From: Capitulum mitella
Lineage: Eukaryota; Arthropoda; Thecostraca; Pollicipedomorpha; Pollicipedidae
Reading direction: 5' to 3'
Assembly: GCA_030062745.1 (NCBI GenBank)
Contig: CP099846.1
Location: 21,382,621-21,446,620, forward strand
Length of the DNA stretch: 64,000 nt
The notes under the pieces are model-generated. The model did not search any database, was not told the origin of the DNA, and worked only from the letters and a program-made list of their open reading frames with translations. This document shows, piece after piece, positions 1-64,000 of the stretch. The position numbers and the translations under genes are program-made. The stretch's first letter is position 1. Each line of letters starts with the position of its first letter.

Positions 1-920
1 GGCCGGCGACAGGCTGCTGCGGCCCGGCACCCGCCCCCGTCGTCGGACGCCAAATAACCGGCGACGGCCACCGACCGGCCCCAGCGAGACGACAGGACAG
101 GAGACGGGGGGTGCGAAACTGAGGCCGAGTTGTGCGTTAATGACGCAGTCTTCGCTAAAATGCGCGGGTCTGCAAGAAACTAGCTCACCTTCCCTAAACA
201 TTCCAATACCGCCGGGATGAGGACCAGCTTGCCGGCGCGGCGTTCCGCGGCACGGAGAGGACCGCGCCCTCCTCATCGCGACCACCGCGCCGGCAGACAC
301 CCGCGGACAGCTCGACCCGCCGCTCCGGCCGCAGCCAGCCGGGGCCGGCTGATCGCGAGACGATGCACGCCGCCGTGACCTGCCACGCGACGGGCGGCGG
401 CCGGAGCCGGCCCCGCTCTTCCGCCGTGACCGCGCAAAAACGCCAATATCGCCGCTGACGGGCGTCGCCTCGGCGCGCAGAGCGGCGCGCGACCGCGCCG
501 TCCGTCCAAACGAACACCGGCGCCGGCCCAAAGGTCAGGCGGCCGCGACGGCGCTGCCGCGCGACGCGCTCGAGCGGCATACTTGTCACGGGCGGCGGGC
601 GTCACTCGGCCGGCAAAGGTCAGCGGCGCGCCGCCGCCGCCGACGGCCGGGTCGTATCTCGCCCGAATCTCGCGACCCGCCAGCGGCAGCGGGCCGGCCG
701 TGACGGAGGGGAATGGCGCCGGACAGCCGGCCCGCGGCGCGGTAACGTGCAGAGGTGACGTCCGACACGGCCGGGGCAGGGTGACGGAGGTGGATACGCC
801 AGGCAGCTGACAGCGGGAGGCCAGCAGAGTGACACGACGGACGACAGCCGGACAGCAGACGGTGGGAGGGTAATAGCAGTAGATGGCACCAGACAGCTGA
901 CGATGGGAGGATGGTAGCGG
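1..920. other. GC-rich sequence, probably last intron of D2HGDH
   Basis: No exon was recognised here on either strand. The remaining C-terminal D2HGDH motifs were looked for on the minus strand and not found. From about 740 the sequence contains degenerate units (GACAGCTGACR-GGGAGG-like) that grade into the homogeneous minisatellite that follows. Confidence 0.5.
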
Positions 921-1620
921 TTGATGACGCCGGACAGCTGACAGTGGGAGGGGAACGGAGGAACATGACACAGGACAGCTGACAGTGGGAGGGGACGGAG
1001 GAACATGACGCCGGACAGCTGACAGTGGAAAGGAACGGAGGAACGTGACACAGGACAGCTGACATTGGGAAAGGACGAAGGAACATGGCGCCGGATAGCT
1101 GACAGTGGGAGGGGACGGAGGAACATGACGCCGGACAGCTGACAGTGGGAGGGGACGGAGGAACATGACACCGGGCAGCTGACAGTGGGAGGGGACGGAG
1201 GAACATGACGCCAGACAGCTGACAGTGGGAGGGGACGGAGGAACATGACACAGGACAGCTGACAGTGGGAGGGGACGGAAGAACATGACACCGGACAGCT
1301 GACAGTGGGAGGGGACGGAAGAACATGACGCCGGACAGCTGACAGTGGGAGGGAACGGAGGAACGTGACACAGGACAGCTGACAGTGGGAGGGGACGGAG
1401 GAACGTGACACCGGACAGCTGACAGTGGGAGGGGACGGAGGAACGTGACACCGGACAGCTGACAGTGGGAGGGGACGGAGGAACATGACACCGGGCAGCT
1501 GACAGTGGGAGGGGACGGAGGAACATGACACCGGACAGCTGACAGTGGGAGGGGACGGAGGAACATGACGCCGGACAGCTGGCAGTGGGAGGGGACGGAG
1601 TAACATGACGCCGGACAGCC
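921..1620. repeat. 40-bp G-rich minisatellite, about 17 copies
   Basis: Near-identical head-to-tail units of 40 bases, each containing GACAGTGGGAGGGGACGGAG followed by GAACATGAC and a short variable part. The plus strand is purine-rich. Because 40 is one more than a multiple of three and no minus-strand frame holds a stop in the unit, all three minus frames stay open for hundreds of codons. These frames are repeat artefacts, not genes. It lies in the presumed last D2HGDH intron. Confidence 0.95.
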
Positions 1621-2131
1621 GGAGGCGGGCCGTCAGACGGCCGCCGACAAAGTTCGGTGAAGTGCTGCCAGGGACGGGGGCTGAGTGGGGGCTGACCGAA
1701 CAGCGGTCTGGTCTCTCGGGGCCACAGATAATGCAGCTGCCCCACCAACTCGACCATTGAAGGCGAGCGGCAAAGTTTATCTGATGAAGTACTCATGATT
1801 TAACCACAAGGAAGCTAAGTGAACGCCTTCTCAACTCGAGGAGATAACTCATGCCAATTAAATCTCTTCTCGTCCCTGCAGCCCATACGTGATTCTCGGC
1901 TCGCAAACAAGGTCTGGACGACCATAAGACTACGAGTCAACACACCCTGAGCTCCCAATATGCCTCATATGAACAAAGCACATCACAACGCCAGGACCAA
2001 TAAACCAGCACTCTACAAACACCCCACCCTGGGCACATGTCCAGCTCCCACACGTCGCCTCTCCCACCGGCACTCAGCGCCAGCCAACGCGTCACGGCCG
2101 CGGACAACCGTCCGCCCAGCCGGCCACTCAC

Positions 2132-5100
2132 CGCCGTCTCCCGCGAGCTGGCCGCCAGAGTGCCGTCCAGCACCAGCTCCCTCTCCATCATGCGCTCCAG
2201 GAAGCGGGTCAGCTTCTCCCTGTCGTGCTCCTCGTCGCTGCCGGACGTCTCCAGCAGCATGTTGCAGGGGAAGCTGTCCAGCGGCGGCGCCAGCTGGCAA
2301 CGCGAGCGCCGTCAGACGAGCCCGCCTGCCCGGTCGGGCAACACTGCGCCCGTCGCGGTACGGGCAAAAGTATCAGGTTCGGCTGAAGTTCGACCCGATT
2401 CCGAATACCCCCTTCCACCCGCCCTCGGCGGCGCATCTGCCGCGAAAATCGCTCACGACACTGCCGACGCCGGTGACGGATCGGCAAAGTTCGCTAACTA
2501 AAGTTCATCCTGTTCCCCGACGCTCCTCGGGCAGGGCGGCCCCCGCACGCCGCTTTCCGCCAGCGGCCATCAGCATTCCGTTCGGGTGCGACAGCGCGTA
2601 GAACTTTCCGCAAAACGGCACTTTCGTCCAGCCGATGCAACGCGAAACAGCCGGCGGTCCAATCGCGCGCCGGCGCCCCTCAATGCCCCGGCCCGACACG
2701 CAGGCGGCCGCGGCGACCGCCCCGCCGTTTCCAGTCCAGTCACGAGCCCCGCACGGCCGCGCAGGGCGAGGTGCGTCAAAATCAAACAAAACGCCAAAAC
2801 GTATTTCGCGGGAGGCGTCTTCGTTGTACGGCATTACTACATTTGGTTGTTTGGTTTTGACCAACTCAGAGATGGTAACTGAGGGACAGGAGCAAGGACA
2901 AAAAGGATGAACTCGGTGCAGTGCGGGCTGCAAAAACACCTTGAAGAGATACCACTCACAAATTTTTGGCCACTGGCCATCTTCGAGCATACGGGAAGGG
3001 TGAGACGCAGTAAGGTAGGTCCGAATACCGACCAGCATGGTGAAAACTGATTCCTTCATGAACTTTTTACAATTTGTAATACAACAAGCGCGGCCTTTTT
3101 CATCATTGCTCTTCTCGTCCTCGAACAAGTAGGGCTTACTTGGTCAAAACCAAACAGCCAAAGGAGGCCACCACTGCGGGCGGCGGGACGGGGGCGGAGT
3201 CGGTCGGAAAGCTCCGGCCGTCGGAGGTGGCGCCCCGCTGGGACGGAGCCTCCGTCGGCCGCGGAGACGGCGGCGGCCACGTCCGCCGGGAAATATGTGA
3301 TCAGAACCGGCGGCGGCGGCGGTCGACACCCGATCCGGCCGGCCGGCCGACGCGGCGGCGCCGTAACGCGCTAACGGCCACTGCAGACGGCCGCCGGCGG
3401 CGGCGACGGGAACGGAGGGAGACAGCGAGAGGAGTCCTCCGCCAGCGCTGCCGGCCAGGACGGGTGGGAACGGGACACGGCGGGCGGGCGGCGGGTGATG
3501 GCGGCGCTGACATGTCTGGGGAGAGCGTCCTGGGAGGAAGGAGGCGGTAAATCAGAAACCCAGCGGTCCCCAACCGCTCCCACCCACGATCGCGGGACCC
3601 GCGCACGCACATGGTGAGGTCAAGCACTGACACCAGACAAAATGTCTCGTCCGTGCCAGCACGAAATCAGCCCCAGGGCCAATGAAGCGGAAGCCGCAAC
3701 TACGCTCAAACACGAGTGCCTTGGTAGCAGACCAAGCAACAGAAGCGAACACATAGCCGTACCGAACATGCCACTGCTTGCGTGGGGAAGACCATGAATC
3801 CACCCATCTTCAATCTGGAAGGGGCATTAACAGTGAATCAACGACAAAATCACATGCATCTGGTGCGAACTGTGCCGAAGACAGAGATCATGTTTTCTGA
3901 GATATGTGGACACACCGTTACCTATGCAAAAGAAATAACAAGAGTTGTAAAATGTGCGGACACTCACAATGTAACGATCAATCAGCAGCTCCACAAAACC
4001 ACCCATTCATGATAATCATGGGCGTTATGTTTGGCGGGTGATCCTACACCAACTGCTCAACGTCCCTAGCCTGAAGAAACCCACCCAGAACGGACCAGCC
4101 CGGTCGGCGAGACGCAGAGCAGAATAACGACCTGCCAAATCCACGCGAGAAGACGTACCTTCTCCCAGAGGACGCGCTAACCACCATAAAGGCCAACTCT
4201 CAGCAGCCGACGCCACTGCCAACCAAACAGCCGCGGAAACACTCGAGAGGGCCCAACGCCATCGCCCGGGCTCGTGTCACCACCAACCCAGGCCCACTCG
4301 AGCCTGCGCCACCAAATACGGCAAACATATATCAAAGCTGAAGGAGGGGGGTCAAAAGACAATGACGTCCAAAACTGTATAGGGGAAGCTGCCCCGCAGC
4401 CTCCCTCCCCATTTCCGCCGCCCCTGAGCGCCACTCATGCCGTCCCGACGTACGACCTCTCCGCCCTGTTAGCGGCGACAAGACACGCCGACCGCCGCCG
4501 AGACCGAGACGCCTGGGCTGCCAGCTCCATACGCAGCTCCGGCGCCTCGACGCGCGACCGTGCACCCTGTTAGCGGCGACCAGACACGCCGACCGCCGCC
4601 GAGACCGAGACGCCTGGGCTGCCAGCTCCATACGCAGCTCCGGCGCCTCGACGCGCGACCGTGCACCCTGTTAGCGGCGACCAGACACGCCGACCGCCGC
4701 CGATACCGAGACGCCTGGGCTGCCAGCTCCATACGCAGCTCCGGCGCCTCGACGCGCGACCGTGCACTCTCAGGAGACGCAGCCCGACAACGCCGACTGC
4801 GTGACGCGATCAGGAGACGCACCGGCGGGCTGCACTGTCGAGAAACTTACGCGCGGCACTCCGTTCCCCGGCATCTCTCGCCAGATGGCGAATGTTTTAG
4901 ACGCCCTCACCTTCAGATGGCCGGGGGCTATCCCAGGGCAAACCCAGAGATCGGACAAATATTGACGCGAATACGACCGGGCGGACAGTGGAGAGCAGAA
5001 CCACTTCCAACCGAGAGCTGAAACAACTCTGGACAAAGTAGCGGCGGGCTCATTCGCTTCAGAACACACAAACTATCCATCACGCCGCCCGCAACACATG

Positions 5101-8100
5101 CATACCAACAGCGTTATGAACCGGCATACAAATCCCAAGCGCCGGGAAACGGAAAGACGGGCCATTTAGGCGGACGTGCTCTGCATGAGGGGGCATACAA
5201 CCAGCGACGGAACACTCCAGACTGGCCAATGGGGAAGCTGATCGTCGCCAAACCCCATCACGCGGCGTCAACATCCACCGATCGTCCACCCCCCCCCCCT
5301 AGCGCCGTGACGGGTCCCGAAACGCGCGAATCAACACATGCGGTCCACGCAGGTCTCCGAGCGTAACTGGTGAAATGGCCTCGAGTTTCGTTGCTAGGCA
5401 AGTTTTACTCCGCAGGACTGGGATTTACGATAGTGATGCACGACGTCATAAACGTACGCGAATAAATCACTCTTAACCAATCAAATGGTCGAAGACACTG
5501 GGTGCGATGTCGTGGATATTTCACCAAAAATAAGCTATGACGGAACTACAATGGTGATGTACGATGACATACGACGCACGCCAGTAAATCACCGCTACGT
5601 AGTCGAATGGTCGAAGGCAATGGCTACGATGTGGTGGACACTTCACCACAAATGGGCTGTGACAGAACGGAGAGTTCACTTTTCAGCCGCGGCCATCATC
5701 TAAATATTCCCGAACACAAAGGCCCATCTGCTTATCGTAAAATGAGGCAATTCGATCTTTAACGTCAAATTACGAATCACGAAGCAACATTTTGCAGTTG
5801 GAGATCCTAAAGCGTACTTCCTAGTCGCTGTTGCAAACTGACGGGAGGCAGATAACCTGATTGGTTCCAGCACCAGGACACCACTGAGGAACAGCGCCTC
5901 ACAGCGGCCATCGGGGCAGTCAGTGAGAAGCCCGCCCAGCCTCACAAGTTCACGAAAAGTTTTCAAACCACTTCGCTGCGCCGAAACTAGCCTCGACAGA
6001 AAGCCGTATTTGGATACATTATCCAACAGACGGCCTTGCAGCGGGCTGGTCGGACACTGAACAGCCTGCAGTTTGGCACGGCGCGCCGTGCTAGCCGCGC
6101 TGGCATGGCCCAAGTCCTGCCGTATTCAGCAGGCGGGACTTGGCTAACCACTTTCACGGTGGACAGACATCGGAATTCGGCGAACTTAGTGCCAATGGCG
6201 CCACGGGTTCAGCGTTGGATAAACGGCAGATTCCGCGCCATCGTCACCGTCAGCAGCCATTGCGGCAAGCTGACGGAGCAGCCGCCGGCACCGGTCACGT
6301 TCGACCCAGTGACACAGGCCTGCACTCTTCCGTCATCGGGGCGCGATTCGGGCCGCTAACGCTGTGGGTCGACCGACCACGCGGTGAGAGCGTTCCTCAA
6401 CACTCACAACACTGCCCGGCGACTACTGGTGCGGAGCGTCATGGCGAGGACCGAGGTCCGCGCGTCCCCCCGCCCCTTCCTCACCTGCATGTTGTCTCGG
6501 GCACAGTTGATGGACTCGATGTCGATAAATTCGCACGACGACAAGATCTCGCCCAGCATCGACTTGGCGCTCCTGTACACCTGGAGCACGTCCTCGAACG
6601 TGTTCAGGCCTGCGAACGAAAACGGCAGGCCAATCCCATCAAGGAACGAGTCACGACTGTCATCGGAATACAGACAACTACATAACGCTCCACACGCGTG
6701 CCCAATGACAAAGACAGCATGCAAACAGGTTATGCGGATCTCCACTGGCTTTCCAGGCATGACTCCAGTGACAACCGGATCTTTCCTTGAAATAAAGAGC
6801 CTAAACAGTATCTTCCAACGTCCTCAATCAGTTACTGGAACAGCGGCAATAAATAATGCATGGTCTCGAGAAAAAGGACCGCATGACTTTATGCTCTAAA
6901 ACTGGTGTATTTGAATAAAAACCTAGCCATGTACCTCAAGCGGTCCATTATTTTCATGGAATTCAGCTTAAGGGTCTCCAAGGAGCTCTAATAAAACGTC
7001 GATATCATATCGATGCAAAAAGCAAGGGGCACCGCGAGCGAGTTGGCGAGCTAAGCATTGCAGAGCAAATTAATCAGTACCAGTTTCAAGCCTTGCCTCA
7101 CTCGAGAGGCGTTACATTCCATGTGCGAACCGAACGAAAATATCGTGCGGTTAGTAACTCACTGATTCAGACAGACGTTCCCCACGAGCAGTTCACCACA
7201 CAGTGACACCAAGCAACGACGCAGTGGCGATGCCCCATTAACAACGTTTCGCCCAGAGGGCTGAACATCGCAGCTGATCGGGCACGACTCGCAAAAGGAC
7301 GATAAACTGTCTGCCTTGTCCACCAGGTGCCGTACTACGGAGGCGATCGGAAATTTTCCGCGGTTCACTGTCCAGATGGAGCATCATGCCCCAAAAAGTC
7401 CGCCAAACACACCGTTCAACGTCTCATCCGTCCCGTCCGCATCACAGCCCGGCAGCCATGGCTTCCATCACGCCGTCCGGGTGAAACCTCCACCTCGCCC
7501 GGAGCCGCCGTTCCCGAGCCTTTGAGAACCGCTGGGAAATCTCGCGCCGACATCACAGCGCGGCCCGGTTCGCCGGCGCCGCTGTTTACCGGGCCGCGCA
7601 AGAACGTCCCGTCCCGGAACCGGACGGGCGGCCCGAACTGGCGGCCCGGCCCGGGCGGCCCCCGACCCGTCCCGGCGCGCCGCCGGCCGGCCGGCCGCGA
7701 GCCCTCCGCCGTCAATGCGTCTTCTCGACGACTTCCGCGTCCATTTGCTCGGCGACGCAAAATGGAATTTGGAAATGCGACTGCCAATGGATGCGCCAAA
7801 TGCATTCGATGCAGTTTCCTTCATCCGAAGTCTACGACGTCCCGGGCGCAACAGGCAAAACCTGGAGACGGTCGATATCGGCAGACCGCTGGAACAGTTC
7901 AAGCAGGACAACGAGACTATCCGTTCCTTTCTGGTCGGTGATAAGGCAGGTTACTGTTTTCAAGCGCTACGCGTTCCCTTTACTGTTCCACCTCAAAGGC
8001 AATAATCCTGGTCCCATGGAGTCTACAATAGCAAGAACTGAAAATGTTACCAGAGGAACCACCCGTGAAAGCTTGCAGTTTAGCGCCGGCTTGAAATGAA

Positions 8101-11100
8101 CGCCATTGATCACGATTCTCACGCGGGAATTCGGGGCTCCATTTACCATGCAACCACAACAAAATGTGTCTCCAAAAATTGGTCAAGCTTCAAATCACCT
8201 CATCATCATTATGGGCCATTTATATAAACCCAAAAACGGGAATAAACTCGAGAAAACATGTCATTTCTTGAAGCTACGGCGCTGAATCACCGCATCATTT
8301 ATCCAGAGGCCTACAGTATATAAACCCCACGCCCACGTCACCCTGAATTAAAACGACAGCATATCTTTCACCTAGATCTATTTCAATTTGACATCTGATT
8401 CCCGCGGTTTTTCTAAATCCACAATACCGGACGACCGCCTTTCCACGTTCCTTAGTCTGCGTACTTAATTCACCACATACCAGAAGTCGGATACCCCGCA
8501 AAAGAGGGCGGGGACCGCCATCAGGAATAAGCCACAACGGCCAGGCGACTCGCACGCGACCCATCTGACCCGGGGTCGGGAGGCTCGCGGCACGCCGCAG
8601 CAGCCCATTCAGCGGCCGGGGAGCGCCGTTTCCGGCGGCCCGGCCCGCGCTGCCAGCCCGCCGCCAGCCCCGACCCGGGCGTTTATGTCGCAGCCGGCCC
8701 GCGTACACGGCGGTCCGCCGCGGCTGTACTGCGCCGCGGGCAGGCCATATTGCGCGTCCCGCCCTTCATACGGCGGCGGCGGCAGCGCGCCGAGGCGCGG
8801 CGAGCCTCGCAAATGGAGCCAATGAGCGACTCACGCCAGGTGGGCCGACACAATACCGAAGGCCAGTCGGCGCCGCCACCAGCCGAAACAGCACTTGAGG
8901 CCGCATCAGACGCCGGAGGCACGGGACGAGCCAAAGTTCCGCCGGCTGTCGTCAAGAGCCGCTCCGACCCCGCTACGCGGCACCACACAAACGGACGCGG
9001 GACGAAGGCCACCGCTTCTCCGGGCGCCGACCGTTCGCACGCGGCGGCCGGACCGGGCGCGGACGGCTTCTGAAGCGCGGGCGCGGGGCGTCCGCGCCGC
9101 CGTCCGTCCAGCCCCGGGGACGTGAACCATCATCGGCGGCCGCTGGCCGAGCCGTCCCCCGGGGAGCATCACGGCCGGCGGGCCGATAGCGGGGCCGCCG
9201 CCGGCGCCAGCCGGTCGGCATGAGCTCCGACAATGCGGTATTAGCCCGGCAACGACTGCGGTACTTCCATAGACACCATTTACTGCGGCGGCAGTCGCCG
9301 GCGGTTGAGGCACGTTCGCCCCTCCCTCGCTTATCTCGAGAACGAGGGCTGTTTGATTTCGTCTATTCAAACGGGCAACAGATAATCCGTAAACCAAAAT
9401 TCCGTCACACAGACATGCCACATTAGTTTACCTCAACGCCAGTGATGACGTAACAGGTCATGTCAAGGCCCTAAGTGTTGGTTATTTGCCGACTGCTTTG
9501 GAAACACAGAAACAGGGTACGAATACCCCAAACTGTCTATATGTAGCATTAAATGGGTTCGATTTGCACGACGAACACTACTTTTGCAAAAAAGTGATCC
9601 AACGTCAACATCGGTCGCGACGCAAAAGTCGGCCATGACCTGACCTTCGACCTTTGAAATGCTTCTAACGTACAACTTAACGAGAAACCCAAAAATGGCA
9701 TTCATTTCTCTGCGGCTGCAGCAGTCTGGTCGCTGCGGCTCGCAATACCTCCTCCCCAGTAAACAGTGGGTTACGAAGCCGGTGGCCGGTGGCCGGTGGC
9801 CGAGCACTGCTGTCGTCCGGGAGTGTTGTGAGGGTGGACTGGCCGGGGGCTGCTCGGATGCAGCCCGAGTAAAAGCCGGCACGTTTCCGACATGACGCAA
9901 ATGCAGGCGTCCGCGAGGTCAGGGCACGGGCGGCAGGGTATCTTGGGTCTGCGCCCGGTCGATTTCTACCCAACGACGTACGTTAGTTGGTCGCCTGCTG
10001 CACCACCACAGAGCAACACAAAGCCAAATGGCCCCGCTTAAACGAGCTCCTTAGGCAGCTACGGCCACAGTCGTCCTGCAAAGCTCACAGCGAGGCGGGC
10101 GGTACCTTGACATTTGCGAAGGGCAGTCGCTGCTAACTTCCCCAGGGGTAAGTGGTGTTGGCCTTAAGTTGCAATGCCATTGAAGAGAATTTAGTGGGCA
10201 GTTCCACTTGCACAAATCAACCCACACCGGACACAAAGGCCAACCGCCGGTTCCCGTTGGAAATGCGCACTACACGACCGAACTCACTGAGCCGCGGCCA
10301 GCGACGGCCGAGTCACCTACCGAGGAAAGCTAGGCTGACGGCGTTCGACTTCGGCGGGCACTGGACGACCACCTTAGTCACGAAGCCGAGAGTGCCCTCG
10401 GAGCCGATGAAGAGCTGCTTCAGGTCGTAGCCGGTGTTGTCTTTCTTCATCGACGACATGAGGTCGACAACCTCACCGTCGGCCAACACCTGCAAAGGAC
10501 AGCTCTGAATAGGGGGAAGATGCGACCTAGGTAACACATCATGCGCTGTCAAAGAATTCATGCTGTTTGCACATAATATGGAAAAGATGATTCACGAGGG
10601 ATATGTCTCTGGTGCCGGCTAGCACGAATCCAGAGACCCAGGACAAGTCAGACGGTATGGGATTCTGCCAATGTCGTATGCTTTGCAGTCGTTGTCGGCT
10701 CATACATCACGCTACTGAAAGGTGGCAGGGCCCTCTGCCGACACTTCTTTGCCCCCATGTCAAGAGTCGAAGAAAGGCGTGCTTTTCAAAAGCGTCGACA
10801 AAGCAGCGGAGTTTGCCCTGGTGCTTCCTGGCTCCACAGACGGTGAAGAAGCCGGTCTCGTGCTCAGAGTCACGAAGCGCGATTAGGTTCCCGTATGCAA
10901 AGGCCGGAGGTCAATCCGAAACCGCGCGTTAAGTGTCGAAAGTGAGTGAGCCACTGAAGCGCAACATTACACCCCGACCCGTGGTAAAACCGCTGACGAA
11001 TGACTAGGTCTAGACTGGGTTCATACCTGCTGGGTCCACCCTCGCATCGGTGGGGGGTTGTCAGGAAAGTCATTCACTCAGTTTTCGCTAGCGACGGACA

Positions 11101-14100
11101 AACAACTACCGTTAGGTGTGCCAACCTTTCTGCAGTTGCTCCCTGACTACACTGAATCGAAATGTTTTTCACGCGCTGAAAACTGTCGTAATTATGCCTG
11201 AAAACACCCTTCGATGTCAGCCCCTTCGGCGCGGTCGCGCGGCGGCGCCCGCTCGCCGGCGCACAGCCAAACTTTATTCTACAAACTACAAAGCTAGTTC
11301 AAGCATACCAAATCGTATAGAATTCCGCTGGTAATGAAACGAAGAATCTAATAGTGTACGGAATATAACGTCTCGTGCTACTCGTTCATCAATCAGGATC
11401 ACATAACATCAACGCTCATATGCGTTTATCGTTGCCGGTGGAATGCTTCAATCTATAAATCAAGGCGCGCAAACTCGAGCAGCAGTCATTACCGCCTTTT
11501 GTATGAGCAGTCAGCGTTCCACTGCTTGTCTAATCGTACCGAAATCATAGCAGCAATGAAAAAATGTGTTTTGCGGGCCTTAACATTCGGAGCAAGGTGC
11601 ACGAAGGTCATTTTCCAGGATGACCAGTTACGACCGCAATACTCTGCAAAAATTCGAACAATTTCAAAAGAAACCACGGGGTTTCTACGAACACGCGAGG
11701 GTGCCTCGGGTGACCAACAACGCGAGGGTTAACAACGACAGTGCACTGCAGTTATCTGACCCGCCCGCAAACAACGCGAGTCACCGCCATACGTGGCTGA
11801 AGGACGAACGACAACTTCACTGACCGCCTCCACTCCCAGCACGGTGCCGTGCAGGTTGCCGTATCTGAAGAGGCGCAGGCCGCCGGCGTTGGTGGAGACG
11901 TTGCCGCCGATCTGGCAGCTGCCCTTGGCGCCGAGGTCGATTGGCGCAATGTAGCCGCGCTCGCCCACGTACGCGTCCAGGGCCTCCAGCACGACCCCCG
12001 CCTCGCAGGTCAGAGCGCCTGAGGGCACGACACGCTGAGACCACAGATCATCCCATGCCAGCCTAGGTCAGAGCGCCTGAGGGCAGGACACGGACCGGCC
12101 TATCACAGGTCGGCCTTACAGGTCAGGGCGTATGACACGACACAGTCAGATTGGGCAGCGTGGACGGACACATCAGGTTCACTGGGAGAAGAGGACGGAA
12201 TGAGGCTGACCGGGACCCCGCGTGAAATCTTCGCGCATGAACTATTGATGTCTGGATACGCTTCCGCCGACACAAAATCGTCCCGAACGCACAGCTGATT
12301 GCTTCTCACAGGTGAACCTCGCCATGTGAGGGTCTCACGTGCGACCCTCACAACTGATAGCACCAACCGATATCCGTCTTCCCGCACCACGACCACCGCG
12401 TTCACACGCCCAGTCCTCGGCCAGCGAACGCCTCTGCTCACCCGAGAACTCGTCGAAGTGCAGGATCTGGTTCATCAACTGGGTGGAGACGATGACCTCG
12501 TCGAAGACGGGCACGCCGTTGCCGACGACGGCCGTGTTGCCGCCCTGCGGGCAGACGGCGAGCCGGCGTTCGTGGCAGTGCCGCAGGATGCTGGACACCT
12601 CCTCCGTGGAGCGCGGCTTCAGCATCACGCGGCTCTCTCCTGAGACGAAAGACGGAAGAACGGTCACGGTACGTGCTGACTGACAGAAAGCAGCGTTGGC
12701 GTGCTGTCGCGCGGCAGGGTTGCTTGTGCATCGTGCAGCCGCCTTGGGACGATGACGACCTGATGAGTGACAGATCGCTTGGGCGACGCTTCCGTTGACA
12801 GCTCGACGACGAGACGAGAGAATCGATGTCTCGAGATGTCCAGGCGAACCTTATCAACTGGGAAACGACCACACGTCCGGCCCAAGGAAGTCGCTTCGCC
12901 ATGATGACAACATGTACAGAACTAATGCTGACACGCGCGCATGGGGACAACTGTAAGGACGACGTGCCGTATCTTAACGTTCCCTATCCCTCCGTGTAAG
13001 TCCACATTATGTCACTCGCAGTCCATGGACTTATCACAGAGGATGAATAAGGAGCTGAAGGTCGCGCACATCACTGAGAATCAATTAAAGTTCCCGCATA
13101 ACTTTGACAGGACGAAATGCGGTTAAAGACTTCCGAACTCCCCTTCGTCAGACCACACGAACTTTGCCAAGACCCTAGTTTACAGCGGCGAAGACCTAAT
13201 TTCCAGCTCTGTCCTTCAATGAAGTGATCGTTTTTAATTGAGCACCACGACCTCGTAAATCTCGAGCACATAAAACGTCCACCGGACAACACCAGCCGGT
13301 TCAGCTTTCGCGGTCAGGCCTTCCGCCGGCCAGCGAGCGCAGTCAGACCCCGGCTCCGCTGTTCAATAACGCCAATAACGCATCACACGGCTCAATAACG
13401 CCAAACAACGCTCAAATTCAATTCCGGGCAGCGCCGGGCCCGGGGCCGGGCCATTTCTCGTGGCCGGACGAGACGGGCCGAGGCACGGCCGCCAGATGAC
13501 TGGCCGTCGGCCGCCCGTCAAGCCCCCGCGGGCCCTGTTAGACGCCGGCTCTTGCCTCCTCCCCGCCAAGGGCGCAGCCCACGCGCCAAACTTTCCGGCC
13601 AACTCGGACCCACTTGGCCGCAGCCTTTGAGCAGGCGGCGGCGCAGAGGCGGCCCCAGGGGCGGCGCCAGCGGGGCGGCGGGCGCAGGGGAGGCACCAGC
13701 AGGGACGGCGCCAGCAGGGGCGGCCGTTACCTGAGATGGGATCGTCTCCGGCTGGCGCAGAACGAACGCGAGCGGATGAGGCTGCCATAAATACCTGCCC
13801 AAACGTCATTCGGCGAGTTTCAAATGCTCGTTTTTTTAATGCACGCCACACACTGACGACGACTGGCAACGAGCACATGACCAAACTTTTCGCTGTATTC
13901 GGCCCATTAACTGCCTTGAGCGACAGAGGTGAACCACTGCAGCACTGCCATACTACTTTGGTCCAACGCCATGACTTGCAGCGCTCACAACGCAGGCCAT
14001 GCAAGAGGTAAACGAAAAGCCGTGCCTCTTTCATAGACAAATCGGACAGGCTTCAGCGAGGATCAACGGGCACACACGCTTCCTTTTACAGGTGTCCTGA

Positions 14101-17100
14101 TTTAATCCGATCTTCTTCAGGCATCAAATGTATTACTTGATGTTATCCATTCGGCTACCCTTCGATCTGGTGAGAACTTTTGCAAGCATCTGGAAAAACC
14201 GACAAATCATACTTCTTTATATATATCTGCTGTCAGCCCAACTCAAACGAAACGTGCAGAACTTCTCGTGAAATGCCACTGCTTAAATGACATCAATCGT
14301 GCAACCTGCCAGCACAAACACCTCCGGCACCCGAGCATTACGAATTAAACCTCCCACCGCCGGCGAAATTGCAGCGGACATTACACGGCGAATCAATGCA
14401 CCATTTCAAAGACGACAAGCTACCGCTGTTGGCCTACTGTACATAAACAATGATACTGGGAAGCTGGGATTTCTCCGGGTGCCCCCTGTTGTTATGCGAG
14501 GCAGTTTTTGTTCACGGCAGTCCGACCCGCGGAACAGCCCAGACCGCCATCCGTGCCAGCGCCTTCCACCTCGTGTCGCAGCGGTTGCGGTGCTTTCTTT
14601 CCCGGTGTCTTTCGACTGCGTTTTGCGCTCCTCGTCTTGCCGTCACGACTAATCTAGAACGGCGTATTGCGAATGAGGTGTGGAGAGCCATTTGTGGCTG
14701 ACTTCTAAAAAAATAGACGATGACAATATGTGAATTAGGCCATTCGCGCGTTTTCTATTGCCAATGCACATCCATAGGGACCTAAGCATGCCTGTTGCTG
14801 AGATACTAGTGCAAGCACAAAGCGGGCTGAATTGTGGGTTTATGTTCCACCGGCAGTGCGAGAACAAGCACTCTGACTATGAGGCACTGGGCCAGGTTAA
14901 CCTCCTTCAACACGAAATGTTTTCGGCACAGGGACTATACAGGCATGCCCTACGATATTTTCCATGCCATGAAGCCTGCGACACTGTCCACGCAGACACT
15001 GTGAAATGCCGGACCATCAGTCACCCTCTGCACAAACGAACCGGCCCGGCGGCCCGAGAGACAAAAACGAGATAGCCTGTCGGCGATCTCCGGGCGCTCA
15101 GACACTCAGGGCAACGTTCACTCAAGCTGCATGCTTCGCGGCTCTTCGGCTACTTCTATTTTTACTTGAGAAGCGGACGAAGTTGGAAGAAGACGAAGAC
15201 GGAAGGGGCGGTCCTGTCAGTTTTCGCGTGATCTTAAACACCCGGACGTTGGCTGTTCTGGACTGCGATGCCGTGTCTCACAATCAAGATGCAACGGGCA
15301 CGTTAGCAATGACCGCGAGACACTTCTGAACATTCCCCCGCTCTTGATGCGATGAAAGCTGTCTAGAGCGGCAGCCTACCTCGGCCACGTTCGTGGCGTT
15401 TTGGAGGCTTCTCGCAGGGCCGCAACCGTTCCCGCGACGGCCCCCCGGACCGACGCTTGGCCGCGTCGTCGGCGACGCGCGGCCGATCACCAATCTCGTG
15501 CGCCCGGTCTTAGGGACAACTTGGCGCCGGAGTTCATACTTGCGAGGGAGCCGGCACACATCGCGTCACAATGACCCGGCCATCCATTAATGCGCCGGCT
15601 CCGTCACACAACTTGGCAGGAGATCGTTCCAGGCCTCGTGGCGGAGCACCAAAATAGCGCACATGGGCCGGGGTGTACACCCCGAGGCAGGGAGGCGGAA
15701 TAAAATGAGAGCGACAGCGGCATTTCACGACTGGTCGCCACTCAGTGCTTCTGACTGCCCATACCCAAGCGAAAAATGAAAATTGCCGGCTGTCACCATT
15801 CACGAAAATACGAGCACAGTTCCAAAGACTGCGATGTGACACTGGTGTAAACACACTACAAAACATTGCACCGGACACGATGCACCCAACATCCAACAGT
15901 GAATGTGCTCATACATGTCCTACACGTGCTTACATAATGTACTGCACCTTTACATCAAAACCGCCGGCAGGCTGGCAGCTGTCGGTGTCCCCAGACAACT
16001 CTGCACCGAACGCCATGAGAACCGCGGAAGACGACCTCGGCAACCAGGTGCCCGGTTCAGTACCGGCGCTCGAGGTTCCCGGCAGTGTTCCCAGTCGGCG
16101 AGCCCGACCGCCGGCCGGCTCCAGGCGCCGGTCGCCGGGCGCTCGCCCTCCCATCGCGCTCGCGTGCATTAGTCATACGCTAACGCCCTCATACAGCATT
16201 CATGCGGCCAGAGGCGGCCACGGGGAGACGGGCGCAGCGCCGCGTCTGAAAGCGGCCGGCACCGGCCCGAGCGCCGCCAATGGACGCCGTCGGGAACGGA
16301 ACCCCTCACCGGGGCGGGCGGCGCATTTTTCACGGCCGCGGGCGGGCGGCAGCGAACGGCGTGAAGCCCGCGGACTTCGCTGAGAACCCGGGTCCGACGG
16401 CACCACCGGGCAGGTGGGAGGGGCGGCGACCCCGCGCGTGACCCCAGAGCGGGGGTCAGCCGCGTCCAGTCGGCTCGGCCGCACAGGCTGCTGGCTGGTC
16501 TACTGACTGCGGCGGGGACGGGACGACACGCCGCTCCCGCTCCCCGCGCGGCACGCCCCGGCGTGCGGTGCCGGCCGCCCTCCGCCGCCCAAACCCGTCC
16601 GGACCGCCCCGCCTGGCCTGTCCTCTCTGCTGTCCGGATCCATCCTGTTCATGAATAAGTTCCGCGAGCTTTCCCAGTGGACGGCACTGGGATCGAGCAC
16701 ACACCGGGCGCAGAGCCTGATGTGACCTCGACCCTGGCGCAAAAATAACCCACGGGTGAAGTCTCAGACACCGGACCGAACAGCGCCGAGACCCTTCACG
16801 CGCCGTGCCGTTAAGGCCACGAAACGACGCCTCGTGGCTTGGGCAGCCCGTCTGTTTGGCGTCAAACAGCTCGGGTTCCTCGGGGGCATCAAGCCTCCAC
16901 GCCTTCCACACGCCGGGCATGAGCCGAGTACGTTACCAAAGAGCCGTGGGAACAACACTAATGCACTCTGCGCTCGGATCCCTCCTCGCCTGACCTCGTC
17001 TGTCTGAGCCTGTCCTGCCCAGCCCAGGAGCGTATCATTTCCTGATTCGCCCCCTCCCGTCCCCCACTCGACCGGGACAGCAAAACAGCGAGCAGTCGGC

Positions 17101-17576
17101 CAACAAAGCCACTTCAGACTGGCTTTGTCAATTAGCGTGGGCATAAAGCATCCAGCACGGGCTTCATCCCGTGGCTCGGCGCCCATATCTTGGCGCCTCC
17201 TCAAAGGCAGGAAACAGCGGCCCAGTCTGGCCTCTGGCCAAGTCTATCAAAGGGCCAGTCTGTGCACATGCAAGGTTTTGATAACATAGACGCTGGTGGA
17301 TCACGTTCGGTGCGCCAGTTGCGTTTCACATACCAAAAGACATCGAAAAGCGCGGGCGTCGGGCAGGGGCCAAGCTCAGTGTCCCGGACCCAGGGGGCGC
17401 CCACCTCGACAGGTGCGCCACCAGTCGGTGTTGTACATGTCCAGCTCGTCGGCGTCCGTCACCACGCGCGAGTCGTCCAGGATCTGGCGGAACTTGCTCA
17501 GGTCGTCGTTGGTCAGCTGGCTGAACTCGCCCCGCGTCACCGGGTAGTGCTTGCGGGTCAGCTGCACCTCGGCCAG
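2132..17576 (-). CDS. D2HGDH: D-2-hydroxyglutarate dehydrogenase, mitochondrial (partial: 3' end off window, exon 1 uncertain)
   Basis: FAD-linked enzyme that oxidises D-2-hydroxyglutarate to 2-oxoglutarate in the mitochondrial matrix and passes electrons to ETF. Six exons, in transcript order: 17576-17405, 12639-12442, 12018-11825, 10489-10321, 6609-6485, 2293-2132. All have GT-AG borders and their phases join without a break, giving about 340 residues of the roughly 500 usual. The first exon carries the [10 protein letters not shown] segment. The next three form the FAD-binding PCMH domain, with [26 protein letters not shown] and [16 protein letters not shown]. The last two enter the C-terminal FAD-oxidase domain ([28 protein letters not shown]). 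The final part, including the expected GHxGDGNxH metal and substrate motif, is not seen between 1 and 2131, so it should lie left of the window. The donor at 11824 is the weaker GTCAGT, but the joined reading matches the family. Confidence 0.95.
2842..3162. mobile_element. Short inverted-repeat transposon (MITE), 321 bp
   Basis: Terminal inverted repeats of 23 bases (2842-2864 and 3140-3162) match at 22 of 23 positions; the core is GTTTGGTTTTGACCAA. The interior has no coding capacity. No convincing target-site duplication is visible, so the superfamily is not assigned. It sits in a D2HGDH intron. Confidence 0.7.
4467..4770. repeat. 101-bp tandem repeat, three copies
   Basis: Units begin at 4468, 4569 and 4670 with TTAGCGGCGAC and are nearly identical, differing at a few positions. 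They are GC-rich and lie in a D2HGDH intron. The open frames across them follow from the repeat, with no sign of coding selection. Confidence 0.9.
5429..5675. repeat. Imperfect direct duplication, about 121-bp period
   Basis: Two diverged copies starting near 5433 and 5554 (GTGATGYACGA, then AAATCAC, then ATGGTCGAAG, then ATTTCACCA). Function unknown; intronic in D2HGDH. Confidence 0.7.
6610..10320 (-). other. D2HGDH intron
   Basis: No exon or recognisable mobile element was seen. GC-rich islets occur near 7,400-7,730 and 8,580-9,240 and produce many overlapping open frames that show no family similarity. Confidence 0.75.
12640..17404 (-). other. D2HGDH intron
   Basis: A 4.8-kb intron with GC-rich islets at about 13,400-13,740, 15,390-15,500 and 16,000-16,620. 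Nothing coding was recognised. The smaller introns at 10,490-11,824 and 12,019-12,441 likewise hold nothing identifiable. Confidence 0.75.
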
Positions 17577-17711
17577 CTGCACACGAAGGTGAAGGACGTT
17601 CATCGCCGACTCAGAACGCGCCGTCGCAGGGTCAGGCAGGATGTGAAAATGCGGCGTCATAAGTTCAGTGCCATGATTATCATCGTTATGCATTTCCTTA
17701 GGATCATCCAC

Positions 17712-19305
17712 GTGAAAAACATCCACATGAATGACAACAATGACAACATTTATTTGGAATCCTGTAGCACAGTACAGGTACTAATGGCCATTTTTGCTCC
17801 AGAGTGGCTGCAAAACCAGTGCACCTAATGCCAGATGGTTGGATGATATAGGTAAACCATGGTGAAAAAGGCCAAGCCATTTTTTTGCTGTTTGTACTCT
17901 AAAATCAAAGAACAATGAGCATTCCGGGTTTTGTTCCAGAATTACCTGTCTCAAGAGTTGAGGGGGAATTTTAACCCACCATATGCAAGAATAGGTAAAA
18001 TACATGCAGATGAGCATTAAACAGGGCAAACCTCTTGTGCCTCAACATCAAACAGTGTTTGAAGTCTCAAGCCTAGAATACTGGAGGTCACTTTAATTAT
18101 GCACCCCTTGGGTCTAAAAGGTCTGGTACTGAAAGGGTCTGATATGCTCAAACCACCAAGTATATCTTTCAATGCATTTCTTCTTTCTTGCTACAAATGG
18201 CTTACACATTCATTCAACCTCAGTGAATTCTACTGCACAACAGGTGTATGGCATATACATGTTGTTTGTATTACCCAGTCAACAAACCATGCCAGAGGGG
18301 TAACAAGATACTTCAGGCAGCTCCAATTCTGCCCCAACTGGGATAGCAAGCCACCCCACTTGGGACAAAATGTATGAAGCCAACCTGCCCCTTATGTGTG
18401 ATTTCTTATCAGCTTTAGGCCACATTATTTTGCAGTTCACAAATATTTGACTATAAATTTTGGACTGCATTTTCTTGTCAAAATCAGACATCCATGACAC
18501 TTATGAAACAAATGTGGCACTGCCGCAGTGTTGCGGTTTGTTGTCTGATTTTCTTTACGAGGATAATTATAGTAATGTGAGTGCCAAGACAACCTTCTGC
18601 CCAACTTTCAGTAGTTATTTTCCCAAATTTTGGAAGGCTTGAATCTGGCTTCTTGACCCAACTCCATCCCAATAAGATCTTGTCAAAACCTGATGCAACT
18701 TCAAGAGTGGTACATTACATGACATCCATGGCATGACTATATTATAAAGTGATTTTCATGACAAAGGATTAACTTTTTTGAGTTGAAGTACAGATGGGAG
18801 TAAATCATAAGGAAGAGAGAAAATAGCTTACCATGGGTGCAACTCTGTGAATATTTCTATGGCTTATCCATGGCAGGCCTGCAGCCCCCTTTCTGGCAGT
18901 GTGCCGATGCCCCAGGCGCACCAGGGGACGCCAGCAATGCCTGAGACACTGCATCTGGTTCTGAAAAGGGCATAAAATGTTTGGACTGTTCATGAAATGG
19001 AGCAGAACAAGATGCAAGATAGGGGACACATTTTCCTAATGACTGCACCTGTACCTGGATCAGTTGGGACCTACCTGAAATCCAATAAGTCAGAGAACAC
19101 CTGAAGAAATCAAAATCAGCAAAAAACAGATCAACCCAAGTAGACAAGCTAATGGCATCTGCTGCTTGCAAACTACATGACATTGTGAATAATGTACCAT
19201 ATGACTCAAGTTACTGCAATGAACATCCTATGAAGACATTGTGAAACATCATCACAGATGTCAGATTCTGATGTGAGCTAATGGGGTGGCTTGATCCTTT
19301 TGTAT
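17712..19305. other. CpG-depleted tract in first D2HGDH intron
   Basis: I count about seven CpG dinucleotides in 1.6 kb, while TpG and CpA are frequent. Flanking sequence on both sides is CpG-rich. This is the usual footprint of long-term germline CpG methylation. It lies just downstream of the proposed first exon. Confidence 0.75.
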
Positions 19306-19482
19306 CTGCACGCAATTTAAGCCCATGACACAGTACCTACCAAATTTACAGCAGACGCCCGATGACCTTGGCGTGCAAATCAATGCCTTATCAGTTCTCA
19401 TAAAACTGGCAATACTTCTCACATAAGTCTGAGGGCACAGCAGGATCCTAACATGCAACATACATGTCTACAAATCTCTCAC

Positions 19483-19677
19483 CTCGCGCCTCTCGCAGAA
19501 ATCACGATCAAATGCTTTCAAACGGCCTCGGAGTTTGCGCCATGAGCTTCTGATGCGCACCGCGTCGCGTCTCGAGCTACAGCCTTTGGCGTCAGTTGTA
19601 CTGCGAAACAGCTGATCTAGCCAGCTGATTTCAGTGTTCCAGACAAGGCGTTTCTGCTTATACTCGCAGAATATCAA
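19483..19677 (-). CDS. D2HGDH: Candidate first coding exon of D2HGDH (mitochondrial targeting segment)
   Basis: An ATG-initiated reading frame of 65 codons ends at a good donor (GAG|GTGAGAG) in phase 0. That is the phase required by the acceptor at 17577-17578 of the first recognised D2HGDH exon. The encoded stretch is rich in Arg and Lys with few acidic residues near its end, as expected of a mitochondrial presequence. It sits at the edge of a CpG-depleted tract, where a promoter would be expected. Presequences are not conserved, so there is no homology support. The true exon could be another one. Confidence 0.3.
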
Positions 19678-21676
19678 CTCGTGATTTGCGGCGAGTCATT
19701 GTCGTTCCCATCGAATAGCATGACATATATGCAATGAATAATAGCATATGACATATGCAATGAACAACAGCATATGACATATGAATAGCATGTGAAAACT
19801 CTTTCCACGAGTCGAAAAACATATAGAGCACGAGTGTAGTCCCGGGGGGACAAGTCCGATCCCATTTTGGCAAAATGGGCTTTTGTACCCCGCAGTTTTG
19901 ATCAGAAAGTGGACGTTGTTTTTCGCAATGCCCCATAAAAAATATGATTTTGGGTCAGATCGACCTCCCCGGATTCTGATTTGTCCCCCGCAATTTCTGG
20001 GGCGTGACTACACCCATGCATTAGAGGGACCAAAATTCGATTTTGGTCATACATGCCTTTCCATTGCAGTTTACCACAGCGGACGAATTCATACAACATC
20101 GGAGAATTCAAAGGATTTTTCGGAGCAGCCCGGACCTTCCGGAACGCCCCAGAGCTTGATTGGCCCTTGCCACTTGACCGGGGAACACCTGCTCACCGAA
20201 AAGATGGGCAACATAGACGTATTGCACCGTCGTGTCTCGCGCAGCCACTGGCGCTGAATACGACGTTTTAGGCACGATCTTTGCGGCATTGATCACGGCT
20301 TAAAGCGACAGCCTCCATACCACAAAGGCCCGGCGGGTCGGAGGAACCCAGATGTAATTCTAGGGAACTTAGTGTGGGCAGAAAAAGTCGGAAGGCTGAG
20401 TTTAAGGCGCAGCAGTCCGTGAATACGTGCTGTGCTATTTCGATCCAGACAGGCAATCAGTTCCAACAAGCATATATCTGAACTGGTATACAACCCTTTA
20501 AACACACACGAAAATCCCACTGAAGGATACCGCGCATCAGGCTCGTCTCCCTATAACACAGCGACAACGCGACACCTGACATACACGAAAATCCCCTAGC
20601 CGGGCACCTTCTCAGGCCCCCATTCCAGGACGGTGCAAAATCACAGGCTACTGAAGACCGCTGTCCGCCAGTCCGGGCCGCAGAGCCGTCCTCCGATCGC
20701 GAGGACTCTGACAGGACACCGTCCTCCGATCACGAGGACCTGACAGGACACCGGCGGCCGCCGCTGAGCCAATCTACAGCACGGCTCTGGCGCGGCAGGC
20801 CGTGGGAAAGATATGTTTCAACAGCACCAGAAACTCGACTAGGGACCAGGGGAGTCTACGGGACTATGCAGAAGTATTATGATACATTAATGCCAACACA
20901 GCGCAGAAACATTTCCGCCTCGGAACCACAAACGCTTCGCGAAGAGCCTGGCAGAAGCAAAGAAACTGACAAACAATTCAAAGGAGAATCAACACGACGA
21001 CCTACCCCGTTCCCAACGCGTAGGAACAAAGCGTAGTTGTTCGATCAACAATGCAACCGGGAACAAACTAAAGCCTCCACTCAGCATCACACTGCCTCCA
21101 AGACTAACTATACACTTTTTGGCTAGTAGAGCTGGTTGCCAGCACGAAAAGACACGTGTTCACGGCACTTCACCCGCACAACCACCAGTCCAGTAAAGCA
21201 AAGCCCTGCAAAGCGGAAGACCCGCACACGTTTGGCCATACCAATCGTGTCCGGTTTCCGGCGTTTCAACACGAGACTAGCCCGCCGCCCTCTCCGTGCG
21301 CAGCGTTGCCCCGGGACCGTTCAGCCTGGGCCCGTGCTGGTCCAGGAGGATATCTGCCCTCTGCCGCACCGGAGCACGCACAGAGGAAGTTCATTTCCAC
21401 TCGGCGCGTGCAGCTCCCGACCGTCTTGGCCCGGCGCATTCGGCGGACGGCGGAGCGTGAACGGCGCGCCAACACCTCGGCCTGGCACGTCCAGCCGACG
21501 AGACGCCCAGCCCAGCCGATCGGCCCGCAGGCGGGGCGCACAGCAGGCCGTCGGCGCGCCCCGCCGCTGGCCCTCAGCACGCTCCCAGGACAGTGAAGGC
21601 CTGGTCCCGTCCGCCCGTCGCCGACGGGGCCGAGAAACATGTCCAGCAAGGCCTGCGGCCGCCGACGCGCAGCCGG
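19678..21676. other. Intergenic region between D2HGDH (5' side) and HGSNAT (3' side)
   Basis: Includes the inverted-repeat element at 19,834-20,013. A GC-rich islet at about 21,240-21,660 lies just downstream of the HGSNAT stop and may be its 3' UTR. I saw no AATAAA or ATTAAA for HGSNAT on the minus strand here. No other gene was recognised. Confidence 0.6.
19834..20013. mobile_element. Possible short inverted-repeat element, 180 bp
   Basis: The ends GTGTAGTC and GACTACAC are perfect inverted repeats. Each is followed inward by a CCGGGGGGACAA-like stretch that also pairs imperfectly. No target duplication is visible. It lies upstream of the proposed D2HGDH start. Confidence 0.3.
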
Positions 21677-24600
21677 CTACAGGGCGATGAACGTCTTGGT
21701 GCGGTACATGCGCCAGCCGACGAACACCCAGATCAGCGTGCCCCAGAGGCTGAGGAACAGCTGGCCCAGGTGCGTGTCGGGCGTGGGCGCCACCGCCTTC
21801 AGCGACACCGGGAACAGGTTGGTCCCCAGCTCGTGTCCCAGGTAGAGCGTGATCGAGTTCAGACCTGCCGGTCACCGAAGGCCACGGTTTGGTGGTTACT
21901 ACAACACCATGAGGACGATAATAGGTGGTAAAAAGAACTGCGGAACATCGTTAACGCCGCAATAAATGGCATATACGTGTCTTGAATGTGCGTTGCATAC
22001 GTACAGTTCGATGATACGAAATATATTTGCAATGTTTTATAAACCCTGATGATTGTTTAATGGCTTGTGTGCTGGTTTACACAGGATGACACCATCTTTA
22101 TTAAAAACAAATAATCAGTCCCTCCCATCGGTAAACAATTACTGGTTTTACAGCTTCTCGCGTTTGTCCCCTGCTACGTCTCTCACGCTCCCTACCACGA
22201 ATGTGACCGCTAAGTGAAGTCTACTACTGTACTTTTTCGGACTGTGGTCAGTTTTTTTTTCATGCACTCGTGCGCGAGTCATTCCGGACATTTTAACCCT
22301 ACGACCATCAACCGTGGCACGTTCCCTTCCTGTCCTCTGGCCGCCTGGCCGTCCCTGTTGGACGCGCCTGACGGAAACTGCCGGAGCCTACTGGAAGGTT
22401 CGGAGCGGCGCGCCCGCTCACCGGCGTAGTAGAAGGGCCGCCCCAGCCAGAAGCGCCACACGTCTACCACCAGGTACAGCAGCGTGAGCATGACGAACGC
22501 CATGCTGGACAGAGCCAGCACGAACGACAGCGACCACAGGTTCTTGTTCACCGGGATCACGCCGTCGTTCTTGGAGAAGCCGCACAGGCCGCCGGCGATC
22601 ACACCCTGCGGCGAGGTCAGCACCCCGAGGCGTTAGCCAGGCGGCGCGCAGGAAGCCACGAGATTCGGAGACGCGGCACGGAGTCGGCGGCCGTGGCATT
22701 CGGCTGACTGACGCAAAAGGCCACCTTCCAGTTAAGAACGAATGATAATATATCATGCGTGACTGGAGGCTGGTCAAATACCTGCTTTGCAGGAGAACAT
22801 TCCATTTGGATAGGCAGCCCCACAACTGCCATTTCCAAGCCAGGCCAGTTTCAGACTATTTCCACCATTTCCACCTCAGCAGCTCGTCTGTTTTTACGGG
22901 GAGAGGGGGGATGGCAGCCGGCAGGCGACCAGCTCACCAGGACCAGCGCCCAGACGCAGAAGCGCAGCAGCCGCTCCTTCCAGGTGCGGTAGGTGATGAT
23001 GATGCGGCCCGCCACGCAGCCAAAGAACACGGCCACGCACGAGGTCAGCACGCCGAGGATTCCTAGTAGCGGCGGAGGCCGTGTTAACGGTCAGGGCGTG
23101 GAGGCGCGGCGAGGACCGAGCGCACCACGGCCGCTGGCATTCCCCGGGCAGCGGCCATCGAACCCGGGCCGTGGCGCCACCAGCAGTCAAAGCAGAACAC
23201 TTCAAAAAAAAGGTGGAGGCAGCGGCGTTCAGCCCACCTCTACGATGCGTTAATCGGTCGACCACGTCGCCCGCACCATCTTCCTGCCGTTTCTTCCCTA
23301 GCGACATCTCAGAACTGCTACCAAATTGGCCAGGAGACCTGCCCCTATCACTTTCCTGAGTTGCTGGACACACGTGTTGCATACTCTGTCAGTACAACGA
23401 CCATCATCAAAACCTTATTTAGTCGGAATTGAAATCATAGTTGATCAGGCTAGGCGCCAGCCGCTCACCTTCCGGGTCGTACGGCAGATGGGTGTTGTAG
23501 ATGACGTGGCAGGTCGGGTGATGGTATATCAGGACGCCCAGTACCTGCCTATCGATGTAGCCGGCAGCACCGCCCGTGCAGTTGGCGTACTGCCCTCCGT
23601 GCTCCATACCGCCGGCCCCCAGGTAGCCCCTGGGAAACGCGCACAGGTGTCCAGATAACACCACACCAAAATACTACCCTTCCGTTGTCCCCCACTGCGC
23701 CTTTCCGACATGCATTTCAAGTGTTCTCAGAGAACAAAGACGAAGAAGTGACCACGAGTCTGAATGCGGTGCAATCTTATCAATGCTGAGTTTGTCCGGG
23801 AGCGCTGACGACGTACAGTGGCCTCGCAACGTCGGCTGCTACCATGTTAGCCAAACTCGCCAAGTGCGCCACTGACCACAGCGGTGACGCCTGCACCAGG
23901 ACAGCTGACAGCGTGTCCCGCGGCGCCTCACCTGGGACAGCCAGGCACCTCCAGCAAGAAGGTGATGAACGTGTGCACAGCGGCCAGCACGGCCACGCAC
24001 AGCCACTGCGGCCAGCAGTCGACGACGTCCCGCAGCCAGGGCACGAGCCGGGGCTGCAGAGACAGGGGACGGTCACGGTCGAACGCGGCGCCAGTCCGCC
24101 AGCAGCTGGCGCTGGATTCACCCCATTGAACCGATTGGTTGGTTCGCTGTCTGATGGACTTGATTCGCCGAGCTGCGGATCGTTTCTGGTTCTGATTGAC
24201 AATGGGTTTTAAAAAGTGAACTGATTCAGCTTTGATTCGATGGTGATTAAACGAGCTGGCGATTCCATTCTGATCCTGATTCACTGCGGTTTTCAAATGA
24301 ATCGGTCCTGATTCTGATTCATGGTGAAACTGCGAAACAACCGAATCAATTCAAATCGATCCAGAATCAGGCGCAAGCCCATCCGCCAGCTCGGACGTCA
24401 ACGGAACGACAATAGTGACAAGGGCGAGCGGACGACGTCACCCACCCAGAAACAGAACGCCGTACGGCGCCCAGAAGTAAACACACCTAAATGCCACCTC
24501 TGCGGAACGGCCAGCTTCCAGCGCGCCCCAGCCAACACTGTAAACATTCCGACACACCCTCCCCTGTCCACACGCCACCACACCACCCACGTGCGTCATG

Positions 24601-27600
24601 TGACTCCGGGAACGGCACAGCGCCGCGCACGGGACCTCAGGCCTCCAGCCAGGAGCCGGCCGCGCGCGGCGCGGGGCCGCCGCGCGACGTCACGCACCCC
24701 CGGCGGCTCGTCGGCGCGCAGCACCGGCAGCTGGATGCTGGCCAGGATGAGCCCGCACAGCGAGAAGCGCTGCAGCACGCCGGGAATGCGCAGCTTGTTG
24801 CCGTCCCAGCGCGCCTCGCTCGAGTCCGAGTTGAGCACCAGGCCGAAGAGGAAGAGCAGGCAGCAGCGGCGCAGCATGCGCACCCAGATCTGCGACCTGC
24901 GGCGGCCGGGCGCGGCTCAGAGCGGGGTGACGGGGTCGGGGTGTCGCGCGCCGGACGCTGGCTCGCAGGGTGCCGACAACCTCGTGCGGCGAGTGGGCGT
25001 TCCGATCAGGGTCGGGGAGGAGAACACACCGACGGAGACGGAGATCACGGGAACCGGCGGGAGAACAATGCCAGACAATACAAATACACGTGAAGGAACG
25101 GACGTCCAGACAGCGTTGCGGCGACAAAAATGGAACGGTGATGGGCTACTAACGGACATTACAGCGTACGAGCATGTCACGTAGGTCTATCACGACGCCA
25201 GCTTGGTTCACAACCAGCATGTGCATAACATAAGCCACACCAACTGACGTGACCATCGTTATCTGACGCTGACCGTGCACTGTGAAAAAGTCGCCCAATA
25301 CCCAGGCCGGCTGAAAGGGGGCACCTGGTGAATGAAGCCGCGCAGGAGACTTACTTTGGCACAGACCGGCGAATCTGGCCTCTGAGCGACATCACCATGC
25401 TGGCTCCCATGATCCACATGAACCTGGTAACACAGCGTGGTCGAGTCAGCGGTGGACGACACAGACGAACACCGAGGTCACTTTCCGTAGTGAAGCACAA
25501 GATGTAGGTGCAATGAATTACGAAGTATCTCTAAACGGTTTTGGGCTCGAAAAATGTACAAGCAACATTTTCTGTGCGTTGGGAGTAATTCGCACTTCCT
25601 AAAAAAACATTATATGATATGCTAGAGGAAATACAAAACAAAACATAAATATGCTATATTGGTGCAAAGTCCAAGCATATGAGAAAAGACAATGGCATCC
25701 TAACAAATAGCCAACAATATGCAACAACCGACTGGACAACACTACAGCTAAGACCGCGTCACACAGACAGGTACCAAGCAAAGCAACGTCATATGATAAT
25801 GGCGGGGACATGGAATGAACCACCTCGAAAAAGTAATCCATCACTTCTGAGGCAACATACATGCTAACCCAGGGCGTGTCCATCGATAAACGCACTTAGC
25901 TGAGGCCTTACAGTTCCAGATACATCGAAGAAATGCGGCAAACCTTACATAACTAGTTTAAATGGACATCCCAAGCATCTGCCGCGTTACTGGCAGGCTA
26001 TCCCAACGGCCTACAGCAATCTGGCGAGCTCTAGATCCGTCACTACGGTCACCCAGAATTAACCAAGAGGTATGTTCACCCGCAAAACACTAGATCGATT
26101 CCAGGCCGGCGAAAGCATAGACGTGCATCGGCACTCTAGGCCCGACACAGTCACCAATCCCTAATTCTGTTAAAACGACGGGCACTCACCAGGGGAACAC
26201 CAGATCGGCCACAGTCAGTCCGTTCCAGCGCGCGTGTCGGAAAAACCAATAGTGGCCGCCCTTGTAGTTGACAAAGATCATCACCACGATACAGATGCTG
26301 CCGACACACATCGGACAAGAACAAACGGCGTCAGCACGGCATCACACGACATGAAAGCACGGTAACAGAAACGAGCGCTGGCCTGCCGGCGACACCGCAA
26401 ACAAGGCTGCACCCACGTAAGCCCCGTCACAAGGTCCGGCACAGACTGGTCGGAAGACAGCGACGACGAAGAAGCGGACATCAGCCAATCAGATCGGCAA
26501 AGATGGGACAAGTTCATGTGAAGCCAAGAGCTGGGGGTCCCAGGCAGGAAGCTGTGCAATTCTGTGACTGGGTCCTTTGATAAAAATCGGCGCGTGGCTT
26601 TTTCTCCCTTCAGTTTCTCGAAATACACGTGACGCGTGTCAAGTGCGGTCGGCTGTGTTACTAACCGTGGCTTTGCACAATGCAAGTTCAGCCTCATTTT
26701 TAAAGGGAGCTTAACGCTTTGTACGTGACGACGCAGTGTGCTTCAACTCTTGCAACGTCAATGTCAAACGTCAAATGTGAGCACTATCATGTGTATAAGT
26801 GCTACTACCACGGGTACCTGACTCAAACTTTGGGTGTTTAATGTAAAAACTCAGTGGAGTTTCGCACTGAACAGCAATTATTCGCCCTTTGGTTCACTAG
26901 TGACGAAATTTGCCGACGAAGCAAAGTCCAGCTTGATAGTCTTAACCACTGCGATAAGACCAGCACTAAGCAGGACAACAGCTTCGCTGGGGCAAGCCTG
27001 ATCAAGTGACTGGCTTCCGACGAATCCGCTCTCCAACTCCCCAATGCTATCAGCCCTGAGTGACAAACGGGTTCGCAAACAACAGATACGCCAATCGCGG
27101 ACAGCAGCAGTCGGGAACAAAGCTCACCGCCCACAGCCCCGGAGGACAAACCAACCGGAGACAATGTTATCAAGCCCAGGACGACATAGCCAGCCCCAGC
27201 CCCGTCCGGACGTCACGTGGCCCGCCACGGGGCATCACGTAGCATCGCGGGGAAACGCCACGTGACCCACCAGGGGAACACCAGGTCGGCCACGGTCAGG
27301 CCGTTCCAGATGGAGTGGCTGAAGAACGAATACTGCCCACCGCCGTAGTTGACAAAGATCATCACAATGATGGAGAAGCTGTTGCGGGATTTTGACGGCG
27401 TCAGACCGGCGGCCACATCACATGCATCAGTCACACGCAGCGTCACGGCGCGAAACGAATTCTGCTGACCTTTGGCCGTTTCCGACACATCAAGAAGTGT
27501 CCACACGACTATGAATCACTAGGCCATCTCAGAAGAAGTGCGCACTGCGCAGACCCAACCACAAATGTTGGCACTGTGCCAATGAAATGTGCAAACAATA

Positions 27601-29913
27601 CGCAGAGCATGTAATTAAAAAAGCCGCAGCCAAATAAATGACAGTTCAACTTAAGTTCACGACGGCAATCGCTTACATCGTAAAGACAATGCCGGAAAAT
27701 TGCGTGGACGTGCTGCCTTCGGGTCGATGCATATGATACAACTCACCCTCTGAACACGTCCAAGGAGTGAATCCGGGTCTTGAGCTTCTCGGCGGCCGGG
27801 GAGCTGCCCACCTCCTCGGGCATCATCGTGGTCGACTGCTCCGGGTCACCCAGATCCTGTCGACATCCAGGGAGACCTTGTAACCCTTGGCCGGTGCCAA
27901 GGCATATCCCAAACAGAAACTCGGACCGCTCGTTACTGGCTGCTGGTCAAAAGCTGTTGTTGAAAGGCCTGGCTCTTTCGAGCCGGGGAAGTGTGACCGT
28001 CGGTCAGTCGTGTCTGACAGGTGGAGTACAGCATGGAGGATTGATTTTCCAGCGGTTGCGGCAGAGTTAGCGTGAACTTCTCATGAACGTGAGAAATTCA
28101 CGTTTCAGGGTTTCAAAAAGCCTCGTAACTGGCCGCCCTGCCGATACGAGTGGCAACAATAAAGTCGTCACGGACGTCAAACCTCTCACCGGTCGCCTCT
28201 GAAGGCGGTCAAGTATGCACCATCGGGTCAGTCCTAAAGCCTTTTGAAGCCAAAACGATCCGCACCCTTCCGGCTGCAGCCGCGAAAAAGCTTACCCTCT
28301 CTCTCCCCCCGCCCTACCCCCGTTTGGTTCGTCCATACGCACCCGACGAAGCAGGGACGACGCTCCCACAAATCGGATCATCCGGTGGAAGAGCGAATGC
28401 TCGTGCATCTTGTTGATGATCTTGATCAGCAGCGTCAGGCCGACCAGCGTGAGAAAGGCGAACAGCAGGGCTGCAACGCAGGACGCGTTGACACAGTCTT
28501 TCGACACTAAGAAGCGATAAAGTTGGATCAGGGCGGATACTTTCGTACGCAAAGAAATGCAACAAAAACCATACACCAGACGATGAAAGCGCCTACGCGG
28601 CTGCAAATGTAAACGCTGTTCCGAACGGCAAAAAAATGAAAAAAAAAGTAAAACGGTACGATAAAACGGTACAAACCTGGCTGGAGACTTTAAAACGGGA
28701 CGCAATACGCTTACAGCATGCATGCTTTTGCGACTGCGTCCCGACCCGCGCATCGTAACACCCACAAATCACTGACTTTACCGAAAACTGGTTTAGAAGC
28801 CGAGTCCACGGAGACTCAGCAAATCAGCAGCAGACAGCCTCAGAGACAACGTGCGGTTTTCGCGTCGGACCGTAAGAACCCTGATCACAGCCACAACAGA
28901 GGCCTGTGCCTCGGCTGGGCGTTCGCCGACGGTCTGCCGGTCCACTGACGGGCGTATATGTTGGCCGGCTCTCTCAGCACGTCCATCGAGCAGACGATGG
29001 GCGTCTCCTGGTGCGTCGACAGCCGGTACCAACCGTATTCGCCGAAGTGGTAGCGCAGCCTGCCGGCACCGGCGGCGCCCTCAGTTGCCCACACATGGGC
29101 CAGCGTCGGCCTAGTAAGCCTGAGAGCTGGCGGCGCTCGCGTCTGATGATCGTGAATTGACAGCTAACCGGCCATACGCTGGTCCAGCGACGGAAACGTG
29201 AAACTGTCGCACAAGCTCCTTCACTGAATGAAGTTTTCTACCGTTCCACAAAACAGCGCACCAGCGCCTTGACTGAATCAATTTCAGAACCACCCCACAC
29301 GCGGCATGAATGCCAGTGTAAATCCGCATCGGATCAGCTTCACAGCCGTCAGTCTCCAGACATTTTTCTGTGACACTCAAATACAATACTGCTTCGACGC
29401 GGCAGATGATGATGACAGCGACCACGTCAAATCAGCGGTTTCGGGTACCCACAGCTTGCCGTTATGCTTACCTACAGAGCGACGAGCCAGCACTTGATTG
29501 GAGATACAAATCTGTCGGATATGTCGTGTTGACCACTTCGTAACGAACTTCAGAAGGGGGCACCGTCACCTTCGGCCAGGCGTCACACTGAAATGCGAGC
29601 CCACCAGGGTATTCCAGCCGTACGTCAGCGGAAAGACCGAAACAACTTGGAGTATGAGCACACGAAATTATTATACAATACAAAAATTACCCAAACGTCG
29701 AGCAAGCGGCACCAGCTCCCGCCTTAACGCGGTCACAACTGCGGCACATTCCATCGCCGTTCCAGCAGCCCAGCGCCAGTTTTGCGTGCGAGACCGCCGC
29801 ACCAGCAACAGCCGCTCCCCGGCCCGAGACGCTCACCTTCAGGCACTCTTCGGCCTGCGTCCACAGGGTGACGGGGTACGCCAGGCTGTTGTTGAGCGTC
29901 AGGCACGCCTCGT
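21677..29913 (-). CDS. HGSNAT: Heparan-alpha-glucosaminide N-acetyltransferase (5' exon missing)
   Basis: Lysosomal multi-pass membrane enzyme that acetylates the terminal glucosamine of heparan sulfate using cytosolic acetyl-CoA. Coding segments: 29913-29837, 29587-29472, 29059-28950, 28470-28343, 27856-27747, one of 27378-27271 or 26297-26190, 25423-25355, 24896-24698, 24053-23932, 23629-23469, 23062-22938, 22605-22422, 21864-21677 (TAG stop). All junctions keep phase and give about 564 residues. Family landmarks: [13 protein letters not shown] in the luminal domain, [75 protein letters not shown] and [12 protein letters not shown]. Roughly ten membrane helices are implied. The 3' border of exon 28470-28343 is ambiguous (28370 also keeps phase). 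The signal-peptide exon should lie between 29,914 and about 32,000. Confidence 0.95.
24110..24370. repeat. GATTC-rich degenerate repeat in an HGSNAT intron
   Basis: The words GATTC or GAATC occur about a dozen times in 260 bases, on an irregular spacing, in the intron 24,054-24,697. It looks like a decayed simple repeat. Function unknown. Confidence 0.5.
26190..26297 (-). CDS. HGSNAT: HGSNAT catalytic-histidine exon, copy B (tandem duplicate)
   Basis: Also exactly 108 bases, with acceptor TCGGCAG, donor GTGAGT and the same entry and exit phases as copy A, 973 bases further downstream in the gene. It reads [20 protein letters not shown] and then [11 protein letters not shown]. It keeps the histidine but changes about ten residues, mostly around it. 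Either copy can join the neighbouring exons in frame; including both would repeat a membrane segment. This suggests mutually exclusive splicing. Confidence 0.9.
27271..27378 (-). CDS. HGSNAT: HGSNAT catalytic-histidine exon, copy A
   Basis: 108 bases with acceptor CAACAG and donor GTGGGT. It reads [20 protein letters not shown] and then [11 protein letters not shown]. It enters by completing a Gly codon (GG|C) and leaves after TG of a Trp codon that the next exon completes. The His in FFSHSIWNG aligns with the histidine reported as the human active site (numbered 269 in the shorter form, recalled from the literature). This copy keeps the common YGGG variant. Confidence 0.93.
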
Positions 29914-31705
29914 CTAGGCGCAGGGTTCCGCGGCGGCCGCGCCGCGCAGAAGAAGGACCGCTCCATCCGCATGCCCAGCACGGTGGGCGGCTCGACGGGA
30001 AAGGCCGGAGGGGGTCGGCGCCGGGCCGGCCATGACGGGGCACTGGTCAGGCCCGGGAGACGACCGCCAGCCGCGCTGGACGCGTCCGCTGCCCGGGACA
30101 CCGGTCGGTCCGTCCGCCGCGTCACAGGTCAGGCCTGGTGACGGGGGTACAGGGTGACGGACCGAGCAGCGTCACAGGTCAGTACTGACCACGGGGACCG
30201 GGTCACGGACTGAGCAGCGCCACAGCTCAGGCCTGGTGACGGGGACCGGGTGACGGACCGAGCAGCGCCACAGCTCAGGCCTGGCGACGGGGACGGGGTC
30301 ACGGACTGAGCAGCGTCACAGCTCAGTCCTGGGGACGGGGACCGGATGACGGACCGGGCAGCGTCACCAGGTCGGTGCTGATCACGGGGACCGAGTCACA
30401 GAATGAGCATCGTCATAGGCCAGTCCAATCGGCGGAAAGCGGGCCATGGACCTACCCGGGTAAACATCAACCGCGCACTAGTCGTAGCTGTGGTGCGCGC
30501 TGAGCCTCGGGCAATCCTAACCAATAACAGTAGTTTTGCTATGTCTCAGACTCGCCTGATGATGGCGACGGCGCAGCGTGCGAGTGAGGTCAGCACTCAG
30601 CGGTGTGCCCGCTTCCCGGCGGCGACGCAAATTGCTGGGAGAACAGCACAGATCGGTCCTTGAGCAGCCTCAGATCGCAGTATCATGTCTGACCTTTGCA
30701 GTCACCCTCTTATCTTATCTAGCTGCTGATAGCTGGTGTGGAGATGGGGTCCCAGCCTTGCTGTCTAGGATGGCACAAGGAAGGCAGATTGGCAGCTATC
30801 ACATCACGCCCACCCCCCAACGAGCATGGAGTCAGCTAAATTAAGTCAGTTTCTCTTGGCCCTTCAGGATGTCAGACAGATAACAATACCAAAGAATGTA
30901 GAGTGGGAAGACCACTTGACTTCTGCAAAGTGCAATACAAGAAAGACTAAACAACAGAAAGAGAAATCAGTAGTGCAGTATGATATCTGGTTGGTCCATA
31001 TCAAATTTTCCTTATCAAATGACATTCGAGATCACATTCATGCATAAAGCATTGTTTCCCCCACATAACAGCTACAGAATTCTGAAGAAGATTTAAAAAA
31101 TGGCATTCAGTGCAGGGTCTTAAATGTCATAGATGTCCCAAATAAGGAACAACTTCCTATAAAAACACAATAACATGTGTCATGTACAGATAACATCATA
31201 TCATGGTTCAATAATGCCAATGGTGATTGGTAATTATTGTGGCATCATGTTTAGAGGGAATGGCTGTACATATGGTGCATGTGACACAAACTGCAGCCAG
31301 CTAGGAACAAGAGTCCACTTCAGTGTTGCATTAATTGAGACTAATGAAACAGCCACAAGGAAGCAACATGCAATAATAATAATCATGGTCATGGGTACCT
31401 TGGACCACAAAGTTTGCATTTTTAGTGTCCCCAAGTTCTTCAGTAACACATTGCAGGTATTTCTGGTTGGGAAGGCTGCAGAAACATATACCTCATTTTT
31501 TTTTTAATTTGGTAAAAATTGCAGTTGTATTACAAAGAAATTCTTTAGCAGAATGTAGTGTAGTTCAGTGTAGTCCCATGCTGCAAGGATGTCCCTTACT
31601 TTGAAAGTTCAAGGTGGACAGTCCTGGCAGTCCTCAACACAAAAAGCATGTGATGCCAGTATAAGAGTTCTGCTTTTCTTAAAAAAAAGAACAGTGACTG
31701 GGGAA
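29914..31705 (-). other. Probable first intron region of HGSNAT
   Basis: The missing 5' exon must end in phase 1, but I could not pick it. The stretch holds the 48-bp minisatellite at 30,120-30,420. From about 30,660 to 31,690 it has only about four CpG in 1 kb, like the first intron of D2HGDH. Confidence 0.5.
30120..30420. repeat. 48-bp minisatellite, about six copies
   Basis: Units run from CGTCACAG or CGCCACAG through GACGGGGACCGGGT to GGACCGAGCAG, with moderate divergence between copies. It lies upstream of the first recognised HGSNAT exon, probably in intron 1. Confidence 0.9.
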
Positions 31706-31709
31706 TCTG

Positions 31710-32110
31710 TGACGCACCAGATAGGCTTCACGTTCCCTTTGACCTGTGAATGCACTTTAACAAAAAACAACGCAAATTTTGCAATAAATGAAAAACCTAA
31801 TGTGCCGCATTTGAAAGTATGCCTACAATTAGACCCAATTACACTCGGCGCAGTCAAATTTAAGGCAAAGCACCATCCGTACCTCTGGTAAAAAGAGACC
31901 GAATCATTCGTAAAGAGAACAAAATTCATTTGAATCTTGTGCGTCATCAACGTATTTGCTCGAAATGAGTTAATGTGGCATATAAAGGCAGAAAGGGCGG
32001 AAAATTTTGAATGTGATTTGCTGAGTTTCGCTCGAAACGAAGGTTAAACTTGGAGTTACAGATAATCGAACAGATAACCGAGATGGAATACAAAATAAAA
32101 ACCCACATCT
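31710..32110. promoter_or_regulatory. Candidate bidirectional promoter of HGSNAT (minus) and DDI (plus)
   Basis: A roughly 400-base segment in which CpG returns to normal frequency (for example CGCTCGAAACGAAGG near 32,030). It is flanked on both sides by CpG-poor tracts that belong to the two divergently transcribed genes. No TATA box or initiator was identified, so the exact start sites are unknown. Confidence 0.35.
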
Positions 32111-35100
32111 TAGTACCTTCCTTGGTTGAGGTCGTTGTTTTGCTTGTTGACTTGGTGGTAGCTGAGATAGGTGGAGGCTGGTATGTGGTTTTGGGATAAG
32201 TTGAAACTGGTCATTTTTCATTTGTGTCATTTGGTCATTGTAATCATTCGTCATTTGGCTTGGTTGTCATAAGCTCATTTGTGCAGGATGACTAAGGCAG
32301 ACTGGTTTCATAATGTATCCCCTGAGCCAGACGTTTTTAGAATCATGCTAGTTATAAACACTCTTACTTGAACCGGATGATGTATCAGTCTTTGAAACAA
32401 GGGCAGAAAGTGCAGAAAGAATGAGTGGAAATTTTCGTGTCTAATTTCTGTGTGTAATAAAGGCGTGACTGTTCCATTTTCTTGTCTTATCAGAGTGCCA
32501 TAGCAGATGTAGGGGATATTTTTGCTGCATTTTATGAAAGAAGGCTGCCAGTTTTTGTTAGCATCATTTTTTTAATGGCTACCTGCATTGCACAGGATCT
32601 TTTTGGGAGCAATAAAATTTGCATGAGATGCAGATGTCCAGAAATTGCTTATGAAGGTTGTTGTTCTGTTTGTTGACTTGGTTGCTGCTGTGATAGGCTG
32701 GATTGGCTTGTATGTCATTTTGGAATACATTAATCCCATGATGCTTGTGTTTGTTTACATTTGACACACCATGATGGTTGTATTACCACTGATGATAATC
32801 ATCATTAAAACACTTCCTTGCATTTGGCAGATTTTTGCCATGCGCCTCACCATCACCACTGTGGCTGGGGAGCTCTACCAGCTGGATGTCAGCCATGATC
32901 TGGAACTGGAAAACCTGAGGGCATTTGTGCAGGTGAGATTGTATCTTTATTCTCTGGTTGTCCTTGAATGACAGGGTTGCTGATGACCAAGCCATGGTCT
33001 CATGTGGAAGGGTTCAGCCCTGCTATTGCTGTATTGCTATATGCTATATGCTATATTCAGCCCTGTTAACCATTGCTGGATGAGGGGTTGGTTGTCATCC
33101 CTCATCATTCTGAGACTGCTGGCTAACAGCTTGCATGGAGGTTCTGAATTTGCATTAGTTGACATTACATTATTTTGGCATCTTGAAAAATAATTACTGT
33201 CATGTCTGGTCATTGAGTTATGACATCATTCTTGAAGATCATGGTAATTTTCTAGATGTGACATATGTTTCATTTCCTTTCTGAAAAGTAAAATGGGACA
33301 TGGGTGTAGTTTACCCTAAAGTGCAGGGTAACGCTTTAAGGGTGAGCTTGACAGCATGTTGAGCTTTGCAATTTCAGCAACCTTTTCAGGATCATGTGAA
33401 GTCACTGGCCATATATGGCCTCCCTTTGAACAGTCCAAGAGTAATGTTTTGTGTTGATCTCAGTAATGCCAGTCCCTGTTGATGGTTAAAGCTCTATTCT
33501 GTGGCAACAAAACAAAGTTTTGGCATTAGCAGTGCTATAAAGATGGTAATGGTATTTTATCTTTTGTCAACCTAACCTGGACCTCAAGAAACAAAATCTA
33601 TCACTGATTACAAGTGCTGGTATGTCTTAAGACCACATTGCTACAGAGGCTTAGCTTGCAGGCCCTTGTGCTATAGAACTGCCATGGTGACCACAGAGAT
33701 GGCAAACATAATACTATTTTATCACTGTGAGCTGAGAGGCCACTAGGATGATCTTAAGATGACAGACCAAGTGCTATTCGAAATGGAACAAAGTGAGCTA
33801 AATCTTTGTTTTTGTTTTGCTGCTCTATCACGACTAGGAGCAAAAAAGGGAAGGGGTGGCAACCCCTCTTTCCTCGTCCTGTGCGTACGTGAATATCCTC
33901 GTTAAGGCAAGGTTAAGGCAGTGATCATAGTGCAGCAGTGTGTGTGTGTGTTGTTGGTGCCATCCCTTGCTTATTAGCATGCTTCTGCCATCATGGCAGG
34001 TGGAGACAGGCATCGGCTCTGACCAGATGGTGCTGCTGCATGATGGCCGCCGCCTGACCGACGACAAGAAAATGCTGAAGGATATGGGCATCAAGGAGGA
34101 CGACGTGCTGCTGGTGGAGGCGGCCCGCAGTGCTGCGCCCCCACCAGCTGCATTGCAGTCAGGTGAGGTCTTACCAGTGGCATGCTACTGCTCCCTGTCA
34201 TGGGTGGTGTAATATAAGCTTCCAAATGATTTGTGTTTCCCTTGCATTGAGAAGCCATTGATTAGCTATCCCATCTCTTGTTGCATTCCTGTCTTCATGG
34301 GGTTGTCACATGGAACATCATCTTGATGCTGAGCATTCACATTGCATCTTTAGAAAGGGCTTTATGAAGTGCCAATTCAGTCGGTAACTTTTGCAACTGT
34401 TTCAAGTTGGAAACTGCCACAAAACTTCCATGAGCTTGATTTTGTTTTGTGGGTTAGTCCACTTCCTTGTGCCTAGCCATTGTTGCTGACTGCATTTCTA
34501 CCTGTCATTTATGTTGGTTCCAGTGATTGTTATGCCTTACTGGTCTGGAATTAATTTCTTATGACCCTTGCTATTATACAGGTAGTCAGTTGTGAAGAGA
34601 GACTTCTTTGCACTGAACCAGTGTTGGAAACCTGGTTTTTCTTTCTGGTGTCAGAGTACAAATCCTCTTGGAGTATAAAATGTCAGGCATTTGTGTGAGA
34701 AACATGGACTAACTAGGTGCTGTGCAAGCATATGTGGCCAGCAGGGGCGGATCCAGTGGCTCCTTTTGGGGGGGGGGAGGGCAAACCAATTTCGTGGGTC
34801 TACATGGTAGGTCGGCGGAGTCGTTGACGGGATGGGGGGGGGGGGAAGAGGCGGCTGGACGTGGGTTCGGAGTGTGCTTCAGCAGCTGAATATGGATGGT
34901 AAACCATCAACTGGGGGAGGTGGCGGACACTGGGCAACATCAGACTCTGGTTAAGTAGAAATACCCATGTCCTTTTTTTGGGGGGGGGGGGGCAAAGGCC
35001 GATTTTGGAGTACAACATTTTTCTTGGAGTAAAAGTTTTTTGGTGCTTCTTGACACCAGAAAGCGACAGTTTTTCCAACTCTGCACTGGACTCGTCTGAA

Positions 35101-35126
35101 GGTGGATGTTGCGATTGTTTTGACAG
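32110..35126 (+). other. 5' part of DDI: CpG-poor introns 1 and 2
   Basis: Outside exon 2, CpG is rare across introns 1 and most of intron 2, and exon 1 holds one CpG in 93 bases. Exons 3 to 8 are CpG-rich. A repeat-like insertion with long G runs (34,740-35,010) interrupts intron 2. Two diverged copies of a TTGTTGACTTGG-containing sequence lie near 32,130 and 32,670. Nothing else was recognised. Confidence 0.65.
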
Positions 35127-38100
35127 AGCGTATGGCGCCGCCGGACGCGGAGGGCCGGGCGGCGCCGGGCGGCGCCCGGTCGGCCCACCACGAGGACCCG
35201 CGCTTCATCCGCGACATGTTCCTGGCCAACCGCGACCAGCTGGCGCTGCTCAAGCAGAACAACCCGCGCCTCGCCGACGCCCTGCTCAGCGGCGACCTCG
35301 GTCAGTGGGAGAGTCGAGGGAAGGCTAATGGTGACTCTGGTGTTGTGGTGTCAGTGGGAGAGCCGGGGAAGGCTGATGTATGGGATGACTCTGATGTCAG
35401 TGGGAGAGCTGGGGAAAGCTGATGGTGACTCTGATGTCAGTGGGAGGGCTGGGGAAGGCTGATGGTGACCGTGGTATCATTGGGATAGGCGGCGGCTGAC
35501 AGTGGCCGTGAGTGGTGACTGCAGGATTTTATCACCTGCTAATGCACGGCCACGTATGTCCAGATTGGCCCATTGGCTTCTGTAGCAAGCTGTGCCTGGG
35601 CGGACCATCGCCCGACCTTTGAAGTAAGCCGTGCTAGGAAGAGCTAGGAAGTTCAGTCATGATAGCGGAATGGCGTCCGTGCCGTCGGTGTCCGACTGCC
35701 CGCTGGCCGCAGAGCGGTTCGCCTCCGTGCTGGGCGAGCAGCAGCGGGCGAGGGCCGAGCGGGAGCGCATGCGGATGCGGATCATGAACGCCGACCCGTT
35801 CGACGCCGAGACGCAGCGCCTGATCGCCGAGGAGATCAAGCAGAAGAACATCGACGCCAACATGGAGGCGGCGCTGGAGCACAACCCGGAGAGCTTCGGC
35901 TCGGTCGTCATGCTCTACATCAACTGCAGCGTCAACGGCCACCCGGTCAAGGCCTTCATTGATTCCGGTGAGCCTGCGGTAGGCGGGATGTAGTGTCTTG
36001 TCTGTTGTGGCTACTTGTGATTTATTTCGTTTCTTGAAGTGACCGTTCCACGGCGCGTATTGCACCCTTTCGTCATGTCCTCGAGGTTTCCAGACGACTG
36101 CCAGACCTGCCGTTCGTTGGTCGGCTCATCGTCCAGTTTTGTAGTCACTGATGCCTTTGCGCCGTTCATCACTGTCCGTTGTCTGCACGCCAGGCGCCCA
36201 GACGACCATCATGTCTGCCGCCTGCGCCGAACGCTGCCACATCATGCGACTGGTCGACACCCGTTGGAGCGGCATCGCCAAAGGCATCGGCACCCAGCGC
36301 ATCCTGGGGCGCGTGCACATGGGCCAGATCCAGATCGAGGACGTGTTCCTCACCTCGTCCTTCTCGATCCTGGAGGACCAACCCATGGACATGCTACTCG
36401 GCCTGGACATGCTGAAGCGACACCAGGTAAGCCAGGCTGGATGGACTTGCCTCATCCGTTCCCGGCAGGAGGGGGCTGAATCCGCCCACCTCGGGCTTTT
36501 TGCTTGCAAGTTCCAGGGTTTTTGACGCAGTTTCACGAAACTTGGTCGCTTTTCGTACCTGTCCTTTGTACGTACTATAGCAAAACCTCAATTCTATTTT
36601 GCTCAGGTAACCAGGCAACGTTTCTGAGAGGCACCTCAGGCCATTTTTGGTTCCTCTTGAAGGTAAGGAGAAAGTGGCTGCCAAAAATAGCGTTTGTAAG
36701 ATAGAATTTAAAACTTTAAAAGTTGTATAAGTTAGAAAGTGGGAAAACATACAAACCTAATTTTGTTCATCTAAGGTCCCTTCACAAGGTCAGTTCAGGT
36801 CATGTCAGGGTCAAAAGTCAAAATGGTTTTATAGTAAATTTTGGCACTGTTTTCCGAAATGCAGAACCTGGAATATAGTTGACGGAGAAGAGTCCCCTCT
36901 ACTTGTGTACCGAGTTTCAAGTTGATATCAGGTCGGGTCACGGGGCTATGACCTAAAACTAAGTGCGCGTACCCGATATCAAGACAGCCGTAAAATGGGA
37001 TTTTAGAAACAGAGTCAGTTCAAATGGTTGGAAACGTATCAGACAATGTGAAATGCACTCAAGACCATTCCATGTGACTAAGGTCGTTGGAGGTGATTCA
37101 AGTAAATCGCAAGTCTTAAGTATCGTAAGTCGACCTGATGAGCATGTGACCATGACAGTTCCTTCTTTCTCATGTCCCTTGCACCTCTTGTGCTAACATA
37201 CAAACACTGTAGTACGATCTGTACTGCGTCAGCATAACATGACTAGCAAAAGATAAAAAAGTGCCCTTAACCTGTTTGCTGATTCAGTTTTTGAAAGCTA
37301 ATCCTCCCATTTTTGAACCTTGTGAACACCTATGAATTTTCTCAAAATCTCAAACATATGGAACAATGGTAAAATTCCCTTCCATAAACTGTTGATTCAT
37401 GGTAGTTTCATCAAAATCGGTCTGTAAACAGCACAACTATAACAAGTTCAAAAATATCCTTCAGTTTGACTTTTGTCCCGCCCTCGTATCCGCCCCTTTC
37501 AAGATTTGCAAAACGTCTTCTTAAAAGTGTAGTTTACGTCATGGAAAATCGATTGCTGTTTGTTGCGATGAAATCGGATGTGTTGTGCTCGAGATCTCAG
37601 GCGGGGCCGAATCCGCCGCCCCCCGTGCTGGGAATCGGCTATACCATCTGGCCCTCCAGGAAAATGGTTAAGTAGACTGTCAAAATGATGTGTTATTAGC
37701 GTCGGCACGTAGTTTTTCTGCCCTCAACTTTCAATGCAGTAACAAGGAAATCGACTCAATAGTCGTAGCTTCAGGCCAATTAACCTTGCACAAGTCCATT
37801 AAAGTGATAATATCGCTTCTTGATTTGTTGGAGCATGCGGAGTTCGTAGAAATCGCAGGCCGTAAATGCACTTTGAAAGATACGGTTTGCAGTGGACGTT
37901 CCATGATATCAATGGATGTCCGAATATCACATTCCATGTTCGGTCCGTGCACAAACGTTTTTTTTTTTATTCTCCTCGTAAATACTGGAAATAGCCTTTA
38001 CGTGGAAAACGACTCAGAAAAGAAAAGGAATACATCCTCTGTCTCTGCCCTCCTGTGACCAACGTGTCCGGGCCCACAGTGCCTGATCGACCTGAAGAAC

Positions 38101-39215
38101 AACGTGCTGCACATCGGCACGAGGTCCACCAGCACGCCGTTCCTGCCTGAGGCCGAGCTGCCGGCCTGCGTCCGGCTCAGCCAGGCCGGCGCCGACGACG
38201 AGGTCGCCATGGAGACGGCCGACTCAGAGCTGGCACGCGCCGTCCGCGAGAGCGCGGCGGCGGCCGCCGGCGGCGCCGGCGCCGGTACGTCCGCTGGAGC
38301 GGGCGGGAGGGCGCCGGCCTGTTTTGCTACTCGGCGGTCAGGGTCTGCTTTTTTGTGGTTTGTTGTTGTAGACTGTCGGTAGTCCACCGGTTACATTGGT
38401 GTGATTTTCTGTAGTGTTGGTCTGTTCTTTGCTGGGAAGGTTTGGAGTGAAGTATTCGTGCGCCACGTTCCCTCTGGCGGCTAGTGCTGGAAAGATTCGT
38501 GCGTTCTAGCCAGCTTTCAGGCCTTATGCGCATTGGTACGTAAGCATTGCTGGCCTGTTCTGGTGAGCAACGGTTTCCCCCTGCTAGCCCGCTAGTCCAC
38601 AGCCAGCTGACAGTATCAGCTTCGACAGCTGTTCACTGGTCCGCCGGCCCTCGTCGAAGCTGGCTAGCTCGCTACGCCGGATCGGCTGCGTTTTCCAGGC
38701 GCCGGCTCGGCCCCCGCCGCGGCCGCCGCTGGCTCGGCAGTCTCCCCGCCTGGTGATGACCTTCAGCTGCGGCCCTCGGACAAGTTCACAGAGGCGGACG
38801 TGGCCGCCATCGTGAAGCTTGGCTTCCCGCGGCTGCAGGTAGATGGCGAGCCGAACGCCGGGGACCGGTGTCGTCGTGGCGCTCGCATTTTTCCGTTGGG
38901 TTGCTGTACCCGGCGGTGTGCTTAGTGCTAGTTTTGCCGTAGTCTTCTGAGTGTGTTTTGTTCTTCGGCACAGAAAAGTGCGTTTGTTGCTTGCTTTGGC
39001 GCGCTAGGCGGCTGAGTCGCTCGTGTAATAGGCAGCTTTCTGTCGGCCTTCCATGCCGGTTTCAGAGCACAAAATTTCCGCTCTGTCCGCCTACCCGCCG
39101 TCACCGGCGTAACCCTGTGCGACAGGTCGTAGCAGAGCTAAGAAGATTTGATGGCGACAGGACCCAGGCCACGGGCGCGCTGCTGGCGCGCTCGCTGAAG
39201 CTGCCGAAGCCGTGA
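32840..39215 (+). CDS. DDI2: DDI1/DDI2-type retroviral-fold aspartic protease with UBL and UBA domains (complete)
   Basis: Proteasome shuttle and protease that binds ubiquitin chains and, in studied animals, cleaves ubiquitinated substrates such as NRF1-family factors. Exons: 32840-32932, 34000-34162, 35127-35300, 35713-35967, 36194-36426, 38080-38284, 38699-38838, 39126-39215 (TGA). All junctions are in phase, for 450 residues. UBL about 1-80; helical domain about 95-190, with [19 protein letters not shown] and [16 protein letters not shown]; retroviral-protease fold about 205-330 with catalytic Asp 227 in FIDSGAQTT and the second signature [17 protein letters not shown]; an Ala/Gly-rich linker; UBA about 402-446 ([22 protein letters not shown]). 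Human DDI1 and DDI2 lack the UBA, whereas yeast Ddi1 and fly Rngo keep it. An acceptor just before the ATG (GGCAG, ending 32830) implies an upstream non-coding exon. Confidence 0.96.
35301..35480 (+). repeat. Tandem copies of the DDI exon-3 donor sequence
   Basis: The real 5' splice site of exon 3 reads GTCAGTGGGAGAG at 35301. Close copies of the same string occur at 35350, 35396 and 35436 within units of 40-49 bases (GTCAGTGGGAG, GGGGAAGGCTGATG, TGACTCTGAT). The intron therefore starts with a short minisatellite built on its own donor. Confidence 0.85.
36447..37671. mobile_element. TTAA-flanked non-autonomous element, diverged copy
   Basis: About 1.2 kb, alignable along its length to the copy at 44,837-46,061: shared GGGGGCTGAATCC, TTTCACGAAACTTGG, CAGGTCGG and GTCATGG-AAATCGATTGC blocks in the same order. 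The ends are degraded (the left lacks a clear TTAA; the right is ATGGTTAA). No coding capacity. It sits in DDI intron 5 and explains most of that intron's length. Confidence 0.75.
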
Positions 39216-39784
39216 GGCGGCGGCCGACTCGTCGGCACGCTGGTGGACGATCTCGCGGGTCCGGGTCGCGGGTCCGGGCACGGACACTGGCCTCGCCGCT
39301 TCCGTCCAGCCGCCGCGCCGGGCCGGGGCAGCGACCTCCGACCTGACCCGAGGTCACCGCCGGGGGTCGTGCCGGGGAGACGGGCCGCGAGGTCACGAGG
39401 GGCGGACGGGGCGCTGCCGCCGGCCAGTCGAGACAAGCAGGGGTGACGATCTCTTCAGCTGCCACGCGTGCATTCCGGTCGAGTGTCGGATTTTAGCGCC
39501 GCGCGTTTGCTCGTCGCGACGCCCTTATTCCTCGGTGTGACTCCACCGACGTGTTTCGTGGAAGATTGTAGACACGCCACGTGAAGGCGGGCTCATGGAT
39601 GAAGAACGTGAAGGCGGACTCATGGATGAAGGTTGTTGTGAAGGTTTGCCCCTGTTCGCGAGTTACAAATAACAATACCTCGTCTTTTATCTGCCATGAG
39701 AGTGGCAAAATCCAGCACAAAGAACTGCCACGGATGTAACTGAGGTAATGGTTCGTATTGGTGAATGCACGGTGCTTGTATTTT

Positions 39785-39790
39785 AATAAA
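39785..39790 (+). terminator. Polyadenylation signal AATAAA, probably for DDI
   Basis: AATAAA lies 570 bases past the DDI stop, on the same strand, with T-rich sequence after it and no nearer match seen. The distance is long for a 3' UTR but reasonable. Confidence 0.45.
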
Positions 39791-42700
39791 TGTCCTTCTA
39801 TTAAACGACATAGTCTGATCCGTTATACGTGGTACGAGCATGCTGAAGTTAAGCAAGGGACTAAATCTACAGGTGGCGTCGAATGAAGTCTGTTGCTCTA
39901 GGCGTTATTTTATGTTTCATTTTAGGGCCTAGGTGGGTTTCGTCGAAATGTGGAATGAACCCACTTAGCTCCATGGCTTCTGGCGGATGCCGCCTTCACT
40001 GCGAAAGTTCAGAGCGCGCAGCAAGTAACCAAACTCAAACGTTACTGCACGTTATGAGCGTTACCATTACGAGCCAACGGTAAAATGGACTGCGTGGAAT
40101 AGCTTGTCTTTATTTACACCACTTCTTCACTGAAGTGTTGGCGGCACACATTTCCTGTGTGCCGCACTACAAGTTGCAACGGAATGCGATCGTTATCTTA
40201 CAAAATTAAGCCTTTATGTTCGGGAACTAAGCACACAATGGCAACGGAAATCCAATAATTCGGAACTCGAGAGTTTTCGACAACTCGGTGCAGGAGCCCA
40301 AACATTTCACCGGCCACCTCTGTGATGACTGGCAGTTCAGATGCCTGACTGCCAGGGTTTGCAAACCCCACGTCGACGCTCAAAACAGCGTCACGGGCGG
40401 CTCCATCCACAGAGAACGCTACCCGAGCCGGCGATCACCGCGATCAGCCCGCTCACGGCCAGCCATGCGGCCATTGTCGCGCGCTGCTCCAGCTGCCGGG
40501 CTCTCACCAAACAAATCCGCCCGCCGGCGGTCAATAAATCACCGCAGCAACGCCTCGTCTGCCACTGACAACACACCGTCGCCGAGCCCACCTAATGGGC
40601 CGTAATAGGTGCAGCGGTGGATCCCCGTCTCGCGTCGCGCGGGCCGCCGCCGCCGCGCCGGCTGCCCGGCACGCGAGCGCGGGCGGCGACGTGTGTGTTG
40701 CTGGTCGCCGGGACGCGCCGCCGGCCCGGTAATGGGCTGGCGTGACCGGCCACCGCGCCGACGGGGCCGCGTGGCACCATCAATTCGGCCGGCAATCGCA
40801 GGGAAAAACGGCCCGCATTAGCCGATCGAACGGCGCCGCCGGCCGGCCGACGGCGCGACGCAGGTGGTGTCTGCTGCGGGGCTGAGGCGGGCACCTACAG
40901 AGCTGAGGCGGGCACCCTCAGAGCTGAGGCGGACATATACAGAGCTGAGGCGGGCACCTACAGAGCTGAGGCGGACACCTCCAAAGCTGAGGCGGACACC
41001 GTCAGAGTTGAGGCGGACATGTACAGAGCTGAGGCGGGCACCTACAGAGCTGAAGCGGACACCTACAGAGCTGAGGCGGACACCTACAGAGCTGAGGCTG
41101 ACACGTACAGAGCTGAGGCGGACACGTACAGAGCTGAGGCGGACACTTACAGAGCTGAAGCGGACACCTACAGAGCTGAAGCGGACACCTACAGAGCTGA
41201 GGCGGACACCTACAGAGCTGAGGCGGGTACCTACAGAGCTGAGGGGGATACCCTCAGAGCTGAGGCGGGCACCTCCAGAGCTGAGGCGGACACGTGCAGA
41301 GCTGAGGCGGACACGTACAAAGCTGAGGCGGACACCTACAGAGCCGAGGCGGACAACAGGGCAAGAGCTAAGACGCGCACATATAGACGTGAGGTTGGCA
41401 CTTGGGGAGCTATACGTGGCCCCTAAAGAGCTGGGGTGGGTTGTGGGGTGGAGCTGGAGCTGGAGCGGAGTCCTTGAATTGCGGTCGGCACCTGGAACTG
41501 GAGACCCCAGGTGTTGCAGAGAACACAAGGAGAAAGGAGAGTACCTGGAGCTTTGGCTGGTGCCTGGAACCTGGACCAGCTTCATGAGTCGGCGTTTCGG
41601 TTTTCGTAGTGCTGCAGTGGTAATGACAGTTTCGCGATCCACGGACTGGAATCCCGGAACACGAATGCATAGGAATCTGTATAGCTCTCGGAGTACCCTT
41701 TTGGGACATGGACTAGACCATGGCTAGTCCTGGTTAACCAGCTAAGGCATTCGAAAGGGAACGTGGATTTTCGGTAGGCTTGCTGTAATCTAGGACACTC
41801 ATTCAGTAGTGCGACGGACCGCAACCTTTGTCTCTCCGTGCCTGGTGAGCGCAAGTCATTAGCACTTGCAACAATGGATTCAGCCGCGGAGTGCAAATGC
41901 AAGGACAGTCAATGGCGCCAAGGGCGGACCTCCAGGCTCGGCTTTCAGCGTGTGGACAGACCGGCAACAGGCCAGGCGTCCTGGCTTCCTCCAAATGGCC
42001 GCCGTCGGCGAACTTTTGTTGATCTTCAGACATCGCGGAATGCATTAGTACTTGTTTGCACGCTTGGCTGGTAACGTATGTACGCAGAACTCGGTCTGGT
42101 TTCACAAGCAGACCTCGACTGGTCGCCAGTCTGACTGCAGTGTTGTTTGCGAGTCCTGCCGTCGCCTAGTGCACAGAATTGTGACCGTGCCACAACGGTA
42201 GGGTTTTCCCGGTGTAAAACTAGCCCGTGATTTACGATTCAAAAGAAACTGCAGAGAGGCGTTTGCCAAGGCGGTGCAAGAGACGATTGCCGTTATTATC
42301 GATATTATCGGTTATTACTGGTCGTTATAGTTGCCGTCGTTGCCATTACGTGATGTCCACTATTCACTCGTGTTCAGTTGACAGATCGTTGGTCTTCTCA
42401 CCTTGGCAAGACGGGTTCGAGTCACCTCGGCGTTCGATATTTGGTCCACGGATCACCTGGCAACTGGCCGACGCAGGGTGGCGCTGACTACCACACGGCC
42501 GTGTTGCACCCTTGGCGACACGTTAAACTTTCGCCACAAAATCAGCCGTTACCTGGAATTTTGCTGGTGATGATGCGTGATCGGGTGTAGTGATCGGGGT
42601 CCATGCTACAAGCTCTGCTTAGCACGACGGGCTACTGATCGCTAACATCATGTTATCAAACCACTCGGATGAAAAGTAAAAATGAAGAATTTAGGTTCAG

Positions 42701-44836
42701 TAGCACGCTGCACACTGAGTTCATGGTCGCAGCCCCCCCCCCCTCTCCGTTGCACACTGATGTTTAACCTGGGCAGTCATCTTCGGCTCCGAAGGGACCC
42801 TTATTCCATTTTCTGCGGTTCACCTGAGCAGTAATCTGAGGCCATCCTCCCACAGATTTTTTCCTTCATTTTCAAACGTTGGTTTGTGCCTGGTGAAGTT
42901 GCCTTCTGTCGTCAATTATTCGTCAATTGCAAGAAGTACCAAAGTAAAGCCGATAACGGTATTACAAACATTACTTTTTGAGACACAAAAATGCATGCAA
43001 AAAGTTCGAAGACAAAGGGAGTAGTTTTCAGGCTGCTGTTGACGCGAGCTGCAAGGACCGTTCCATGCTACCGTCAGAGTTACAAGTAATAATGACGATT
43101 GTGCTATGTGGAACGACGCCACTGTGGGGTCTGCAATTCTTATAACTCTGGCTTCCAGGCAACCAACTGTTTGAGCCACGTAGGAGCGCTGGAAGTGACG
43201 TCATCATTCTCGAAATCGTTGAGCCCGCAGTTTGGCAGCCAGCTTGATATCGACGGAACCTGCACGACATTCCTGCGTTGGTGTTTGACTTGGGACTGGG
43301 TGTTCTGCGCCGATGCTTCTAGAATGCTGTTTTCTTTTCAGCACTCGAAAAGCGCAGGGGATTGGAACTTGTACTTGACAGAAGCTGCTGTTGCTTAATT
43401 TAGCGCCGTCAACGGGCCTAGTGTTTCAGTGCTATGTCATGTCAGGCCACTGACCGTGCCTCTCGCATGCCAATATCAGTTTGCGCCTTGTTTTGCATGG
43501 CCCTCGGCAGAATTATTAATGCCGTTTAATCGTAATCGTTTTGACTAGAATTCCATGGAACTTTGACGACATTTGATTCATACCTCTGGCTCTGTTGCGT
43601 CCCAGAAATGACGGAATAATATAATATAATAATAATTACACCCAATGAAGATGACGGCAGTCGGGCGGCAGCGATTTTGTTACGTCAAAAGCGATCAAAA
43701 TCAATTTAGGTCCGTTTCATCAAGTCTCCTGTTTTGTTTCGCTCCAATGCAGCTGGACATTTTGACGGGTTAGGGTTCCAGCAGCCCACTGTACCGAGGT
43801 TTCACCGGTGCAATGATCGCTGCACGTAATGATCTTCGGCTGTAAAGAGACAGTCCGAGAGTCAACTTATTTCTCTTCTGCCCAAAATAAAAATTTTAAA
43901 CCAGAAGGAACGCAACCCATGTTCTTACGCAAACGATTACTCAGTATGAATTATTTAGTCGCTCTGTAACAGCGAAAACCAAAGAGCAGGCCATACAAGT
44001 ATCTACCACTTGCCCACTCCTTCGTCTTCGCAAAGATTTCCAGCACGGTCAAAGAAGACTATATCAACATTTGGTTTCATTTTGAAGACGCTAAATCAAC
44101 ATTATGACTTACAACCAAAGGGTTGGATTACAAGGATGTTTTGGCTTTTGCAACCAGACAGCGCTGGCGTGACGGAAGTCCGTTTCGTCCTGCATCAGAC
44201 ATACGAGTATACTCTTACATGCTGCAACGGTAAAACAACGATGGCCCATTTTGCGATGCATTCTATGGCGTTGACAGCACTGGTCGTTACCGTGAACCGG
44301 TGTTTCGGTTCGGTGGAAGAAACGATGTCCCAGCGGTTTGCATAATACTTCTATGGCTGGGCTAATCGATTACATTCCGGAACAAAGCGGCGATGCTTTG
44401 TAATTAAACATGCTGGAAGTGGTAGCCAGACGCTCGATCGTCGCTCGGTTGACTGTCGCTGCATCAAACCCGGGCCGAATTTACGCCTGGCATGGGTGCT
44501 GCAATCTAATCATGGGTGATTTGGATAAAGACTGTAACTTACAGCTAAATCATCGACATCGACCCGGTTGGAACCGTGGCCTGCGGGTGGCGGCCGATCA
44601 CGACTTGGGCAGGGGCGCAGTCAGGAGGAGGTGTTTTAAGGAATAAAGCCCCCACTGTGTGGTTTTCAAGGTCCCAGTAAGTCAGAGGACCGAAAAGTCC
44701 AGGCTGACATTCTTGGTATTTCTTGATCTTTCTTTGACTTTAACAACGTTAAAAGAGTCCGCCTTTAGGACAAAAAGGGCCATCATTGTCGAAAGGGACT
44801 CGCTCACTCTCTGGACAAAAATGTCCTCTTCACGGA
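39791..44836. other. Gene-free stretch
   Basis: Holds a GC-rich islet (40,380-40,870) and the 21-bp minisatellite that follows it. The rest is of average composition. Open frames are short and resemble no family I know. Confidence 0.6.
40873..41365. repeat. 21-bp minisatellite, about 23 copies
   Basis: Unit GCGGACACCTACAGAGCTGAG with small variations. As 21 is a multiple of three and the unit has few stops, several frames stay open, giving perfect seven-residue repeats such as TYRAEAD or TELRRTP. Translation in every frame is equally repetitive, so the repeat explains the open frames better than coding does. Confidence 0.92.
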
Positions 44837-46061
44837 TTAACCCTATTCTCGGCAGGGGGAGGGGCTGAATCCACCCCTCTCGGGTTTTTTGCTTGCCAAT
44901 TCCAGGCTTTTTAACACAGCTTCACGAAACTTGGTGACTTTTCCTAACTATTCTCTCTGCGTGCTGTGACAATATTTCAAAATTCTGTTTTCCTCAGGGG
45001 CGGAGCCAGGCAACGTTTTTGGGAGGCACCTCAGGCCATTTTTAGCCATTTTGAGGGTAAAAGGAAAATGTCTGCCAAAAACACAGTTTTTAAGATAGAA
45101 CTTAAAACGTTATATGGATGTATAGCTAAATAGTTAGGCAATGTGTAGATGTAATTTTGTTTATCTGAGACCACTTTACAAGGCCAGGTCAAGGTTAAAA
45201 GTCAAAATTTGTTTTTTCGCAATAATTTCGGTGCCGTTTTTTTTTCAAATGCCAAACCCGGAATATATATGACGTAGAATGGTGCCCTCTACTTGTATAC
45301 CAAGTTTCAGCTTGATATCAGGTCGGTCACGGAGCTATGACCTAAAATGTCAGTGTGCGTACTCTATATCGCAATAGCCATAAAACGAAATTTTTTTAAA
45401 TAGAGTAAATTCAAATGGTTGAAAACGTTTACAGATAATATGAAATGCACACGAGATCATTCCAAGTGACTCCAAGGTCACTGGAGGTCATTTAAGGTCA
45501 AAGGTCACAAGTTGATCTGAAGAACGTGTGACCATGACAGTTGCCCCTTTTTCATGTCCCTGGCACCGCCTATGCTAACATTATACAAACATTGTTATGC
45601 GATTTGTACCTCTTTAGCATAACATGACTAGCAAAAGCCAAAAAAAAAATGTTTCTGCCTCTTTTGTTCATTCAGTTGTTAGAAAACTAATCCTCCTATT
45701 TTTAAAACCCTGTGAACACCGATGAATTTTCTCAAAATTTCAGGTTTGTGTACCCATGGTAAAAGCCCTATCCATAATCTCTCGATTCATGCCGGTTTCA
45801 TTGAAATCGGTCGATAAACAAGGGAGTTATAAGAAGTCCAAAAATACCCCCCATTTTGACATTTTTGCCCCCTGTACCCACACATTCCAAAATTTTGAAA
45901 ATTTCTTTTTTGTAAAAGTGTAGTTCACGTCATGGCAAATCGATTGCCGTTTGTTGCGATGAAATCAGATGTGCAGTTCTCGAGATCTCGGGGCGGGGGC
46001 GAATCGGCCCCCCTGCCGGGAATTGACCATACCGTCTAGCGCTCTCCGGGAATAGGGTTAA
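44837..46061. mobile_element. TTAA-flanked non-autonomous DNA transposon (piggyBac-like MITE), 1,225 bp
   Basis: It starts TTAACCCTATTCTCGG and ends CCGGGAATAGGGTTAA. That is a TTAA target site at both ends, with terminal inverted repeats beginning CCCTATTC, as in piggyBac-type elements. No transposase is encoded. A diverged copy lies at 36,447-37,671, and an inverted relative starts at 58,339. Confidence 0.8.
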
Positions 46062-46653
46062 AAGAGGCCGTTTTTTGTTCAAGAAGGTCCATGTTTGAGA
46101 AAATAGTTTTTTCGGGCAGAAAAAGTCGAGTAAAACGAAACAAAGGCCCATTTTTGCAGAAAAAAATACATTCGGAGCTAAAAAAAAAACGTTTTTGGAC
46201 CATAACGACCAATTTTGGGGCAAAAGGTCTGGCTGTTGTCAAGAAATGTCTCTTGCCATGTGGAGACCTTTTGAAAGTTAGGAAACAATATCGATATGTC
46301 TGTGGTCCTAAATTAACTAAAATCAGGATCCTTTTAAAAGCTCGGAGCCTTCTTAAGGACTGGTGGCCTTCGATGAATCGCCGTAAAGGGTCCCTGAGTT
46401 TCAACTGTTCTCCGGACAGAAGAAATTCGCCTGGTTCTAGGCCCTTTTAGAACGTTGGATGAGCCTTTGGATAGCCCAAGGATTTTTAGAATAAACATTC
46501 CTGGCGGCTAAAGCTCAAGTAATGCTGCTAGATATAATGATTATTTATTATATATCATATGATGTTTTATATGTTATATATTATGTAACATTGTATATTA
46601 TATAAATCTATATTATATGACATATAATATAATCAACTTTACATATTAAATGT

Positions 46654-46723
<70 letters not shown>

Positions 46724-49488
46724 ATATAAAAGCCAAGGGCATCAGCATGCGCAACACCATCCCGGCTTCAAAGCTCCCGTCACGCCTTTCAAACCTGCAC
46801 ACCGTGCTCGATGCAGGTATGGCAACCTGGTCCAGTTCTTCCACGTCAAGACCATCAGGCAGATCAAAGGTGCTCGAGTTGAGAGCTATGTGGCTGACGA
46901 TGGATAATGTGCCGACAACCTGAGCGTGGGAAGTTCTAAGCGTGATGGGTAACAATGTTAAAGCAGGGCTCGAGTTGCATGAGCCGATTTTCTTTGCTAA
47001 CAACTACCGGCATTACATCGGTTTTATCGGCACTGTTATAGGCTGTATAGTTCGTGTTTCATCCGGTCTTAATGCGTTAGCCCCGAGTTGAGATTGAGCA
47101 TAATAACGTGCATTATTTAAACACCACTGTTTAATCCCCCACCCATCTGGTATGTTTCCGTTACCATACAGAACTTGTCTTTTAACGCTTAGGTAATTCA
47201 CCATTTATTACATGCGCTAGGAGTGAGTTTGTTTGGTGAAACAAGACGCATTTTCAAAAGGGACTGCAACGCCTTAAAATGCATCGCATGCGCTCAAAGA
47301 TCGTATTGACTTATCTGCGTGTGGTACGAGTTTTCGGATCATTGATGTTTTGAACTAGGAAGTCACCTGGGTACAAAACAATGCATGTTTGCAAAATACA
47401 TCCACTCTATGCATAACGTTTAGGACCGGATCTATTATAAGAGTTTTCAATCCTATCCAAAGGACGCCGAGAAAATCTTAGTCTTCACGAAGAGGCCTCT
47501 TTGGTAGTCTAAGAGAACTTTGACAAACTGTGAGGCCTACACAGGCTAGACAAAGGCTTAGCCTCCGTCACAAAATACTGGCTCCGCCCCTGGCTTCAAG
47601 GCTACGTCACGATGAGTGGTACATCCAGCACGTCCGAACCAGGTCGTTCGAGTTTAATGGGTGCCGTAATAAAAATGTGCCATGCTCGCGGGGCAGCCCA
47701 GACCAGTCGGTCGGCTCTCGGTCTGCTGACGAGTCAGCGATTAGTCACGTGACACGCTCGCTCGCGGCGCCGCGTGCGGGCGGCATTTCCGCGTTGCGTT
47801 GCGTGGTGTGGGGCGACGCAAGGCAAAGGGTGGCACCGACCACGCGCCCCCGTGCCTGTAATGGGCAGAAACACGTCACTTCGGACCCAGAAGACCATGG
47901 CTTTCTGCCGTCAGGAAGATGCAATCATGCACGGCTATATCCGGTCACAAGCATTCCAGCGTACTTGAGAGACGCAGCAGCGTTGCCTGCAGGTGCTCCG
48001 ACATTGGACGTCCCCGACGCTGCAGGCGAATTCCAGCAGCATGGTGCATACTTTGTGGAAATATTCTTAGTCATTATGATTCGCAATGCTTCCGCCGATC
48101 ATCGATGGAAAGAAGGAGCAAGCAAGAGAGGGAAGGGAGAGGGAGAAAGAGGGGAGGAGTAGGGAGAGATGGGGAAGCAGAATCGACTTGAACTACGTTC
48201 ATTTACTTTTGACTTTAGAAAAACAGCGTTTCTTTTGCATTCCGTGTTTTTTTTAGGTGCAGCATCACACACATCGCCCACCTTCTTATTTTCGCACGGT
48301 GCCGGAAACTTCCACCTTTCACAGTATGATGACATCAACAAGTTTATTTTTTCAATCCATTGATGTGTCCTGCTTGTACTGTTATCACAGTGGTCGAGAC
48401 ACCGGTTTGCTGATGTGATCTCACATTAATATGCGTGCACGCACAATTTAGACACGTCACGATATATTTAGCCCTAAACACATGAGACCAAGTCGGAAAA
48501 CATTTGACGGTAGACACATTTGCGCTCGGCGGGCGCATGCAGCTCGCGCGATAGTGAAAAACAACGGCCGCGTGCCGATGGGTAGCAGCGCGCTGCATGC
48601 ATGCTAAATTCTTCCAAGAAACTTCGAAGAAGAGCGCTTAAGTATAGTCTAAGTGAAAAGGATATTGACGGAAACTAAGGTGGCACGATTCAATGAGGTG
48701 CGATGAAAAAGTACGACGCACTCACGTTATGAAAACAGAGATGACCATTGTTTTTGTGGTAAAGTGATCATTCTATAAATGCAATCCAGTCCAAAAGAAG
48801 TCATCCATGATTGAAACAGACCATTCCTGGATGTCACGTCATATCAATGCCAGGTCATGGAATGATAACAAACTAGATAATTGATTTATGTCCTCATTCT
48901 TTCAGCTTGCGATCTACTTTGAAAAATGTCAAAACAAACTATCCCTTGCAGTATATTTTAAATCGTCATCAATACTCAACAAACGACAAACATGGCGTTG
49001 CATACCTTTCCTGCAACAACCTGACTGTACCCAGCCCCAGGGGGTTTTGCAAAAGGTGCCAGCAGAGTGCCGAGCTGAAGAACGTGGTGCATGCATCCCA
49101 GGCCCTTCCTGACATCCTTTCTCGCACTAGATGCATGAGACGAGGGCCGGATGTTGTTAGATTTTAGGGAATCCGTCCATATTGCTCTGAAATGACAATT
49201 CTGTCTCAACTGGTCTAGGACGCCAAAGGGTCCGTGGGTAACTGAGGCCTTAGCCACGGAAATCTTACGCTGAGCGTTCATCAAGACCGAGTCTAAAGAA
49301 AAGCAATACGAGACGCAGTTCTCCAAAATGGAATGTAAAGTTTTTTTAAGCATTTCTCGCACTTTGATTGTCCATGAAATCCTCTTGCAATAAGGCCATA
49401 TCGCATTTATGATGCGAATGTTTAACTAACAAAGGATAGCACAGTTCAAAGTGATCTATAAGAAACATCTGTACTAGAATGTGAGCAT
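46062..49488. other. Gene-free stretch
   Basis: Mostly AT-rich sequence. A GC-balanced segment at 46,730-47,000 keeps a minus-strand frame of about 95 codons open with non-repetitive composition; I could not match it to a family, and it may be a decayed transposon fragment. A GA-rich stretch lies at 48,110-48,180. Confidence 0.5.
46656..46720. repeat. (AT)n microsatellite
   Basis: About 32 uninterrupted AT dinucleotides, preceded by about 130 bases of AT-only-like sequence (TATATAAT motifs). Confidence 0.98.
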
Positions 49489-49645
49489 TAGGGGCGTGGC
49501 CAGGATTTTCTTGGGGGGAGGGGAGCTCAGTGAACTGAAATCACATGAAAACCGCCTGCCGGGAAGATGTGCGATGGTTTTTACAAAAAGATACGGGCCT
49601 AAGCGGGGGCCCGGGACCCACGGGCTCCCCTTGGCTGCGTCTATG
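49489..49645. mobile_element. Short hAT-like MITE, 157 bp
   Basis: The left end TAGGGGCGTGGCCAGGATTT is complementary to the right end around CCTTGGCTGCGTCTA. Flanks GTGAGCAT and GTGAGCGT match at seven of eight positions, as an old 8-base target duplication would. Related in its ends to the element at 57,796. Confidence 0.5.
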
Positions 49646-50862
49646 GTGAGCGTCAAGCAAGATCTGCGCTACAGAGTTGTTTGAGAAACATGTTCAAAAG
49701 AAATGTTAGAGAAAGATCCGCAGATATTGTGTTATTTTGGGTTCGGAATAAAGGGATAAATATAGCTTGAAGGGCTTATAATGCAGCACAAAATTTCGTT
49801 CTGATGTGAGTACCAATTGGGCTTGTTTAAAAAGATTAGGGACTTTATCGTTACAAATGTGAAGGCGATTTTGGACTGGGTCTAATGCGAACGTTTGGAC
49901 AATGAACTGACCCAACAAATGTACATGGCCGATTTTATTTGCCTTGAATATGTGCCGGTTCTGGGTCCTAAGAATTCACTCTATTAGTCAAAATGGCTCT
50001 AAAAAGAAATGGTCAACACAAATATAACTGCACAGAGAAACGCAGGCGCACACAACTGCAAGAAAGCACCTCTGCATTAGTGACCAAAACACATTCTTAG
50101 GACAGCTATAATTTAGAGTTATATATGACCGCACTGGCATTGTCTTTGACGGCTGAACTGTACCCATTTCAAAACCTCTTTTCGTGAAAAAAAACTTTTT
50201 AGCCCAAGTCGACGCACGAACAATCAACTTGGCTGTATTCCATACACTCACAGTAGCTTCAATGGTCCTTTGATTCGATTGCAAGGATCACAAACGCTGG
50301 CTCTTAGTGTCAACGTGAAGCGCTGGCGTCTATTGCCCCAGGGTACCATTGGTCCATGTATCTGAAATTCGTGAGCACTAAAACTGCTCCTTCCGCTGGC
50401 GCAAGGAGGCCATTTTGCAGCCCCATAGTAAGGTATATGGGCTGTACCCGGCTGGTGACACGAAGTGCTGCAAGGGAGACATTAAATGACCGCAGACAGT
50501 GCTGGTCGTGTTCTTTGCTAATGGGGTTGATCGTCTTATGTCCGTATGGGGGACGGCCAAAGTTAAACATTTGAATACATATATATAGACAAAGCTACAT
50601 TTTCTGTCTCAAAAGTATGCCTAATTTCTGAGCAGGGCGCGTTCAAACAGAATTACGCTCTCTAAAAAAAGATCAGTTGTGATCTAAACATTTTCTAGTA
50701 GAGACGCTGCTATCACTGGTCAGAAATCACAAATTTCTCAGACCACGATGTGACCGGCATGCAGCTTTCGCTTCGGATTTCCCCAGCGGTGGCTGCTACG
50801 CGGATTTCCGCGTCCCATCACTTCTCCTCCCGGCGCACTTTCCACCCTGTCCCTCCGAACGG
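49646..50862. other. Presumed 3' flank of the 11-mer-repeat gene
   Basis: AT-rich with no recognised gene. A minus-strand AATAAA at 49,934-49,939 lies about 0.9 kb past the stop of that gene and is a weak candidate for its polyadenylation signal. Confidence 0.35.
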
Positions 50863-53800
50863 CTATTCGCCACCCGCGTCGCCTTCGTCGTTGCCGCCGT
50901 CGCCGCCTCCATCGTTGCCGCCGTCACCGCCCCCGTCGTCGCCGCCGACGACACCGCCGACGGTGTCAGCCGCACTGTCGGCGGCGCCTCTGGCAGCGTC
51001 GGCCGCGCTGTCGGCGGCGTTTTTCGCCGCGTCGGCCGCGCTCTCGGCGGCGTCTCTCGCCGCGTCGGCCGCGTTGACCATGGCGTCGTTCGCCGCCGCC
51101 GTGACGTTGCCGGCGGCGTTCGTGACGTTATCCTTGACGCCGTTGGCGGCCGAAGTAAGGCCGTTAGTGACGCCGTTGGCGGCGTCGGTGAGGCCGCCAG
51201 CGGCGTTGCCGGCGGCGCTGGAGGCGTTCTCTCTGAGCCGCTCGATGTTCGGCAGCTGGCCCATCAGACCGCCGCCGCCCCCGCCGATTGCCGGAAGACC
51301 GCCCGTGAATGGATTCCTTCCCGCTGCATCTGCGGAAGGGGAGGGATAACGTCACACGTATCCCCGGAAGCGCTGTGCAAAACTCGCCTGTCGGGGGACA
51401 ATGTCCGCGTATCCGTCCGGGAAGAATCTCAGAATCGTGCTGCGAGTCTTCGGTCACTCGCACGGGGGCGGGATCTGCCGGCGTTTCCACGAACCGGGGA
51501 AAGGGTATTGATCAGAGCAAACAATGTGTCGCGTGAGCCAGCGATCCAGAGTCTGCAGCACGGTCACGGAGGTACTAAACTACCAGAAAACATGCCAGCA
51601 TTTTTATGTGTTGAATACCAGGCAGAGATCAAACACGACGATTTGTTAATGTCCCCACTCCCACTTCCTGACACTAAAGACTCCTGTCGCGGAACAGTCC
51701 ACAGCAAAACAAGGAAATAACGATTGTATCTACTGTGGCATCCAATCTTCTGTTATCTGTTTCAATAAATGCTAGCGACCATAAAACATCAATACGATAC
51801 GTTTTCGCATTAAACAGGCACGGGCTAAGCCTTACACTTTATGATAACGAGTTCGTCGGATAAATTCGGGGCTGTCAAACATGATGACACAGAAGATAGT
51901 TTTAGCACCGTTCGATATACTCAATGACGGTGCAATCTGCGTTCGCTAATGAATGCCCCGGATATGGCACAACGCACAGTTCTTCGTTATTAACCTTCGC
52001 CGGGACGGCCTCCCGATCCGCTTTTGCTGGGCCAGGAGTTCATGAGGCCCCTCTCACCTCCCCCAAGACCTTAAGAACTAAAAGTCCAAAAGATAAAGAA
52101 AAAAAACACCATTGGAAAGCCTTTGATGAAACTAGAAGAAAGCACCTACATTTTTCAAATTAGGTTAATGCTGAGGTCACCATGCATCATCTCAGGTCAA
52201 AGTACCCTGCTCGCATTTTTGTTTGCAGAAAACTTTGAAAGCGAAGGTTTTCACCGAGGCTCCAAAGAGGTTTAGCGGTGAAAAGAAGGCCTGATTCACC
52301 AATGTGGGGCGAAAAGGATACTTGAGGTCAAATTTGGCCATTTCAAGGAAAACAAACAATAAGTGTAAAAAGCCGTCTTTTTTAGAACAGGAGTCTAGCA
52401 CTTTCTGAATGCGTCAGTACATGCTTTGGCCGTAATACGCCGTAAATGTGCCTGGCACGCACATGCAGTCTGTAACTGTCATATTAAAGGCAAACGATGT
52501 CAACGAACGTCAAGGTACTGACGTTTATACGTCGGGCTTTTCTGGCGTCTGCCGTATCAACTGACACATTAGCACTCGTCGGAAAGAGTACAGCATATCG
52601 TTATATAATATCGGATGGTGTAATGTCCCTTCTGCATCAAGAAACTCGTGTCCCGAAGCATTTTATACGTAAGTAACTCAGATACTGGACGCGGGGGGGG
52701 GGGGCACGGCTGAAATATATACGCTTAAGACTTGGCGGGAAATTATTTTTATAGTGTCGAGGGTTTTTATTTCGGCAACCAAACATTACACGTTGGAGGA
52801 GAACAAACTTTATAGAAGGAAGGCATGGGCGTGGTTCTCATCATTTCTGGCGATACAAAATGTGTGCGCATTGAAAACAAACATAATATCCCAAAAGGAT
52901 CAAATCGGGTCAGCCTGGATCAAATAGCATTGGTTCATTCTTGGCAAGTAAGTTCTTATCATATATTAGTGCTTCCGAAGAACACAAAGCAGTAAACATT
53001 CCAAGACTGTAAACCAAGGAACTGAGCTCGGTTGAGGGTCTCAAACTACGGTATGAAACTTGACGTGATCCCAGGTCACGGGCCAAAGGGCACAATTAGG
53101 TGTAAAAATGACGTAGGCGGCACCCGTGTGCACATGAAAATCTCAAAACTTCCAAAACTGTCCCAAAAAACAAAAGCAAACGTGAACATGCCCAAAGTTC
53201 AGTTAATCTAAGGTCAATGACCGGAAATTTCCGAAAACTTCGAGTCAGTAAAATTGTTGTACTTGCCAGGTTCTGTCGACATGTGAGTTTTCAGGGCCAT
53301 CGATATATTTTACGAAATATTATGTCAGTCCATCTCTTGGAACATGGTCTTACTTGACCTGTCCTAAGTCAATGACCTGGGGTGACCCTGAGTTTTTGAT
53401 GCGATGTGTAAATGCGGTGCGTAAAGATGGACCTTAAGTTTTGTATTTTCGCGCCTTATCATTTTTTGTATATCCTCGGAAAAGCGGATGAAGGTTCTTA
53501 TTATTCCCCCCCCCCACCCGGCAAAGGTTAACAAGCCATACCGCTTGAATCCCTCATATGACTGAAATAATGAGCCGTTTTATTTAATCGCCGGGGAATC
53601 TAGGACGATCATCGTCGTAAATTGGCTCGCTCCTATCTGTGCAAACTTTTTCAGTTATTTGGCTTGCCTTGATGGGTCGGTCACTATCCTGACATCGTCG
53701 ATACTGCACCACAAAGCCAAGAGAAACATGAACTAATACACGGCCTCCCATCTTCTTGATTCGGCGAACAAGGTGGCCTGGTTGTAGGTAAAGTTGTTCT

Positions 53801-56170
53801 GTGCCCTGTCCGTCGGAGCTCCACCCTGGCGCGACGGTCAGGCCGATGACTACAGGCCGCTGGGTCTGGAGGCCGATGATAGGAGGCCGCTGGGTCTGGA
53901 GGCCGATGACAGGAGGCCGCTGGGTCTGGAGGCCGATGACAGGAGGCCGTGGGGTCTGGAGGCCGATGACAGGAGGCCGCTGGGTCTGGAGGCCGATGAC
54001 AGGAGGCCGCTGGGTCTGGAGGCCGATGACAGGAGGCCGTGGGGTCTGGAGGCCGATGACAGGAGGCCGCGGGTCTGGAGGCCGATGACAGGAGGCCGCT
54101 GGGTCTGGAGGCCGAGGACAGGAGGCCGCTGGGTCTGGAGGCCGAGGACAGGAGGCCGCCGGGTCTGGAGGCCGATGACAGGAGGCCACGGGGTATGAAG
54201 GTTGATGACAGGAGCCATCGGCCATAACAACGACGTCGTGAGCTCATGCCAAATCAGGAGCAAGGGAAGTAAGCGCTGCAGAAGGTCTCGGCTGCTGTCA
54301 ACTGGCATAGGAATCCGCCATCAGCACCGAGCCAACTGAAGAATTCTACTGCCGGAGACTGCCGACCGAGACTGCACAATAAGTCCACTTGACGGGCCGG
54401 CTAACCGGGCCTCTGAAGAGACTTGTTGTTGTTGTTGTTGCTGTTGGTGGAGTTCGCTGCTGGAGTTCATTGGGAACTCTGCTGAGGAGACCTGCCCAAG
54501 AAGTCTTCTGCGGAGGTCAGCTCGTCTGGCTGGTTTCGTGAAGCGCTCCGATTTTTAGAGACCCTAACAGGGATTCTGCCAGCACGTCGTGCGCGCATTC
54601 CCTTCCCTGGGTCCGGAACATTTAACGCTAACGGTTGGTCATACCGCATGTGGTTGTCGGCGGTCATGTACGCCGCTCATCAACCGGCACCTTATCCTGG
54701 ATTTTTCAGAATCATGCTTTTGCCAGCGTCGTTAACAACCTCAGCCTTCACAAGATCGTTGTCTAAATTACTCTCTCTTTTAGCTTATCGCATGGTCCCT
54801 TTAGTTCTAATACATTTTAGGCAGGATGTCCTATTTGTAAAATCATGGCAGTGTCTGTGTAGAGCTATTTATTCCGCTGTACTAATTATCGTGCGAGCCC
54901 TTTGTCACAAAGATTGGTAACGTGCAGCTTCTGGAGGTCTTCAACGCGCACTGACAAACTGATTATTTCGTCATGTCCTGTCTGTGCTGTTGTTTCATTG
55001 TGTTTCGCACCTCCGCTTGGTCTCAATTTCTCTTGCGTGGTGGCACAATTGTCTTACAACACAAAGAACAATATTCCCTTTGAGAAACAGCCCATATCTG
55101 AGAGGAATACGCCATATAGTGTTTCAGCTAACGCCTGATGGGCAGCTAGTTTGCTATAGGGTGGAAGGCAGTCCCAAGTATCGCTGCCAATCGATAAATG
55201 TTTTCATCATTCGCTGTTATTTTTAAGGCCGAAGGCAATGTGCAAGGTCAGCAGAATCGCGACAAGATCGACCCTAAACACGGGGTCAGGCAGTAAATAT
55301 CCAATCCACACGAGGAAGTCCACTCTGCAAGACTTTGAATGTCCAACATCGACCGTAAACACTTTGGCGTGTTCACAGTGATCGTGACCCTGGGGCGAGT
55401 TAGACATCTGGCGCGATCAAAACACGCACGCTCCTCGCAAACACTGCCAACGATGTCAGAAACAACGGCCCGGCCCACCGTCACGGCCCCTCTTCCCTGT
55501 ACTCGAGCTCTGCTCGGTCTCAAAGCCTGACACGCTGCTGGTCCAGCGGCTCTGCGTCCACCCACCTGCGGCAGCCTGTCGAGACCATGGCCTGACCTGC
55601 CCCGGCGACGGCCGGGCTCCCCCCCTCGCCTCGTGCATCCTGTCCTGACCGTGTGAGAACCCCGACCGAGCTCGGTGGAGCTTGCATTGGTAAGGAAACA
55701 GATTTTTAGTTGATACTCGCATTCAGCATTGCAGGTCCAGCGCACCAGGTTCGCAAAAATGGGCCGGGGTGGGGCATGACACGTCCGCGTTCTCAAGCCC
55801 TGCGCCGTCCGCGACTCATCGGTGTAGCCATGGAGGAGGCGGCCAGGGTCACTGTGGCCTCCTATGAGGCCTGAAAAGTTAAGGTTTTTACGCGCCAAAA
55901 ATGAAAGCAGATAACAGTTTCCGAAAACCGCAAATAAAGCGGCCAGAAATCGGAAACATTTCCCGCTTCGAAGAGGATTAGGTCCGCCCTGGCCCCCTCC
56001 TTGGCGAATCCCGGCTGCGCTCGCGCCGTGACCTGACCTTCTGCGGCGGCGGCCGGGTCGGCGCCCTCGCCGCCGTCGGCCGAGTCCTCGGGCCGCTTGT
56101 TGGCCGGCGAGTTGGCGTCCGGGCCCGGCGAGACCACCTCGCCGCCGACACTGCTGGCGCAGACGCCCAT
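50863..56170 (-). CDS. Proposed N-acylated, alanine-rich 11-mer-repeat protein (two exons, 199 residues)
   Basis: Exon 1, 56170-56038, starts MGVCASSVGGEV. The MGxCxS start is the classic signal for N-myristoylation at Gly 2 and palmitoylation at Cys 4. It ends GAAG|GTCAGG in phase 1. The second exon, 51329-50863, follows a strong acceptor (CCCTCCCCTTCCGCAG) and needs phase 1. Joined, they read an acidic Pro/Ala/Asp start (1-45), a Gly-rich turn (50-66), an alanine-rich region with 11-residue repeats (about 80-167, clearest at 131-163 as AADAARDAAES, AADAAKNAADS, AADAARGAADS), and a Gly/Asp tail (168-199). Both exons are GC-rich islands in AT-rich surroundings. I do not recognise a family. 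The layout resembles MARCKS or BASP1, and the repeats resemble LEA group 3 or perilipin/synuclein helices, by analogy only. Unseen exons between the two are possible. Confidence 0.5.
51330..56037 (-). other. Proposed intron of the 11-mer-repeat gene
   Basis: About 4.7 kb, largely AT-rich, with poly-G or poly-C runs near 52,690 and 53,507, the 30-bp minisatellite, and a (GTT)n run at about 54,423. No family-level coding match was seen on either strand. Confidence 0.4.
53839..54205. repeat. 30-bp minisatellite, about 12 copies
   Basis: Unit AGGAGGCCGCTGGGTCTGGA followed by GGCCGATGAC. Copies are nearly identical, with one 29-base unit near 54,069 that shifts the open frame. The long minus-strand frames over it (Pro-rich, RPPVIGLQTQ) are repeat artefacts. 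Confidence 0.93.
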
Positions 56171-57795
56171 CCTGTTCGGCTCGGCGGCGCGCGAACACTG
56201 ACCCCCGCCGCTGGCCGGCGGCCGCCATCGATTCCGATGGAATGTGGCCACCACGGCAGTGGCGCCCGCAAACACAGGCCGTGAATAATGGAACTGGGGG
56301 AGGGGAGCGGAGCCCGGAGCTGCTCAGTGACCTCGGCAATCAGTCCGAGCCGGTGTCGCCGCGCGGCAGTTCGGTCTTGCTCTGCGCGCCGATACTCTGA
56401 TGGCGCGCGCATTGTGATGGCATCCTGACTGCGTTTTATTCATTTTCGGCAGACCTCCAGCGCGCTGTTTAAATTTAAATTTAAATTTAAAGGACAAAGG
56501 ATGCAATGTTCGGGAAGGATTTAAATTTGAAGGACAAAGGACGCAATGTTCGGGAAAGATTGAAGGCTTTTTTGGGCACCGTGACCTTTTTGTTGATCAT
56601 GTTAAGGGTAACAAAAAAGACATCCGGCGCAAAAAATCGAAAGTATTATTGAACAGAGAAAAACACCAATCTTACTACGTTCAATTTTTTTTTTTAGAAT
56701 CAAAGATATGTTCGGGTGTAACACCGTGCTGCTCGACATAATTGAGAGTTGCATTGTGTTCACTTTATACGCGGCCATTTTCGTTGCAAATGAACTCCGT
56801 TAATATGCGCAACGCACGTTAAAGTCCTGTATAACTTTGGCAAAAAGGGCTAAGACATAACAAAAAGTGGTTTATTTCCAACAAACACAATTCGAAGTTG
56901 TGCACGGGCAAAGGGCATTACTATTTTTGGTGTTCACTGGTCCTAACAAGAATCCTGGTAAATACCAGCCATCGTCACCACTTCGTTAAGCATTAAGGCT
57001 TCTGATTCCAATTGCACTCCTTAGTCTGCAGATATCGATTTTGTGTCACTCTACCGCTGCTATTAGTCAATAGCTCAGTCCTCGAAGCCAAGGCAATCAT
57101 TTTCTTTAAACAATGCTGTGCGTTCTAGGCAACATCTGCAGTGACCTGTGTTATACCTACCCCATATGATTACGTGTTATTGCTTTCCGACAACACGTTG
57201 TCGGAAAGGTTGTCCGAAAATCGTAATGCAATGGAAATTCTTAGCGCCATTTCAATAACTATGGAAATGACACTAAGAACAAAACGGATAAAAGGCGCAT
57301 TTTTCCTGTTTTTTTTTTCTGCCATCTGCATGTGGCGCGTCTGAAATGCTTTTGCTAACGCACGCTACTATGCGACGTGCTCTTTATTTTTTGTTGCGGC
57401 TGAACCACGGCAAAAAATGATCATGTTCTGTGCAGACATTGCGCGAAAGGAGGAGGCTACACGTTTTTTTTGTGTAATTTCCATATCAAAAACTCCACGG
57501 CCTAGGCACGACATCGCAGTGTAATCGTTTGTATGGGCTCAAGAATGAGTATTGGTCCCTTTTCAAGCAGCGTGGTGCCCAAAACCGTCGATACTTTGAA
57601 CTACACCTTTGTGCTTTCTCCACGTCGCTATGATCTTTTTTCACCAGCACTACACCCAATCCTTGAAAACGTTCAGAATCAGCTTTGCCACATTATCATC
57701 GCTTGCGCGTGGCACGTTCCGCGCGCAGTGAAACTTGCTGTGGCTCACCACGTGACTGTCAGCTCAGTTTTCGTTGTAAGCCAGTGCGACTCGAG
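56171..57795. other. Upstream flank of the 11-mer-repeat gene
   Basis: GC-rich up to about 56,410, which may be its 5' UTR and promoter, then AT-rich. A (TTTAAA)n run lies at 56,468-56,491. A direct duplicate of about 45 bases (AAAGGACAAAGGA, GCAATGTTCGGGAA) sits at about 56,480-56,560. No gene was recognised. Confidence 0.5.
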
Positions 57796-57989
57796 CAGGC
57801 ACGTAACCAGGATTTCTCTCGGGGAAGGGGATAAATGCCAAATTTTGTCACATGTCACTGGCATATGACGATTCGTAAGGAATCGTCGAATTCGTATTCG
57901 TAAGGAATCGCTTTATATCTAGTATAAACCGCTTGGCTCGGGAGGGGGACGCCACGGCCCCCATGCCCCTCCCCATGGCTACGTCCCTG
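57796..57989. mobile_element. hAT-like MITE with 8-base target duplication, 194 bp
   Basis: It starts CAGGCACGTAACCAGG and ends GGCTACGTCCCTG, so the ends are inverted repeats of the CAGG type. It is flanked on both sides by GACTCGAG (57788-57795 and 57990-57997), a perfect 8-base target duplication. No coding capacity. Confidence 0.8.
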
Positions 57990-58338
57990 GACTCGAGGTG
58001 ATACGACTCTTGACTGCCGATTCTATCTGCCGGAACTGAGACAATATTTGATACTGTCCGTGATTCTCGTCTTGCATGTTATCCCTGTAGGCTGGAAATC
58101 CACCCTCAAGCGCGCAGCACGCGTCAACGAAGGGTCTCGTCACTATGCAAAATAGCGGCCCGGCGTCCAGCAATGCCCAGCGTTTTCTGCTTTGAACTCA
58201 GCTTTATATCTTTATTAAATCACTTCTCAAACGCGATATTCGATCTCGGTCGAACTAAGGTCATGGTCAAAATAACTGCGGTAAATACCACTGCACCACT
58301 GACGAGGATCAGTACGGAAAATATAGCTGGGGTGTCGC

Positions 58339-58500
58339 TTAACCCTATTCCGTGCTCTTGCCCGGTTTACCCCATTCCATGGAGGGGAGGGGGCAGATTC
58401 TGCCCCCTCCCCTGCGATCTCGAAAACTATTGGTCCGATTTCCCAGGGAAAAACAACGTTCGATGGCCTGTAGCGAGATCCACGTTTTTAGGAAATAAAT
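58339..58500. mobile_element. End of a TTAA-type element, inverted relative to the 44.8-kb copy
   Basis: TTAACCCTATTCC is followed by CCATTCCATGGAGGGGAGGG and GCGATCTCGAAAAC. This is the same order as the reverse complement of the right end of the 44,837-46,061 element. The opposite terminus was not found, so the limits are uncertain. Confidence 0.5.
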
Positions 58501-61500
58501 GTTGAAAATTTGCTTAGGAGGGATAGGGGTCGGCATAGGTGTATAAATACGACTTTTTATACGACCTTTCTGACCACATTTTATGACCAAATTTGTTGGA
58601 CCTCATATCACTCTACTGATAATGAATAGGTTCATCACATATGATAGGAAGACGTCGATTTTGAAAATTCGTAGGCGTATCAAGGGCACAAAATGTGCAC
58701 ATGTTTTTTTTGGCAATGCTAATTCATGTTACAAGATATTTTGAGTCTGGCGAGTTTATTTGTGTTCGGAAAACTATCCATATGTGTTCCATGTCATATT
58801 ATATACATATGACAAACGCCCGAAGGCGGACCCAGTTACCAGAAGAAACGATGTAACTTTCTATATGGTGAACTGTTGGTAACAGAAAACTATCATATTC
58901 ATGCAGATTGTAAATACTGGGTTGTATTGTACTTGACGTTCGTATTTTGAGATCATAAACACATAACATTTTGAACTGATACATCACAAGCGTAACCGGG
59001 GTATATAAAAGTGGGTAATTTGGGGGAAAAATGTTAAGTGTTTTGTCATATATTCTGGATTTGGCGAGATCATGTATGCCCAGAAAACATTACGTTCTGT
59101 GTCACATGCCGTATTATGTACGCGTTGAAAATGCTCATAGATGTTTCCAGGTACCAGAACAACAGGGATAAATATAACTGCCTGGTGACAGCTGTATTTT
59201 ATGTTGTAAATCGAGTCATAATATCTCAAGAATAAGAAAAAGAATTAAATGCCTCTTTTACATTACGCCGGAGCCGCCTCTGATTTTTATTTTACTGAAA
59301 TATAGGGCAGTTGATCGAGATACATGTGGAACTAACAAAACCATACACACCGATCCAGATGTCTGTTTGGGCCACTGAATATGTTATTGGACAAAATATG
59401 CGTCCGAAAATCGATGGCTGGAGACGCCCAATGAGGTACGTATACGTTGATTATAGCTATGGATAAATAAAGATAAAGTTGTCTATATTACATGTCAGCT
59501 CTATTTTGTTCATACAATGAGTCATAGATTCTTACTAACAAGAAAATATATATATCCTTTTAACGTGCCCGTGGCTCCGTCATTGACTATTTCGTTCAAA
59601 ACACCCGAAAATGTGCAGGGTTCAAATACGTCAGTCAGCTCAGCTGTGTCAAATGGACCAGAAAACATGCATTGCATGACAAATTACAACGGAGGTCAAA
59701 TCTGACCCTGTCTGTGGCCCTGGCCTTTTATGACCTTGGTCAGTTGGCACTTGGACTGTGAGATTAAGCCTTCAGGAACACACTGCCACGCCAGCTTTAG
59801 TGTCGGTCTGCTTTTCATCATGTTCAGGCGACTCTAGAGAAAAGTGTCACTTTTTCGTGTTTGACCTGGCATATGGCGCCATCAGTAACCCAAAAGTTAA
59901 AAATATAAGCGTCGTAGGACCGCGAGACTCGGTGCTATTGATTGGCGTTCGAATCAACCAAATCGGACGATTGGTTCTCGAGACAGGAGAAAGGGGAATT
60001 AAACGACCGCTCCCCAGTCAATACAAGGTGGAGAAATACCCCAGTCAATGCCGGGTTGACCGATATTTATTTAAACAACTTTCTACTGACCCTACCAACT
60101 GAGTTCACCTCTTTACACTAATGGTCTGATCAAAGTGGTATTCGTGATGTATTCTAAGCCATTAAAAAAATAAGAAGTGGGCGGCTGACCGTCTCTAATA
60201 TGTCCCTACACAGAAATATGATTAAAAAAAGAAACACCACCAAAGTTCCTCGCAGGCGTTTGACGTCAGAGCCTGTGGACGTGACGGTATAGCTTATTGG
60301 GATCGATACCTTCGCACTGCGCCACACCCGCAGACACACAATACACCCGGTATGGACTCCGGCACGCGCCATCGATTGCTTGATTACCTCCTCCCCCTCC
60401 CTTCTCACACACTGCCCCCACCGTGGACCGGGTGCCCAAGGCTGTAGCCGGATTCGTGGAAACTGACCGTTGTGCTGGTCTTCCGGGAGGTCAGTCATGC
60501 GCGGAATGTGGGCATTGTTAGTGGAAGACGAAGGCGAGGAGCGCTGCAGTATGATGAGTCATACCTTCCGGTTCAGAAGTAGGTTCACGGGACTTTCGGA
60601 AGTGCATTCCGTCCGTAAATATCCGCCGATAGTTGGCAGCCTTATTGATAATGTTCTGGGTGTGTGTATGTGTGTGTGTGTGGTCCTTGGCGTACATGTG
60701 GTGATACAGCTGACACACTTGCCACGGCAGAATCTCAGTTACGAGATCACAAATATGTCTGTCGTTCGGTGGCCTCAAATAGGTAATTTGCACGGAACAC
60801 ATCGAATCACCCAGTGAATCTCAGTCAAACTGCGATTGTCTGCCCATTCAGCTGCGATCTTTTGACGCAGAACGAGACACAGATATTTTCAGAACCACAT
60901 TCAGTTGTGTTCGGAAAAAATGTATTCCATATTTTAAGAAACATTACATATATCAAACCTGCGGATTACATACAATAAGTCGCATACAACCAGCTCAAGT
61001 GGACCAGAGCGTTCGTATGGGCAGCGCAGTTCGACCCCGCGACACATGTATAATGCCTCTGTATCCCGTGGCAGTTGATGCCATAACAACATGAAAAACA
61101 TTGGCAAGTGGAATCACGCATACAAACGAAAAAACTCTCACGCGTCGGGAAGGCACCAATATCACGCGTCAAACTAATTGGCATCGAATGGTAGGGGCAG
61201 CAGCTCTGTTTAAATCACTTAGAACCTCAGCATCGCCGTCGTTCGGTACCAGACACGTTAGTCATGCAAGTGCCCACCATGAAATTACTATGTCCGCGTT
61301 TAATTCAATGAATTTTGATACCATGGTGCATATTCAGTTTCACATTCATACCGTGACATGGCTCGCAGTGTGTAATAAAGACGTCACAAAACACTCATGC
61401 ACGAGACGTCACCAAATAGCTATCCCTGCAAGAGCAAACCTGAGGGCAATGACACGCACAGACTCAACAGGCATTTTCAAAACGCGGGATTTTTAAACGC

Positions 61501-62072
61501 TACTCAAACCCGAAATGACCTCACAAATTTGAAAATTTAGACCTCGATTAGGATCAAATTACCTTAAGCCTTTAAACACAACAACACATCTGACGGCGTT
61601 ATTTTGTTGGACTTCGTATTTGGAACTTTAAACTTGGAAACTTTGAACGTTGAACTGGGACATTTTCCAAATGTTCGAGAGCTAAAACGTTTAGGTTCTT
61701 TATTTACTTTCAGCATCATAGGTCAAAGATCCCAGGACCAAAACTATGTTCCAGAAATTCAAAATATATGAAAAAATTGAGATCATGCAGTGAGCACTCA
61801 TGCCCACGTAAATAAGTACTCATACGATTTCACATGGAAGACTACAAACATCACTATCAGTCTGAGTCAACAATCACCTTTGGCAGAATGCTGATCACTG
61901 AGCCACTTCTGACGCCAGGCCGCGAGTATTCTTCAAACTCAGGGAACACCAGCCCTACATATAGGTCTCCAGGGGCGGTCCCGCGCCAGACATGCGGCGC
62001 CCGGAAGCAGCAGCTGGTCCGTTAACGTCACACCGGCTCCTGACGTCGCCTGGCGCTACGTCACCCGGCCCG
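58501..62072. other. Gene-free stretch
   Basis: AT-rich. Similar blocks near 58,740 and 59,040 (TCTGG-TTTGGCGAG, GAAAAC) suggest diverged internal repeats of an old element. A (GT)n run lies at about 60,658. The open frames, including a 131-codon one at 61,101, match nothing I know. Confidence 0.55.
61699..61704 (-). terminator. Polyadenylation signal AATAAA, probably for the serine protease
   Basis: AATAAA on the minus strand about 370 bases past the protease stop. Confidence 0.4.
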
Positions 62073-63108
62073 TCACGCCATCTCGCTCCGGATCCAGTCC
62101 AGGTAGCTGGCGACGCGCGTGTAGAGGCCGGGGAAGTCGGGGCTGCCGCAGCCGACGCCTGCCGAAACGACGCCGATGACGGCGAACGTGCCGTCGTCGG
62201 CGGCCGCCATCAGTGGGCCGCCCGAGTCGCCCTGGCAGGCGTCGGCACCGCGGCCGCGCGGGTCCTCGGCGCACAGCTTGGTGCCGTTGAAGCCGCCCGG
62301 GAAGCTGACGTCGAAGTTTACCAGCCGGCGGTAGGCGGCCTCGCAGGCGTCGCTCTCCACCAGCCGCAGCTTCGCCTCCTGCAGCACGGGCGACGTCTCG
62401 CCGGCGAATTCCAGCCGGCCCCAGCCGGCCACGCGCACCGTGGCGCCCGCCTCCTCGGCCCGGCCCTCCTGCGGCAGGCAGATGGGCCGCACGCGCGGCC
62501 CGAACTCGGCCGGCGCCGCCAGCTCCAGCAGGGCCACGTCGTGCTGGCTCCCGCGCCGCTGGGGGTGCCTCGCCACCCGGCGCACGGCCACCTGCTGGTG
62601 CGCGCCGTCGGCGGCCGTCGTCAGGTCGTGCTCGCCGAGCCGCACCAGCAGCCGCTCGGCCGCGGCCGACACGCAGTGGGCGGCCGTCAGCACGTGCCGC
62701 GGACCCAGCAGCGCGCCACCGCACAGCCAGCGAGGGCCGGCCGGCTCGCGCATGCCGACCAGCGCCAGCCACGGCCAGCGGCCGCGCGCTGCTGTGCGCC
62801 CCATCGACACGTTGGGCACCGGCCCGCCGCCGCCGGTGGCGCCGGATACGCCGCACTGCGGCGCCGGCGGCGCGGCGGGCGCCACGCAGCAGATCTCCAG
62901 CTGGCCCCGCCGGAGGCGGCACGGCTGCACGCAGGAGGGCAGCACGGGACCCGTCACCAACGGGCAGGCGGCGGTCCGGCACGCAATGCCCCTGGCGGCC
63001 GTCCGAGGAGACGCAGATGTCGCCACCGCCGAACAGGATCGGCGTGGCGCTGACTGCCGCGGCGGTGGCCGCCGTGACGCACACGAAGAGGGGCAGAGCG
63101 AATCTCAT
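62073..63108 (-). CDS. Clip-type trypsin-like serine protease, intronless, with a one-base frameshift
   Basis: Secreted S1-family protease of the arthropod clip type (immune or developmental cascades in the family). The ATG at 63108 opens a signal peptide (core LPLFVCVTAATAAAVSA) and the first clip cysteine in one frame. The rest of the Cys-rich clip-like region, ending ICC, and the whole protease domain continue in the next frame to a TGA at 62073. The triad is intact: His in TAAHC, Asp in DVALL, Ser in GDSGGP. The Asp six residues before the Ser predicts trypsin-like cleavage after Arg or Lys. The span of 1,036 bases is one more than a multiple of three. A four-C run at 62989-62992 is where a single extra base would restore one frame. 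It may be a sequencing slip, an allele, or a recent pseudogene. The expected Arg-IVGG activation site reads PNVSMG. Confidence 0.85.
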
Positions 63109-63552
63109 GGCGGGACCTCTGAGGCGACTGTTGGCTGGCGGGCGGCAGCGCGCGCTTTTCACTGGCCGCCGCGGCCAGTCCGCGGAATGCGCGGGGACGG
63201 CCCAGCCTCCGCCGGCTGCGTCATTCGGCCGCCGTGACGTCACACATCGTCAAACCGGCAGAACGAGTGGGCTGCGCGGTCGTCAGCTGAACGTCATGAC
63301 CTGCGAGATGGCTGCGGCACACAGCGGGGCAGAGGGTCCGACGTGGCGGTCAAAACAAAATGTAAAGATGCTTCTTCCGGCTTGGTGTTTTTTGCCTCAC
63401 TTCCGCGAACAACAACGGTGTTACTTCTGCTGCACGTCCTGCAACAATAATAACACGTATTTCCTAATGGCATAAAATGTTCCGGCGTTTTCGAAATCAT
63501 TTTCAGCATTGTATAACGCTGCTTATGCTGCCACCTCAATGCTCTTGCGGCC

Positions 63553-63611
<59 letters not shown>

Positions 63612-63692
63612 CTTGACACAAGTTTTATTGAAGACTAGGGCGTACTTTGCTTTTGTTAGCTTTTTATTTGTTTTTTCGATGTCTCGAACTAT
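63109..63692. other. Protease upstream flank with (TA)n microsatellite
   Basis: GC-rich to about 63,240, then ordinary sequence. An uninterrupted (AT)n tract runs from about 63,555 to 63,610. No TATA element was recognised at a sensible distance from the protease start. Confidence 0.7.
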
Positions 63693-64000
63693 ATGTTCTC
63701 TAGGCTGTATGGCGGAGCGGTTATGCTACCGCAAGCCAGAGACGGATATATAAATCTAACTAAAATTGAGCTAACCGAGAGCCAGAAAAACCTCCTAAAC
63801 CTTGGAATCAACTGTCATATTCAGCCGAAGTTTAACCCAATGGAAAAGAAGGCCAATTTGGAAATGCTTTACGAGGATGTTCTGAAGCTCAAGGAAGCCA
63901 ACCAGATAACAGTGAACCCAGATTTGAAAGAACAATTACGTGGAGAGGCAGCAAAACGGAGAAGTTACGCAAAGAGCAGGATCCTGAATGAAAACTTGAG
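63693..64000 (+). mobile_element. Penelope-like retroelement, N-terminal part of the reverse-transcriptase protein (cut by window edge)
   Basis: An uninterrupted frame from an ATG at 63693 (a second ATG at 63723) reads DGYINLTKIELTESQ, then LLNLGINCH, then a Lys/Glu-rich helix and LKEQLRGEAAKRRSYAKSRI. The pattern of INL-x-LT-x-LLxLGxNCH followed by an acidic and basic helix is what I recall from the region before the reverse transcriptase in Penelope-like proteins of crustaceans and other invertebrates. The reverse-transcriptase and GIY-YIG domains would lie beyond the window, so the assignment rests on this segment alone. Confidence 0.5.

Follow-up and report, generated by a model that had tools for sequence, protein, structure and literature searches.

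The HGSNAT gene and its two copies of exon 6

The window analysed here, a stretch of 64,000 nucleotides from contig CP099846.1 of the barnacle Capitulum mitella, holds on its minus strand (from ~29945 to 21677) an HGSNAT gene of 13 exons. Loss of HGSNAT leads to Sanfilippo syndrome type C (mucopolysaccharidosis IIIC). The product that is spliced with exon 6 in its version B has 575 residues, of which residues 4-572 align to residues 73-660 of human HGSNAT (E 9.6e-127), and it scores 23.6 bits against PF07786 (cut-off 22). A PF07786 profile search of the genome returned no match, even at the HGSNAT gene, because the search works exon by exon. By whole-length alignment (E about 1e-126), the barnacle gene encodes the same enzyme as human HGSNAT (8vkj, 8jkv, 8tu9). 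Human HGSNAT also comes in two forms, which PMC11357348 attributes to two start codons, not to exon 6 as we propose for the barnacle.

Elsewhere in the window lie a DDI2-like protease gene with Ddi2_HDD and Asp_protease domains (35628-36525, plus strand), a trypsin-like serine protease domain in a single long open frame of 343 residues (62073-63104, minus strand) and, downstream of HGSNAT, a FAD_binding_4 exon (11729-12067, minus strand) that presumably belongs to D-2-hydroxyglutarate dehydrogenase. Three segments (273-1799, 40746-41727 and 53584-54320) look repetitive by eye and are open in several frames, and the window is without a match in Rfam. The HGSNAT features are as follows:

Exon 1, 29837..29945, minus strand: 3' end fixed at 29837; 5' end arbitrary, start codon not found
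Exon 2, 29472..29587, minus strand
Exon 3, 28950..29059, minus strand: weak donor CCC/GTCAGT
Exon 4, 28343..28470, minus strand: TM1 by human alignment
Exon 5, 27747..27856, minus strand: ends ...LDVFRG, phase 1
Exon 6A, 27271..27378, minus strand: neutral-loop version of the active-site exon; last W common to exon 7
Intron separating 6A and 6B, 26298..27270, minus strand: 973 bases
Exon 6B, 26190..26297, minus strand: basic-loop version; residues as in Pollicipes isoform X1; last W common to exon 7
Exon 7, 25355..25423, minus strand: next exon, common to both versions
Exon 8, 24698..24896, minus strand
Exon 9, 23932..24053, minus strand
Exon 10, 23469..23629, minus strand
Exon 11, 22938..23062, minus strand
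Exon 12, 22422..22605, minus strand
Exon 13, 21677..21864, minus strand: holds the stop codon; one version found in the window

An earlier note on this DNA had proposed that HGSNAT carries two versions of its active-site exon, and both are indeed present, at 27378-27271 (6A, or A) and 26297-26190 (6B, or B). As claimed there, they are equal in length and phase, each having 108 bases, phase 1 at both ends, AG/GT borders and a reading frame that joins those of exons 5 and 7; both are free of stop codons and both keep the catalytic histidine (H297, human numbering). The copies do differ beside this histidine, the number of changed residues, put at "about ten", being by exact count 9 of the 35 complete codons (26/35 residues identical), and 22/105 coding bases differ. 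NG86 estimates of dN and dS are 0.166 and 0.612, a dN/dS of ~0.27 (codon bootstrap 0.08 to 0.68), and GC3 is 0.89 in 6A, 0.77 in 6B and 0.88 in the whole gene. Together the two exons form a direct repeat of 117 nt with 80% identity, the sole direct repeat family of at least 20 nt reported in 25000-29000; the likeness stops at the splice sites, and the flanking introns are unlike. Upstream of both acceptors we found a 14/16-base match around CTGACGCCGT (E 0.40), which may be a branch point or chance.

Describing the splice sites as good was fair for B and generous for A, whose donor and pyrimidine tract are weaker. Scored with a donor matrix, the donor of A (CTG/GTGGGT) reaches 3.5 bits and that of B 6.1 bits, and the 22 bases 5' of the acceptor are 50% pyrimidine and 14% T in A as compared to 59% and 41% in B. 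Since scores of the remaining 11 donors of HGSNAT span -2.5 to 7.1 and a further three acceptors have at most 50% pyrimidine, the splice sites of 6A nonetheless lie within the gene's own range.

Searching the window by tblastn with both exon peptides revealed no third copy of exon 6 (next matches at E of at least 0.4), nor was a second copy of any other HGSNAT exon found in the window. In the genome (477,042,490 bases in 16 contigs; counts are lower bounds) the DNA of exon A matches only A and B, and a protein search (E up to 10) hit the HGSNAT gene, one distant HGSNAT-like gene on contig 14 and, with an E of 3.1 that suggests chance, contig 7. The contig 14 gene (G000:C14:14505001-14513000) has a single exon 6 that is very different from 6A and 6B. 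A genome duplication has been reported for barnacles (PMC11331182), and the contig 14 gene might stem from it. Import of an exon 6 copy from a paralogue was set aside after the genome search, the contig 14 paralogue being far more distant.

The active-site loop and the constraint on both copies

Exon 6 corresponds to human residues 277 to 312. In PMC11199644, H297 and D307 are described as the catalytic dyad, N286 as holding the acetyl carbonyl, M282 and F310 (in TM2 and TM3) as gating the acetyl-CoA pore and the luminal cavity of HGSNAT as negatively charged, while PMC11357348 places the catalytic histidine in luminal loop 1, which also contacts the luminal domain. M282, N286, H297, D307 and F310 are all present in both barnacle copies. 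We compared these with a family set in which 208 relatives were listed, 205 of them with a readable exon 6 stretch, leaving 181 distinct relatives after removal of P0001 (Pollicipes); in these 181, residues 282, 286, 297 and 307 are invariant and 310 is kept in 179.

The differences between A and B fall at human positions 277, 278, 280, 288, 291, 293, 296, 298 and 299, and residues 287-300 (histidines left out) carry a net charge of 0 in copy A as against +3 in copy B. A loop charge of +3 is reached by 10 of the 181 relatives and a charge of 0 is found in 48. Judged by charge, A thus looks like the ordinary version and B like an unusually basic one; judged by residue 293 it is A that appears unusual (S in 5/181 relatives). 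Across the family, K/R at 288 is associated with K/R at 299 (9/12 vs 40/170, Fisher P 0.0005, with barnacle B and related species counted), and shows no association with K/R at 291 (P 0.51) or 296 (P 0.37). Human missense changes are reported within exon 6, namely I280R, G290R and N301K (PMC11199644), of which G290R and N301K appear as G262R and N273K in PMC11357348.

That two intact copies point to selection on both, as had been argued from their open frames, is supported by neutral simulations and by the fit of A to the family. The 181 distinct relatives, scored leave-one-out, have a median PSSM fit of 116.4, with A at 114.2 and B at 119.9; 38% of the family score below A and 70% below B. 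Neutral decay of B by 22 changes produced a mean of 14 replacements and a stop in 53% of cases, and 0/10000 simulated copies matched the fit of A; the outcome was similar when decay was simulated from A instead or with a different transition rate. When the same number of base changes was simulated neutrally in three sets of 10000 runs, the frame stayed open with at most 9 replacements in 0.15 to 0.24% of runs, and no simulated copy came up to the family fit of the other copy. Compared with 204 relatives, A is on average identical at 26.6/35 residues and B at 26.2/35, 96 of these relatives being closer to A, 68 closer to B and 40 equally close to both, and the mean identity of A was equalled by 0/5000 simulated copies with 22 changes, 0/5000 with 11 and 1/5000 with 6. 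Moreover, the residue of A at each of the nine differing positions also occurs in at least 5/181 relatives. Copy A is not decaying. A reading of A as a pseudoexon was set aside, its open frame, its family fit and the neutral simulations all speaking against it. Since exon 6B is identical to that of Pollicipes isoform X1 (36/36 residues), the nine differences of A are many for so conserved an exon, and A is either old or altered by selection.

Exon 6 in other barnacles and in molluscs

Among other barnacle proteins, Pollicipes isoform X1 (P0001) uses version B, and a partial protein of Amphibalanus (P0003) is B-like at 293, 296 and 298 and has G at 288, as in A. A barnacle protein with version A is absent among those listed in the database searches, where clustering at 90% identity could hide one behind P0001. 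P0001 represents a cluster of 3 sequences, and its label as isoform X1 suggests that further Pollicipes HGSNAT isoforms are annotated. The 380 residues of P0003 (Amphibalanus amphitrite) begin with a methionine that lies within exon 6, the kind of protein that a gene model broken at a doubled exon would give.

Comparing all pairs among the 208 longer relatives, in search of flanks that agree well around an exon that agrees poorly, yielded 70 close pairs. In the abalones, P0035 of Haliotis cracherodii and P0038 of H. rufescens (isoform X3) agree at 346/350 flanking residues and at 23/35 in exon 6; over residues 22-500 the mismatches are the scattered positions 179, 180, 226 and 377 together with 12 places inside 245-274. 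The P0035 version is also carried by P0059 of H. rubra (isoform X1), which compared to P0038 has 319/350 identical residues in the flanks and 23/35 in the exon. Scallops provide a weaker case, P0098 and P0102 agreeing at 297/332 in the flanks and 28/35 in the exon, and P0098 and P0058 at 294/350 and 28/35, a gap of a mere 4 points. Babylonia P0027 and P0032 were rejected as an isoform pair, as they differ throughout (66%) and were read as separate genes. The last exon, with its GHE motif, also differs in P0038 and P0102, and abalone and scallop isoforms appear to exchange exon 6 and the last exon.

As in the barnacle, then, exon 6 is more divergent than its flanks in abalone P0035/P0038 (flanks 99%) and scallop P0098/P0102 (89%), the catalytic residues are kept in both versions and one of the loops is basic, the other being acidic in the molluscs and neutral in the barnacle. 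In contrast to the barnacle, these cases belong to another phylum and are known from proteins alone, and their last exon varies too; an alternative last exon like that of abalone was not found in the barnacle window. That two exon 6 versions sit within one mollusc genome we infer from proteins of different species. The loop charges of the two versions are 0/+3 in barnacle, -2/+2 in abalone and -1/+2 in scallop, a post hoc comparison of three cases, and 11.6% of 20000 random draws of family pairs differed by at least 3 in loop charge.

In an exon tree (LG+G4; 45 rows, 35 columns) A groups with sea urchin (support 99/90), B falls into a weakly supported group with molluscs that have K/R at 288, and the GGGG...HSDWNGI versions of abalone and scallop form one group (support 97/91). 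A clade of A, B and Pollicipes is not rejected (p-AU 0.13, or 0.115 with Amphibalanus added), nor is the grouping of A with mollusc type I (p-AU 0.19) or of B with mollusc type II (0.34). The tree thus fits more than one age of the pair. Silent sites are identical in 18/24 shared codons, where 14.9 would be expected at saturation under the gene's codon use (P 0.12); given the strong codon bias they are not clearly short of saturation, and great age of the pair is therefore compatible with the data. We consider it doubtful, if conceivable, that protostomes have had mutually exclusive versions of exon 6 since ancient times, the basic-loop and the neutral/acidic-loop version both predating the split of arthropods and molluscs. 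The basic version would then be the one with K/R at 288 and often R/K at 299, and the two versions would surface piecemeal because databases give one isoform per species. If this were true, animals would tune the lysosomal breakdown of heparan sulfate via a charge swap at the catalytic mouth.

Proposed splicing of the pair and its implications

Our favoured explanation is that 6A and 6B are alternative exons, most probably a mutually exclusive pair that gives two forms of the enzyme. Each mature HGSNAT mRNA would take either 6A or 6B between exons 5 and 7, thereby encoding one of two full enzymes; both exons would be spliced, one at a time. Both forms would keep the dyad H297-D307 as well as N286, M282 and F310 and differ in the charge of the first luminal loop (0 versus +3), and we infer that charge at the catalytic mouth is the property that changes between them. 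This loop lies next to the catalytic histidine, at the mouth that binds heparan sulfate, so the two forms would be expected to bind the polyanionic acceptor with different affinity or pH dependence, or to touch the luminal domain differently. The choice would probably be regulated at the weaker exon A, whose donor and pyrimidine tract are as expected for a regulated partner or for a seldom used exon.

The mutually exclusive reading gains support from the abalone proteins, whose differences are nearly confined to exon 6 and the last exon, and, more weakly, from the scallops. Among the 208 longer relatives, which include no barnacle A-B transcript, the exon 6 motif occurs once in 207, is absent in 1 and occurs twice in none, which fits one exon copy per protein in general. 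According to PMC3228551, exclusive clusters of arthropods such as those of Dscam and muscle myosin heavy chain consist, by the WebScipio criteria, of adjacent internal homologous exons with equal length, phase and splice-site type that encode the same protein part; 6A and 6B share every one of these features. Unlike in Dscam and muscle myosin heavy chain, the barnacle exon holds the catalytic dyad of a lysosomal membrane acetyltransferase, and the pair is known here from genomic sequence alone.

Short spacing, a frame shift and incompatible spliceosomes are the usual mechanisms of exclusivity and not a defining requirement. None of them operates here, as 108 is divisible by 3, the intron between the copies has 973 bases and all sites are GT-AG. 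Exclusivity, if real, thus needs splicing factors or RNA pairing, because frame, spacing and spliceosome type cannot enforce it. Competing RNA pairing between introns is a further common mechanism, likewise not essential to the definition. For neighbouring intron pairs the duplex energy of the whole introns is no better than that of shuffled sequence, of which 38 and 41 out of 60 were as low, while for intron 5 (27746-27379) with intron 7 (26189-25424) 1/60 shuffles was as low, in the sequence of one species; no clear docking structure emerges from these whole-intron duplex energies.

An alternative that we regard as unlikely is that transcripts use exon B alone, A being a relic that is spliced very rarely or not at all. 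The B version in Pollicipes isoform X1, the B-like residues 293, 296 and 298 of the partial Amphibalanus protein, the absence of an A-type protein among the database proteins listed and the weaker donor and pyrimidine tract of A all lean this way, but if A had decayed from B through 22 base changes, it would carry on average 14 replacements, would stand a 53% chance of a stop and would have lost the family fit (0/5000), and A has kept the five catalytic and gating residues, a gene-like GC3 and intact AG/GT borders. Less probable still, in our view, is that each copy is a cassette, exclusivity being loose and isoforms containing both, one or none, with the double or skipped forms inactive or regulatory. 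Every combination would be in frame, since 108 is divisible by three, and nothing steric or in the type of spliceosome stands in its way; yet the exon encodes the loop that joins TM2 and TM3 together with the luminal ends of both helices, such that its repeat or loss should break the catalytic core (as deduced from PMC11199644 and PMC11357348), and none of the 208 longer relatives has the motif twice. An assembly artefact, in which two haplotypes or a paralogue were misplaced in tandem, is highly improbable. Locally duplicated sequence is a usual sign of false duplication, but here the exon alone is alike (80%) and the introns are not, whereas a haplotype would match throughout, and the contig 14 gene, the sole further HGSNAT-like gene found, is much too distant.

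Returning to the mutually exclusive pair, full-text literature searches, judged by titles and the starts of abstracts and covering few subscription papers, turned up no prior report of such exons in HGSNAT, in agreement with the earlier note. Duplicated mutually exclusive exons are well known in arthropods, as stated in PMC3228551. The barnacle pair likely adds to this known kind of exon; its site, the catalytic centre of an enzyme, is unusual, and it has a likely parallel in another phylum. Should both exons be in use, a single lysosomal enzyme would have two interchangeable catalytic centres, a natural experiment around the HGSNAT histidine, and the tolerated variants would help to read human missense changes in exon 6. 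The likeness to abalone and scallop leads to a testable general claim, that isoform choice at exon 6 is ancient or has arisen repeatedly, and that what varies there is the charge beside the histidine.
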